In this document: positions 1-64,000 of the stretch, in pieces | Numbering within the stretch: position 1 is the stretch's first letter | Layout: every line of letters starts with the position of its first letter | Source: Mesostigma viride | Lineage: Eukaryota > Streptophyta > Mesostigmatophyceae > Mesostigmatales > Mesostigmataceae | DNA: 64,000 nt | Assembly: GCA_009746045.1 (NCBI GenBank) | Contig: RPFO01000165.1 | Location: forward strand, 1,594,046 to 1,658,045 | Direction: 5' to 3' | Position numbers and translations under genes: made by a program | The notes under the pieces: generated by a model | Databases searched by the model: none | What the model was told of the DNA's origin: nothing | The model's input: only the letters and a program-made list of their open reading frames with translations

Positions 1-141
1 AGTTTGGTTGACTTGAAGCATATCCCTGGCGAGGAGAACCCTGCTGATGCATTGACCAAGCTGCCACAGAAGGCCCCAGCCCAGTACAATGTACTGAGGA
101 AGCTCATGAATGCTGACTGCCAAGTTGGTCTATCTGTCTAA
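1..141 (+). CDS. 3' end of a Copia pol gene (RNase H C-terminus), partial
   Basis: Frame 1 is open from the first base to a TAA at 139-141 and gives 46 residues. It contains HIPGEENPADALTK, which matches the conserved end of Copia RNase H; the two other elements here have HVAGVDNPADALTK and HVPGVDNPADALTK at the same place. The 5' part lies outside the window. The sequence differs clearly from Copia-A and Copia-B, so this is a third, related element. Its 3' flank was later hit by Copia-A. The family assignment is secure; the state of the rest of the gene is unknown. Confidence 0.85.
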   Translation, partial: SLVDLKHIPGEENPADALTKLPQKAPAQYNVLRKLMNADCQVGLSV

Positions 142-531
142 AAGCTGAGAGCTGGGTGCTTAAGTCTCTGGATATCAGGCTGGGAGCTTGATTGTACATA
201 ATCCTGAGCACACCTTGAGGTGTGAGACATGTTGTCAAGAATCCTGTCTTGAATATGCCCATTATGCTTACCGTGCAGAAATCTATAATACGGGCAATTG
301 TATTCGAGCCCTAATTAACAAATAGATATGCTCGGATAGTACCTAAGTGGGATTTGTCCTACGTGAACGGACACTATGACTATGTGCCAAGTTGTACAAT
401 GGCACTAGGACCATTGGTCACTATCTTCACCAGATTATAGTATTGTGTCATGTGCAGGTCATACCATGCCGTACCGAGTCATGCATGCGCATGCACCATG
501 TTCCAACATACCAGCTGTCGTTATCGACCCA
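142..531. other. 3' flank of the first Copia element, no gene seen
   Basis: Non-coding DNA downstream of the pol stop, probably the 3' untranslated region of that element. No LTR could be delimited because its partner would lie outside the window. The right-hand continuation, after removal of Copia-A, would resume at 10827. Confidence 0.5.
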
Positions 532-536
532 TTGTC
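532..536. repeat. Copia-A target-site duplication (left copy)
   Basis: TTGTC immediately before the LTR; the partner is at 10822-10826. A 5-bp duplication is normal for Copia integrases and fixes the element's borders. Confidence 0.88.
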
Positions 537-1194
537 ATTTGCGCAGCAACTCGTCAGCAGAGCTTGTGAGCTCCTGGTCCTTGCCGGCTGGAATGACCCT
601 AGGCTGCTGGCTAGCAACCTTTATCCTCACACCAGGCCTACGACCCTCGATAGGCTCGCCACTCGTCCTGACGACCAAGGTTCGTGTGTGAAGACGCTCC
701 TTGCCTCGTTGAGCCTCGAGCTATATGCAACCTCGTTCCATCCTTGTTCCTCGGTCATGAGCAACGCTGGGCAACGCTACATTGCCAGAGCCTCGTATCG
801 CTGCCCTGCATCCTTGTTGCAGGCAGCATACAGGAATCTCTGGCTATCCTGTGTATAGGACAGCACAGGACCTGCCACAGTCCTGCATGGACTTACATCC
901 TTGCAGACCTGCTGGCTGGCTACTGGCTTCTACTAGCCACAGGACCGTTGAGCCCTCAGTACACTGTGTCCCAGTCACGTGAGAGTTCAGGCTAAGCCTG
1001 TGCAGGCACGGCCTGCCACGTGTCCTGTCCACTATGCCCTGAGAGTGCACCGCCCTCGCCCACCGGTCGGCAGTACTTCGGGACCTGATATCTTTCTAGT
1101 CCCTTGTCTGTTCTAGGTGGTTGACACGGCGTTGGAAAGGTCTCCTCAACCTGCATCCATGCATCTAGCACATTGGTGCCCCATAATGCTAACT
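537..1194 (-). repeat. Copia-A 3' LTR
   Basis: 658 bp, matching 10168-10821 with only a few substitutions and a 4-bp difference near 1156-1163. In sense it is preceded by a purine-rich stretch (AAACAAGAAAGGGTTGG, about 1195-1211) that serves as a plausible polypurine tract. The same tract precedes the 3' LTR of Copia-B. Confidence 0.92.
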
Positions 1195-1408
1195 CCAACC
1201 CTTTCTTGTTTTGGAGCTTGGACCAGCCTGAGAACCTATCAGCCACTGTCCCCACAAGCCTTCAGACATCTGATCCCTCCCAGAGACCAGACCTGCCTTT
1301 TCTTTTGGAACCTGAGGTGCCTCCAAATATTAGCTAGGCCTGCTCATTGGTTCAAAGGTTGCGCTCTGACCCACATGACACCCCAACCCTTTCTTTGGGA
1401 ACCTGGTT

Positions 1409-3296
1409 TCATGTCCCACGTAGCTCCCACAAAAACCAGCATCTTCATTAAAACAATAACGCCGTTCAAGGCCCTTCATGAAGTACGTTGCCCTAGAGGC
1501 AACCAAGACACGGGTGGGTGGGTGGGGAGCAAAGAAAGAGGCCGACAAAACCAGCCAGAGCGGCTTTTAGTCGCAAAACCTCCCTTATCCCTAGCTAACT
1601 GACGTCATTAAACCCTTATGTTTAGTGGATGCTAGTAAGACGCTAACCGTACAGACCGGGGGTAGAATATCCCGAATCTGCACGGCTAGTATTAAATAAT
1701 GCGTAGGTTGTTCTTTTCAGGGGCACTGCACCTCACGCCCCGTTCCGCCCGGGTATAATCAACCCAAGCGCGGAACGCACATTTTATTTAATTCATTTTT
1801 CAACCATGCACTATATTGCATCTACTAATCACAAAAGCTCTAGCCAAACAGCTACGAGTAAACACTACGACCTATAAGCCGCTCATCCAGCGGCCTCTTG
1901 TTCCCGCATTCACGTATAGAAGAAACTCCGTTCAAAGAACCCCGATTCATGTCCCACGTAGCTCCCACAAAAACCAGCATCTTCATTAAAACAATAAGTG
2001 GAAGCATACATGTGACACTAATTGACATGCCCGGAGGCACGCCGTTCAAGGCCCTTCATGAAGTACGTTGCCCAATCACCCCCGCCCTGGCTTTCCCTTG
2101 AAGCCGCACTCCACCTTGCTCGTTGTCACAAGTGACCGGGAGGCGTGTGCCCGGCGGCTGTGGATGCATGGCCAGGCCCAAAAAGGCCCAGCGCATTTGC
2201 ACTGCGATTGCGCACGGCCAGCCTATCATGACCCCTCTCGGGGCCCCGAGTCGGTACCGCTATGGCCGTCTCCCCATAGACCCGGGGTGCTTCGAGAAAA
2301 AACGTGGACCTAGCCCAGGCCCCGCCAGCCCGGATGCCCGAGGCCACAGCCCCAGGCACCTGGCTGAACGAGAGTCCGTTCAGCCAAGACCGCATTCCCC
2401 CCCGAGGTTTCTATGCGTGGGGAAAAAATTTCTAGCTTAGGCGCTTTTCCCATCGCCGTCCCCAGCCCCAACCACCCCCCCTCGGCGGAAGGCAATTGCA
2501 AAGTTTGCTGGCCAGCAGCAATTTCCGAAGAAAAAGCCGCAGGCCGCGGACCGAGACACGGGTCGCCAGTGCCAGCCATCCGGCTCCAACCCGGGGTGCA
2601 AGCATCCCCAGGTACGGAGCACCAGCTCGCGCACTGGGCCGACCAAGCGACAGTTGAGCACCTGTCACGGCATCCGGCCCACCAAAGACCCCAAGCTGGG
2701 GAAAAGGTGCGGACCGGAGGTAATCATTTTCTTTTCTTTTAGTTAACCGAGCGAGGAACTACGCCTGGCCGGTTAACAACTGGAAGTCTCACCACTGGCC
2801 AAGTGGCCAGTGCAACCAGTGCTTTTGGGATTTTGCTCCGCAGCACCCATAGCTGCGGCTGCCGCCGCAACGACAACGAGCAAAGAAAGAGGCCGACAAA
2901 ACCAGCCAGAGCGGCTTTTAGTCGCAAAACCTCCCTTATCCCTAGCTAACTGACGTCATTAAACCCTTATGTTTAGTGGATGCTAGTAAGACGCTAACCG
3001 TACAGACCGGGGGTAGAATATCCCGAATCTGCACGGCTAGTATTAAATAATGCGTAGGTTGTTCTTTTCAGGGGCACTGCACCTCACGCCCCGTTCCGCC
3101 CGGGTATAATCAACCCAAGCGCGGAACGCACATTTTATTTAATTCATTTTTCAACCATGCACTATATTGCATCTACTAATCACAAAAGCTCTAGCCAAAC
3201 AGCTACGAGTAAACACTACGACCTATAAGCCGCTCATCCAGCGGCCTCTTGTTCCCGCATTCACGTATAGAAGAAACTCCGTTCAAAGAACCCCGA
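1409..3296. repeat. Repeat cluster in the Copia-A 3' UTR with identical 419-bp direct repeats
   Basis: 1527-1945 and 2878-3296 appear identical over 419 bp (start GAGCAAAGAAAG, end AACCCCGA). A second motif, beginning TTCATGTCCCACGTAG, occurs at about 1409-1492 and again at 1946-2072, the latter with about 40 extra bases. Copia-B lacks this DNA at the corresponding place, so it was added to Copia-A. The spacing could fit a small non-autonomous LTR element, but the ends are not TG...CA and no target duplication was found. Tandem duplication is the alternative. Confidence 0.75.
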
Positions 3297-4020
3297 ATAG
3301 ATTAAAGTTAGGTCTTCACTTAGTCAGAGGAGTTTGGATAGAGGAGTCCATGAACGTACTATTGTGAGTTCCTGGTCATCCAGTTATCACAGGCGCCCGT
3401 TCATATGGCGCCCGCCACAGAGCCTCCTTTATCTTTTAAATCCTTCCAAAGACTGAGAGAGCCCTGACAAATGTTAGCCAACACATGGGGAGCCCATGTC
3501 CTCACTGAGGGATAAACTCAGGATTCACACATGCCAGGCTGAGGTCAGCTGGGGAATCGAACCCCACCCCATATCCTCCAGGTTTGGATCAGCTCCTGGA
3601 ACTGAGCATCACAAACAACAAGACATGACGATAACAAGATTATGTTTTATTATAAAGAAGTATAACCCATAGTGAGGCCCCTGGCAACCACGTCCAACAT
3701 GGTCACACAACCAGGGATTTTATTAGCATGCAACAGGTTGGTTACAGAGAATATATACAAATGTACAGCAACCTGTTAGAGCCAACACTTGGGCTGCCCT
3801 TGCAGGGTCCATTCCATGAAGACCCAAGGCCCATTACAAAGTCCTTAAGACTCTTCTGCAGCTCCATGACAGAGCCAGGCGAAATTCTCAGCCAGGGGAG
3901 TGACTCCACCCTGACCCCTGTCCAGCAGAGTGTGTCTGAACTCTGAAGGACCTGCTGTCAGCCACCACGTGGCTGCCCAGCCCACTGGGATGCCTCCCAC
4001 CTAGAGCAAGGCTGTTTGGT
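3297..4020 (-). other. Copia-A 3' UTR proximal part
   Basis: Non-coding region downstream (in sense) of the pol stop. It is homologous to 44079-44760 of Copia-B, for example the shared GGCGCCCGTTC/GAACGGGCGCC segment near 3391-3405. It holds the tRNA-arm-like motif at 3551-3599. Confidence 0.7.
3551..3599 (-). other. tRNA-arm-like structure in the Copia 3' UTR
   Basis: In sense, a CCAGG...CCTGG stem with a 12-nt loop is followed by GGGGTTCGATTCCCC, a perfect T-arm lookalike (4-bp stem, TTCGATT loop). Copia-B keeps the same arrangement at 44467-44511 (GGGGTTCAATTCCCC). A full cloverleaf with paired acceptor stem was not found. The motif may be a structured RNA element or a captured tRNA relic. 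Confidence 0.4.
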
Positions 4021-6384
4021 CTACTCTGGCCCTCCCCCCTTGGAGGCCATGAGCCCACGAAGCAAAGGGTATTGCAGCTCAGCCTTCTCCTCCAGCTTGG
4101 TGAGAGCATCTGCAGGGTTGTCCACGCCAGCCACATGTTCAATGTTAGCTAAGCAAGACATTTCCTTGAGCAACAAATAATCAAGGTCCCTGCTCCTGGC
4201 CAGCTGCCTGTGCACAAACTGCACCATGCCCATGCTGTCAGTTCTTACCAGTGTGTGCATCTGCAACCGACAGGAAGCCACTTGACATAGCTGGTAAAAT
4301 AGCTCCCTCAAGTAAAGAGCAGTATGAAGCCCTTCACAGATTGCCCTGCACTCAGCAATGTCACTGCTGGGAGTTACCCTGTTTTGCAACCGACTGTACC
4401 AGCAGACCAGAGAGGACTGTTCCTGCACCAGGGATATTAATGCTGCTGCACGGCCCCTGACCTCTGTGACCTTCCTACTATCCATAGAACTGTCCACATA
4501 GAGCATCATGTCAAAAGGCCTGTACAAATCCAAAGGACCCAGCATGAGAGGGGGAGACATGCGAACAGCCTCTACCACTCTCTCAGCACCCACCTCAACC
4601 AGTTGGGAATCGGTCAACCGACTCAGTACCAACAGGTCAGGAGCACAAATGCTGGCCAGCCATGCCAACATACCTCGTATTGTTGCACATCTGGCCTGGG
4701 TGATGGGCTCCTGCAAGGCATCTATGATCTGCTGAGGATAATCCTTACCACCCTCCAGCTGGATGGACCATGTACCCTGCTGATGGACCAAGGTCGCCTG
4801 CATTCCACAAAACACCATGGGCTCATTCTCAACCATGTACTGGATCTTACCCAGTTCAAACCGTTTCTGGATCCTGGCCAGAGTCAACTCTTGCCAAGTG
4901 GGATGGCCCAGGAGATGCAGATCATCACCATGCAGGGAGGCAAACGCTGGCAGCCCCTCATAGCTACCCTGAAACAGACAAGGATCAACTGGAGAGACTG
5001 AGAGACCACAGACAGACCTGAGGTACTTCTCCAAGCTCTTCCTCCAGATGATGGGACTCGATCTAAGGCCTTCCACGCCTTTGAGAATCCTCAAATACCT
5101 CGTCTTCAGCTCTGCCCTCCACACTGCAGGCACCTTAACAAAGAAAGGGGGTATTGTGCGCCAAGTATCCTGTGCTTCCTGCTGATCACCCTTAAGAAAA
5201 GCCCTCTTGAAATCTACCAACACAGAGCTATAGGGTATCCCCTTCTGCAGAAAAGACAAGTAAATGCACAACAAAATCCTCCATGTATCATGCAGCATCC
5301 CTGGTGTGTAAAGCTCCTCATCTGCTAACTGTCCAGTGCCATGGTACTCAGTCACAACTGGTCTAACATGTGGCACCTGCACGCCATCTACCTCCTTGAG
5401 CTTGAGGACAAACATCAACCTGAGCAGCTGGTGATCCTCAGGGAGGACATCCACAGGCTCTGCACAGTTGGCAACTATCCACTCATGCCCAGAAGCAACA
5501 AAGCCAAGAGTCCATGCCTTAGCCATCTTGGGGCTTTGCATCATCTCCACTAGCTTGCGCCAAGGTACAGGACTCGTTCCTGGGATCTGGTACCTCTGCA
5601 CACCCAACTCACGTGGGTCAAACGTAGTAGGGAGGATCAGCAGGTCCCCAGCAATGGGCTCCTTTGTATCAGGACCCTCTGCCTCTAGACCCCTCACAGC
5701 CCTTACAGCCACACTAAGACCCTGGGAGTAGCGATATCTCTGCAAGGGAAGGCGGCCCTGCCCTTCTAATGCTAGCTCCTCAGAGGATATCCTCACCCCT
5801 GGTAAGCACAAGAAGTTCTGACCTAGAATGGCAGGCCCCTGATACCCTTCAACCACACTGAACGTGGTGGGCACCCCCAGGATAGGCACACTCACTTCTC
5901 CCAAGATCTTCATGGACACATTCCCAGAGAAATCAGACACAGCTAGGCAGCTAGGGGATGACCACTGCAAGCCTGCAGCATCCTCTACCCTTAGAATGGA
6001 CACCTGTGAGTTGGTATCCACTTCTAGTGCTGGTGCCCCACATGACCCCCATCCCGTGAGCTTAGATACCTTGGGATCACGCTTGCTGTTCTGCAGAGCT
6101 CGAATGATGTCCGCCATAAGCAGCCCCCTGGACTGTGGTGCAGCCCTGGCCACCTCTGGCCTTGTGACAGACGTCTCAGCAGACTCCTGCTCACCCTCAT
6201 CCATCCAGGACAGACCATAATCCAAGCATGGTGGGTTAGCATCTGCTGCCTGGCTCTCATCCTGCTCATCTCCCTCCAAGGGAGGATCAGGGCCGTCTTC
6301 AGGCCAGATTGCAGTTGGCCTTCTCTCCTTGACGTGAGCCCAGGATAGCCTGTACACGTGCTTGGGATTACTCTCCAAAGCCAC
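4021..6384 (-). CDS. Copia-A pol, 3' part: retropepsin-like domain, reverse transcriptase, RNase H
   Basis: 787 residues in one frame. Residues about 121-195 form a retropepsin-like fold: VDTNSQVSI (the active-site triplet would normally be DTG or DSG) and the flap-distal AILGQNFL. RT follows: the first catalytic Asp lies in VDFKRAFLKGD (391), and the HGDD motif at 485-488 replaces the usual YVDD. RNase H covers roughly 620-770, with YVDSSMD, ECRAICEGLHTAL, RTDS and the terminal NPADALTK. A single-nucleotide deletion near 6405 separates this frame from the integrase part (6024-7604); Copia-B has both in one ORF. Placing protease between integrase and RT is not the textbook Copia order. Start at 6384 is only the first Met after the frameshift, not a real start. 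Confidence 0.9.
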   Translation of the reverse strand: MALESNPKHVYRLSWAHVKERRPTAIWPEDGPDPPLEGDEQDESQAADANPPCLDYGLSWMDEGEQESAETSVTRPEVARAAPQSRGLLMADIIRALQNSKRDPKVSKLTGWGSCGAPALEVDTNSQVSILRVEDAAGLQWSSPSCLAVSDFSGNVSMKILGEVSVPILGVPTTFSVVEGYQGPAILGQNFLCLPGVRISSEELALEGQGRLPLQRYRYSQGLSVAVRAVRGLEAEGPDTKEPIAGDLLILPTTFDPRELGVQRYQIPGTSPVPWRKLVEMMQSPKMAKAWTLGFVASGHEWIVANCAEPVDVLPEDHQLLRLMFVLKLKEVDGVQVPHVRPVVTEYHGTGQLADEELYTPGMLHDTWRILLCIYLSFLQKGIPYSSVLVDFKRAFLKGDQQEAQDTWRTIPPFFVKVPAVWRAELKTRYLRILKGVEGLRSSPIIWRKSLEKYLRSVCGLSVSPVDPCLFQGSYEGLPAFASLHGDDLHLLGHPTWQELTLARIQKRFELGKIQYMVENEPMVFCGMQATLVHQQGTWSIQLEGGKDYPQQIIDALQEPITQARCATIRGMLAWLASICAPDLLVLSRLTDSQLVEVGAERVVEAVRMSPPLMLGPLDLYRPFDMMLYVDSSMDSRKVTEVRGRAAALISLVQEQSSLVCWYSRLQNRVTPSSDIAECRAICEGLHTALYLRELFYQLCQVASCRLQMHTLVRTDSMGMVQFVHRQLARSRDLDYLLLKEMSCLANIEHVAGVDNPADALTKLEEKAELQYPLLRGLMASKGGGPE

Positions 6385-7604
6385 CAGACAAGAATGGTTA
6401 GCTTCTCAACATGGGTTACCTGCCCATCTTGCCACTTGCCACGCTTGCCTGGTAATGACGGTTCCTTCCACATCCTGACCCTCAGTCCCACCTGGGGCCT
6501 CAGCATTTTCCAACCCTTGTCCTTACGCCTCAATCTGGAAAACACCCTGTCTGCCTTCTTCAGGCAGGCTGCCACCACGTCCTGTGATAGCATACCAAAC
6601 TGCAATGCCAGGGGAGAGACTGCCACACCATCATAGTAATAGGTTACCCTGTGGTTAAGCTGCTCCTCAATCCCCTTACACCAAGCTGCTTTCTCTAGAG
6701 CTGATGCCACAACAGGCACACTCCTAGCTGCTAGCACCACTGTTTTTACTTCACGTATAGATCTCTCTACAGCTCCCTGCTGCCCATGGCATTCCCTAGG
6801 GACCACTACCAACTTACAAGGAAGCTGGTCAGCCAGCTTGATCAAGCAGTCAAACTGCAAGTCAGCTTGCACCTTGGTGTACACCCCAAAGCCTGGCAAC
6901 AAAGACTGGAGACCCATCAACAGCTGATGCTCCTGCATTCCAGGAAGAATGGTCAGCAACCTATATCTGCTAAACCTATCCACCCCCACCAACAGATACA
7001 TGCCCCTGATGTGTTGGATGTCCACCTGGATATCCCCCCGCTCTCTAGCAGGTTCTCTGGCATGGGACTGTGGGAGGCGAACAGCATTCTCCTGACAGAC
7101 ACAATTCTGAGCAGCTGCACTGCAGGCCTCTAGCAAAGGCTCCTTGCCAATCTTCCAAGCAAACATCTCTGCCTGCTTAGAGTGGCCAAAGATATGGTGT
7201 AGAGTGTTTCCAGCCTGAGCATAGCTCAACCCCCTGTCAGCCTGGCTGCACAGAGAGGAACGTGACAAAGACTGTGTGCTTGGGATAGCACGACCCACCT
7301 GCTGTTCTCTTGCTCCAGGGACCTCCTCCAAGGTAGCTCGGCTCCCAGAGCCAGCCCCGGTTCCCACAGAAGCTGCAGGTCCTTCCAGTCTGGCGGCTTG
7401 ACTCCCAGAGTCAACCCCAACAACTGGAGACCCTGCACCTGCCACAGGCACAGGGAATTCCACTGCTGCAGCAGCGTTATTGCAATCATTGAGTGGAAGC
7501 ACCTCATCATTCCCAACCCCTTGCTGCTGCACAAGAGGGACACCCCCACTATGTACAACTGTTCGTCCCACTAGGGGTGATTGACTATTTACAGGGGACA
7601 ACAT
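6024..7604 (-). CDS. Copia-A pol, 5' part: GAG-pre-integrase zinc region and integrase
   Basis: 526 residues, the last ~130 being out of frame after the deletion near 6405. The first ~120 residues are low-complexity and contain no recognisable protease. Residues about 136-170 carry a His-His-Cys-Cys zinc-binding pattern (HHIFGH...CVC). The DDE core uses D195 (VDIQHIRG), D248 (QADLQ) and E280 (AVERSIREV). The C-terminal part ends in KRGKWQDGQV, homologous to Copia-B. The reading frame continues directly from gag across one TGA codon (7611-7613), so translation probably depends on stop-codon readthrough. Confidence 0.9.
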   Translation of the reverse strand: MLSPVNSQSPLVGRTVVHSGGVPLVQQQGVGNDEVLPLNDCNNAAAAVEFPVPVAGAGSPVVGVDSGSQAARLEGPAASVGTGAGSGSRATLEEVPGAREQQVGRAIPSTQSLSRSSLCSQADRGLSYAQAGNTLHHIFGHSKQAEMFAWKIGKEPLLEACSAAAQNCVCQENAVRLPQSHAREPARERGDIQVDIQHIRGMYLLVGVDRFSRYRLLTILPGMQEHQLLMGLQSLLPGFGVYTKVQADLQFDCLIKLADQLPCKLVVVPRECHGQQGAVERSIREVKTVVLAARSVPVVASALEKAAWCKGIEEQLNHRVTYYYDGVAVSPLALQFGMLSQDVVAACLKKADRVFSRLRRKDKGWKMLRPQVGLRVRMWKEPSLPGKRGKWQDGQVTHVEKLTILVWWLWRVIPSTCTGYPGLTSRREGQLQSGLKTALILPWREMSRMRARQQMLTHHAWIMVCPGWMRVSRSLLRRLSQGQRWPGLHHSPGGCLWRTSFELCRTASVIPRYLSSRDGGHVGHQH

Positions 7605-7607
7605 CTC

Positions 7608-7613
7608 AAGTCA
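7608..7613 (-). promoter_or_regulatory. Candidate gag/pol stop-codon readthrough site (Copia-A)
   Basis: Gag ends ...GGT AAG CCA TGA, followed in the same frame by CTT GAG ATG and the pol sequence. Copia-B has the same arrangement with TGA CTA G. TGA-CT(A/T) contexts favour readthrough in several viral and cellular genes. The site is inferred from frame continuity in both copies, not from any direct evidence of recoding. Confidence 0.6.
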
Positions 7614-8955
7614 TGGCTTACCCACCTGGCCAGAGCCTGCTCCAGCAGACTTGGCCTGGTCTGGGCAGTCACGTCGCCAATGACCCGTCCTGCCACATCC
7701 AAAGCACTTGTCATCCTTCCCAGCAGCAGCCTTCTTCAGGCCACCCTGGTTCTGGCTGCTCTGACTGGCCTGGGTGCCCTGGCCCTGGCTCTTGCCTTGC
7801 CCTTGGCCACCCTTGTTCTGCTGACCACCCTGGTGACCACCAGCCTGCTGCTGACCCTTGCCTTTGGATCCCTGCTGCTGGCCCTTGCCACCCTGGTTAC
7901 CATTCTGCCTGCGCCTGTTAGCCCTCTGACGCCTACTAGGTCTGGTTTCTCCCTGAGCACCCTGCCCAGGGGCGTCACCATGGACCTGATGAGCGGAGGC
8001 TGAAGGGGCACCAGTCACCTGGATTGCCTTGCAAGCAGCATTGTCAGATGGACGGATATTGAAAATAACCTTTTGCAAGGCTGGCCACGTCCCATCTGTC
8101 TGATCAGCAAACATCCTAGCTGCATTTCTCCCATCCACACTCAGCCCCATGCGATCCAGGAAGTAATCTGCCACTGCTCTGTCAGTCAGATTGAAGCCAT
8201 GCTTGGCCCCCTTCTCCCTGATGCGTGTGAGCCGCTGCAGCTCCTCAGCTATTGTGCCCTTGATCTCAAAGGTATCATAGCTGAGCTTATAGTGATTAGT
8301 GAGGTTGAGTACCTTATCAGAAACTCCTGACGTAGGCCCTCTAGGAACTGAGACCAAGTCAGCTTGTCCTTGACAGCTTGCCTAGCCTTGTCCCTCACAC
8401 GCTCACTGAATCCCTATTAGTCGTGGATGTGTGGAATACCTGCACAAGGTTGACAGTGGGATCTACAGAGCATGAAACTAGCTCCATATCCTCCAACCAC
8501 TTGTCTAGCTCTTCCTGTCCCACAGGAGGCTTGAGAGGCTTCTGGCCATTCATCACAGCCACAGCACTCATATGAGGTCTAGTCCCAGGCAAAGCACGAG
8601 GGTCACTGCCAATGACAGCAGCTCCTACAGGTGCTAATGGCGCAGGAACATAGCTGCAGGAACACCAGACGCAGGCACACATGGTCTCTTACCAGGTGCT
8701 TGACGTTCAGCATCATTCTGGCCCTCCCCCGTCAGCACCACGCCGTCGGTTGGCCACCCTGCACGCTCCTCCCCTTGTGCCACCTCTTTCCTCTTCCGGT
8801 TGGATGCCCTCCTGCCATTGACGCCCTCTGCCGTTGGGATTGCCTGTCCCTCTGGCACGACGTTGGCGGGGCCTCCCGTGTCTGCCCTTGCCTCCCACCG
8901 CCATCCCCCGCTCCCGCCCCGCTCCCGCTGCCGCCCCGCGCGTGTTACGAAGCAT
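7611..8955 (-). pseudogene. Copia-A gag, frameshifted
   Basis: Gag by homology to the Copia-B gag. The start ATG at 8955-8953 sits in the same ATAATG context as Copia-B. The capsid-like segment includes NGQKPLKPPVGQEELDKWLEDME and SDKVLNLTNHYKLSYDTFEI. The basic, Gly/Gln-rich tail holds one CCHC zinc knuckle, CFGCGRTGHWRRDC (about 7660-7705). There are at least two 1-2 nt deletions (near 8358 and near 8410) and further breaks in the N-terminal 250 nt. The intact C-terminal ORF is 7611-8357 (248 residues). Confidence 0.85.
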
Positions 8956-9005
8956 TATAGAATACCAGAACACACGCAGATATGGCTGCTGGAACCCACT
9001 CAGGC

Positions 9006-10142
9006 TCACGCACTTACTCCAGACGAGGCCGCCTCCTGGCTTGCACTCGCCTGCCCCTCCTCACGGTCTGGACGCTGCTCAACACCCTCAGCAACCGGTG
9101 TGGCTGCTGCTGCCTCTGCGACAATCTGGAGGTCTGGGTTAAACTCTCCCAGCACGCAGGTCACAGGTCGCCCGTCTGCCTTGCGTTCGACTGGATGTTG
9201 TGTCTCACCTGGGTTGCGATGCCAAGCAAGATCGCGTACCCACCGCTTACCGCCGCCGACAAGCTCGTTCTGCTCGCCTCGGCCGTAACGATCGTACTCG
9301 TGAGTCACCTCACGAGGGATATGCAGATCAGCTCTCTGCCTCTCCTCGTAGGTCTCTGTAGTGCCGTCGCCCTCGTTTATCTGCTGGGCTGAGCGCTTGA
9401 CGGAGCCCTCTGGCTTGTCAGTCCACTCAAAATGGACGTCTTCAGGCGTCTTCTCGACCCCCGTGACAATCTCCACCTCCGGACCCCACGCAGTGGTGGT
9501 TTCCGGCCTCGGTGTATCAAGCCTGGAGTACACTCCGAAAGGCTGCGTGGTAATATAGAACCTGTCTGCGTACCCTCTCGACTCTTGCAAAAGGACAGCA
9601 ACAAGATTCTCAATGGTTTGAGCAAATACCTCCGCCGTGCTCCAAGGATTCACCGCCTCGCGAGCTCGGGCGTTCCGGATTATGTCGGCGTCTGGTACCC
9701 CCTCTCCTAGCACTGCTGTCGCCACCCAGTGGTTGAACAGTCTGGTGCTGCCGAGCGCTGTTGCCACGATCTGGCTAAGCGCCTCCCTGGCTAGGTCGAG
9801 ACCGGCTAGCGTGATATGGGCGCCCTGGTAGGCGACCTCCACACGATTAGCAGTTTCAGCTAGCGCGTCACGAATGCGCACCAACTCTTCCACCGCCACT
9901 CGCCCCGTCTCACCCGGAGAAATCACGACGCGAGCCCGTTGTATAATCGGGTCCGCCGCCGCTGGCCTGCTGCCTCCCCCACTCACCGCCACCCACCCCT
10001 CTTCTGCCAAGTGCCTCGCTACGTAGGCCGCTTGCACGAATGTTGGAGCGTTTGCTTGGTTACGGTAGGGGAAAAACGCTTGCGCGTCTCTCTGCTCGTT
10101 CGCCTCACCAGCACCGTGGCTGCTTGACGATGAACCAGACAT
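9006..10142 (-). CDS. ORF0 of Copia-A: conserved element protein of unknown function
   Basis: 378 residues from ATG 10142-10140 (MSGSSSSSHG...), the first ATG after the 5' LTR and candidate primer site. It is roughly half identical to the Copia-B ORF0 (12092-13244) along its whole length; shared blocks include NAPTFVQAAYVAR versus NASTFVQAAYVAR, SPGETGRV, HWVAT, LLQESRG versus LIQESRG, and RWVR near the end. The centre is predicted mostly helical, with an acidic low-complexity C-terminus (about 340-378) after a Gly/Arg-rich stretch. There is no signal peptide, membrane segment or zinc motif. It is intact although gag and pol in the same copy are broken. It resembles no family I recognise. A second nucleocapsid-like or accessory protein is possible but unsupported. 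Confidence 0.8.
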   Translation of the reverse strand: MSGSSSSSHGAGEANEQRDAQAFFPYRNQANAPTFVQAAYVARHLAEEGWVAVSGGGSRPAAADPIIQRARVVISPGETGRVAVEELVRIRDALAETANRVEVAYQGAHITLAGLDLAREALSQIVATALGSTRLFNHWVATAVLGEGVPDADIIRNARAREAVNPWSTAEVFAQTIENLVAVLLQESRGYADRFYITTQPFGVYSRLDTPRPETTTAWGPEVEIVTGVEKTPEDVHFEWTDKPEGSVKRSAQQINEGDGTTETYEERQRADLHIPREVTHEYDRYGRGEQNELVGGGKRWVRDLAWHRNPGETQHPVERKADGRPVTCVLGEFNPDLQIVAEAAAATPVAEGVEQRPDREEGQASASQEAASSGVSA

Positions 10143-10167
10143 GAAAGCGCTTGGAAGCAATAGTACG

Positions 10168-10821
10168 ATTTGCGCAGCAACTCGTCAGCAGAGCTTGTGA
10201 GCTCCTGGTCCTTGCCGGCTGGAATGACCCTAGGCTGCTGGCTAGCAACCTTTATCCTCACACCAGGCCTACGACCCTCGATAGGCTCGCCACTCGTCCT
10301 GACGACCAAGGTTCGTGTGTGAAGACGCTCCTTGCCTCGTTGAGCCTCGAGCTATATGCAACCTCGTTCCATCCTTGTTCCTCGGTCATGAGCAACGCTG
10401 GGCAACGCTACATTGCCAGAGCCTCGTATCGCTGCCCTGCATCCTTGTTGCAGGCAGCATACAGGAATCTCTGGCTATCCTGTGTCTAGGACAGCACAGG
10501 ACCTGCCACAGTCCTGCATGGACTTACATCCTTGCAGACCTGCTGGCTGGCTACTGGCTTCTACTAGCCACAGGACCGTTGAGCCCTCAGTACACTGTGT
10601 CCCAGTCACGTGAGAGTTCAGGCTAAGCCTGTGCAGGCACGGCCTGCCACGTGTCCTGTCCACTATGCCCTGAGAGTGCACCGCCCTCGCCCACCGGTCG
10701 GCAGTACTTCGGGACCTGATATCTTTCTAGTCCCTTGTCTGTTCTAGGCGGTTGACACGGCGTTGGAAAGGTCTCCTCAACCTGCACCCATCTAGCACAT
10801 TGGTGCCCCATAATGCTAACT
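10168..10821 (-). repeat. Copia-A 5' LTR
   Basis: 654 bp partner of 537-1194. In sense it ends GCGCAAAT and is followed by CGTACTATTGCTTCC (10167-10153) before ORF0 starts. Copia-B has CGTATTATTGCATTCC at the same spot, so this conserved stretch is the likely primer-binding site. The matching tRNA was not identified. Confidence 0.92.
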
Positions 10822-10826
10822 TTGTC
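10822..10826. repeat. Copia-A target-site duplication (right copy)
   Basis: TTGTC directly after the right LTR, identical to 532-536. Confidence 0.88.
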
Positions 10827-11701
10827 GGCCCATGCGCATACCAGGGCCGCCGCCACCACTCACCTACCATAATTACCAATGTTCACGCTACCTTGAGGTA
10901 GCCATGGAAAGCCACACCATATGGACGTAATAAATAATTTTCCTGGCTCCTGACGCTTAAGTTGGCAATGATTCGTCACCTACAAATTATTAATTTAAGT
11001 CCCCATAATAATCACACATGCCTTTAACATGGCATCGGAGGTCCGGGGCAAGATCTTTCAACGGAATTAACCAACCTCTAAGCGGCAGCTCACATTTTAT
11101 TGAGCGCCTTGATCATCGTTAATATTTTCATATACGGAGCAGCTTGGTCTAATTCTTGTACTTGATACGACCATGATTATGGCGCAGATGCTACCGTGAA
11201 ATTCAAGGCTTTCAATCGACTTACTTCAACGTGTGGTAACACCAAATGTTCGGTATGACACCTACCGTCGCTAAAATCCGTCAAGAATTTCCCAAGCTCC
11301 GGTGCGCAGGCCAGATCTACGCTTTTATACTTATATATGCCCAAAACTGATCAAACGCGAACATTTCGGTGATGGGGACGTCGGCACTGAAGCCTGGCAC
11401 TCAACAGGTGCCGGCTCTGGTTCCAGGCAGCGCCAGTGATTTTTTTATCTGGCAGCATATTTTTGGCCGAGTGCAGTGCGTTCAATTGGCGCGGGGTCAC
11501 TGACGGGCTTCCACTGAGCCGCGCGAGCTGTGAGCATCGACGAGAAATCGGCGGAGCTGTTTTACCTCAAGAATTTTTCATGAGACCCGGTCTTTCTTTT
11601 GTACTGGCACCATTTCGCGTGGCATCAACATTCTTTTGGGCGCATTCTTTTAAACCGGAATTCTTTTTAAACGGTCATCACTTCAAGAGCCCAGCGCCTG
11701 C
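10827..11701. other. Spacer between Copia-A and Copia-B, no gene seen
   Basis: About 875 bp of AT-richer sequence with no convincing ORF, repeat or RNA gene. By the TTGTC duplication it was contiguous with the DNA left of 532 before Copia-A inserted. Confidence 0.6.
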
Positions 11702-12062
11702 AGTTAGCATTTTGGGCAACCAATATGCTAAGTGGATGCAGTTTGGAAAGACCTTTCCAACGCCGTGCTGACCGCCTGAAACAGACAAGGGACGAGAAAG
11801 ATATGAGGTCCCGAAGTCCTAGCCGTCCGTGGCCGCGTCACGCCGATGGGAACGAGGAACAACACAAAGGATATAGCTTGGTCATGGGGGATGACCAGCT
11901 ATCTTGGCAAGCACGAACCGAGGCTCCCACATTGGACGTGGAAACGCTCACCGTGGTCGTGGCTTGGTGCACGGGTTAAAAGGTTGCTGTCTTGCAACTT
12001 TGGCTCATCCCGTTGTGCGCGTGAAAGACCAGGAGCTCACAGCTCTGGCGTGGTTCTTAACT
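11702..12062 (+). repeat. Copia-B 5' LTR (internally deleted)
   Basis: Begins AGTTAGCATTTTGGG and ends ...TTCTTAACT, the same family as the 3' LTR at 45018. About 285 bp present in the 3' LTR (after AGTCCTAGCC) are missing here. Confidence 0.8.
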
Positions 12063-12091
12063 CGTATTATTGCATTCCTGTTGCGTGGTCT

Positions 12092-13244
12092 CATGTCGGC
12101 CGAGGCTCGGGTTGAAACACCTGAGTCGTCTTCTCCCAGGCGCGAAGCAGCACCAGAGTTGCCGGCGCGCGAGAACGCTTTCTATCCCTATACTCATCAA
12201 TCCAACGCTTCCACCTTCGTGCAGGCGGCCTACGTTGCGCGGGGCCTTGCGGAGGGCGGTTGGGTGGCTGTGTTTGGTAACGCATCAGGGCCGTCGTCGA
12301 ACGACCCCGTGGTGATGAGGATCCGGGCGACGACGTCGCCAGGAGAAACAGGGAGGGTGTGCACGGAGCGTCTCGTGGCCATACGAGACGAGATAGCTTC
12401 GTTGATCTACAGTCTAGAAGTTGCGTACCAGGGCGGGCACGTGACCATCCAGGCGCTCGACTTAGCGCGAGAGACGCTGGGTCAGCTGGTGGCCATCTGC
12501 TTAGGTGGTACCAGGTTGTATAATCACTGGGTGGCGACGAGCTCGCTGGGAGAGGGGACCGACGCGTCGCACATAATTCGGGACGCGCAGACGCGCGAAG
12601 CGGACAGCCCGTGGGATTCCGCAGAGGTGGTTGCTCAGACTTGTGAGCATTTGGTTAACATTTTGATCCAGGAGTCGCGTGGTCACGCGGATCACTGGGT
12701 TATCACCACACGTCCGCCAGGCATCTGGTCGACCTTGGACACGCCGAGAGTACAGAGCAGGCCAGGGGCGACTGAGCCAACGGTGACGGTAATCACCGGT
12801 CGGGAGGTCACCGACGAAGACTTCCACGAGCAATTCGTGGACAGACCGACAGGCATCATAGCCAGGTCGTCACAGCAGATTGACGAAGGCCACGGCACGA
12901 ACGAGGGGTACTCCGCTCGGCGCAGAGCAGAGTTGAACATTCCGTTTGAGCCGGAGCACGACTTTGCTGAAATAGGTCGGGGGTCTCGCAACGATCGGCG
13001 AGGTGGTGGTAGCAGGTGGGTAAGGAACCTGCAGTGGTATCGCCGGGGCAGCGCGCGCAGAGTGCCAGTGGAGCGGACAGCAGCCGGCAGGCCGGTTAGC
13101 CGTGTGCTTGGGCCCTACAACGCGGAGGAGGTCCGCGCAGTTCCACGAGTGGGGACACCGGTGGCACGCACTGCACAAGAGCGTGAGGAGGAGGCAGCAC
13201 CTGGAGAGCAGCCAGTGGCCTCTTCAGGCAGCGCCAGCGCTTGA
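12092..13244 (+). CDS. ORF0 of Copia-B: conserved element protein of unknown function
   Basis: 383 residues from ATG 12092 (MSAEARVETPES...). The reading frame is open further upstream into the LTR, but alignment with the Copia-A ORF0 begins near this Met. The two proteins share about half their residues, colinear and without frameshifts, which suggests selection on the protein. There are short hydrophobic helices in the middle and a basic Gly/Arg stretch (RGSRNDRRGGGSRWVRNLQW) about 260-300 residues in. Gag starts 53 nt after its stop. The close packing on one transcript implies reinitiation, leaky scanning or a spliced subgenomic RNA for gag. Function unknown. Confidence 0.8.
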
Positions 13245-13297
13245 GCCTGTTCTTCGTTGTCTATTGCCTGTTTTGTTTTGCCATCCCACTGTATATA

Positions 13298-14656
13298 ATG
13301 CCTCGTGGCAAACCGGGAGACGGCGACAAGGGCGAGACGGAGGCACCGGCTGGGGAGAGCCAGGAGCCTCGGAAGGACAAGGAGCAGCTGGTGGGGGAGG
13401 CCATCCCTGCCAGCGACGGCGATGGGGGAAAGCGACCAGGCAGCAAGAGGCAGCACGAGGGCGCGGTGGAGGAGGCGCGCAAGGTGCGGGCGACAGGGCC
13501 ATCTGATGCAATAACGGTGGCGAATGGGCAACCAGCCGTGGAGAAGCGTAAGAGGGACACCTCCGCTGACGGCAATGGTAAGAGGCTTCATGTGGATGTG
13601 TTCTCCCCTGTGCCTGCTGGACCAAGTGGTGCTGTTGTTGTAACACCCGCTGTGGTGGAGCCAGTGAAGGCGATGCCAGGGTCGAGGCCTCACATGAGTG
13701 CAGTCACTGTTATGAATGGACAAAAGCCTCTTAACCCACCACTAGCACAGGAAGCTTTAGACAAGTGGCTGGAGGACATGGAGCTGGTTGTACTCTCCGT
13801 GGACCCCACTGTCAACCTAGTGCAAGTGTTTCACTCGTCCACGTGCAACAGGGACTCGTCAGAGCGTGTCAGGGAAAAGGCTAGGACTGCTGTCAAGGAT
13901 AAGCTAACCTGGGCACAGTTCCTGGAAGGGTTGAGGGAGGAGTTCTCTGACAAGGTTCTCAACCTCACCAACTATTATAAACATCAGTATGACACCTTTG
14001 AGATAGTGGGTCCTGTGGCAGAGGAATGGGCTAGGCTCAACCGTATCACGGACAAGGGGGCCAAGTATGGCTTCCTGGTCACAGATAGGGCCTTGGCAGA
14101 CTATTTCCTGGACAGTATGGGTCTGAGTGTGGATGGGAGGAACGGTGCCCGCATGTTTCTTAACCAGACTGATGGCTCCTTGCGTGCTCTGGAGCTTGTA
14201 ATCCTCAGCATAAGGAAGCCAGATCCTGCCTGCAAAGCTATCCAGTCCCATGGCAGCAATGCCACCTCCGCTGTGCAGGGCCAAGGTGATGTCCCCGGGT
14301 ACCCAGCCCGTGATGGGGCAAGGCCCAACAAGCGTAAGCGCTTCAGGCGCCAGAGGCAGGGGGCTCAGGGTGGCAAGGGTGCAGGTTCCCAAGGAGGGGT
14401 TGGGAGCCAGCAAGCTGGTGGTCAGCAGGTAAGGGTGGCCAAGGGCAAGGCAAGGGCCAAGCTCAAGGCAACCAGGGCAAGCAGGGTGGGCAGTCTCAGG
14501 GAGGCCAGGGGAAGCCTGGCAAGGGTGGGGCTGGGTCTGGGAGGAAGGGTGGAGCATGTTTTGTGTGTGGCAAGGAGGGTCACTGGCGTCGTGAGTGCCC
14601 TGACAGGAAGGCCAAGCCTGCTGGGGCAGGGGGCCAGTCTGGGCAGCAGTGACTAG
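13298..14656 (+). CDS. Copia-B gag (frameshift before the zinc knuckle)
   Basis: Starts at ATG 13298 (MPRGKPGDGDKGE...). The charged, disordered N-terminus has KRKRDTSADGNGKR-like basic clusters. The capsid-like region is at about residues 130-300 (NGQKPLNPPLAQEALDKWLEDME onward), followed by a basic RKRFRRQRQ-type segment. A 1-nt shift near 14430 takes the ORF out of frame; in the adjacent frame the tail reads through to the CCHC knuckle CFVCGKEGHWRREC and a TGA at 14650-14652. The shift lies inside CAGGTAAGG, which also looks like a 5' splice site. I read it as a mutation because Copia-A keeps the knuckle in frame. Confidence 0.85.
   Translation: MPRGKPGDGDKGETEAPAGESQEPRKDKEQLVGEAIPASDGDGGKRPGSKRQHEGAVEEARKVRATGPSDAITVANGQPAVEKRKRDTSADGNGKRLHVDVFSPVPAGPSGAVVVTPAVVEPVKAMPGSRPHMSAVTVMNGQKPLNPPLAQEALDKWLEDMELVVLSVDPTVNLVQVFHSSTCNRDSSERVREKARTAVKDKLTWAQFLEGLREEFSDKVLNLTNYYKHQYDTFEIVGPVAEEWARLNRITDKGAKYGFLVTDRALADYFLDSMGLSVDGRNGARMFLNQTDGSLRALELVILSIRKPDPACKAIQSHGSNATSAVQGQGDVPGYPARDGARPNKRKRFRRQRQGAQGGKGAGSQGGVGSQQAGGQQVRVAKGKARAKLKATRASRVGSLREARGSLARVGLGLGGRVEHVLCVARRVTGVVSALTGRPSLLGQGASLGSSD
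14650..14656 (+). promoter_or_regulatory. Candidate gag/pol readthrough site TGACTAG (Copia-B)
   Basis: In the ancestral gag frame the stop TGA is followed in frame by CTA GCT and the pol sequence (shared SPVNSQSP in both elements). TGA CTA G is the best-known high-readthrough context in alphaviruses and some animal genes. Frame continuity across one stop in two diverged copies supports it. Confidence 0.6.
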
Positions 14657-14830
14657 CTACATCATCCCCTGTAAATAGTCAATCACCCCCTGGGGAAGGT
14701 GTGCTGGATGTACATAAGGATGGGGGTGTGCCCCTTGTGCAGCACCAAGGGTGTAAGGATGTTGTTCTTCCACTGGATTGCAATAACAATGCTGCAGCTG
14801 AATTCCCTATTCCTCATGCAGGTGGTGGGT
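14653..14830 (+). CDS. Copia-B pol, first segment (before the gypsy insertion)
   Basis: In frame with ancestral gag: SPVNSQSP, GGVPLVQHQGCKDVVLPLD, AEFPIPHAGGG, matching Copia-A residues 3-58. It breaks at the GGGT duplication and resumes at 37186 with SPAGAGLEG. Confidence 0.85.
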
Positions 14831-16125
14831 TGTCGCGTCTGCGTACCACAATCTCCGGCGCCACCATGGCGGCTGGCCATGCTCAGCTTTGGTAAAACCC
14901 AAATGAGCTGTTGTGCCTGCCTTAACTGCATGCCCGGTGGGTTGGGCGAGGAGCTGTCCCATGATTAACGAAAGGAGGGCTCTCAGCCGAGGACAAGGAA
15001 CTGTCCCTCGTGCCTGATGACCACCTTATTGCCTCCCCTGCTACAGAATAATGCTTTCACAACACACACTTTGCACAGTCTGATGATGAAGCCGCACATG
15101 CGGAATTTATTGAGAAAGTTAATTCAATTACAACACGTTGATAGTCTCAATATCGATGCACTCCATGCTCACGAGCCCGCAGTTAGGCAGCGCTCCATGA
15201 CATGCTACCGGCCTTGCTCCCAAGGAAAGGGAGAAACACGAAGGCCACTAACGAGAGACTCGAAGAGACTACACGCTACGTGAGAGTCCTCTTCGACTAT
15301 GAACCAAACCATTCGTCATGCCACACGCATGACACACGCCACACTTGTCAGTCCAGCCAGGAATGCCAAAACTATCTTGCTGCCTGAACCATGCAAACAG
15401 AAACCGCATTCCAGTTGCCGTCCTGGCTTACTACCACACATGCCAACAAAAACAGGAAGGCATCCCGACAAATCTAAATTGCTACCCTGTTGCCGATCTC
15501 ATCTCCTAGAGGCTCCGGCATTTCTGTCCCTGGGAATGTCCGGCATTTAGTCACGACCACCAAGGTCGAAGCATAATATCCTTCAAACAATCTGCACGCT
15601 CACACCTTGCGTGTGAGTGGCCCAGCAAACATTGCTTCTAATCTTTCCTTTCTAGAAGAAATCCCTTTGTAGGGCTGCCAGCGATTTCGCATTCATTCCA
15701 GCGATCTGGCTCCGCACCGCAAATTGTCCTTTTCCATTTTCTGTCCAGTCCTCATAACGTTGACCCGCTATTCTACACCACAAAGACACCTGGCCTGTCA
15801 ATAGCCTCGGCGCTGTTGAAGTCCAGCAGTCCAGCTCCAGCTCCAGCTCCAGCTCCAGCTCCAGCTGTCCACTAACTCGCGTATGATCCTCTCGACGCTG
15901 CGCACTTGTGCTGCCGTCCGCTCAAGTACGTCAGTGCTGCGCGCCCAGCCGTGCCTGGCCCGGCGCGCGCGCACGTGCACTTTCGTCCGCTCTTATGCTG
16001 CAAGTGCTAGTGTCCCCCCCCGGTCACTAGCCTTTGTCGAAAATGCGCAGAAAACAAATTCCTTGCGCACGTCACCGGTCTTGTGCATAGTGGGCGCCCG
16101 GATGACATAGCTCGCGTCCGTGACA
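14831..16125 (-). repeat. Gypsy 3' LTR (left copy)
   Basis: 1295 bp with TGTC...GACA ends. 14966-16125 matches the right LTR. The terminal 135 bp (14831-14965) is absent from the right LTR but is repeated, slightly diverged, at 16128-16266 just inside the element. It contains a (GCTCCA)n tract at 15832-15866 that is shorter in the right LTR. Confidence 0.85.
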
Positions 16126-16266
16126 GCTGTCGCGTCTGCGTACCACAATCTCCGGCGCCACCATGGCGGCTGGCCATGCTCAGCTTTGGTAAAACCCAAA
16201 TGAGCTGAGCTGACGTGCCTGCCTTAACTGCATGCCCGGTGGGTGGGCGAGGACCTGTCCCATGAT
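16121..16266 (-). other. LTR-LTR junction-like palindrome and partial LTR end
   Basis: TGACAGCTGTCG at 16121-16132 contains the palindrome GACAGCTGTC, i.e. one LTR end (GACA) joined to an LTR start (TGTC) by GC. The adjoining 16128-16266 repeats the LTR end seen at 14831-14966. This is what remains if a two-LTR circle junction was used as template or donor. A G-rich tract (GCGAGGGGGGAA in sense, about 16264-16275) next to it may be the polypurine tract. Confidence 0.5.
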
Positions 16267-16293
16267 TCCCCCCTCGCTGGCTCTCATGGCTCC

Positions 16294-17124
16294 TCACATG
16301 GCCAGCGACCGTGCCAACACCACAGCAGCTAAGGAAATGGTGACGCTACTGGTTGCGAAACGGGCAGCGACACAAACTGGGCAAAACCACTGGCCCGCTG
16401 GCACGGTGGTGAGCGCTGGCTGCAAGCAGTGCATGTGCCACCCACAATTACAGTGATCACACAGCAACATGGTATCCCCCTGGTCTACGCGATGGCAAAC
16501 CTGACACTGTGCGTCCTTGACCCGCCTGGCCGTGTGCGGGGCGAGGTCAGGCAATAAGTTGGGCAACGAACACGGACTGAGGTTGCTTACGTTATCGGTG
16601 GTGCGACTGCCGTCGACGCCCTCCAAAATGGCGACCCCAGATGGCTTGATGGCGACGATCCGCAAGATGGTCGGCCCCGCAGTCACGTCAAGAGTGTCGG
16701 TCAGCTGCGTGCGGAGAAATACGAACTGCCCCGGACGAAAATGCAGCTGACGGGCCATGTAAGCGCCCCCCCGGCGCTGAGCGTAGCGCAGGGTATCTCG
16801 GTGCTGGGCGATGAACAAGTTGTTCATGGCGATGGGCATAACCTTGCGGAAAGTAGCCGCCCGTGCGGTCACCTCAGCCAGAAACTGACTGGCGTTGTCA
16901 AACGCCATAGGGGTGGGGTGTGCACTCTGCGCCTCCGTGGGGAGCAAGGGTGCGCGCCCAAACAACAGGAAATACGGGGAGAAACAGGCGAGCGACTCCT
17001 GGGGTGACATTCGGTAACCCATGGCTATCCACGCCAGTTCACGATCCCACATAGTGAATGATGCTGACTGCAGGCTCCACTTGCGCAAAGCCTGCTTGAC
17101 AGTCTGCACCAATCTCTCAGCCAA
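16294..17124 (-). CDS. Gypsy integrase C-terminal part with PHD finger
   Basis: 276 residues, in the frame following a break at about 17120. The opening AERLVQTVKQALRKW carries the third catalytic residue region of the DDE core (canonical NGxxER). Residues about 127-190 resemble the GPY/F module (RPGQFVFLR, GPTILRIV, GVAILEGVDG, NLSPC). Residues 207-251 form a complete PHD zinc finger, Cys4-His-Cys3: CQVC, CDHC, H230, C233, QWFCPVC, with the usual Trp two residues before the seventh ligand. Many gypsy integrases end in a chromodomain; a PHD finger here could read histone H3 tails and direct integration. Binding specificity is unknown. Confidence 0.85.
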   Translation of the reverse strand: MAERLVQTVKQALRKWSLQSASFTMWDRELAWIAMGYRMSPQESLACFSPYFLLFGRAPLLPTEAQSAHPTPMAFDNASQFLAEVTARAATFRKVMPIAMNNLFIAQHRDTLRYAQRRGGAYMARQLHFRPGQFVFLRTQLTDTLDVTAGPTILRIVAIKPSGVAILEGVDGSRTTDNVSNLSPCSLPNLLPDLAPHTARRVKDAQCQVCHRVDQGDTMLLCDHCNCGWHMHCLQPALTTVPAGQWFCPVCVAARFATSSVTISLAAVVLARSLAM

Positions 17125-17695
17125 ACCATTGGCCTGAGGATGCTCCGAGAAGTGCGACGGTGATCAATGAGACATGCATCCAACAATTCCTGAAATTCCC
17201 CCGAAACTCCCCGCCCTGGTCGGTGACCACCTCCGCGGGGGCGCCAAACCTGGCGATGATGTCGGCGAAGTGCTTGGCGGTGGTGGCGGCCTGCTTGTCA
17301 GCAATGGGGATGAGCTCGACCCACTTGCTAAAACTTTCGACACACACCATGACATACTTGTGGCCATCTGCACTTTCATCAAAGGGCCCACACAGGTCTA
17401 CGTGCCAGCGGTAGAAGAGCCCTCTGATGGGTAGGCTCATCAATTCTTTCGCATCGTGGTCCACATTGAACCGGGCCTTCACCCGGGCACACTGCGCGCA
17501 GCGAGCGACGACCTGCGCGACTGTGGCACGCATGCCGTTCCACCAATAAGAGGCGCGCACTAGCGCCAAAGTGCGGTTACCACCCAGGTGGCCATACCGC
17601 TCATGGCTTGCTGGACGATGGCGACCCGCTTGTGAGGCGGCGGCACCACCACTTTGCGCTTGCCGATCATTTTGTGGAGGACCCCGGCATCCCAC
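17117..17695 (-). CDS. Gypsy integrase: zinc-binding region and catalytic core
   Basis: The H2C2 zinc motif lies in HERYGHLGGNRT...CAQCARVKARF. The DDE core follows: HVDLCGPF (first Asp), then VVTDQGGEF (second Asp). The frame shifts near 17603, where it leaves the RT ORF, and again twice after GGEFRG, before the ERLVQTV segment in the next ORF. The N-terminal ~30 residues of this ORF are out-of-frame sequence. Function in the intact ancestor: cDNA integration. Confidence 0.85.
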   Translation of the reverse strand: MGCRGPPQNDRQAQSGGAAASQAGRHRPASHERYGHLGGNRTLALVRASYWWNGMRATVAQVVARCAQCARVKARFNVDHDAKELMSLPIRGLFYRWHVDLCGPFDESADGHKYVMVCVESFSKWVELIPIADKQAATTAKHFADIIARFGAPAEVVTDQGGEFRGNFRNCWMHVSLITVALLGASSGQWFG

Positions 17696-19437
17696 GAGTA
17701 GGTGACCGCCCTATGTTGCACCCTATTCAACTCAGCGTCACGCTGGGCTGAGGACCAATCAACAGGGGTTGGGGTGAGAGCTATCCCTTGGACCTGCTCC
17801 AACACACGCCCATCGAGCCACACATCACCCATGTTGCATTCCACTGTGAGATGGCCAACCAACACCACCTGGAGTGCTAGGTATCGTGCCAAGGTATTGT
17901 CAATGTCAAAGGACGGAGAATTACCTTCCTCCAACGCGAGGAGGCCAGCGGCAGGGGTGAAGGGAGAAGGGTGAACTGCATTGCAGCTTGCCGCAAAGTC
18001 TGCGACTGTATACTCGACTGCGCGCCAGTCTGCCTCGGCGTCGGCGTCAGCGAAGCCTGCAGCATTAACAAAAACCACAGACCCAGGCGAGCTCTCGGCC
18101 CCTAGGGCCCGCGCACCAGTGTTGTCAACAGTGGTTGGTAGAGCATACCTGGACAGGACGTCCGCGTTGGAGTGATCCACACCTGGCCGATGGACGATTG
18201 TCAGGTGGTACTCCTGAATGATCATTGCCCACCGGGCCAGCTTACCCGTGAGTTTGTCGCTGGTCATCAACCACAATAAGGGCTGGTGATCAGTGACAAG
18301 TGTGAACACCCGCCCAAAGAGATATGGCCTGAAGTGCTTGATGGCCCACACAACGGCTAACGCTTCCCCCTCGTAGGAAGAGTACCGACTCTCGGCAGAG
18401 TTGTTACTCCGACTAGCGTACGCGATAACATGCTCGCGCCCCGCATCGTCCTTTTGTGCTAGCACAGCCCCTAGGCCTACCTTGGACCAATCGGTGTAAA
18501 GAATGAAGGGCAGAGCATAGTCGGGGGCGCGTAGGATAGGAGCGGCAGTCAGTTCCTGTTTGATGGTATCGATGGCTCGCTGCTGAGCCGGACCCCACGC
18601 CCAGACATTGCCCTTCTTCAACAACTCAGTCAGGGGTTTGACTTTGGTGCTGAAATTCTGAATATATCCTCGATAATAGCCAGCTAGCCCGAGATACGCG
18701 CGCACCCCCGAGATGTCGATGGGCACTGCGGCGTTGCTGATGGCTTCCACTTTGGCTGCCTCAGGGGTCCGGCCACCTGGTACAATCTGATGGCCAAGAA
18801 ACCCTATGGTCTGTTGGGCGAACTTGCACTTTTCAGGGTGCAGCCGCAGGTTGGCCTTATCTAGGGCGATCCGAACCTGATCGAGGTGAGCTAAGTGCTG
18901 GTCAAATGTCTCGCTAAAGACAATGACATCGTCTATGTAGCAGGCTGCAAATGGCAACCCTGCCAGCACCTGGTCCATGGCACGTTGGAACACCGCACTA
19001 GCGTTGCGATGTCCGAATGGCATGCGAACCCACTCGTACAGACGGGTCCCACCCCAAAAGGCCAGCTTGCGCTGATCTGCCTCTACGACCTTGATCTGAT
19101 GGAAGCCGCTACGCAAATCTAGCGACGACACATACTTGACCTGGGGAGATATTTTATCCAAAACATCATCGACCCGAGGCATGGGGTACCTATCAACAGG
19201 AGTGTGCGCGTTCAGCTGACGCAGGTCAGTGGCCATGCGCATACCTGTCCACTCGCCTGTGATGGTATCCTTCTTGGGTGCGACCACCGTGGCAGCTGCA
19301 TAACTGGAGGATGAAGCGCGGATGATCCCAGCTGCCTCTAGCTCTCGACAGTTAGCATCTACGAATTCCAGCTCAGCCAAGCTCAGCCTATGCTGCCGCC
19401 TGAATAAGGGCTGATCCGTATCTAGTGGGACCCCCAT
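17560..19437 (-). CDS. Gypsy reverse transcriptase and RNase H
   Basis: 625 residues. RT: LDTDQPLFRRQHRLSLAE entry motif, SSLDLRSGFHQI (first catalytic Asp), MPFGHRNASAVFQ, and the YIDD box at 167-170. RNase H follows from about residue 305: FILYTDWSKVGLGAVLAQ, SSYEGEALAVVWAIKHFRPYLFG, VTDHQPLLWL, VDHSNADVLSR. The ORF then runs into the linker to integrase (HKRVAIVQQA) where the frame is lost. The coding start is arbitrary: the polyprotein upstream (KAMEHWL, then EELGCYNGGC) is joined by another frameshift near 19480. Confidence 0.93.
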   Translation of the reverse strand: MGVPLDTDQPLFRRQHRLSLAELEFVDANCRELEAAGIIRASSSSYAAATVVAPKKDTITGEWTGMRMATDLRQLNAHTPVDRYPMPRVDDVLDKISPQVKYVSSLDLRSGFHQIKVVEADQRKLAFWGGTRLYEWVRMPFGHRNASAVFQRAMDQVLAGLPFAACYIDDVIVFSETFDQHLAHLDQVRIALDKANLRLHPEKCKFAQQTIGFLGHQIVPGGRTPEAAKVEAISNAAVPIDISGVRAYLGLAGYYRGYIQNFSTKVKPLTELLKKGNVWAWGPAQQRAIDTIKQELTAAPILRAPDYALPFILYTDWSKVGLGAVLAQKDDAGREHVIAYASRSNNSAESRYSSYEGEALAVVWAIKHFRPYLFGRVFTLVTDHQPLLWLMTSDKLTGKLARWAMIIQEYHLTIVHRPGVDHSNADVLSRYALPTTVDNTGARALGAESSPGSVVFVNAAGFADADAEADWRAVEYTVADFAASCNAVHPSPFTPAAGLLALEEGNSPSFDIDNTLARYLALQVVLVGHLTVECNMGDVWLDGRVLEQVQGIALTPTPVDWSSAQRDAELNRVQHRAVTYSWDAGVLHKMIGKRKVVVPPPHKRVAIVQQAMSGMATWVVTALWR

Positions 19438-19457
19438 GCAGCCCCCGTTGTAGCACC

Positions 19458-21200
19458 CTAGTTCTTCACTGCTGAAAGCGAAACTGAGCGTGCAGAATGC
19501 AACCAGTGCTCCATAGCCTTGCGTTGCGTGGCGGTGAGGTGCTCACCTATGGCCCATATGTGAGAGGCAGCAGGATCTGCGACTGCGGCACTCCTACTGT
19601 CGAGACAAGGCCCCCGGACAGCGGCATCGTGGAAAAGGGAAAATGCGGCTACACCGGGTGTGACGCTCACCTGCTGAATGGCACGGACTGCGCGACCGAC
19701 CGATTGCTGCAGGGTGGGCGCTCCAGCGAACACCGTGCTGGACAACAAGGACGTCATGAGGATAACGCTCCATAGTTGAAGCAGCCGCGATCTCCATGGC
19801 GACCCAGTGCCGCCGGACGCTGTTGGCCGGACACCAGCCGCGTGGGCACTGACAGGCGGTGGCGGTGTGGGGATATCTCCCCCACCCTGGCGCACTTGCA
19901 TTGCGGCCCGCAGAACATACCCAACCTGGAAGGCTGACATGGCTTGCCCAACGAGAGACCACCTAGTGGCCTCTAAAACCCCCTCAGCGGCGGACGCCCC
20001 CACATGGAACCCCATGCTCACCTCCGAAACTCAGCGGGCGGCTGCACCAACAAACCCGTACCGGTGTCCCATACCAAACCCTTGCCCCGGTCCCTGTAGG
20101 CCGATGACCCCTGGTAACTAACCAAGGTGGGAAGAGCGCACATAGGCTTACCTACGTGATTGACGGGTGCGTAAGGGTGCCGATCGGCGACATCTACACG
20201 CTGCGTGACCAAATGTGGTGGCAGCGCCACCTCCGCGGGCATGCCGTCGTGCTGTCGTGTGATCGCATCTACCACTGCCTGGATGGTGGTGGTGAGTGCA
20301 AGGTTGGTCCAGAATGCGCGGTACCTGTGGGTGAGCCCGCCCAATCCTGCATTGTCGCACGTGACTGGGCCCCTAAGATGTCCACGATCTGGGCCCAGTC
20401 CTTCCTCACTACCTCGTGAGGGCTGTCGTCGGCCACCACGTTCTCAAAAAGATACGCTAGTGGCTGGTCCTGCAGCTGCTGCAAGAGTCCAACGACTCGA
20501 AGCAGATCCCAAAACAACCCGCTCCTAGGATCCGCAAGCCCGCGTCCTACGCCGGCCTGACTCAACCCTTGACATTCCCAGCCCGCGAGGACGAGGTCTA
20601 TCCTCTTGTGCCGCCTCAAAAGGCCTCGCACATGAACCTCCCCAATAGCACGGATATCCTGAGGGCACTCCCCAAACGGATCTGTCCACGCAGACGGAGG
20701 AACTGAGATGGATACAGGGCAGACAGCTGGGCACAGTGATGCCTATACACTGCCCGAGCGGTAGGAGACGGCTCTACGGCGATCAACGTGTGGCACGTAC
20801 CGCCTGCAGCGAGAAAGCCAGCCAGCCCCCCTCCCATCCCAGCAAACAATTCTAGCAATACAACCCCTTCGGACAAGACCCGCGACTCTGCCACAACATC
20901 GGCACAGAAGTTACCTTCGGTTGTCGCGACAGCCACTTGGGACTGCGATTGCCGCGGGAGATGAGAGAGTTGTTGCTGCCGCACCGCGTTGGTGACGTGC
21001 TGACGCAAAAGGGCCTGCCGCGCTTGCGGCTGCTGTCGCGCCGCCCACGTGCTCTGCAATGAGGCCCGTCCCACCAGCGCTGTTGGGATGCACGGCCGAT
21101 GCTTATCACGCACAGCCCCCCCAGCTGCCGTGACCTCCCCCATCCGTACCTCCACCACCGCGTCGCGAGCCAGCCTCGACCCGGTTGACCGTCGAGACAC
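19458..21200 (-). pseudogene. C5-cytosine DNA methyltransferase domain inside the gypsy polyprotein, frameshifted
   Basis: Four overlapping frames line up with one C5-methyltransferase. Frame 1 (21200-20616): motif I VLLELFAGMGG at residues 115-124, followed by VEPSPTARAVYRHHC. Frame 2 (about 20703-20269): motif IV LAGWECQGLSQAG at 20551-20586 with the catalytic Cys, then GLADPRSGLFWDLLRVV and motif VI FENV. Frame 3 (20344-20018): HRYRAFWTNL, then LPTLVSYQGSSAYRDRGKGLVWDTG. Frame 4 (20021-19458): MGFHVGAS...RWSLVGQAM, the C-terminal SAM-site motif. Breaks lie near 20703, 20360 and 20020. The canonical Pro-Cys of motif IV is Glu-Cys. The domain lies between protease and RT in pol sense, so it was made as part of the polyprotein. 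Frame 4 continues into a hydrophobic segment (LWSVILMTSLLSSTVFAG) before RT. Confidence 0.88.
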
Positions 21201-22326
21201 GCACTGCCCCAGTGTCCGAGCTGTAGCAGCTCACCGGGATGCTTGCTTGGCGCATGGCGTCACCGTCTCTGTCAACGATGTACACCGCGCGGCCTTCCCA
21301 CATGCGTACCTCGAGCCGCATGGGAAACATGACCTCCATGCCGACCAGCACGTCATACGATGACTGCTCGGTCACAAGGGCATTCACAGGGATGCAGGCC
21401 ATGTCGGATGGCCTGAGCGGGTTGAGGATGACCATTACCTGGACCGCAGTCATGGCAAAGGGTTTAGCGGCAGGGCCCTGCCAGCCCGCCACGGACACAT
21501 GACTGTCCCGCAGCCCGCCATTCTCCCTGGTTAGGTTGAGCAACTGGGCCAGCCGAGCACTGATGACGAGTGGCTGGGCCCCGCTGTCCAGTTTCACGAC
21601 CAATTCATGGTCAGTACTGTAGACCACGTTGCTCAGGGGCTCCCCGTGCCCCTGCGCCTGAAACGCCATTGCTGGCTCACCATCCGGATATGAGGTGACA
21701 GTGGGTGCCCTAGGCACTACGCACGCCCGCTGCGCGTTGTCCAAGACACCATGAGCGACATGACCCACGACTACCGAAGCCGATGCAGGGCGATGCCCAA
21801 CAAATGTGGCTGTCTCAGCGTTGTGCAACCTACGGGCGTCCATTGTGTCAGCGTACCGCTGTACCTCTGACGCATGCGACCCGAGCACCTCCACGGCCCG
21901 CTGACCGAACCACTCGACCACTTGCCGGGGAGTGTATGCAGGCGTGTCCACGACCGATGGCATAGGGTATAATGGCAACAACCTGCGCCGCTGCTCTGCC
22001 CCAGCAGGATTGTCGTGTTCCAGGGTGGAGCCGGTCCGAGCGGGAGCCATGCGAAAGGACTGAGGCAACTGCCCCACAGTCTCACTTGGCTGCCCCACCT
22101 GAAACGACGGTGGTGCACGTGCTTGCTTCCCGCGCGCGCCAACTGCGTGGATGTCCAACGCCATCACGTCGGCTGGCCGCCAGAAGTCCTCGTCCCTGTA
22201 TTGAACCTGCGATCCCCCATCCTCCCTTTCACGCCCCCCGCCTCGCCCGTCGGCTGAATGATGACCACCCCCGCGTCCACCTTCTTGTCCTCCACGTCCG
22301 CAAAGTGCACCCCCGGCGCTGGGCAC
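21106..22326 (-). CDS. Gypsy aspartic protease region
   Basis: 406 residues in the -1 frame relative to gag, overlapping gag by 163 nt, so the gag/pol junction could use -1 frameshifting or be another mutation. The retropepsin core: ELVVKLDSGAQPLVISARLAQLLNL (active-site DSG), and YDVLVGMEVMFPM in place of the usual ILGMDWL. The ~190 residues before it are Pro/Arg-rich linker (YPMPSVVDTPAYTPRQVVEWFGQRAVEVL). It overlaps the methyltransferase ORF at its C-terminus in a third frame. Confidence 0.85.
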   Translation of the reverse strand: MPSAGGALCGRGGQEGGRGGGHHSADGRGGGREREDGGSQVQYRDEDFWRPADVMALDIHAVGARGKQARAPPSFQVGQPSETVGQLPQSFRMAPARTGSTLEHDNPAGAEQRRRLLPLYPMPSVVDTPAYTPRQVVEWFGQRAVEVLGSHASEVQRYADTMDARRLHNAETATFVGHRPASASVVVGHVAHGVLDNAQRACVVPRAPTVTSYPDGEPAMAFQAQGHGEPLSNVVYSTDHELVVKLDSGAQPLVISARLAQLLNLTRENGGLRDSHVSVAGWQGPAAKPFAMTAVQVMVILNPLRPSDMACIPVNALVTEQSSYDVLVGMEVMFPMRLEVRMWEGRAVYIVDRDGDAMRQASIPVSCYSSDTGAVRVSTVNRVEAGSRRGGGGTDGGGHGSWGGCA

Positions 22327-24140
22327 TGCCCCGCCAGATGGGTGCGGACCGTTGCCGGGTGTGACTTCTTACACGCCTTGGGACAATCACGTTTGATGTG
22401 CCCATCCTGACCGCACAGGAAGCAGCCCGATTTGCGCGCATCCGTCCTACCCGTCTGTGAGGACGTGCCCCCCCCAGCTCGCGTCGGGGCGGCAGCGTCC
22501 TTGTTGCCGCCAGCGGCGTTACCCTGGGTTGCATCATGCGATGAGGCGTTGCGAGACCCCCCTTGGTTCCTGCTAGCACCGTGGCCGCCTTGCGGGCGCG
22601 CTTGTCTTGTGGCAGACGACTCACCCGACTTGGCCTTGGTCAGCGCGTCGACCTTGGCCTGCAGCTCGGCCACCACCGTGCTTACCGAGATCCGGCCTTG
22701 CGCGTGTCGTCGCATCATGGCCCTGACCTCAATGCACAGTGACCGCAATCGCCACGGCTGGCCGTTGGGCGGCGTGGGCAGCTCCATCTCCTTGGAGCCT
22801 AGCGCTTGCAGCCATTTCTGACACGCCAGCTTTTCGGACCAGTCCTCCACTTCGCCGGCGAACTCCATGAGGCGCTCGTAAGATTGCTCCGGGGTTTCAC
22901 CCTCGGCTATCTTGAAACTGCGCCACTCACGCTCTGCCTTGATGGTCTCCACCGGGTATTCCTGGCGAAGGAGGCCCCACAGTTCCTCGGCAGGGTCGAC
23001 ACCATACATGATGTTGTCATAGTCGGGCTGGCCACGCCCGTCGAAGCCGAACCACACGTCCGTGTGACGCGTGTACAGCGAGACCTCTCTCCACTGCTCC
23101 ACCAGCCTAGCCACTCGCCTCAGCGTAAGGCCGTGAAAGAAGAAATGCATGTTGTTCATCACAAACTCATGCATTACAGCGCCTTGCGTAGTCATGTATT
23201 GCAGATCAATCCATGACTTGTACGCGTTGTAGGCCTGCGCCAGCGTGGCCAGATTGCCGGTTGTGGAGAACTTCTCGCGCATGTCCACCCGTGGTAGGGT
23301 GGGCATCTTCGCGCCTTCAGGTATGAGGCGCACCCTTTGCGGGTACTGCACCCCATCGGCATCCTCCGGCGGTCGCTGAGCTGCGCGTCCCTGCGCCAGC
23401 GTGCTTGGGCGTGCTGCCTCCCGTACTCGGAAAGCCAGCGGCGTGGTTATGTCCTCCATGGGCGGAATGCGCCCGATTGGCACACTTGACCACCGTGCAG
23501 TCGACCCGCCGGTCAGCGCCCCACCGCCTCGCCCAAACGGAATTGAGACCCCGCCTGGCAGCATGCGTCCTGGTGCACCCCTGCGTGGGTCCATCGCGCG
23601 CGCCAGCCCTGCCCCGTTCTCCTCGTGCAATCCGTCTCGCGCTTGATCGAAAGGCAGGCGCCTGGGCGCCAGCGTATACTCGCCCCGTGGCTGACCATCC
23701 GCCTCACCAAGCAAGTCGTGTTGGGTTAGCGACCCAGCCAAAACCCCCGGTTCCATCGGAGCCCTTCCCGCCGCATTACCTGAGGTTGGCGGCTGGTCCC
23801 GCTCCCTCGGCTCCGCGGCAACACCACTGGGGCCCGGCATCGATGCCTGCCCGTCCCATGGTGTGGACTGCAGATGACGACCCTCTACGGCCACCAATCT
23901 GTCGGTCACTTCCCGCATCTGCAGCGCCAGTTGCTGCTGCAACTGTTGCGACTGTTGCTGCATCTGCGCTTGCATCTGCGCGAACAGCGCCACCATACTC
24001 AGCGGCGCTTCTTGGTCGCGACTCTCACCCACTGCGGGTACGGCGGGAGGAATCCCGCCATTCGACCCCGGAGCGGACGTGTCGGCATCTGCTCTATTTG
24101 CATCCGCCATGGCTCGAGTCTGCGCTCGCGTCAGTGGCAT
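22164..24140 (-). CDS. Gypsy Gag
   Basis: 658 residues from ATG 24140 (MPLTRAQTRAMADANRAD); a second Met ten residues on (24110) is an alternative start. A Gln-rich coiled-coil-like stretch (AQMQAQMQQQSQQLQQQLALQMREV) lies near 60-85. The retrotransposon gag capsid domain is at about 305-480 (YNAYKSWIDLQY, FFFHGLTLRRVARLVEQW, AEREWRSFKIAEGETPEQSY). A Ser/Gly-rich linker leads to one CCHC knuckle, CFLCGQDGHIKRDC. The frame is intact. The start lies only about 40 bp from the border of the 10.8 kb insertion, which separates gag from its leader. Confidence 0.9.
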   Translation of the reverse strand: MPLTRAQTRAMADANRADADTSAPGSNGGIPPAVPAVGESRDQEAPLSMVALFAQMQAQMQQQSQQLQQQLALQMREVTDRLVAVEGRHLQSTPWDGQASMPGPSGVAAEPRERDQPPTSGNAAGRAPMEPGVLAGSLTQHDLLGEADGQPRGEYTLAPRRLPFDQARDGLHEENGAGLARAMDPRRGAPGRMLPGGVSIPFGRGGGALTGGSTARWSSVPIGRIPPMEDITTPLAFRVREAARPSTLAQGRAAQRPPEDADGVQYPQRVRLIPEGAKMPTLPRVDMREKFSTTGNLATLAQAYNAYKSWIDLQYMTTQGAVMHEFVMNNMHFFFHGLTLRRVARLVEQWREVSLYTRHTDVWFGFDGRGQPDYDNIMYGVDPAEELWGLLRQEYPVETIKAEREWRSFKIAEGETPEQSYERLMEFAGEVEDWSEKLACQKWLQALGSKEMELPTPPNGQPWRLRSLCIEVRAMMRRHAQGRISVSTVVAELQAKVDALTKAKSGESSATRQARPQGGHGASRNQGGSRNASSHDATQGNAAGGNKDAAAPTRAGGGTSSQTGRTDARKSGCFLCGQDGHIKRDCPKACKKSHPATVRTHLAGQCPAPGVHFADVEDKKVDAGVVIIQPTGEAGGVKGRMGDRRFNTGTRTSGGQPT

Positions 24141-24195
24141 GCACCAGCTGACCGATGGGCAAAACAAGAACCAACAAGCCTAGCCCCTAAATGGG

Positions 24196-25633
24196 CAGAA
24201 ATACTGCCGATGCATCGGCTGTAACTTCACAATTTTGCAAACCAGATGCCATCCAACCCACCCATATCCAATGGCTGTCCTTGGGGGCCAAGCATGTCCA
24301 TGAGTTGCCCTTCGGGTTGGTATATGACAACCTTAAATTTATGCAGGGTAGGCCATGTATAACTGCCGTCAAAGTCAGGGGGGTCAAGACGAGCGTTTTC
24401 ATTTTTGGTAGAATGTGCATTTTGAATTATGTTGTAAGAGCTAGGCACCTACCACTTCAGGGATGATAAACAATTAGTTGCTGAACAGTTTGAGCCATTG
24501 GGGCATCATTTGGGTGGGTATACCAGCAGTTACACCCAGTACAGCCCATAGGGGTACCGTTGGTAAAAAGCAACCAAGGGGGTAGGAGTGGGCATACTAC
24601 CTACTAATACCTACTAATGTGGCCCCCAACCATGCCACACAATACGTTTCCCTTCCACAATGATGGGGAAACATAACTGCATCATCACACTGCCCTTACA
24701 TGGCACCTATGTGCTGGTGCCACCTTGTCCATGCACGTAGGTAACGTGGTACGGATACCCTACGCAAGGCATGCATTCTAGGAGGCAGCCACCAACAAAC
24801 TAGTGATTTTAAGCCTATTTCAGCTTGCCCTAGCAAGGATTAACTAGGCCTAAGCTGCTATAGCTTGCCAGGTGATGGCCAGCACACCTGGTGGCACATG
24901 CTGACAATGGGAAGCTTCTACTCACCGGTTACATGCGTGATGATGCCACAGAGACCAGCCAACTGCCTCACACTCATGCAATATGTGTGTGGGAAATGTA
25001 TAGCAAACATATATGGAGGTATTCAAACCCATACAGCCTCTAAAACTTTTCACCATCACCCTGTGGCAGGTCAACTGACTGAGGGAAGCATCTAAGAAGG
25101 GTGTTTTAGAAAGGGGCCAGGCCAGGGTCAAGAAAGAGCATGAATAATGCAAAAAGAATGTGCTACACAAGCTAGAACGTATATATAAACGTCAAACATC
25201 GATAGGAAAACGATAACTCAGCTTTACCAGGCATGGACGGCGTTACCTTGGCCCAGGCGGTGGCCGCAAAATGGCGCATTTCGGCACACCAAAGTTGTGC
25301 AGCATGGTCGCTGGATTCGGCGATTTCTGGCCACCCTTGCACGTTTACGACTACTATGTATCATAAAAAGTACAAAGAAACCAATATATCCTTTAAAATA
25401 CGCCGGAAAGTTATTGCTGTCAACGTTTCTATCGTCCGGCCTGATCGCAGTTTTTTCCAGCAAGAACGCTGCCGACACCTATCAAATGGCATTCCCGCGA
25501 ACCAAAAATTGGCCTGTATCATCTTTAGGACGTATAAAATCAATTTCCTGATTTTGGTCAGAAAATTCGAACGAAAACGTAAATGCCATGCGTGGGCGCA
25601 AGCCGCCATGGCCAGGTCGTCGTTTTCCGGAAT
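24196..25633. other. Non-coding stretch left of the 210-bp inverted repeat
   Basis: No ORF with recognisable content, no tandem repeat, no RNA gene seen. AT-richer than the neighbouring gypsy gag. Confidence 0.5.
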
Positions 25634-25843
25634 GGAAGCGCATAATTTGGCTCTGATGACACAAACTCTAGTGCGGGGGTGAGTGCGGGGTTCCGGGACA
25701 CCACCGCACTAAGTCCGACGCGCCTGCCCAGGCCACGCCGCGCCGGACCGGCACACGAGTTACGCGGGAAAAAAGGGCCTGCCGCGCCAATTACTGTAGG
25801 ACTTGGCTAATTTCTTTGTTGACTACAAGCGCAGTCAAGGATG
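25634..25843 (+). repeat. Left 210-bp inverted repeat
   Basis: Perfect inverted partner of 34510-34719. The identity implies recent formation or ongoing conversion. Confidence 0.9.
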
Positions 25844-28790
25844 CAATTGGCATCATTGCATTATTTTTGCCAAGGTGCTGGCAATTTACGCTTGAAGGTG
25901 GCAAAAATCTGGTTTCTTTGTGATGCAGTAGTGACTATTGCCTGGCAATTGCGCAGCCGGGAAGTTGGGCGACGAGAATGCCATGGTTGTTCTAAAGTAT
26001 AATCATCGGACCCTAATTTGTCTGAAGTAGGAGACAAACAGTCTTTGACGTCCCTGGGATCCATAGCAATAAAAATTCTGCTTTCTCTACTCGCAGTAAT
26101 GTCGGCACACTTAGTTTCCTCTTCGAATCGATCTTTTGTCTGGCAATCTTTCCCTCTCTCGTTTTTTTCTCCCTCCCTCCCTCCCTTGCTCGCTCCCTCC
26201 CTCCGTCTCATGCGTTCCTCCAACGTCCCGTCCTGTCTTCTTCCCCCCACCCTGCCTTCTCTCGTTAGCTTCCGAGCTTTTTATGCATTGCCTCTCCATA
26301 CCTCGCTACCAAGTTTCCAAGTAGACCTTGAAGAGATATACCGGGAAATGCGTCTGGACGCGGTCATCGTGCGCGCCTTTCTCTTCTGATTTTCTGCGTA
26401 AAGCTTGGTAGCACACCTTGTCGGCCCTCGCGGAACTGTCAGCCCGTATCTGGGAACTGGACCACATGTATCTGTTACAGTATCTTGCTTATTTTGCGTA
26501 GGTTGCTAGTGTTGCTGTATCCTTCAAGTTTAGTGTTGCAGAGTGTGACTGACCACTGTATCATTTGGTGATGGGTTTGTTGAATGCTGGGTTTGTTCTT
26601 GTATGAGTGTTTGTATAGGGATCCTTGTGTCCTAAAGTAGAAAGCTTGTCGTTGATACTGCTTCTTCTTTTTTTGGAGTAGCCCTTGGGACATGCAGGCA
26701 AGGATGGCATTACAAATATCAATGAAATACAGTACCAAGCTTTTTACCACTGACGTGCATTGTAAAATAGGTGCAGGCAACTGCCGTGCACATGCCGTGC
26801 CTGAAAATTGTTGAGCCCATGGTGAGCTTTTTTTCTTATTTGGTAATTACAGCGTCAATACGTTGTCTAATGTCAACCAACGTGGATCGACCTGGGCTGA
26901 GGTTGTCAGTGTGTGCGTAAATGTAAAGCACACATGTATGGCTCGCATGTTTGGGAGCCGATCCTAGCCGAATCACACTTTGTTGGCACCCATGCCTGCA
27001 GCTAGTGGGGTCTTTGTGGCTAGGTACCTTGGGACAGTGTTGGGGTTGGCTAGCTAGACTACGTGCAAGATGATTCCACCACTGGCCATCAGTGGCTCGG
27101 TCCTTAGAGCAGCCAACATACCAGCATACTCGCGCATATTTCAGCTTTAGCACACCCACAGTTTGCCATAGTCCAACGAGCGTTGAACGCAGCTGTGGCC
27201 TGCCTTCGGGCATGAGTGAGGACGCAGGTGTCTTTGCCCCTTTCCCACTGTGCAACTTACAGGGACTGGAAAGCACTCTAGGTGCTACATGCCCACCCCA
27301 CCGAGGCATGCTATAATTTCAAAGAGACAACCAGCGCAGGCCAGAAATCGGGAGAATCCGGACCATGGTAGCTCGAGCCTGCCGTTATCTTTTCCGCGTT
27401 TTCGAGTCGTTCAGGATGATGAAGATGAATGGTGATGGAAATGTGTATCCTTGTGCATTGAAATTATGGCTGGCTTACGTGTGGAGCGACTAGATGACCT
27501 AGACGGTGGGGCCGGAAACAGCATGCTTGATCAGGGCGTGTGTTTCTAGCCTAACTGGCCGGGAGTGTCTAGTGGTGAGCACCATTGCTGCGATCGCTCT
27601 CCCACCATTTACGAGGAAATACCCGCAAATGGAAAACCACTGAAAAGGTCTAGCTAGTCAGTCATCACGTTAGCCATGCCATGATTCCAAACGTCCAAGA
27701 ACTGCACACGGTGCAAAGGCAAAAAGCCGGAGGACAGCACTTTCAAATGTGCGGCGGGATAATTTATTTAATTTAATTTTAGAGCAGGAAACATGTTCCT
27801 GTCATCCATGAGATAGCGGCCATTGGCATTGTGAGGATGGATGCACGTCAGATCATATAGTAAGAATTTGGACAATCAAGAATGTGTTTGACGCTCTTTC
27901 AACCCAAATTAAGGTTTGACTGATAATTTGGTCGGGGCTCATTGCTCAACCATTCCAATGGGGATGTATGCTCGTTGACGCAGTCAATCATGACATCTTA
28001 TGATTATTACTTACGGCAACGTGACGTGTGGATCCGCCAATAAATTAGCTATCAAGGTCAACCAGCATCGGTATGCATTATTAAATCAGCAGACGCATGC
28101 ATGTGTTGAATGTTAGCAACGCATACCTTGTGTTGGCCGGCCACCTGCAACTTTACTTACTACTGCAACTTTATTACTGACCAGGTAGATGTTGAAGAAC
28201 CTCACAATCATCCAGTTGTCGCATGGATCCTAGCTAGCCCACGAGGAAAATTTTCAAGGTGCCCAGTTTTATAGCAGTATGCATATAAGACACATGATAC
28301 TGCACCACTGCGGCTAGCTTATGACTGTCCCCATCCCCCCTTCCCCATTCCATCAGGAAATATGCTGACGCTGTCTACGTGTTTATTAATTTATTCATTC
28401 ATGACTGTGTAACATGGCCAACGTGAAGGCAGGCCTTTATGATAATGGGCCCTTCAACTCGAGAGCTCCATCCATTGCAGCCCTTGGGCATTTGCAGCTG
28501 CCAGCTGATAATGCTCCAATATGAGGGTAGTCTTGGAATCTTCATGCCGAAAGCTCGGTCACCACCTCCTGCATTAAGAGCAAATAGACAAGCACTGAGT
28601 TTAGAACCCTGGACTCAACCACACACAAACAATGATTCGTGACAAGCTATGGATGAAAAACTTCAGGAATCTCTTTTTCTATTTGCGTACATATGGGCAT
28701 TACATGCACATGCACAACCACAATACAATAACGGGGGAGAAAAAGGGAAAAGGAAGCCCAGCAGAGAGAGACGCAGTGAGAGGGAGTTCG

Positions 28791-28795
<5 letters not shown>
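25844..28795. other. Non-coding interior of the 9.1-kb unit
   Basis: There is a pyrimidine-rich tract with CCCTCC repeats near 26150-26260 and no convincing gene. It contains one copy of a dispersed repeat (27318-27535) and a short segment near 27680-27740 that is also found at 40652-40720. Confidence 0.5.
27318..27535 (+). repeat. Dispersed repeat, copy 1
   Basis: About 220 bp beginning GACAACCAGCGCAGGCC and including GGTAGCTCGAGCCTGCCG. Found inverted at about 41230-41462 inside the 39260-42692 transposon, and in part at 46078-46235. Confidence 0.8.
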
Positions 28796-31550
<2,755 letters not shown>

Positions 31551-33274
31551 ATGGGGAGAGTTATATTAATGAAAAGAGACAACGAACTTGGAAGCATGGC
31601 ACGCCGAGCCCCCGAGTAAGGTTAAACATTTAGCCACCACGCATTGGGCTTGCCATGAACACCCCATGGAGCGCTATGCTAAGGTTTTCTTGCGACCCCA
31701 TGTTGTGTGTGGCTTGTCAGTAATGTGCTAGTAGGAAAGGACAAGCCACGAGGTTAAGATAAGATTACGCCCGGCATAGGGCTGCCAAACGGGCTCATCT
31801 ACCATAAACGCTGCAATAAGGCTTCTGTAGAATAAAAATCTATTTCCAAGCAAAACCATACCGTAAACCAAAACTAGCAGGCCATAAAGACCAATCACAG
31901 GCCAATCAACAAAACCCAAAGAACATTCAGCCAAAAGAGTTACATTATGCACTACTACAATATTTGATATGGCCTTGGTGAACACCATGAAAGCTAAGGC
32001 AACTAAGAGACCGTGCTTGATAAACGACGCAAATCAGAAAAAGGTTGTTCAATGTATTGATGACATGTAGAGTAAAAACAACACGCGCATACCCAAGCGT
32101 ACCTTTTCTTGGAGCGTACAGCATCCGCGCACCCCGTGCAGTATAAATGAGAGCCAACGAATTGAAGTGGTTCAAGGCCGGCCACAAGTGGATTGTCCGG
32201 ATGGGTGCCCGTGTTGTCACAGCAGCGCCTCCCAGAAATACCTCTGCGAGCACACTTGTAGGAGGCCTTCCTTTTCCTGGTTGCCTTGTTTGTGCCTTCA
32301 CAACTGGGCACTGGTGTTGGATTTTGTCTTGAACTTCCCTGTTTTGGGTCAGCAACATAAGAAATTAAACACGATGTTCAGAAACTAATTACAAGTTACA
32401 ACATAGTCATGGATTTGGTGGGTGCAATTAGCTGGGGACGCCATAAACATAAGTTGCCATTATGAAGCTCACTAACTGCCTTATATGCAAATAACTCCAT
32501 TATCATGGAAAGATGCTTACAACAAGAACATTCCAGACCATGTCGCTACCAAGCATGAGCGAGTTCGAACGGGAAAATGAGATAACGACATGGAAGGGCA
32601 ACGTACGTTGGAAAACGGTTGTCCGCCGTGCTGACCAATCGGTGCCGGCGCTGCCGCAGGTGGAGGTGCTCCAACATGGGAAGGTGGCGGAGAAAGTGGC
32701 GGAGAAGGTGGCGGAGAAGGTGGCGGTGGCGGTGGCGGTGGCGGTGGCGGTGGCGGTGGCGGTGGCGGTGGGGGTGGCGGGGAAGCAGAGAAAGATAATA
32801 CGTGAGAGTACGTAATACGCAAGAGTACGCGTATCCGTAGGCATACGTTTAACATCCGTACGGCAAAGCTGCGTATGATGTATAGTCTGCGTACGAAACG
32901 TATCATATGCCACACTATTTCCCTTTGCGGGGAAGGTGGCGGGGGAGGGGGAGGGATGCTTTCCCCGCGCTGTGAGGAAGGATGCTTGCGTTGCCGCACC
33001 GCTTTACGCCGAGCGAGAAGGCGGCGAACAATACCGCGATGCCTGGGTCGCCGAACTGACTGCCGTTTTGGAGCGATGCATTGTGCCTTGTGCCAAATGC
33101 AGACATGGACATAAGGAGAGCACCTCGGCATATCCCTGCTCAGCAACGCGCAAAAGGAAAAAGGGCAGCGAAGAAAGAAGTTATGAACTACCTCGATCGC
33201 ACCTCAAAATGGCCAAGCAAGTCTAGGCATAGCTGCATGGGGCTGCCAATATAACTCCAAAAATAAACCCTAAC
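31551..33274. other. Gene-poor stretch with protein-like ORF fragments
   Basis: No gene could be assembled. On the plus strand, 32513-32815 begins with MSLPSMSEFERENEITTWKG before entering a GGCGGT microsatellite (32694-32790), and 32936-33226 contains ERCIVPCAKCRHGHKE. These two could be exons of one gene. On the minus strand, about 32110-32310 contains a Cys-rich RRCCDN...LYCTGCAD segment. All are tentative. Confidence 0.3.
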
Positions 33275-34151
33275 TTAAGAATAGCTTCCGCTAGATCCCA
33301 ATAGGCTAGGCCCACCGCGTGCCGCACGTGGCGCCAAGAAGTATCTGAAACAACTCATCATTGTGTATTCCGCTGGAAACTGAAAGAGGAGCATTCAGTG
33401 CATTAGTCGTTTTAGGGTAGCATGGATTCCTTACCTCAGACCAACATGTAGTGCCAATAACGCCAAGGTGATCCACCATGTGGATGCATGAAGATCTGCA
33501 CCACATTGCCGCGTGACAAGGTATGAACATACCAACAAAGTTGCAGAGCAAGCCGTTCTCAGGAGGGCTATTACCCAACCATAAAGCCCCATGGCATAAC
33601 GCTTCCATCTCGTGCAAAAGGACAACTATGACCTAGAAATTCAGAAAATATATTCTTAGTCTTTCCCTCTACTCCTTGCTTACCTGGGTTGATAGGCGCG
33701 ACAACTGAAAACTTCGCAGGCACCCGCGCGCGCTCTTGCACCGCCACATGCCCTACATGGATAACCACCAACCAAACATGAAAAAAGGGTATAACTAGAA
33801 GGATTAAGGAAAGAGGAAATGCATTTAATTCATATAGTTAATATCGCCATGAAATTGTATGTTGAAGTAATAATGGGCCGAAATATGCACATCGGGAACA
33901 CGTCCCATTAATGCACATGCGAAGCTAATGTCAGGACAACGCATCATTAACAAGGGGGGGTCCGCATGCGCAAGACGAAGCAAGTACAGTTAATATGATG
34001 TGCCATTTGGACAGAAACTGGAATAAGGGCTTAACGCCTTACCTAAGGCACAGACCCACACGATGCCGCTGACCGCTAGAAAAATTGCGAGGATGGCCAC
34101 CAGCACACCCTGTCTGGTGCTGGTCAAGCAGCAAAGGCAGGGCCGGGCCAT
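33275..34151 (-). CDS. Small spliced gene, predicted single-pass membrane protein
   Basis: Five exons join into one 133-residue frame: 34151-34043, 33752-33684, 33632-33575, 33495-33435, 33379-33275 (stop TAA 33277-33275). Introns are 290, 51, 79 and 55 nt; all begin GT (three with GTAAG) and end AG after pyrimidine-rich or AT-rich tracts. The start is ATG 34151. Exon 1 encodes a Cys-rich N-terminus and one hydrophobic segment, VLVAILAIFLAVSGIVWVCA, at about residues 16-35. The rest is Cys-containing and unrecognised (HVAVQERARVPAKF, SCIHMVDHLGVIG). Intact phase across four introns is strong support for a real gene. It lies inside the 9.1-kb inverted-repeat unit and could be carried cargo. 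The last exon could be longer if a further intron exists. Confidence 0.5.
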
Positions 34152-34509
34152 GAAAGCTGGAGGTCACGAGCACTTTGTTGCAGTGGATGTAAACGACCCC
34201 CCTGTTTGGAGCACAAAAGGCGAGAAGCAAATTAAAAACGGAAAGCGCCAGTCATACACCGCGCAGCTCGCGAGAATTCCAGGAACCAGTTTTTGTGTGA
34301 TATTCGCATTTAGATGTCGTGCATAACCATTCCTTTATTATCGCACACACCAGTAAACAGTACAAGGATTTGCGTCAACCCAGCTAAATGCCGAGGGTGC
34401 CACGGACGTGTATGCCAGCGAGCTCGAGTCTGGCGAGCAATCACTCAAACATGTCCACTGTCCCTAAGCCGAGCATCACCCTAACATGTCCGCCATTGCT
34501 ACGTTTTAT

Positions 34510-34719
34510 CATCCTTGACTGCGCTTGTAGTCAACAAAGAAATTAGCCAAGTCCTACAGTAATTGGCGCGGCAGGCCCTTTTTTCCCGCGTAACTCGTGT
34601 GCCGGTCCGGCGCGGCGTGGCCTGGGCAGGCGCGTCGGACTTAGTGCGGTGGTGTCCCGGAACCCCGCACTCACCCCCGCACTAGAGTTTGTGTCATCAG
34701 AGCCAAATTATGCGCTTCC
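34510..34719 (-). repeat. Right 210-bp inverted repeat
   Basis: Reverse complement of 25634-25843 without mismatch. Confidence 0.9.
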
Positions 34720-34965
34720 GTACGTGAAAAAGTACCCTGACCCCTTGTACTTTGACCGGCCAGAACACCTCTATAACTTTGTCAGAAGTATGCAAACCCT
34801 AGTACCATGCTGTGAGGAAAATTATAAACTTTCGATCTTCTCAGCTAAACGTTTCCTAATTCTCAATAGTTTTTGCGGCATTTGGTCCCCCGAGAAGGGG
34901 CCGACGTGTCGGCTGTAACTCAGTTTTAGGCGGAAAATCGGCAGCCAGACCATTTAGGGGCTAGG

Positions 34966-35216
34966 TTTCGCTGATAAGAAGCAACAACCAAAGGCTTTAT
35001 AACAGGCGTCAAGGATAACGACTCAACTAGCCTGCCAAAAAAAGACAAGAGCCAGCAAATTCTGGCTAGTTCTTTTTTCTTAAAATCTGTCTCAAGACAC
35101 TTCCTTTACAAACTGTCAGCCAGGCCGTTCCCTGTACTGCTGATGGTTGATAAACACTAAAGCCAACGTCTTGGCTTCGAACAGAAGGAAGCAGACTACC
35201 GGGTAGTCTCTTCGAG
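34966..35216 (-). other. Gypsy leader next to the 5' LTR, with candidate primer site
   Basis: Sequence between the inserted DNA and the right LTR. Directly at the LTR border, 35203-35217 reads GTAGTCTCTTCGAGT, the exact complement of ACTCGAAGAGACTAC at 35509-35523 inside the LTR. It also includes the palindrome GACTACCGGGTAGTC (35194-35208). No match to a standard tRNA 3' end was seen. Self-priming, as in Tf1-like elements, is a possible explanation. Confidence 0.5.
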
Positions 35217-37181
35217 TAACGAAAGGAGGGCTCTCAGCAGAGGACAAGGAACTGTCCCTCGTGCCTGATGACCACCTTATTGCCTCCCCTGCTACAGAAT
35301 AATGCTTTCACAACACACACTTTGCACAGTCTGATGATGAAGCCGCACATGCGGAATTTATTGAGAAAGTTAATTCATTTACAACACGTTGATAGTCTCA
35401 ATATCGATGCACTCCATGCTCACGAGCCCGCAGTTAGGCAGCGCTCCATGACATGCTACCGGCCTTGCTCCCAAGGAAAGGGAGAAACACGAAGGCCACT
35501 AACGAAAGACTCGAAGAGACTACACGCTACGTGAGAGTCCTCTTCGACTATGAACCAAACCATTCGTCATGCCACACGCATGACACACGCCACACTTGTC
35601 AGTCCAGCCAGGAATGCCAAAACTATCTTGCTGCCTGAACCATGCAAACAGAAACCGCATTCCAGTTGCCGTCCTGGCTTACTACCACACATGCCAACAA
35701 AAACAGGAAGGCATCCCGACAAATCTAAATTGCTACCCTGTTGCCGATCTCATCTCCTAGAGGCTCCGGCATTTCTGTCCCTGGGAATGTCCGGCATTTA
35801 GTCACGACCACCAAGGTCGAAGCATAATATCCTTCAAACAATCTGCACGCTCACACCTTGCGTGTGAGTGGCCCAGCAAACATTGCTTCTAATCTTTCCT
35901 TTCTAGAAGAAATCCCTTTGTAGGGCTGCCAGCGATTTCGCATTCATTCCAGCGATCTGGCTTCGCACCGCAAATTGTCCTTTTCCATTTTCTGTCCAGT
36001 CCTCATAACGTTGACCCGCTATTCTACACCACAAAGACACCTGGCCTGTCAATAGCCTCGGCGCTGTTAAAGTCCAGCAGTCCAGCTCCAGCTCCAGCTC
36101 CAGCTGTCCACTAACTCGCGTATGATCCTCTCGACGCTGCGCACTTGTGCTGCCGTCCGCTCAAGTACGTCAGTGCTGCGCGCCCAGCCGTGCCTGGCCC
36201 GGCGCGCGCGCACGTGCACTTTCGTCCGCTCTTATGCTGCAAGTGCTAGTGTCCCCCCTGTTAGGGATATTATATCCACCTGGCCACAATATATCCCAGC
36301 CTGATTTGTTTCTTGTTGGAATTATTCCATATGGACTGGGAATTTGATAGCTATGATGAGCTAGATGGATTGGGCTCAATGAGCTGATCAATATTCATGT
36401 GCCATAGTCCTATACTTGGACACGGATGACTTGTAACCTGAGTCAGCCTAGTAGCATCACGTATTTGATTGACAAGTGGTGCTATGGCCTATTGGACAAG
36501 TGTTTGGTCCATGAGCTGACAAGTGTTGGAAGCTCATGATGACACATGTTATGACTTACATGATGACAAGTGGGTAGACTCAGTGCATGACACTTGTCAC
36601 TCCAAGGAGAAGAGATGTGTCACTTTATTAATTATGTTATGTGGCACATTATTATGTAGACACTTGGCATCTAGCTATTATGCCAGCTCATTGGATCATG
36701 TCTAGAACGTTCTAGGATTGTTCTAAGAATATGCCAGGAATATTCCTGGAATATACTGAGAATATGCTGGGAATATGCTAGGATTATGCTAGGATGTTTC
36801 TACAAGCTTCTGTGATGATGTCATTGCTGATGTCATCCTTCCTAGCCTAAAAGGTATAAAAGGAAACTGCCCCCTAAGGGCAGGTACCTCCATTGAACCT
36901 CCATTCAACCTCTTTTCCTAACCTCTAAATCTATGAAATAAAACTCTTTTCTGGTCTCTCTTCCATTGTCTTCAAGCTCAGTCTTTCATCACCTGCAAGG
37001 TGAAAGGGTAGCAAGGCCAAGCACAAGGCATTGTGTAAAACCCATTAGTTTCCTCTACCTTTTCCAACACCCCCCCCGGTCACTAGCCTTTGTCGAAAAT
37101 GCGCAGAAAACAAATTCCTTGCGCACGTCACCGGTCTTGTGCATAGTGGGCGCCCGGATGACATAGCTCGCGTCCGTGACA
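35217..37181 (-). repeat. Gypsy 5' LTR (right copy), interrupted by a solo LTR
   Basis: 35217-36258 and 37070-37181 match the left LTR (14966-16125). The differences are about five substitutions and loss of three GCTCCA units. It ends CGTCCGTGACA at the GGGT duplication. Confidence 0.88.
36259..37069 (+). mobile_element. Solo LTR of another LTR retrotransposon
   Basis: 811 bp from TGTTAGGGATATTATATCC to CTTTTCCAACA, with no counterpart in the left gypsy LTR. It sits in a C-run: 6 C on the left and 8 on the right, against 8 C in the uninterrupted left LTR, so a 5-6 bp duplication is hidden in the run. A TATA box (AGGTATAAAAGG, about 36849-36860) and a polyadenylation signal (AATAAA, about 36937) give it plus orientation. 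Its age is less than that of the gypsy insertion. Confidence 0.85.
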
Positions 37182-37185
37182 GGGT

Positions 37186-39259
37186 CTCCAGCAGGTGCTG
37201 GCCTGGAGGGCCAAGGGACCTTGCTGGAAGGGCCTGGAGCGGTCCAGGGTGCAGGGCCTGACTTGGGGCGTCAGGATGGCCTGCAGGGAGGCCCTGGAAC
37301 CTCAGGAGTGGATCATGTGTCCCCACACACGGTTCAGACGTCTCGCCAGGTCAGTACTGAGAGAGTGCTGAGCTATGCTGAGGCTGGCCATAGATTGCAC
37401 CATATGTTTGGACACTCTGGGCAGGCAGCAATGTTTGCTTGGAAGCTAGGTAGGGAGCCTTTGTGGGAGGCTTGCCAGGCTGCAGCTGAGAACTGTGGAT
37501 GCCAGGAGAATGCTGTTCACCCACCTCAGTCCCATGCTAGGGAGCCTGCTAGGGAGCGTGGCGACATCCAGATGGATATCCAGCATATAAGGGGCTTGTA
37601 TATATTGGTGGGGGTGGACAGGTTCAGCAGATACAGGCTGATAGATGTTCTGCCTGGTATGCAGGAGCACCACTTGTTGTTGGGGATGAAGGCCCTGATC
37701 CCGGGCTTTGGGGTGTGCAAGAGTGTGCAGGCAGACTTGCAGTTTGACTGTTTGCTCAAGCATCAGGACCAGCTGCCTTGTAAGCTGGTGGTAGTCCCCA
37801 GAGAGAGTCATGGGCAGCAAGGGGCTGTAGAGAGATCCATACGTGAGGTGAAGACAGTGGTGCTAGCAGCAGAGTCAGTGCCACTTGTGGCATCTGCCTT
37901 AGAGAGGGCAGCCTGGTGTAAGGGGATAGAAGAGCAGCTGAACCACAGGGTTAACTATTACTTTGATGGTGTGGCTGTCTCTCCCCTGGCCCTGCAGTAT
38001 AGCTTACTACCTGAGAACGTGGTGCAGGCCAGTCTTAGAAAGGCAGACAGGCTGTTTGCCCAGCTGAGACGTAAGGACAAGAACTGGAATGTGCTGAGGC
38101 CTCAGGTGGGGCTGAAGGTCAGGATGTGGAAGGAACCATCTATTCCAGGCAAGCGGGGGAAGTGGCAGGATGGGGTTGTCACTCGTGTGGAAGAAGCTAA
38201 CAGATCTTGCCTGGTGGCTTTGGAAAAGGATCCAAGGCACGTGTACAGGTTGTCCTGGGCTCATGTCAAGGAAAGAAGGCCACATGCAATCTGGCCTGCA
38301 GACGGGCCAGGCCCTCCCAGCTGGGTTGAGGAGCCAGGCCAGAGCCAGGCAGCAGCAGCTAACAATCCTCTGGTGGTGGATGATGGTCTGTCCCTACTGG
38401 AAGATGACGAGCAGGAGGAGGCTGCTGAAGCAACTGTCACAAGGCCAGAGGGGACGGGGCAGCCACCTAAGGCCCGGGGGCCTCTCATGGCGGACGTCAT
38501 CCGAGCACTCATGCGCAGCAAACATGATCCCAAGGTATCCAAGCTCACGGGGTGGGGGTCGTGCTGGGCAGCTACAATGGAGGTAGATACCAACTCACAG
38601 GTGTCTGTCATCAGGGAAGAGGATGCTGTAGGCTTACAGATGTCCCATCCCAGTTGCCTTGCTGTGTCTGATTTCTCAGGAAAGGTGTCCATGAAGATCC
38701 TTGGGGAAGTGAGTGTGCCTATCTTAGGGGTGCCCACCACGTTCTGTGTGGTAGAGGGCTATCAGGGGCCTGCCATTCTGGGTCAGAACTTCTTGTGCAT
38801 GCCAGGGGTTACTTTGACCTCTGATGAGTTGGCACTAGAAGGCAGGGGCAGCCTCCCCCTTGAAAGATATCACTATTCCCAGGGTCTTGCAGTGGCGGTG
38901 AAGGCTGTTAAGAGTAAGCCAGCTGAGGGTCCTCAAGGTCAGGAGCCCATAGCTGAGGACCTGTTGATCATCCCAACCACCTTTGATCCACGGCAGTTAG
39001 GGGTAAACAGGTACTAGATAGCTGCTCACAGTCCTATTCCCTGGCGCCAGCTAGTCGAGATGATGCAAAGCCCCAAGATGGCTAAGGCATGGACTCTTGG
39101 CTTTGTTGCTTCTGGGCATGAATGGATAGTTTCCAACTGTGCAGAACCTGTGGATGAGCTGCCAGAAGTTCACCAGCTGCTCAGATTGATGTTTGTCCTC
39201 AAGCTCAAGGAGGTAGATGGTGTCCAGGTGCCACATGTCAGACCAGTTGTAACCGAGTA
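37186..39259 (+). CDS. Copia-B pol, middle segment: integrase and protease-like domain
   Basis: Continues pol after the gypsy insertion: SPAGAGLEGQG, the zinc region LHHMFGHSGQAAMFAW...CGC, the DDE core (MDIQHIRGLYILVGVDRFSRY, VQADLQFD, GAVERSIREV), the basic KRGKWQDG module, then the protease-like VDTNSQVSVIREED and AILGQNFLCMPG. A TAG at 39015-39017 (GVNRY stop) is a nonsense mutation; the frame stays open beyond it to VVTEY, where the DNA transposon begins. Integrase and protease-like domains are in one uninterrupted frame here, confirming the order deduced from Copia-A. Confidence 0.9.
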
Positions 39260-39683
39260 CACTAGGAACTCAGATTCTGAGAATTTTCTCAAACCCCTCA
39301 ATTTTCTCACCCTTTGTGAGAATTTTTTGAGAAAATTGAGAAAAATCTCAATTTTTTTCCGCAAACGCTAGGCAAAAAATCTCACCAGGGTGAGATTTTG
39401 GTGAGAAAAAGGGGGTTTTGGTGAGATTGGGGTGAGAAAAAACCCTAGAGTGAGAAAAAAGGTGAGAATGGGTGAGAAAAAGTGAGAAAAAGTGAGAAAA
39501 TTGAGAAAATTGAGAAGTTTCTCACCAACACGAGAAAAATCACTAACACGAGAAAAATCACAAGTCAACGTGGTGAGAAATTTCTCACCAAGAGTGTAAC
39601 ACGAGAAAAATCATGAGCTTTATTTCATTAAGTCCTTAACGTGAAAAAAAACTCAACCACTTTGATATGCATTATAGCGCACA

Positions 39684-40059
39684 AATTAATTAATTAATTA
39701 ATTAAACTCGTGCTCCCGTTGGGGAGTCACGGAGCACCGAAGTGCTTTTAATCCCTGTGTGTGCACTACAGGAGAAAGGGCAGAGACCCCCAGTCTCCTT
39801 CATGCCAAAGGCATGCCACAGCTGCAATCGGGCGCGGCTAGCTAAAAGGACAGGCTAACGATCCGGCAAACTGTGGGTGCAATAAGACCCATGTGAGCAT
39901 ATCATAGCAAGGAGCGTGGGCAAGTAATCTGAACATAGCCAGGGCGTAGCATGGCTGTACTAGGACTAGGCTAAGGCTATGGCTGGTTGTGTACCGTGCG
40001 TTGGCGGCACGTGACTAGGTGTGTTGGCACAGCTAGGCAACATTCTAGGCATGGCTGCC
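39684..40059 (-). repeat. 3' end of a non-LTR retroposon with (TTAA)n tail
   Basis: In minus sense the segment ends TGCTCCGTGACTCCCC and AACGGGAGCACGAGTTT (a GCTCC/GGAGC hairpin), followed by (TTAA)n at 39685-39706. The same hairpin and tail are at 54845-54898. It follows the ORF1-like gene in sense, so this is a retroposon copy inside the DNA transposon. Confidence 0.6.
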
Positions 40060-40695
40060 TTAGCGGCAGTGACGCCAATGGTTACAAGCTAGGGCTATTG
40101 CTACTCTATAGCCCGCTGGGGGCGTCCACATCTTGTGGTTGATCATCAGGTCCCCGCCCCTCCAGTACACCTTGGGCTTCTGGGGGTCCTGCTTATGGCG
40201 GAGGTATTCCGGCCACAGGTCGCGTCGCTGCTGTTGCTGAGCGGGGGTGAGGTCGTCATCCAGCGTCCAGGTGAGGTCGTGCAACCGCTTGCGACGAGAG
40301 AGGAACCGCTGCTTATCCTCATGGGAGGGGAAGGTGAGTAGGACTGGTGGGGGAGCCGCCTTGTCCCGTGAGTGGGGAAGGCGGTGGCACCCACGCAGTT
40401 CTACCTCACCTACCAGGCCCATGAGGGTAAGAAGCTGGTTCTTGAGCTCGTCAGCAAGAGAGGTTGACGTCTCACCTGGCTTCTGGGGGAAGCGACGTAG
40501 CACCACTCGGCACTCGCGGCGAGCGCGGTCGGTGACCTCCCGTTGCTGGGCCTGGCGGTGGTCCTCCAGCTCCTGGAGCTTTGTGGCGATGGCGTCGGTG
40601 GTGGAGGCGGTCGCTGACCGCAGCAGGTCCGCGTAGCCACATGCCATCATGCATGTTTCCAAACGTCCAGGAACTGCACACGGTGCAAATGCCAT
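40060..40695 (-). CDS. L1-type ORF1-like RNA-binding protein
   Basis: 211 residues from ATG 40695. A helical, charged N-terminus (about 30-60: ATKLQELEDHRQAQQREVTD) is followed by an RRM-like segment: ECRVVLRRFPQKPGE, LRGCHRLPHSRDKAAPPPVLLTF, SHEDKQRFLSRRKRLHDL. A C-terminal part, PAQQQQRRDLWPEYLRHKQDP and VYWRGGDLMINHKMW, resembles the ORF1 C-terminal domain of L1 elements. Such proteins coat LINE RNA. No RT is present, so it is a truncated LINE copy or a captured gene. Confidence 0.6.
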   Translation of the reverse strand: MAFAPCAVPGRLETCMMACGYADLLRSATASTTDAIATKLQELEDHRQAQQREVTDRARRECRVVLRRFPQKPGETSTSLADELKNQLLTLMGLVGEVELRGCHRLPHSRDKAAPPPVLLTFPSHEDKQRFLSRRKRLHDLTWTLDDDLTPAQQQQRRDLWPEYLRHKQDPQKPKVYWRGGDLMINHKMWTPPAGYRVAIALACNHWRHCR

Positions 40696-41229
40696 TTGCA
40701 GTGCAAAAATCCAGAGGACACGACCTCATTGCTTCATATTTGTATGCAGAAGACTAAAAAAGTAACATGCATTAATGGCCCGCATGCATAAAGGGCCTGA
40801 ATTCTGATGCGGGCCCAACGGCAGCACCGCCAAAGCAGATAAGGGCCCGCAGTCTGATGCGGGCCCCACGGCACCACCGCCATAGCAGAGCTCGAAGGTC
40901 GTGGTGCGCGTGAAACGTACGTATGCCCTTTGTCGGTAGGTGCCGTTGGGGTCAAATTGGGTGCCGCCAAAATCGGGCCGACGCGTCAATAGACTGAGGC
41001 CGTCGATGAGAGCCATCATGCGGCTTGGGGAACTTCAGCTAAGTTAACTTAACGCAAACCACTGGTCGCCCGCGTCGGGAACCGGCCCAACGGCTCTCCC
41101 GCAACAGAAAATTACGCGGCATACTGCATAAGTCGTCGGATTGTTACATTTCGACGGTCAAGATTTCATGATGAGGTTTGCGTTCAATTTGCCGCAGTTT
41201 GCCGCCCAGAGAAAGTAGTTGTTGGACTC

Positions 41230-41462
41230 GGTGCCCACGATGAAACACAATCAAGCAAGCCGTTTCCGGCCCCACCGTGTAGGTCATGTAGTCGCTCTTC
41301 ACGTCAGCCAGCCGTAATTTCAATGCACAAGGCTACACATTTCCATCTCCATTCATATTCATAATCCTGCACGACTCGAAAACGCGGACAAGATAACGGC
41401 AGGCTCGAGCTACCATGGTCCGGATTCTCCCGATTTCTGGCCTGCGCTGGTTGTCTCCTTGA
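41230..41462 (-). repeat. Dispersed repeat, copy 2
   Basis: Reverse complement of the family at 27318-27535, with about 10 percent differences. Confidence 0.8.
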
Positions 41463-42034
41463 TATTGGCAACTCTCTCCGGTAAGAGATTTTCCGCAGTT
41501 TGGCTGTTTCGAAACGTTAATTAAGTGAGATGCCTTCGGATCAGGAGACTCACACAGCCGCGAAATCATGCCAAAGGTCATATGTTCGATCCCTTGCTGG
41601 TAGCTTCTGAGCTTTCTTATTTTCTGTGTTCCGCGGAATCTCAGATTTGGGCCGCTAGCGTTTTCACGTTTGTTGCTTTCTGATCCGACGACAACGTTGT
41701 GCCTTGCTCGTGTGACATCTGGCGCATGGTGTGATTCATGTGTATGGTGCTGCCTTGCCACATGGGGCTCCTATTCCATAAGAGTGAGTGTTGGGTTCTA
41801 CACATTTGCTGCATGGACCGTTAGGTGCTGGTGAGCTCTTCCTTGTAGAACGCTTACATCTATGTCAAGGATCTGATTTCTTTTCCTCTTGCGTATATTG
41901 TGTCGGTTTGCTTTATTTCTTGCAGGGACCACGAGAGTAAAATGCAAGCGGTTCCACTTTCAAGTCAGCATGTGACGCCCTGTCAGTGTCCACCGGCCCG
42001 CTTTGTTAGCTAGCTACCATATAGTATTTGATGA

Positions 42035-42185
42035 TAGGCATTGAATGCGGAAGATGTCATAACGCCATAACAGACTGTGTTGAACAGGCATTGAATGCCG
42101 AAGATGTCATAACGCCATAACAGACTGTGTTGAACAGGCATATTTGAATGCCGAAGATGTACATAACGCCATAACAGTGTTGAAT
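42035..42185. repeat. 50-bp tandem repeat, three copies
   Basis: The unit contains GCATTGAATGCCGAAGATG and TCATAACGCCATAACAG. The third copy has small insertions (CATATTTGAATGCC) and a truncated end. Confidence 0.85.
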
Positions 42186-42694
42186 AGTTGAATCAACGGG
42201 TTCTTGCAGCTGTAAACATTAAAATTATTCAAACATTTAATGAAAAAATCATTATTGTTCGTGCTGTTTTGAACAGCGGTTGTTACTGGCACTGCATGCA
42301 TGTGTCTGCTGCCAGCATATTGCATTATGGGTGTGTTTTTCAGCGCTGTGTTTTCTCACTTTTCTCACTTTTCTCACGTCCTGTTTTTCTCACTTTTCTC
42401 ACTTTTCTCATGTCCTGATTTTCTCACTTTTCTCACGTTTCACACCTCCCGTTTTTCTCACTTATCTCACGTCCTGTTTTTTGAGATTTTTCTCACGTTT
42501 TTCCCCTTTTTTCACCTTTTTGGGGCAATCTCACCCAGGTGAGAAACGTGTTTTCTCACCCATTCTCACCCCATTCTCACCCTTTTTTCTCACCTTTCTC
42601 ACCCATTCTCACCCATTTCTCACCCTTTTTCTCACCTTTCTCACCCTTTTTCTCACCATTTCTCACCCATTCTCAAAGCCGAGTTCCTAGTGTA

Positions 42695-44078
42695 TCATGG
42701 CACTGGCCAGTTGTTAGATGAGGAGCTCTATACTCCAGGGATGCTGCATGACACGTGGAGGATTCTGCTGTGTATATTTCTGTCTTTTCTGGTTAAGGGT
42801 GTGCCCTACAGCTCTGTGCTGATTGATTTCAAGAGGGCTTTTCTCAAGGGTGACCAAGATCAGGCTAGGCAGACTTGGAGAGATATCCCTCCTTTCTTTG
42901 TGACTGTACCTGCTGTATGGAGAGCAGAGATAAAGGCCAGGTACCTGAGAATTCTGAAAGGGTTGGAAAGTCTCAGGTCCAGTCCCATTATCTGGAGAAA
43001 GAGCCTAGAGAAATTCTTGAAGAACACTTGTGGGTTTTCTGTGTCTCCAGTGGATCCCTGTTTGTTCCAAGGGTCCCATAATGGCCTTCCTGTCTTTGCC
43101 TCACTGCATGGTGATGACCTGCATCTCATAGGTCCACCAGACTGGGTTGAGGCTGTTTTGGCTAAGATCCAGAAGCGGTTTGAGCTGGGTAAGATACAGC
43201 ACATGGTGGAGAATGAGCCTATGGTCTTCTGTGGCATGCAGGCTACGTTGTTCCAAGCCAAGGGCTCGTGGTTCATCAGGATGGAGGGTGGTAAGGACTA
43301 CCCACAGCAGATTGTAGATGCATTGCAGGAGCCCATCACGCAGGCTAGGTGTGCTACCATCAGGGGCATGCTGGCATGGCTTGCAAGTATATGTGCCCCT
43401 GACTTGCTGGTTTTGAGTCGACTTACTGATTCCCAGCTGGTTGAGGTGGGTGCTGAGAGTGTGGTGCAGGCTGTCATGATGTCTCCCCCTCTTATACTGG
43501 GTCCTGTGGATTTGTACAAGCCCCTTGACATGGTTCTCTATGTGGACAGTTCTATGGATAATAGGAAGGTCACAGAGGTCAGGGGCAGGGCAGCAGCATT
43601 AGTTACCCTGGAGCAAGATCACACCTCACTTGTTACCTGGTACAGTCGGTTGCAGAACAGGGTTACACCCAGCAGTGATATTGCTGAGTGCAGGGCAATC
43701 TGTGAAGGGCTGCATACTGCTCTTTACTTGAGGGAGCTCTTCTACCAGCTATGTCAAGTGGCTTCCTGTAGGTTGCAGCTGCACACACTGGTGAGGACTG
43801 ATAGCATGGGCATGGTGCAATTTGTGCACAGGCAGCTGGCCAGGAGCAGGGACCTTGACTACTTGTTGCTCAAGGAGATGTCCTACCTAGCTCACATTGA
43901 ACATGTGCCTGGTGTGGACAACCCTGCAGATGCCCTCACCAAGCTGGAGGAGAAGGCGGAGAGGCAGTACCCCTGCTCCGTGGGCTCATGGACCCCTTAC
44001 ACGGGCGGCCATAGAGACCAGGCCTTGCTTCAGCTTGGGTGCCCCAGTGGGCTGCTTGACCAAAGTACCAAGTGGTGA
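42695..44078 (+). CDS. Copia-B pol, last segment: reverse transcriptase and RNase H
   Basis: Resumes in frame after the DNA transposon (HGTGQLLDEELYTPG). RT: LIDFKRAFLKGDQ, SPIIWRKSLEKFL and the HGDD box in FASLHGDDLHLIG. RNase H: YVDSSMDNRKVTEVRG, ECRAICEGLHTAL, RTDSMGMVQFV, and NPADALTKLEEKAE. A 1-nt change at about 43970 replaces the last ~14 residues of the Copia-A version with a longer unrelated tail. The HGDD motif is shared with Copia-A, so it is a family trait and not a mutation in one copy. Confidence 0.92.
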
Positions 44079-45017
44079 CTGGTGCTTACTGGTTGACAGC
44101 CGGTCCTTCAGGGTTAGGTACACCCTCCTGGACAGGAGTTGGTGTGGAATGTCACTCCTACCAGCTGAGAATCATGCCTGGCCCTCCCCATGGGGTTCAG
44201 AAGAGTCGCCAGGACTTAAGTCGACGCCTTTGGCCTCAAACAGTTAGGCCATGCAAGGGCAACCCGAATGCTGGTTCTTACAGGTTGCTGTATATATGTT
44301 TTCTAGTGCTTGTTTCCAACCTGTTGCTAATAAAGAACCTGGTTGTGTGACCATGTGGAACATGGTTGCCAGGGAGCCACATTCTGGGTTATATAATGCT
44401 TGAATAAAACATAATCATGTCTCTCTCATGTTGTTTCATGGTTGTAATGTTCTCTTGTGTGAAGTTCCAGGTCACCTATAAACCTGGAGTTGGGGTGGGG
44501 TTCAATTCCCCAGCAGAGCCACAGCCTGGCATGAGTGATTCCTGGGCTTAACACCCAGTGAAGACATGGGCTCCCCAATAAGGCAGTATTTGCATAGGTG
44601 CTACCTGAGTCTCTTTGAGCATAAAAGGGAAAGGCTGGCCAAGGCGGGCGCCATAAGAACGGGCGCCTGTGATAACTGTGAAAGATCAGGAACTCACAAT
44701 AATACGTTCTTGGCATCCTTTAATCCCAGCCATTGGACTAGGTAATGTGCCTTGACTTTAATCTAACACCAAGTTCCCAAGGAAAGGTTGGGAGCTGACC
44801 AAGGGGTCAGGGGATAACCTGGGGTGACCTCTGATTCACTGGCCAGTACACCTAGCCTGGTCCAAGGGCGTATATGTTGTTACCCAAAAGGAGGCAGGAC
44901 CCTGGGCCCTATCAGGTCTGATCAACCCCAAGGGACCAAGCGGTCTGTGGCTGAGTGGGCACAAGCAAGGTTAGGCTTGTTTCAAGCTGGTCCAGCTCCA
45001 AAAGAAGAAAGGGTTGG
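44079..45017 (+). other. Copia-B 3' UTR
   Basis: Non-coding; matches the 3' UTR of Copia-A outside its repeat cluster. It includes AATAAA at 44330 and 44404, the tRNA-arm-like motif (44467-44511) and, before the LTR, the purine-rich AAAAGAAGAAAGGGTTGG (about 45000-45017). Confidence 0.75.
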
Positions 45018-45661
45018 AGTTAGCATTTTGGGCAACCAATATGCTAAGTGGATGCAGTTTGGAAAGACCTTTCCAACGCCGTGCTGACCGCCTGAAACAG
45101 ACAAGGGACGAGAAAGATATCAAGTCCCGAAGTCCTAGCCATCCGTGGCCGACTAGGGTGCAGTCCTCTGGTATAGTGGACAGGACACGTGGCAGGCCGT
45201 GCCTGCACAGGCTTAGCCTGTCTATCACGTGACTGTGGTCCACGTAGACCAGGAGGAGCAGCAGCCTGTGACTAGTAGGGTACTGGAGCTGGCACAGGGC
45301 TGCAAGGATACTAGACCTTGCAGGCTTGTGACAGGTCCTGTACTTCCTAGGTTGCAGAGTCTAGGCAAATCCAGTACGTCCTGGCTCTGCACTGATGCCA
45401 GTGGACGTTGTGGATTTGCTTGCACGCCTGCACGTGCCTCGTCATGCCGATGGGAACGAGGAACAACGCAAAGGATATAGCTTGGTCGTGGGGGATGACC
45501 AGCTATCTCGGAAAGCACGAACCGTGGGTGCACCTTGGTCGTGGAAGTGCCCATTGTGGTCGTGGCCTGGTGAACAGATTTAAGGTTGCTGCCTTGCAAC
45601 ATTGGCTAAGACGCGCTGTGAAAGACCAAGAGCTCACATACGCTGGGAGCTCTTTCTAACT
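45018..45661 (+). repeat. Copia-B 3' LTR
   Basis: 644 bp, AGTTAGCATTTTGGG...TTTCTAACT. It shares with the Copia-A LTR the segment GGACAGGACACGTGGCAGG (45179-45197). It is followed by ACGCG, which does not match the left flank. Confidence 0.8.
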
Positions 45662-46724
45662 ACGCGTCCAAGTATTCAGCTGTACTGTCACAGCTGAACT
45701 GTCAATCAATTGATTACACAGACTCTGGCACGCCTTTGGCGCGCAGATCTATCAATTGTCTATATGGCTAGTCCTGTGGACCTATCCGTACACTACTCAG
45801 CATCAATTGTCTCATAGGTCCTGGCACGCTACAACACGCCTACTACCTATCAATTGACCATCAAGTCCTGTACAAGTCCTGTCAACGTCCTGCGGACTAA
45901 CAAAGTGACACTTGTACATCCTGTGTCCGTACGCGCCCACAGTGGCGCGCCGGGTACTGTCGGCACAGCCTAGGAAACGTCATAACTTTTACGTCCCGTA
46001 ACCAAATGAGGCGTTCAAGGTGCCGTTGGAAAGAGCGTAACAATCTCTATCCATCTAACGTAAATCCTTTACGTTAGCTGGTAGCTCGAGCCTGCCGTTA
46101 TCTTGTCCGCGTGTTCGAGTCGTTCAGGATGATGAAGATGAATGGTGATGGAAATGTGTATCCTTGTGCTTTTAAATTATGGCTGGCTTACATGTAGAGC
46201 GACTAGATGACCTAGACTGTGGGGCACTATGTTACTACCCGGGTCGTACTTATGGCAAGAGCCTCCGAAGTACACAGCCCACGTGGCCACGTCGCCAACA
46301 AAGGATGCCAAACAGTCGAATGGTGTGTACAAGGCTGGCTAAAGAGATTGTATATTTGACGACTTACAAAGCCTGGACGGGTGGAAAACCATAATGTGGG
46401 CGAAGGATAGGTTCATGTAAATGTGGCAACGTTTTCCATTGTCAGATTCTTAAATAAGATTACGAACCGACGTTGAGTGCTATGACAAAGAGGGCAACGC
46501 GATAAGAGGAAAAGGCGTGACCTGCGAGCCCCGTAGTTTGCTCGTCCGCTTGCAACATTGACCGCCGCTCATCCTGAACTGGGATACCCCGGCGCCCGTA
46601 CGACCAAAAACATCTTGGTGAAAGCGTCCGGCCGAGAAAAATACTATACCCGGGAGTCCAGGCACGCTACCGTAGCACATGTTCATCACTATAGCAACAT
46701 AATAAGAATCCGCTGGGGTACGAA
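45662..46724. other. Intergenic DNA, partial dispersed repeat
   Basis: No gene seen. 46078-46235 is a partial third copy of the dispersed repeat found at 27318 and 41230 (GGTAGCTCGAGCCTGCCG to GATGACCTAGAC). Confidence 0.6.
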
Positions 46725-48515
46725 ACATGTTGTCCCAATGTCCAGAAAAAGGCCTCAATTGAGGCCTTTTTTATATTGGGTGTTGCATGCAGCCAAACAA
46801 CTTTTTTCCAAATATGAGCATAGGCCATGCATTATTATGATTGTTTTGGGGTTGCCAGCACTTAACATCAGTCATATAGCCCCAATACCTATTTAATTAT
46901 GATTTACCAAAACAGGGTCGCTGCGGTGGCACCATAAACACAGCATGACCATAGATGCAAGCAGAAAAAAGGCACTAGTACTCAGTTCCCTCTGCCTCTT
47001 AGGTGTCTTTTGGACCTTACGAGGTTTCCCCACAACACGGTAAGCATGGCATGACATGGCATGCACCCCAAGGGACGCCTCATACACAATTGCACGGCCG
47101 GGGCTGTCGCGCAGCACTGCAGGCAGCAACAGCCTGCCATGGGTATTGCACGTAACCATGAGGAATCCAAAGCCGCTATTACAAACACGCACAAGGATCA
47201 TGCATTATAATGATAGGTGTGACCTTCCAAGTGCTTAGCTTCACTCACATAGCCCCAATATCTACGTTGTTACGGTATATTCTGACAGGGGTTTGCTGCC
47301 GCGGCAGCAGATGAACAGCACATGGCAAGATGTACAAGCATAACTGGACACCATTTGCACTGTCTTCTAGACCTCTAGCTTGATTTTAAGCTTTGCAAGG
47401 GTTGCCTGAGACATGGCCAGCATGGCAGGAACTGCCATGCTTCTTATGGAAAGCAAACACGTCTACACGGTGGGGGCCAGCCGCAGAGCACTGCACGAAG
47501 TAATATAGCCTGCCTTACGTCACCTCGGCACTAGGCGCCGATAGGCAGCTAAAAACTGGCGATATCACAAGCAAATCGATGCCATTCCCTTTCTGCCACC
47601 AGGACGCACTTACCTTTCACACCCCTCACACCCGGGATCACTAAGCACGCATATGCGCTGGCCATGAACGTGGCTGCATCAGAAAAGCTGTTCAAGCTGG
47701 GCGTTTTCAAGTTGTCCGGAAGCGATGCAGCCCGCTAATCTGGCCGGACTGTCAGACGCTCCATGCGTCGTCCATTGACGTATGAAAGCGGCTGCAGCGG
47801 CCTCACCAGCGCTGTTCGCATAATTGCGCTCCCATATCTGGGGGCGCGCGCGCGTTTATTGTCCGCAATCTAGTTTTTCCTAGCTAAAAACACCCCTTCC
47901 TCTACCTATGGATTCACGACAAAAGGCTCGAAAATAGCCAGTGCCCCTTTAGTCACGGCTGCCCCAACATCCCCCCCCGCCGTTCCGCTAGTCTCCTTCC
48001 CAACATATCGAAGCATCGTCCTGCTGGCAGGCGCACTATCAACGCCATCTACGCCCCATCTGAACTTCACTAACCTGGCATTCAGCACACAAATAAGGAC
48101 CCCACGAATTTATAAATCGACTTTTGACACATTTAGCGGTCGGACTAGCTTCAAGGATAATTTATCTGCCCAACGCGCTCCATACTGCTCGAAATGATGC
48201 ACGAACGTGGCCATACGGTCCATTTTACTCGAGGCCGCCATGGTCGTGCATTCGTGAAAATTCCGCGTCTCGTTGCACGAAAGTGGCCAAAATAGGTACT
48301 TTTCCACCTCACGTATTTTTCAGTAACCGTCGACCCCTGTCGACCCCAACGGGTCAGGACGCTCAGCACATGTACCAGATTCGCGCCACTGGGGCCGGAC
48401 GACCCATAGGACCGGTCCTTCCCGCCAAAATACCGTACTTTGTGAGATCTTGGTAAAAAAGGCCTCAATTGAGCCAAAAGGCCTCAATTGAGGCCTCTGG
48501 ACACTGAGACAATGT
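46725..48515. mobile_element. TIR DNA transposon of about 1.8 kb with GGCCTCAATTGAGGCC palindromes
   Basis: The left end ACATGTTGTCCCAATGTCCAG, then GGCCTCAATTGAGGCCTTTT, is mirrored at the right end by AAAAGGCCTCAATTGAGGCC, CTGGACACTGAGACAATGT. The right end has an extra, partly decayed palindrome. Inside, two diverged copies of a ~150-bp segment lie at about 46820-46960 and 47195-47340. It carries a spliced coding segment on the minus strand. No transposase motif recognised, and no clear target duplication. Confidence 0.6.
47515..47734 (-). CDS. Two terminal exons of a spliced gene inside the TIR element
   Basis: Exon 47734-47614 (after GATTAG acceptor) codes 40 residues including LPDNLKTPSLNSFSDAATFM and ends at a perfect AAAG/GTAAGT donor. 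A 58-nt intron ends ATCGCCAG. The last exon 47555-47515 keeps phase and stops at TAA (VFSCLSAPSAEVT). The upstream exon was not found; an ORF at 48088-47906 (MLNARLVKFRWGVDGVD...) on the same strand is a candidate first part. Family unknown. Confidence 0.35.
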
Positions 48516-49439
48516 TGGTCTGCCCGCCCCCTGCGATCCGCTGCACAAAAAATGGCAAGCTAGCATGCATAAGTTGCTTGATGCGATGATACAACGCGAG
48601 TTTGTACTCTGGCACCGCAAGGTTCAACCGCCAAGAGCAATTTCCCAAAGTAATTCTGTGAACATGTGGCCGCCATCAGTAAGGTTTCTCTTCCCGAATG
48701 CCTCCGGACTTTGCAAATTTTCAGTTTCTGCGCAATTAGTCATCCTGGTGCGCAGTTCTGTAAGGCCCATGTGTTGCTACTGGCACTTGTAGTTACGCAC
48801 CGGTTCAATTACGGGCCCTACTCGCGTCACTTACGTGGTATTTGGCGGGTGCACGTTGGCGCTGGTGCCTGCGCATCCCAGTACGTGGCCCCGGCGCATG
48901 CCGTCCTATCTCACTACATATTAAAAACCATCCGGCATCCTGTGGCGGATCTCCGTACGTTTTTCGTACTTTTTCGGTCTTTTTCAGGGGTCCTCGTGGT
49001 CGACGTCTGTCCTTAGCGCCGTTTTCCGTTGGGCAAAAGTCGACCGACTTTGGAGATCGTACAGGCCTTCGTGTATGGTTGGACCGAAGACGCCGTATCT
49101 TTGGTGGCGGACGGAGTGAGTTGATAAGGTGGGATACTATTGGCGTTCACTCGCGGGCATCTTTAATGGCTATAAGGTCGTCTCGCGACATTTTTTACGT
49201 TAGCGAGTCGATCGAGCTTGACTGGCGCGTAGTTGGTCGAACTTTTGCGACTTGCCACCTGTTGACTCATCGAAACTGGGTCGCCTACTAGAATGACGGT
49301 CGGCTTGACGGCTTTCGTCTTTTCGCCATACTTTATTTTAGTTTGGTTAAGTTGAATCCTTCGCGTTCGGCTTTAGATGCGGGATACTATTGGCATTCAC
49401 TCGCTGGCATCTTTATAGTGGCTTTAATTAAAGTCGTCT
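48516..49439. other. Intergenic DNA between TIR element and minisatellite
   Basis: No gene identified. A segment GGGATACTATTGGC(G/A)TTCACTCGC occurs at 49131 and 49381 and resembles the minisatellite unit GGGATCCCGCATACTATGACG, so the array may have grown from it. Confidence 0.5.
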
Positions 49440-50530
49440 TGCGACATTTTCACGGAGGCGGGGGGGGCGGGGGACGGATCCGCCGTCGCATCGTGGCCGG
49501 CCCTCGCTGAGGGGCCGGGGGGGAGAGGGTCGGGGGGGGGCACCTCCGGGTGGGTGGGTGGGTGGGGGGTGGGTGGGGGGGAGAGGGACGGATCCGCCAG
49601 TGCATCATGGAGGGCCCTCGCTGAGGCCCGGGGGGGGGGTGGGGGGGACCTCCGGGTGGGTTGGGGGGCGCGGGGGGCGGGGATCCCGCATACTATGACG
49701 TCTCGCTGAGGGGGGGGGGGGAGAGGGGGGGGCCACCTCCGGGTGGGGGGTGGGGTGGGGTGGGGTGCAAGGGACGGATCCGCCATCGCATCGTGGCCGG
49801 CCCTCGCTGAGGGGCCGGGAGGTGGGTGGGGGGACCTCCGGGTGGGTTGGGGGCGCGGGGGCGGGGGATCCCGCATACTATGACGTCTCGCTGAGGGGGG
49901 GGGGGGGAGAGGGGGGGGCCACCTCCGGGTGGGTGGGGGGGGGGGGTGTTGCAGGGGACGGATCCGCCAGTGCATCATGGAGGGCCCTCGCTGAGGCCCG
50001 GGGGTGGGGGGTGGGGGGCACCTCCGGGTGGTTGGGGGGCGCGGGGGGCGGGGGATCCCGCATACTATGACGTCTCGCTGAGGGGGGGGGGGAGAGGGGG
50101 GGGGAACCTCGGGGTGGGCCGGGGGCCGGGGGGGGGGGGGGGGGTGGGGTGCGGGGGACGGATCCGCCATCGCATCGTGGCCGGCCCTCGCTGAGGATCC
50201 CGCCAGTGCATCATGGAGGGCCCTCGCTGAGGCCCGGGGGTGGGGGGGGGGGCACCTCCGGGTGGGGGGGGGGCGCGGGGGCGGGGGATCCCGCATACTA
50301 TGACGTCTCGCTGAGGGGGGGGGGGAGAGGGGGGGGCCACCTCCGGGTGGGGGGGTGGGGTGGGGTGGGGTGCAAGGGACGGATCCGCCATCGCATCGTG
50401 GCCGGCCCTCGTTGAGGGGCCGGGAGGCCGGGGGGGGCACCTCCGGGTGGGTGGGGGGGCGCGGGGGTCGGGGGATCCCGCAGACTCTGGCGTCTCGCTG
50501 AGAACGGCGGGGCGCCTCATTGCGACCTCA
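49440..50530. repeat. G-rich compound minisatellite
   Basis: Long G runs separate two or three alternating cores: GACGGATCCGCCATCGCATC (then GTGGCCGGCCCTCGCTGAGG), GATCCGCCAGTGCATCATGG (then AGGGCCCTCGCTGAGG) and GATCCCGCATACTATGACG (then TCTCGCTGAGG). All cores end CTCGCTGAGG, and CACCTCCGGGTGGG recurs between them. About seven to nine core blocks. The runs of G could form quadruplexes; run lengths in an assembly are unreliable. Pro-rich ORFs on the other strand are by-products. Confidence 0.9.
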
Positions 50531-52478
50531 ATACATGTAAAGACCATCGGCTCGCTGAGGGGGGAGGGGGGTTGCGACCTCGCCTGGGGCGGGGCGTCTC
50601 ACTGAGGCGGCGACTGCAGATGGGGAGGGCGGACCGACTGCGGTGCTTCAGGCCCAAACGGCGTGTCGTTATTTGTCTCCTGACTTCTTCCTTTTTTCTT
50701 TGACATTTAGCTAAGCTTCAATTGACTTGATGAATCGAGTTGCCATCTGTCGGCGGACGGATCGAAGCTCGACTACTAGAGTTACGGTCGGCTTTGCGCC
50801 TTCTTTTGGGGGGGATGCGAAGCATCCCCCCCCCCCTTAACCCATACTCCGTCAGGCCATTTTTGGCACTTTCAGACCCCTAAAATTGCCAAAAATCATA
50901 ACTCATAGACCACAACTCCAAATACCCCCAACCAAGATGCTAGGAGTATCTACACTTCAAGGGCTTTCATAATATGCAATAATATCATGAGTCTAATTAG
51001 TCCTTTGGATGATACCTTCAGTCAAAGTGAGCCAAAAGACGATCATTTTGTGCCAAGAAAAAGTATACCCCCCCCCCTTCTACTGAGAGGAGGGTCAGAA
51101 TCCTCAAACCCAACATTGGACAATTTAGTTGGATAGTCCAATGGTGCTTTCCTTTGGTCAAACTACCCGGATAGCCCATTTGACCCATACCATGCCCGCG
51201 TTTACGTGTGTGGCTTACGCGCGCGCAAACAGCCAACTATGCCATGCCATACAATGATGCAATATAATTGACCACAATAGACTGCCAAATATGCTGGAAT
51301 ACAAATATGAAGCCACCTGACACTCACTGAACGGTATCCCCCCAAGAAATGCCACAAACGGTGCAACATAATGGCTAATACCCCTCCTTGAGCAGGCATG
51401 GAAGGCAGTTGCAATTACCACTAATATATCCACCATCAGACATGCATGAACGTACGAGTTTCCATGCAACCAACACGGAAACGAATCGCCGCACCTGCCT
51501 CGATCACGACCTGGCCGGGTTCCGCTGGCCGACATGCTCATACGTCCCGGATACTGATGCTAGTGGCACAGGCAGCCATATCCGCTCTATCCATGCATCC
51601 GTCATGATAACCATGTTGATTTATCTATGCAAAGATGACGTCTAACGCGTCGACGTTCCCAGCAGATGGTGCCTGCGGACTTCCGTAAAACAATGTAAGG
51701 CCCAGGCGGAAAGAAGCTACCAAGAAACCAAAAAGAAACCGGCGATACCAAACGGGACGTCTCTTCTGATGGTGGCGACCAAGACAGAGATAATAACCAC
51801 TGCGTATTTTCACAGTTCCGTGAATCTGATAATTCTTTACGAACCAACATAATGCATCATCGTTCAGGGGTCATCATCTGACCCATTTCAAGCTGCGGAA
51901 CCCCAAATTTCCACCAAATGGCACGTTGACAGCCATATCTCGCTATCCGCGCGCGCAACGGTCAAAAATGTTAGCAAAAGTCACGTGATGCACAGCCTGG
52001 CAACGTGGTATTTAGGTGGCTATGGCGCAATTATCCCACCAACCTATGCATTTACGTTCACATTGGGTCTGTCCCGAGTTGCCTGACCACTTACATCCGT
52101 ACCCGATGGCGCGGCGCTCGCGCAATATTTTGCCACGTGGCGGGGGGTGCAAGTGTATCCAAATGGATACACTTGACGGAGTATGGGTTAAGCTTGTTCC
52201 GTTTATGTACCCGTATTGACGGCTCATGCCATCTCGTCGTTCCCTTTTTATCGTACAGTTCGTCTCCTTTCGTCCTGTCCGTCGGTATATTCGTACTTCG
52301 ATTTGTCATGTCATTTTGTCATCGCGTTCCGCTAGCACCCGATGCTCTTGACATGAAGTCATAAACCCAAGCTTGCAGCAGCATTTCCTTTCATTTTGTC
52401 GCCATAGCAATGCAGTAAGACGAACTTAATAAAGGCAATCACATTCTCTATAAGTGCAGCATTTTTTTAGCCAGACGA
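50531..52478. other. Intergenic DNA upstream of the synthetase gene
   Basis: No gene seen. 50805-50833 is a perfect hairpin, seven G, ATGCGAAGCAT, then C run. The last ~100 bp before 52479 are the likely 5' region of the synthetase; CTATAAG at 52449 lies 30 bp upstream of the ATG and is the only TATA-like candidate. Confidence 0.5.
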
Positions 52479-53582
52479 ATGGCGGACACTGCGGCGGCGG
52501 AGGCGGCTGCACTAGAGGGTCACTTCAATGGCTTGTCCCTGGATGAACGCTTCGATTTGGTCCGTTCTGTCGGCGAAGAATGTATCCAGGAAAACGAGCT
52601 GCGGACGCTTCTTCTTAAGAAGAAGGACCCAGTTTGCTACGACGGTTTCGAGCCGTCCGGTCGCATGCACATCGCGCAGGGCGTGATGAAAGCTCTAAAC
52701 GTCAATCGGCTTACAAAGGCCGGCTGTATCTTCAAGTTCTGGGTAGCAGACTGGTTCGCGCTGCTCAACAATAAAATGGGGGGGGACCTTGAAAAAATCC
52801 AGACTGTGGGCAAGTACATGATCGAGGTGTGGAAGGCGGTTGGGATGGACATGGATCGGGTACAGTTCTTGTGGTCGTCAGAGGAAATCAACGGGAAATC
52901 CGGGACGTACTGGCCGCTGGTCATGGACATCGCGCGAACGAACAAGTTGTCGCGCATCCTGCGGTGCTCGCAGATCATGGGCCGCAACGAGACGGACGAC
53001 CTGTCGGCCGCCCAGATCTTCTACCCCTGCATGCAGTGCGCCGACATCTTCTTCCTGCACGCCGACATCTGCCAGCTGGGCATGGACCAGCGCAAGGTGA
53101 ACATGCTCGCCCGGGAGTACTGCGACGAGATTAAGCGCAAGCTGAAGCCGATCATCCTCTCCCACCACATGCTTTCGGGGCTGCTCGAGGGGCAGGAGAA
53201 GATGTCCAAGTCGGACCCTAATTCTGCCATCTTCATGGAGGACTCCGCCGACACGGTCGTGACCAAGATTGAGAACGCCTTCTGCCCGCCCAAGCAGATC
53301 AAGGGCAACCCCTGCGTGGAATACGTCCAATACGTGATCCTGCCCTGGTTTGGCTCGTTTGATGTCGACCGCCCCGAAAGCGAGGGTGGCGCCAAGGCCT
53401 ACAAGTCTGTGGACGAGATATTTTCGGACTATGAGAGCGGTGCGCTCACCCCGGCCGCGCTCAAGGCGGGGCTGACGACGGCCCTGAACAAGATCCTCGA
53501 GCCGGTGCGGCAACACTTCCAGAACAACGCTGAGGCAGGGGATATCCTACACCAGGTGCGCTCGTTCAAGGTCACCAAGTGA
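52479..53582 (+). CDS. Tyrosyl-tRNA synthetase, cytosolic, eukaryotic/plant-like
   Basis: 367 residues without introns. It charges tRNA-Tyr in the cytosol. Class I signature: the HIGH-equivalent GFEPSGRMHIAQG at about 56-68 and the KMSKS loop EKMSKSDPNSAIFMED at about 246-261. The catalytic domain is complete (FKFWVADWFALLNNKMGGDL, ARTNKLSRILRCSQIMGR, ADICQLGMDQRKVNMLARE). The C-terminal part is the short anticodon-binding region of plant and protist enzymes (NPCVEYVQYVILPWF, LNKILEPVRQHFQ), without the EMAP-II-like extension of animal TyrRS. The ATG at 52479 is the first in frame after a stop, and the N-terminus is acidic and not transit-peptide-like. The GC-rich third positions contrast with the AT-richer flanks. 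It is the only clear host housekeeping gene in the window. Confidence 0.97.
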   Translation: MADTAAAEAAALEGHFNGLSLDERFDLVRSVGEECIQENELRTLLLKKKDPVCYDGFEPSGRMHIAQGVMKALNVNRLTKAGCIFKFWVADWFALLNNKMGGDLEKIQTVGKYMIEVWKAVGMDMDRVQFLWSSEEINGKSGTYWPLVMDIARTNKLSRILRCSQIMGRNETDDLSAAQIFYPCMQCADIFFLHADICQLGMDQRKVNMLAREYCDEIKRKLKPIILSHHMLSGLLEGQEKMSKSDPNSAIFMEDSADTVVTKIENAFCPPKQIKGNPCVEYVQYVILPWFGSFDVDRPESEGGAKAYKSVDEIFSDYESGALTPAALKAGLTTALNKILEPVRQHFQNNAEAGDILHQVRSFKVTK

Positions 53583-54774
53583 AGCCGAGGCGACCGCAGG
53601 CCAAGGCCACAAACAGCAGGCACCAAGCCACTGCTAGGCCGCACAAAGCAGGCTTCAAATCGCTGCCAGGCCTGGCAGCGCTGTGCCCCAACGGCTGTTA
53701 GAAATCATATTGGCTGTTTCCTGCAAGGGGATGCCAGTGGCACTGAAGCTGAGCTTGGAATGGGCCTAGCAGGGCGAAGCGGGGCTAGAGGCCACTGAGT
53801 GGTTATTTTCATGGCATGCTTGCAGCACTTATTCGGTTTGAGCTCTAGGCATTTTCAAGCTGTCACATGCAGCGGACTAAGTGCCATGTGAAATTGTCTT
53901 CCCTAGTGTGTTGACAGGGCTTTCTGCTAGCAGCGCCGCTGCCGTAATTAATTATCAATAGTTGCGCCAAGGATTGTTCTTGTTAACACGCGCAGTGTGC
54001 AGGAATGATGGTGCCATGGTTTCTGGTGTGGCAAGTCTTGTTACTAAGGAAGATTCCAGCGGAGATGTGTTGTGTATTTCCTGACACATCATGTGTTGGT
54101 GACGTAGGCCAGCCATGACTATGAGCGTTCTTGAATTTGTGCACCACCTTTGCAAGGTCTGCCCGCTCTCAATAAATTCAGAGCATCACGCACTACTTAG
54201 AACTCTACTCTCAAGCCCCAACAGTATCAACCCCCACAGTTTCAAAAGTTACCGACTATGCAAGGTATGCATTTTAAAAATGCAGTTCTTCCTCTGTGGC
54301 TCAACAACTTTCCCTGTGAAGGCATCACGTAACATGCGACCTGCGCCCCCACCAACTTTGGTTGAGTGCAACCTGGTGCGCCAACGTCCTGTGCGTGTGA
54401 TATTATGTGTGGCTGCCCGCCGTCGCAAACCCACCTCAGCGATGCCCAATCAAGGACAGGTTTTGTGACCCACACTCTTCTCATGTGATGACTACCGATT
54501 CAACAATATTGCCTAGCATCTCTCTACAACGGTTGTTCGCCAGGGCTCTCATTTTCGCCCTGGGATGACACTCGATCATGTTACAGTGATAGAAACTTGT
54601 CTGGAACGATTCCTTGTCAAGTTTTCAGATGAAGTCTGTGCGACTCTTGTATTACCCCATACAGCTATGCTTCCCTGGCGCAATTTAGTTCTGCTCGAAT
54701 GTCGCACACGTTAGAAGCGTTCCGCTGCCCTCTTTCGGGAAGTTTCCCACAAGACCTTGTTTAGAGGAAACGAT
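53583..54774. other. 3' region of the synthetase gene, no further gene
   Basis: No ORF with recognisable content. It probably includes the synthetase 3' UTR. Confidence 0.6.
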
Positions 54775-54905
54775 TAATTAACTAATAGACATGTGACTGC
54801 GTCACGTGAGCATAAGTCCTCAGTGGGAGGGGAACATGTGATGGAATAAATTAATTAATTTATTAAACTCGTGCTCCCGTTGGGGAGTCACGGAGCATTA
54901 ACCCC
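54775..54905 (-). repeat. Two short LINE 3' ends with TTAA-type tails
   Basis: 54775-54835 is the minus-strand match of the 3' end of LINE-A (TAATAGACA, GACTGCGTCACGTGAGCAT, CCTCAGTGGGAGGGG). 54845-54898 matches the hairpin end at 39687-39739. Both are extreme 5' truncations. Confidence 0.65.
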
Positions 54906-57765
54906 GATGGATGGATGGATGGATGGGTACACGCAATCCTACCGGTCTAAGCTATCTACAGGCTATCTACAAAACAATCATATTCTATATCTATGGTGCT
55001 CGCGACCCTAGGGGTCGTGGCTAGCATGCCTCCCTCGTTTGCAAACACGCTCCTTCCCCACTGCAGGGGCCTTGTTGACCTCTATGACCTGGGCATGCGC
55101 AAGCGTCATCAAGGATCTGTACTAGCTGCTCGCTCGCACGTGATCCCCCTGGTGCGCTCCGATCATCGCATCGTCACCGCCCGCATCCGCCTGCGATTCC
55201 CCTCGCACTTTCGTAAGCACGTGGCACCACCTGATTTGCGCACACTGCAGTTGCTTGAGAAATCTGACGCCGCTCTGGGAGACTTCCCTGAAAAACGCGC
55301 CAACAAGCGCGCGGCAGAGGAGTTCGTCGACGCGCTGGACATCCCGGCCAGCCACGCCCAGCTGCCCGCTGCCGGCCCGGCATCGGCCTTTCGGCACCTC
55401 GCTGGTGTCACCGCTGGTGGCACCTCGCTGGTAAGATGCCTGCGGCAGGGGCCCTGCTGCCCCCCCGCCGCCCGCCCCGCTTCACCAGCCTGCATTGGCT
55501 CCCCGCCGTCATCCAGACCCGGCAAGCCCTGGGCGACAACCGTGACCCCGCCCGCTACGCCCGCCTCAAAGGCGATCGAATACCACTCGGCCATCCGGCA
55601 GGCGACCAAGGAGCAGGAGGACCTCCATGTCCGCGAGTACTTCGCCCACCTCCAGGACCAGCACGGCAAGTACGCCTGGACCCGCCTGCGTCACGCCCAA
55701 CGGCCAGCCGGCGGCACGCAGCCGGCGCTGCGGACGCTCTCTGGCTCCCCGCAGCAGCAGCTTGACCAACTGGTGGTATTCCTCCCAGTCCCGGCTGCTC
55801 GGCGCCCCCCCGCCACCTCCGCTGCTTGGCCCTCTGGCGGCCGCCTGCCTGGCAGTGGCGCCTGCGGACGTCCCTGCGCCGCCCACGCCGCCCGCCGCTG
55901 AGCAGGACACCCGGCCCTGACGGAACCCCTGGCCAACCCCAACGAGCTACCGCCGTTCACCGAGCCTCGAGCTAAGCACCGCCGCCAAGCAACTCCGCTT
56001 CTACGCCGCCGTTGGACCTGACCAGCTCTCCGCCCCGGTGATTAAGCTGACAGCACTCACGGGGTTCCTGCTTGACGTCTGCAACCGGATCCTGCTTGCC
56101 GACGCGCCGCCGATTCCTGAGTGGCAGCACAGCTACCGTATTATGCTGTACATAACACGGTTATACAAAGGTTCCCCTGACGACCCCGCCAACTACCGAG
56201 GAGTCTGCATCCATAGCGCCGCACTCAAGTTGTTCATGCGCACGATCCTCAACCGCCTTCGTTCTGCTCTCGACTGTCACATTGGGGAAAGTCAAATGAG
56301 CTTTCGTCCTGGGCGCAACACCGTCATGGCCATCTTCGTCGCACGTCGCCTCTTCGAGGAAATCACTCTCCTGCAACCTGGTGAGTTTCCCGCCATCCTG
56401 ATCTTCGCCGACTTCATCAAGGCTTTTGATTCTGTCCTCTGGGCCGCTCTATGGGCTGTACTTGCTCGCGCTCGCGTCCCCACTCCCCTGATTACCGTCA
56501 TCCGCACGCTGTATGAGGGGTCGACCACTTCGATGCGCACTCAACACGGCTTTACCCCGCCATGCCCATGCACTGCAGACCGGCGTGTGGCAGGGTTGCC
56601 TCCTGTCGCCGTACCTGTTGATTATTGTAGTGGATATTATGTTATGCGCCAGGCACGTGCTCGCTTTGCTAGCATTGCAGGCCGTGCCCCTGGCCTAGCG
56701 ATCACGAACGAGCTTGGGGAAGGGGGGCCGACTAACAAGCAGAATTAACTAGCTGACCTCATTTACGCCGACGACATCAGGCTCATCGAGAAGCCGGAGT
56801 CTGCCCAACTTTTGGTGGACTGCCTGGCGCTCGAGGCTCGGGCGGTTGGTCTAGAAAGCAGCCCCAAAACGGAGGCCCTGGCCCTCGGCATGGCAGGGCC
56901 CCCACCCACACTCCGCCTCTTAGATGACACCGAGGTCAACTACCCTACTTCGAAGGCCGCTTCAAGCTGCTCGGCAGTTGGCTTCCCGACTGCGAGGACG
57001 ACCTGACGACACGGATATCGGCATGGCGTGAGCGCAACTCCATGACCACCGCCGCTGGTGGAGCAACCCCGCCCTACCCCGGATCGTCAAGCGTGACCTC
57101 TTCAAGGTTTTCATTCTGACGATCCTGACCTACGGCGCCGAGACCTGGACACTGACGCAGGAGCTGGAGCAACGACTCGACGGCAACGTCATCAAGATGC
57201 TGCGCAAGGCCCTTAATATATCCCCTTTGGTTTGCACATTAGTAATGAGGGTTTAATTGTACGCTGATTTGCCCTATGTTTCCCACATTATTAGGCACAG
57301 GCGCCTGGGCCTAGCCGGGCACCTGGCCCGCACAGATCAGGTAGACACATCCGATAGACTAGCTGGCACCAAGCCCGCCCAGCCTGGGCGATATGTCCTC
57401 ACCTGGCGTGCCCCAGGCCGCGCGCGGCAGGGACGCCACCCGTGGACTTTTCGTGATAGACTCGGCATGGACATGTGCTACACTAGACGTGACGGGCTCA
57501 CACCCGGGCAGCCTCCTGGTTTGTCTGTAATATGGAGGCAGATGGTACGCAAGGATAGATGGCAAGTAGTGATGAAGGAGACCACCCCCAAGTCTGTGGG
57601 GGCTCCGCGTACACGTGACCGCGTATGGCATTCATAGCGATTCGGGCCGCGGTGCCCACAACCCTGTAACTAGGAACTAGATAGCTAGCATCATCCATTC
57701 CATCCCATGTTCCCCTCCCACTGAGGACTTATGCTCACGTGACGCAGTCATGTGTCTATTAATTA
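54906..57765 (+). pseudogene. LINE-A, 5'-truncated non-LTR retrotransposon (ORF2 remnants)
   Basis: Starts near a (GATG)n tract. The C-terminal end of an APE-type endonuclease is visible (PLVRSDHRIVTARIRLRF, about 55150-55200). RT lies at 56038-56900: LYKGSPDDPANYRGVC, SFRPGRNTVMAIFVARRLFEE, FADFIKAFDSVLW, GVWQGCLLSPYL and, in another frame, LIYADDIRLIEK. The C-terminal domain of this LINE group follows (LTYGAETWTLTQELEQRLDG, LGLAGHLARTDQV, LSVIWRQMVRKDRWQVV at 57527-57577). There are many frameshifts. It ends with GTGTCTATTAATTAATTAA at 57749-57767. Confidence 0.85.
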
Positions 57766-57935
57766 ATTAATTAACGACCTGGGCCCACTTGGCCTTGTCC
57801 ATCATCTTTTTCCAAATCACGGAGAGGCCTAGGCCCTCCATGTCCTCTACTAGCTGTTCTTTGAAGGTGCGGGCCTTGCGGCGTCTAACCTGGCTGGGCC
57901 CGGCCCACGTGAGGAGGTGCCGGCCCGGCTGGGCG
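57764..57935 (-). pseudogene. C-terminal fragment of a third LINE copy
   Basis: The minus strand reads LLTWAGPSQVRRRKARTFKE and GLSVIWKKMMDKAKWAQVVN then stop within the (TTAA)n tail. It is paralogous to the end of LINE-A (LSVIWRQMVRKDRWQVV) but clearly diverged, so a different subfamily inserted tail-to-tail with LINE-A. Confidence 0.7.
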
Positions 57936-57936
57936 A

Positions 57937-60265
57937 GGGGATGGGATGGAATGGATTATGCTAGCTATCTAGTTCCTAGTTACAGGGTTGTGGGCACCAC
58001 GACCCGAATCGCTATGAATGCCATACGCGGTCACACTCGGAGCCCCCACAGACTTGGGGTATTCTCCTTCATCACTACTTCAATGCCATCTATCCTTGTG
58101 AACCATCTGCCTCCGTATGACAGACAAGCCAGCCGAGGCTTCCTGGGTGTGAGTCCGTCTCGTCTGGTGTAGCACATGTCCATGCCGAGTCTATCACGGA
58201 AAGTCCACGGCCGGTGCCAGCGGCCCTGCCGCGCGCAGCCTGGGGCACGCCATGTGAGAACATAACGTCCAGGCTGGCCGGGCTTGGTGCCAGCTAGTCT
58301 ATCTGATGTCTCTACCTGATCTGTGCGGGCCAGGTGCCCTGCTAGTAGGCCCAGGCGCCGGCCTAAGAATGCGGGAAACATAGGGCAAATCAGCGTACAA
58401 ATCCTCATTACTAATTATTTGCAAACCAAAGGGGATATTAAGGGCCTTGCGCAGCATCTTGGTGACGTTGCCGTCGAGTCGTTGCTCCAGCTCCTGCGTC
58501 AGTGTCCAGGTCTCGGCGCCGTAGGTCAGGATCGTCAGAATGAAAACCTTGAAGAGGTCACGCTTGACGATCCGGGGTAGGGCGGGGTTGCTCCACCAGC
58601 GGCGGTGGTCGGAGTCAGTTGCGCCCACGCCATGCCGATATCTGTGTCGTCAGGTCGTCCTCGCAGTCGAGAAGCCAACTGCCGAGCAACTTGAAGCGGC
58701 CTTCGAAGAAGGGTAGTTGACCTCGGTGTCGTCTAAGAGGTGGAGTGTGGGCCGGGGCCTGGCCATACCAAGAGCCAGGGCCTCCGTGTTTTGGGGCTGA
58801 TTTCTAGACCAACCGCCCGAGCCTCGAGCGCCAGGCAGTCCACCAAAAGTTGGGCAGACTCCGGCTTCTCGATGAGCCTGATGTCGTCGGCATAAATGAG
58901 GTCAGCTAGTACATTCTGCCTGTTGGTCGGCCCCCCTTCCCCAAGCTCGTTCGTGATCGCTAGGCCAGGGGCACGGCCTGCAATGCTAGCAAAGCGGGCA
59001 CATGCCTGGCGCATAACATAATCCACTACAATAATCAACAGGTACGGCGACAGGACGCAACCCTGCCACACGCCGGTGACTCTGCAGTGGACATGGCGGG
59101 GTAAAGCCGTGTTGAGTGCGCATCGAAGTGGTCGACCCCTCATACAGCGTGCGGATGACAGTAATCAGGGGAGTGGGGACGCGAGCGCGAGCAAGTACAG
59201 CCCATAGAGCGTCCCAGAGGACAGAATCAAAAGCCTTGATGACTAGTCGACGAAGATGGCGGGAAACTCACCAGCCGGTTGCAGGAGAGCGATTTCCTTG
59301 AAGAGGCGACGTGCGACGAAGATGGCCATGACGGTGTTGCGCCCAGGGTGAAAGCCCATTTGACTTCTCCCCAAGGTGACAGTCGAGAGCAGAACGAAGG
59401 CGGTTGAGGATCGTGCGCATGAACAACTCGAGTGCGGCGCTATGGATGCAGACTCCTCGGTAGTTGGCGGGGTCGTCAGGGGAACCTTTGCTTTTGTACA
59501 GCATAATACGGTAGCTGTGCTACCACTCAGGAATCGGCGGCGCGTCGGCAAGCAGGATCCGGCTGCAGACGTCAAGCAGGAACCCTGTGAGTGCTGTCAG
59601 CTTAATCACCGGGGCGGGGAGCTGGTCAGGTCCAACGGCGGCGTAGAAGCGGAGTTGCTTGGCGGCGGTGCTCAGCTCGAGGCTCGGTGAACGGCGGTAG
59701 CTCGTTGGGGTTGGCCAGGGGTTCCGTCAGGGCCGGGTGTCCTGCTCAGCGGCGGGCGGCGTGGGCGGCGCAGGGATGTTCGCAGGCGCCAGGCAGGCGG
59801 CCGCCAGAGGGCCAAGCGGCGGAGGCGCCGAGCAGCCGGGACTGGGAGGAATACCACTGATCAAGTTGCTGCTGCGGTGACTGAGCCAGAGAGCGTCCGC
59901 AGCGCTGGCTGCGCGCCGCCGGCTGCATGGCCGTTGGGCGTGACGCAGGCGGATCCGGAGTACTTGCCGTGCTGGTCCTTGAGGTGGGCGAAGTATTTGA
60001 GGACATGGAGGTCCTCCTTCTCCTCGGTCGCCTGCCGGATGGCCGAGTGGTATTCAATCGCCTTTGAGGCGGGCGTAGCGGGCGGGGTCACGGTTGTCGC
60101 GCAGGGCTTGCCGGGCCTGGATGACGGCGGGGAGCCGGTGCAGGCTGGTGAAGCGGGGCGGGCGGCGGGGGGGCAGCAGGGTCCCTGCCGCGGGCAGCTT
60201 GCCAGCGAGGTGCCGAAGGGCCGATGCCGGGCCGGCAGCGGGCAGCTCGGCCATCGTAAACTCAG
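57937..60265 (-). pseudogene. LINE-B, inverted copy of the LINE-A family
   Basis: Reverse complement of most of LINE-A: the Pro-rich linker with KAIEYHSAIRQATEEKEDLHV (about 60060-60010), RT motifs RGVCIHSAALELFMRTILNRL and LIYADDIRLIEK (58920-58860), and FILTILTYGAETWTLTQELEQ (58540-58480). Many frameshifts, 5'-truncated after the endonuclease. LINE-A and LINE-B face each other at their 3' ends, making a 5-kb imperfect palindrome centred near 57800. Confidence 0.85.
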
Positions 60266-61008
60266 CCGGCCACCGGCGCCAACTACACCCAAGAACTTTT
60301 GACAGCTACAGACCTTATTGACTCCCACAAACGTTTAACTTCAGGACCACGCATTAAGGCGTGTCCATGTAGTAAGAAACGTGCAAGGCTCCGCTCCTCG
60401 TCGAGCACCTGGACATGGGCAGTTAGCTCGCAATGACAGCAATGCACCTAATGCTAGAGCGCACGCTGCCCCCCTTGGGCAAGGCCCCACACTTTCATAT
60501 TTGTTGGCTCCCTGATGCCAACACTTTGTGGAAACACACTTTGGAGCGGGCAGGCGTCAAAAGGCCTGGTAGCTGGATCGGTTCCAAGTTTGGAAACGTC
60601 TACAATTTTTTAGCCGTACCATGCAAGACTTTGCTACAGAAACAATCGATTTAGACTTAGTAACTTACAGTCTGATACTTATGATTTTACAACATTGTAC
60701 ACACTACACTAGATCTCAACGCCTTGACCCAACGGCTAGTAGGAAAATTACTTATCAATCTCCTCTATGCACGACGATGCAACCCGCTGCTGTCTAGCCT
60801 TACCCTGCCCGTTCATGCTCATTGAGAACCAAGCCGTGGCGTGAGTCACCGCTGAGGAAGTGCGCAAGGTTAAGCAAACAGCTAGCGCCCAGGTCGTCAA
60901 CGCTAGTCGCCTCAAGCAGTGGATCAAAATTCTGGTCGATAATACGTTTGTCTCCTTTGCAAGTCAGGTTTACAAACAAACGATTGGCATTCCTATGGGG
61001 ACATATCT
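60266..61008 (+). pseudogene. Penelope-like element reverse transcriptase remnant
   Basis: Broken coding pieces on the plus strand match the order of a Penelope-type RT: DSHKRLTSGPR near 60320; TYDFTTLYT then, one frame off, TTLDLNALTQRLVGKLL (60678-60750); and RLKQWIKILVDNTFVSF, QVYKQTIGIPMGT (60910-61003). The last is the typical motif that precedes the catalytic block, which is missing. The fragment stops where LINE-C begins. Confidence 0.65.
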
Positions 61009-61375
61009 TAATTGATTAATAGCGTAACAGCGTTACCTGAGCGTAAGTCCTCAGTACAGTCGAGAGTGGGATGGGATGGGATGGGATGGGATGGGAGGGA
61101 GGGAGCTCTAGCTATCTAAGACCTAGTGACGGGGTTTTGGGCACCACGGCCAGAAGTTATCACTGGGAATGCCATACTTGGTCACTGTCATGGGGAGCCC
61201 CCACGGACTTGAGGGTGGTCTCCTTCATGACTACCTGCCACCTATCCTTGCGAACCATCTGCCTCCAGATGACAGACATTCCAGGGGGCTGCCCCGGCAT
61301 GAGCCCATGGCGATGTGGGTAACACATATCCATGCCTAGCCTATCCCGGAAGGTAGTCACCATGGGCGCTGCGTG
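61009..61375 (-). pseudogene. LINE-C, 3' end fragment
   Basis: In minus sense it encodes the last ~60 residues of the LINE-A family (FRDRLGMDMCYPHRHGL, LSVIWRQMVRKDRWQVVMKE) and the 3' UTR with (GGGAT)n and CTGAGGACTTACGCTCAGG. Its (TTAA)-type tail is at 61009-61020. Confidence 0.75.
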
Positions 61376-61587
61376 TAGCTTGGCCGGTTATGGTGACGGA
61401 ATGCAATACCCTGTATACGATAATGCTCATAACTTTTGACTCCGGTCATGAAATTACACCGGGTTGGTTGCAATAGAATTGTCTTCTCAAGACAAACACG
61501 CTGATGATATAATAATTTTCTGCAGCCATTGCCCAAGATTTCGTAAGCTATCATAAACTCGGCACAGGCAGCGTCCGTCTTTTCCGG
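61376..61587 (+). other. Putative 5' UTR of LINE-D
   Basis: No ORF; it abuts LINE-C on the left and the ORF1-like region on the right. Confidence 0.35.
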
Positions 61588-62960
61588 ATGCAAGCTATGC
61601 AGCGAACCCCAGCCATGCAGCCGCCTCCCCTCCTCCCGCACACAGATGGGGAAACCATAGCGACGCAGCCAGAGGCCGACGACGAGGCCATTAACGCCCC
61701 CTCCAAGCCACATTGCGCAGGACCCGAGGACGAGATGGATCGTCAGGTCCCTCCGCCATCGGCTTCACTTCCCAGCGGGGCGAACAGCGAGGACGCCCCC
61801 ATTGACGACGCTATCGAGGACGCTGAGGCTAATTTCCCCAGAGTCTTTTCTGCCGGGCCAGGCCGTGCCCGACCATGCCTTCTTTGCGCTTTCCCGGCGA
61901 AGTTGCAGGCTATCTACGGCTGTGCTACGATACATGGCAAGCAAGGGCATTAATTAAGCTCCGTGCAGCCTACATGCCTGACGGCTTCATCCCCATCGGC
62001 GCCATCGACGAACTGAACAAGCCCCAGCTCCGACTCTCTGTTCTTTTGAGCCATACGCAGGCCCCCAGCCTCTGGGCACTCATTGCCGCCTACAACGACG
62101 CCCAGCAAGGCCCCGCCAACACTCCTAGTGCTTCCCCGGAAGCCGACCTGCAACAGCTCAACCAGACAGTCGCGGCCATGGCCGCCCAGCTCGGCGACCT
62201 GTCATCTACTCTGCGCCAGGACACCTCCGCACTGCGCACCAGTATGGCCAAGAAGGTGAAGCCCAGCCATATTGTCGGCCTCGCCCCCGCCAGCAGCTCA
62301 ACAGCTCCCTAGCTATGCATGCAGCTATGGCGAAGCAGGCCGACATGGCCATGCACCATGATGGCCGATGCCGCCAGCCGGGGGGCAGCAGCCCACAAGA
62401 TCTCGCGGTAGAAGATGAGCACCGCTCACGCAGTATAGTTGTCCGTTTCTTTACGGTAGGGGGTCCGCAAGAGACAGACACTATATGCTCGCCATGCACT
62501 CGGCTGCACAGGGAGCTCATTACCCAGAAGCTACAGCTGGGCAGCGAACGCATTCACATTCAGTCGGCCGCATGGATGGCAGGCCAGCCTGGCTCCATCC
62601 GCGTGACCTTCACGATTGTTGCCAGCAAGGTGAAATTCCTTCAAACTCGTCATCGCCTGCACGGGCGGAATGACCCCACAGCATCAGCGATGTACTCTTC
62701 CCAGAGCAGCTCCGAGAAAAGAATGCCCTGCTAGCTACCGCGGAAGCGGCAGATGTCAGGAGTCGCCATGTCCGCGTCTTCGTCCGCCTCGTCGTCGACT
62801 GCCCTACCCTCTTCATCAACGGGGTCCGCACGAATGTGGCTGCCCCCAAGAAGAAGCAGAAGGTGCAGCACCCGCCGGCCTCTGCAGCATCGTCGTCAAC
62901 GCGCGTCCCCGGTGAGGATGGCGCCCGGTAAGGGCACACCCTCGCGGCCTCGCCGGGTAC
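61588..62960 (+). pseudogene. LINE-D ORF1-like region, frameshifted
   Basis: Overlapping plus-strand ORFs. 61588-61953 is acidic and Pro-rich. 61875-62312 holds a heptad-like LQQLNQTVAAMAAQLGDLSS, a probable coiled coil. 62315-62734 has an RRM-like core, RSRSIVVRFFTVGG, LHRELITQKLQLGSERIHIQ and SIRVTFTIVASKVKFLQTRH. A basic KKKQKVQ stretch follows near 62850. This coiled-coil plus RRM plan is that of L1-type ORF1 proteins. At least two frame breaks. Confidence 0.55.
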
Positions 62961-63313
62961 AATCGGCTTTGGGCACAGGCCCCTTTCGATCCATCTCCAT
63001 GTCGCACGTGCGAGCATGATCGGGATGCAAGGTCGCCAGGCACGCCACGGTCAACCCTCCCACCAATTTTCCAGCCTCACTCGCCTCTTGGCCCGCCTTG
63101 AGCGGGACGAGGCTCAGTCGACACTCCAGCGACCCCAGCCAGGACGGAGAGGACGCATATCCGCCCTGAAAGAAAGACTCCATGCGTTGAAAAGCATTAA
63201 CCCCAATCGCCATCCTCCCCCCCCCCACCCCCTCCACCCCCACCACCACCTCCAGCACTACCCTTCTCCACCCCCACCTCCATAACCCCCCCCCGCGCTA
63301 ATAGGGTGAACGG

Positions 63314-63658
63314 CCCATTCTCATTGGTATTGCTAGCTTTAATGTGCGAACAATCCCTGCAGATCCTTCTACCACCAGTGGCACCCCAGCACGTCAACAC
63401 GTCGACGAGCTGATGGCCTTGTGTGCCGACAACCAGATCGCCGTCCTCGGACTCCAGGAGCATCGGCGCACCATCGACCCTCAGCAAGGGGTCAACGGGC
63501 TTATGGTCGACGACCTCCGCGCGGGCTGGCGATTCCACTACGGTGGAGGCGCCGCGCCGGGTCAAGGCGGTGTGAGCCTCCTGTGCTCACCGGCAGAATC
63601 AACTCACCTCCCGTCCATCGTGCTGAGATCCACTATACTTTTCATCCGAGGGTGGTAA
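63314..63658 (+). pseudogene. LINE-D ORF2 start: APE-type endonuclease N-terminus
   Basis: Reads IASFNVRTIPADPS, ARQHVDELMALCADNQIAVLGLQEHRR and GQGGVSLLCSPAES, the first strands of an APE endonuclease, with Asn (FNVR) and Glu (QEHR) of the active site in place. The ORF ends in unrelated sequence at 63658, so the element is 3'-truncated or interrupted. A C-rich tract (63210-63290) separates it from ORF1. Confidence 0.8.
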
Positions 63659-64000
63659 AAAGCATATCCGAGGCGTAAATTACGAGGTCTTATCTTACTA
63701 CCTAGATCCGAGGCGTGAGATCCAAGGCCGTAATCATTACGACGTAGGGTGATAGGTAGTAATTTTACTAGCCGTAACTAAAAGTAACGTTACGACTGCA
63801 CATCTTTTGTAGTACATTACCGACAGAGTAAATTACCAACAGATAGCGAGATACAAAACGCCTCATTCCCAGCCCTTGAGGTGTCACAGGGCCCCCAGTC
63901 TGCAAGGATTGTGTAGGTGCAGGATGCCAGCATAAGATGTGGATGTTTTCAGCACTAGGCTGTTGGATATAGGATGCCAGCATAGGATGTAGATGTTTGC
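63659..64000. other. Non-coding DNA at the window end
   Basis: AT-rich with TACGAGG/GAGGCGT motifs and a 45-bp direct repeat (GGATGCCAGCATAAGATG at 63927, GGATGCCAGCATAGGATG at 63972). No gene seen. Confidence 0.5.

What the first reader, a model, noticed from the sequence alone, without database searches (positions are those of the whole stretch)
16294..24140. Gypsy retrotransposon encoding both a DNA methyltransferase and a PHD-finger integrase
Seen: Gag, protease, C5-methyltransferase, RT, RNase H, integrase and PHD finger in one direction within LTRs that have a clean target duplication. Known: retrotransposons with DNMT domains have been reported in charophytes and dinoflagellates, and chromodomain integrases are common. 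Inference: combining a methylation writer with a C-terminal PHD reader suggests an element that marks its own DNA and chooses chromatin for integration. I know of no description of this pair in one element.
Basis: partly seen in the sequence, partly recalled or inferred. Interest (0 to 1): 0.88.

Follow-up and report, generated by a model that had tools for sequence, protein, structure and literature searches.

The report
Algal retrotransposon with methyltransferase and PHD
A jumping element in the green alga Mesostigma carries a DNA-methylating enzyme domain and a probable histone-reading finger, and repeats its ends in an unusual split way while inserting like an ordinary Gypsy element; it belongs to a family found in several green algae.

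Summary
The pair is real. On the minus strand the window holds Gag, protease, a DNMT3-type C5-methyltransferase, RT-RNase H, integrase and a PHD finger. This copy is dead (at least 6 frame changes). The element spans 14831-37181, not 16294-24140. It has no ordinary LTR pair: its repeats are split, A-coding-B-GC-A-B, with TG..CA ends and a 4-bp target duplication, GGGT. The host is Mesostigma viride. All 10 copies fetched carry both domains; three sister-subfamily copies read have one open 2074-aa pol frame with both, and 28 of 140 scored copies have a frame of that length. Of 19 coding copies with both ends mapped, 17 have exact 4-bp duplications, as do 6 of 6 solo A-B copies. In an RT tree all sampled rows with DNMT or PHD form one clade. 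KnitGypsy-Dnmt3 (2018) is the nearest described element: Dnmt3 in Pol, DIRS-like repeats, PHD not mentioned in its text. New here: the DNMT+PHD clade, target duplications on a split-repeat Gypsy element, and a fused-end palindrome kept in a distant relative. Self-marking and chromatin choice remain untested.

The parts
14831..37181 (-). whole element, nested insertions included; target duplication GGGT at 14827-14830 and 37182-37185
   Evidence: repeats, empty site and duplication
35214..37181 (-). terminal repeat A1 (5' end, begins TGTCACGG), with an 812-bp insert 36259-37069
   Evidence: 98-100% match to A2
25623..34730 (.). probable nested segment in the leader, bounded by about 220-bp inverted repeats (98%)
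   Evidence: no clear duplication of its own found
22164..24167 (-). Gag ORF with CCHC knuckle
21106..22326 (-). protease ORF (weak Pfam match)
19890..20880 (-). DNMT3-type C5-methyltransferase, split over three frames; limits approximate
17560..19437 (-). RT and RNase H
16507..17695 (-). integrase (H2C2, rve), over more than one frame
16372..16506 (-). PHD finger
16267..16278 (-). polypurine tract AGCGAGGGGGGA directly before B1
16128..16266 (-). repeat B1
16118..16132 (-). fused-end palindrome CGACA-GC-TGTCACGG (GC spacer 16126-16127)
   Evidence: same in copies and in L001
14967..16125 (-). repeat A2
14831..14966 (-). repeat B2 (3' end, ends GCGACA)

Best explanation
This is a dead, fairly young copy of a Ty3/Gypsy-class retrotransposon family of Mesostigma viride. 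Its Pol carries a DNMT3-type cytosine methyltransferase between protease and RT, and a PHD finger after the integrase. The integrated form is A1-leader-gag-pol-PPT-B1-GC-A2-B2. Shown: domain order; both domains in the ten copies fetched; open sister frames; ends TGTC...GACA; 4-bp duplications, as a DDE integrase makes; few differences between A1 and A2; solo A-B and A-coding-B derivatives, as recombination between the repeats would leave. Inferred: RNA is made from A1 through A2/B2. The internal B1-GC-A2 block is a fused copy of both element ends, and the terminal A and B are regenerated with its help during reverse transcription, as proposed for DIRS-type split repeats (recalled). The cDNA is then inserted by the Gypsy integrase. 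Hypothesis: the DNMT methylates the new cDNA at CG and the PHD tethers the integrase to an H3 tail, so that writer and reader act at one step.
For: Domains; copies; ends and duplications; A1-A2 differ by 5, 3 and 4 substitutions in three copies against 9-17 between those three copies; DNMT profile scores DNMT3A 84 bits, HhaI 41, DRM2 36, Dnmt2 30; low pN against near-saturated pS in DNMT (0.15-0.18) and PHD (0.14); one RT clade; junction kept in L001; SymbioDIRS-Dnmt3 domains methylate CG in yeast (PMC5890265 section read).
Against: The nearest described relative, the KnitGypsy-Dnmt3 DNMT, gave no methylation in the same yeast assay; the authors call it inconclusive because human DNMT3B also failed. 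In this genome the catalytic motif is AGWECQ, not PCQ. Two of 19 coding copies with both ends mapped lack a matching duplication. W3 and W4 differ by only 1 substitution in A1, fewer than A1-A2 within W4. Regeneration of ends from the fused block rests on layout only. No tRNA-type primer site was recognised. Histone binding and targeting untested.
Confidence: 0.68

Rival explanations
1. Ordinary LTR reverse transcription with LTR = B-GC-A. The integrase then cuts a circular form at the internal palindrome: a one-LTR circle gives A-coding-B, a two-LTR circle gives A-coding-B-GC-A-B.
For: The polypurine tract lies directly before B1, and the A2-B2 joint looks like an LTR end met by an LTR start. 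Both predicted forms exist with duplications.
Against: A two-LTR circle cut at either of its two equal junctions should also give A-B-GC-A-coding-B; none of the 17 copies with exact duplications has it (15 end in B-GC-A-B, 2 are A-coding-B). A-coding-B is also what B1-B2 recombination would leave.
Confidence: 0.2
2. The DNMT is a passenger with little or no catalytic role, for instance a structural part of Pol.
For: P-to-E change in the catalytic motif here and in several relatives; no match to the motif pattern in P0016, P0021 (partial), P0050 and P0063; no DNMT found in L002-L005; KnitGypsy-Dnmt3 inactive in yeast, called inconclusive.
Against: The catalytic Cys, ENV, RxR and motif I are kept in the nine aligned domains; protein change in the DNMT is lower than in the linker beside it; SymbioDIRS-Dnmt3 domains are active on CG.
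Confidence: 0.25
3. Chance join or assembly error that put a DNMT and a PHD into one element.
For: The window copy is broken in several frames.
Against: 10 of 10 fetched copies have both; three loci have both in one open frame; 27 of 131 database proteins examined have both in one ORF; L001 has both in two adjoining ORFs.
Confidence: 0.01

Closest known systems
KnitGypsy-Dnmt3 of Klebsormidium nitens (de Mendoza et al. 2018, PMC5890265)
   Same: Dnmt3-related DNMT in the Pol ORF of a Gypsy element of a streptophyte alga; repeats laid out as in DIRS (figure legend).
   Different: PHD has 0 occurrences in the text; figures not seen. Target duplications and a fused-end palindrome are not mentioned in the sections I read. 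Its sequence was not at hand, so kinship is not tested.
Green-algal RT-DNMT-IN-PHD proteins (for example Haematococcus P0033, Pleodorina P0050, Tetrabaena P0096)
   Same: RT, DNMT-like region, integrase and PHD in one ORF; same RT clade.
   Different: DNMT between RNase H and integrase instead of before RT; listed only as hypothetical or retrovirus-related proteins.
L001 element (contig filed under a cyanobacterial MAG)
   Same: DNMT before RT, PHD after integrase, and CGACAGCTGTCACGG between PHD and gag.
   Different: Two ORFs; its termini and insertion site are unknown, since the contig closes on itself by 127 bp.
DIRS-type elements (recalled; SymbioDIRS-Dnmt3 in PMC5890265)
   Same: Split direct repeats A-coding-B-A-B, and in SymbioDIRS a Dnmt3 in Pol.
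   Different: DIRS use a tyrosine recombinase; here a DDE (rve) integrase and 4-bp duplications.

Membership tests
Ty3/Gypsy (Metaviridae) | order protease, RT, RNase H, integrase (rve) | tested here: met
   open sister frame
Ty3/Gypsy (Metaviridae) | short target duplication (4-6 bp) and TG..CA ends | tested here: met
   17 of 19 coding copies and 6 of 6 solo copies, 4 bp
Ty3/Gypsy (Metaviridae) | the same LTR at both ends | tested here: not met
   A at one end, B at the other, with B-GC-A inside
Ty3/Gypsy (Metaviridae) | tRNA primer binding site after the 5' repeat | tested here: inconclusive
   no TGG-type site seen; a hairpin-forming block follows A1 and 13 bp of it recur in L001 (7 of 200 shuffles reach the score)
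DIRS order | tyrosine recombinase instead of DDE integrase | tested here: not met
   rve and H2C2 found; no tyrosine recombinase among the nine ORFs scanned
DIRS order | split direct repeats A-coding-B-A-B | tested here: met
DIRS order | no target duplication (recalled) | tested here: not met
   4-bp duplications
KnitGypsy-Dnmt3 | Dnmt3-type DNMT in Pol of a Gypsy element | tested here: met
KnitGypsy-Dnmt3 | sequence kinship with the Klebsormidium elements | not tested
   sequences not at hand
Chromovirus | chromodomain after integrase | tested here: not met
   PHD there and no chromodomain hit

The most novel reading that the evidence does not exclude
A clade of green-algal Gypsy elements has left the ordinary LTR life cycle. 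A DDE-integrase element regenerates its unlike ends (A at one end, B at the other) from an internal fused-end palindrome, as in DIRS elements. It also carries a DNA-methylation writer and a histone reader in Pol that act together on the new cDNA and its landing site.
Probability: 0.38. Interest if true: 0.8.

Novelty: new variant of a known kind. Interest (0 to 1): 0.62.

Why it matters
It shows that a methyltransferase-plus-PHD pair is a shared feature of one Gypsy lineage in green algae, with open-frame copies in a culturable streptophyte that has CG methylation. That makes the question of why retrotransposons carry DNA methyltransferases directly testable. Split repeats combined with DDE-type target duplications also break the usual link between integrase type and terminal-repeat design, and pose a clear question about how the ends are copied.

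Tried and rejected
LTR search around 16294-24140 found nothing. The blocks 14831-14966 / 16128-16267 first looked like a small separate element; rejected once A1 was found at 35214-37181 and the empty site was aligned. Sequencing error as the cause of all frame breaks is not favoured, because the same breaks recur in several copies and sister copies in the same assembly are open. Symmetric two-LTR-circle integration is disfavoured (0 of 17 in the mirror form). The first count of frame changes by DNA alignment was dropped because compensating gaps at 70% identity inflate it; one search replaced it. Two IMG/VR scans gave no relative. ARAGORN found no tRNA in the window. No target-site preference is claimed: too few sites. 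CpG observed/expected is 0.85 in the element's coding part and 0.44 in the neighbouring element, and 4 of 7 C-to-T type changes among 8 copies fall in CpG; this only hints at CG methylation after insertion, and the element is also younger.
Full report
What is there. On the minus strand Pfam finds, in order, a zinc knuckle, a weak retropepsin, a C5-methylase, RT, RNase H, integrase and a PHD finger. The DNMT lies in three frames. tblastn with the database protein P0001, which has DNMT-RT-integrase in this order and ends inside the integrase, runs colinearly through it with frame changes.

Ends. A self-comparison of the window showed 14963-16126 matching 35214-37182, and 14831-14966 matching 16128-16267. 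Read on the minus strand this is A1 ... B1-GC-A2-B2. A1 and A2 differ by 5 substitutions apart from an 812-bp insert and a short repeat-length change. The flanks of 14831-37181 join cleanly onto a homologous uninterrupted element elsewhere in the window, and GGGT is duplicated. Two nested pieces explain most of the size: the 812-bp one in A1 and a 9.1-kb segment bounded by 98% inverted repeats.

Host. An ORF at 52479-53582 (class I tRNA synthetase) is 100% identical over 98% of its length to a protein labelled jgi/Mesvir1; relatives are named tyrosine--tRNA ligase. The lineage is Streptophyta, Mesostigmatophyceae. The 440-Mb assembly agrees with the published 442 Mb (PMC6947507, passages). That paper's epigenetics section (read) reports 5mC mainly at CG; a term search of it found 0 occurrences of Gypsy.

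Family in the genome. The RT query gave 70 scored matches from 3808 candidates. Ten copies were fetched. All ten carry DNMT and PHD sequence in the window's order; in W1 only part of the DNMT is in the stretch, and W2 is rearranged upstream. Three copies of a sister subfamily (about 80% identical in RT), nearly identical to each other, have one open 2074-aa frame with knuckle, protease motif, DNMT (AGWECQGLS), RT, RNase H, integrase and PHD. An integrase-PHD query gave 140 scored matches of 2279 candidates, 28 of them in a frame of 2074 aa; only the frames of fetched copies were read. Against the open frame the window copy shows 6 frame changes and 10 stops inside matched segments; W2, W5 and U1 6 changes, W6 6 and 3 stops, W3 4 and 6 stops, W4 4 and 4 stops, W1 none over the part in the stretch. 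Breaks recur at the same places in different copies, so broken copies were probably copied in trans (inference).

Termini. Thirty-seven coding copies were tried, counting the C111 tandem once; both ends were mapped for 19. Exact 4-bp duplications: window GGGT; W3 TTAC, W4 AAAA, W5 TGCC, V2 AACC, U1 GGTT; GCCA, CCTT, CAAG; and 8 of 10. The two misses are C2111 (ACGC/GCCA) and C2217 (GCGC/CACA); the 5' flank of C2217 equals that of C1493, so it may be a duplicate or chimera. In the other 18 an end was not in the stretch, was cut by the contig or was rearranged. Of the 17, 15 have A-coding-B-GC-A-B and two (W3, V2) A-coding-B. A search with B-A-B scored 40 of 758 candidates and gave 42 rows: 33 complete, 1 nearly complete, 6 solo A-B, 2 pieces. 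All 6 solo copies have a 4-bp duplication; two share the same flanks, so 5 are independent. C111 has two copies joined through B-GC-A. A1-A2 distances are 5, 3 and 4 substitutions within the window copy, W4 and W5, and 9-17 between the A1 of those three; but W3 and W4 differ by only 1, and V1 has 0 between A1 and A2.

Conserved fused end. The B-GC-A junctions that I printed (window; W4 and V1; five copies; four loci and the C111 tandem) all read CGACA-GC-TGTCACG. L001, a metagenome contig filed under a cyanobacterial MAG, encodes an element in two ORFs, DNMT in the first and RT to PHD in the second; its knuckle and protease were seen by eye only. It has CGACAGCTGTCACGG between the PHD stop and gag. 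The 18-bp match (17 identical) falls on the mapped junction; 1 of 200 shuffles reached its score. A second shared block after A1 is weaker (7 of 200).

Relatives. 131 proteins came from two capped lists: 120 shown of 2022 RT hits and 11 more of 13 from a DNMT search. HMMs built here find a DNMT in 62, a PHD in 40, and both in one ORF in 27: 26 with DNMT between RT and integrase, 1 (P0016) with DNMT before RT; the P0016 DNMT has lost the motif pattern. In an RT tree of 56 rows, chosen from the 121 RT proteins plus window, sister copy and three loci, the rows with DNMT or PHD all fall in one clade of 47 (SH-aLRT 100; quick search, no bootstrap, three long rows flagged among the outgroups). The window pair is sister to the other 45 (94). 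The sampled mid-position DNMTs fall in one clade of 24 (100), which also holds four rows without a detected DNMT. P0024 (Closterium) and P0037 have an integrase and no PHD hit. L002 and L004, complete from RT to PHD, have no DNMT hit; L003 and L005 are partial. One ancestral pairing with later losses and one shift of DNMT position is the simplest reading (inference); two separate gains of the DNMT are not excluded.

Domains. The DNMT profile scores DNMT3A 84 bits; a chain called only DNA methyltransferase (4onj, DRM by recall) 47; HhaI 41; DRM2 36; Dnmt2 30. The PHD is nearest to BAZ2B, CHD4, WSTF and KDM5-type fingers; that several of these read H3 unmodified at K4 is recalled, not tested. 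Silent sites between subfamilies are near saturation, so only low pN against high pS is claimed: DNMT 0.15-0.18/0.77, linker 0.28/0.77, RT 0.10/0.71, integrase 0.10/0.66, PHD 0.14/0.62 (52 codons). W1 gave 0.31/0.55 over 28 DNMT codons at the edge of its frame, and W2 0.19/0.80 in the integrase where its frame ends; both look like frame-edge noise.

Literature. Nine searches over the held open papers listed none that I recognised as describing a DNMT and a PHD in one LTR element. Of PMC5890265 I read passages and sections 9, 10 and 11; it reports Dnmt3 in a Klebsormidium Gypsy with DIRS-like repeats, CG methylation by SymbioDIRS-Dnmt3 in yeast, and none by KnitGypsy-Dnmt3, called inconclusive. 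Of PMC6338049, PMC12344493 and PMC5408684 I saw passages, of PMC6947507 passages and one section, of the rest only listings. Subscription papers and Repbase were not searched. The kind is therefore known and this is a variant. Reading section 10 raised the passenger rival from 0.20 to 0.25 and lowered the novel reading slightly.

Noticed in passing
window 13674-14830, 37183-39260, 42692-44765 (+); other copy 8591-3298 (-): Another retroelement, split by this insertion; weak Copia-type RT matches (RVT_2, below cut-off) and CpG observed/expected 0.44.
   Followed up: partly
window 25623-34730: 9.1-kb segment with about 220-bp inverted terminal repeats, holding two large minisatellite arrays (28798-29856 and 30024-31102).
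   Followed up: partly
window 36259-37069: 812-bp insert in A1 next to a G run; nature unknown.
   Followed up: no
P0016, P0029, P0041 (database proteins): A further C-terminal region after the PHD; by eye in P0016 and P0041 it looks like another methyltransferase-like fold (a DP/EPFxGxGT-like stretch and SPxF); no Pfam match.
   Followed up: no
L002-L005: Contigs filed under bacterial or archaeal MAGs from sediment carry RT-integrase-PHD elements of this clade, so they are probably algal contamination.
   Followed up: no
window 52479-53582 (+): Host tyrosyl-tRNA synthetase gene, used to name the host.
   Followed up: yes
L061/L062 (V1, C133): A copy with an extra B before A1 and a diverged B-like end after A2, perhaps a recombinant with another subfamily.
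   Followed up: partly
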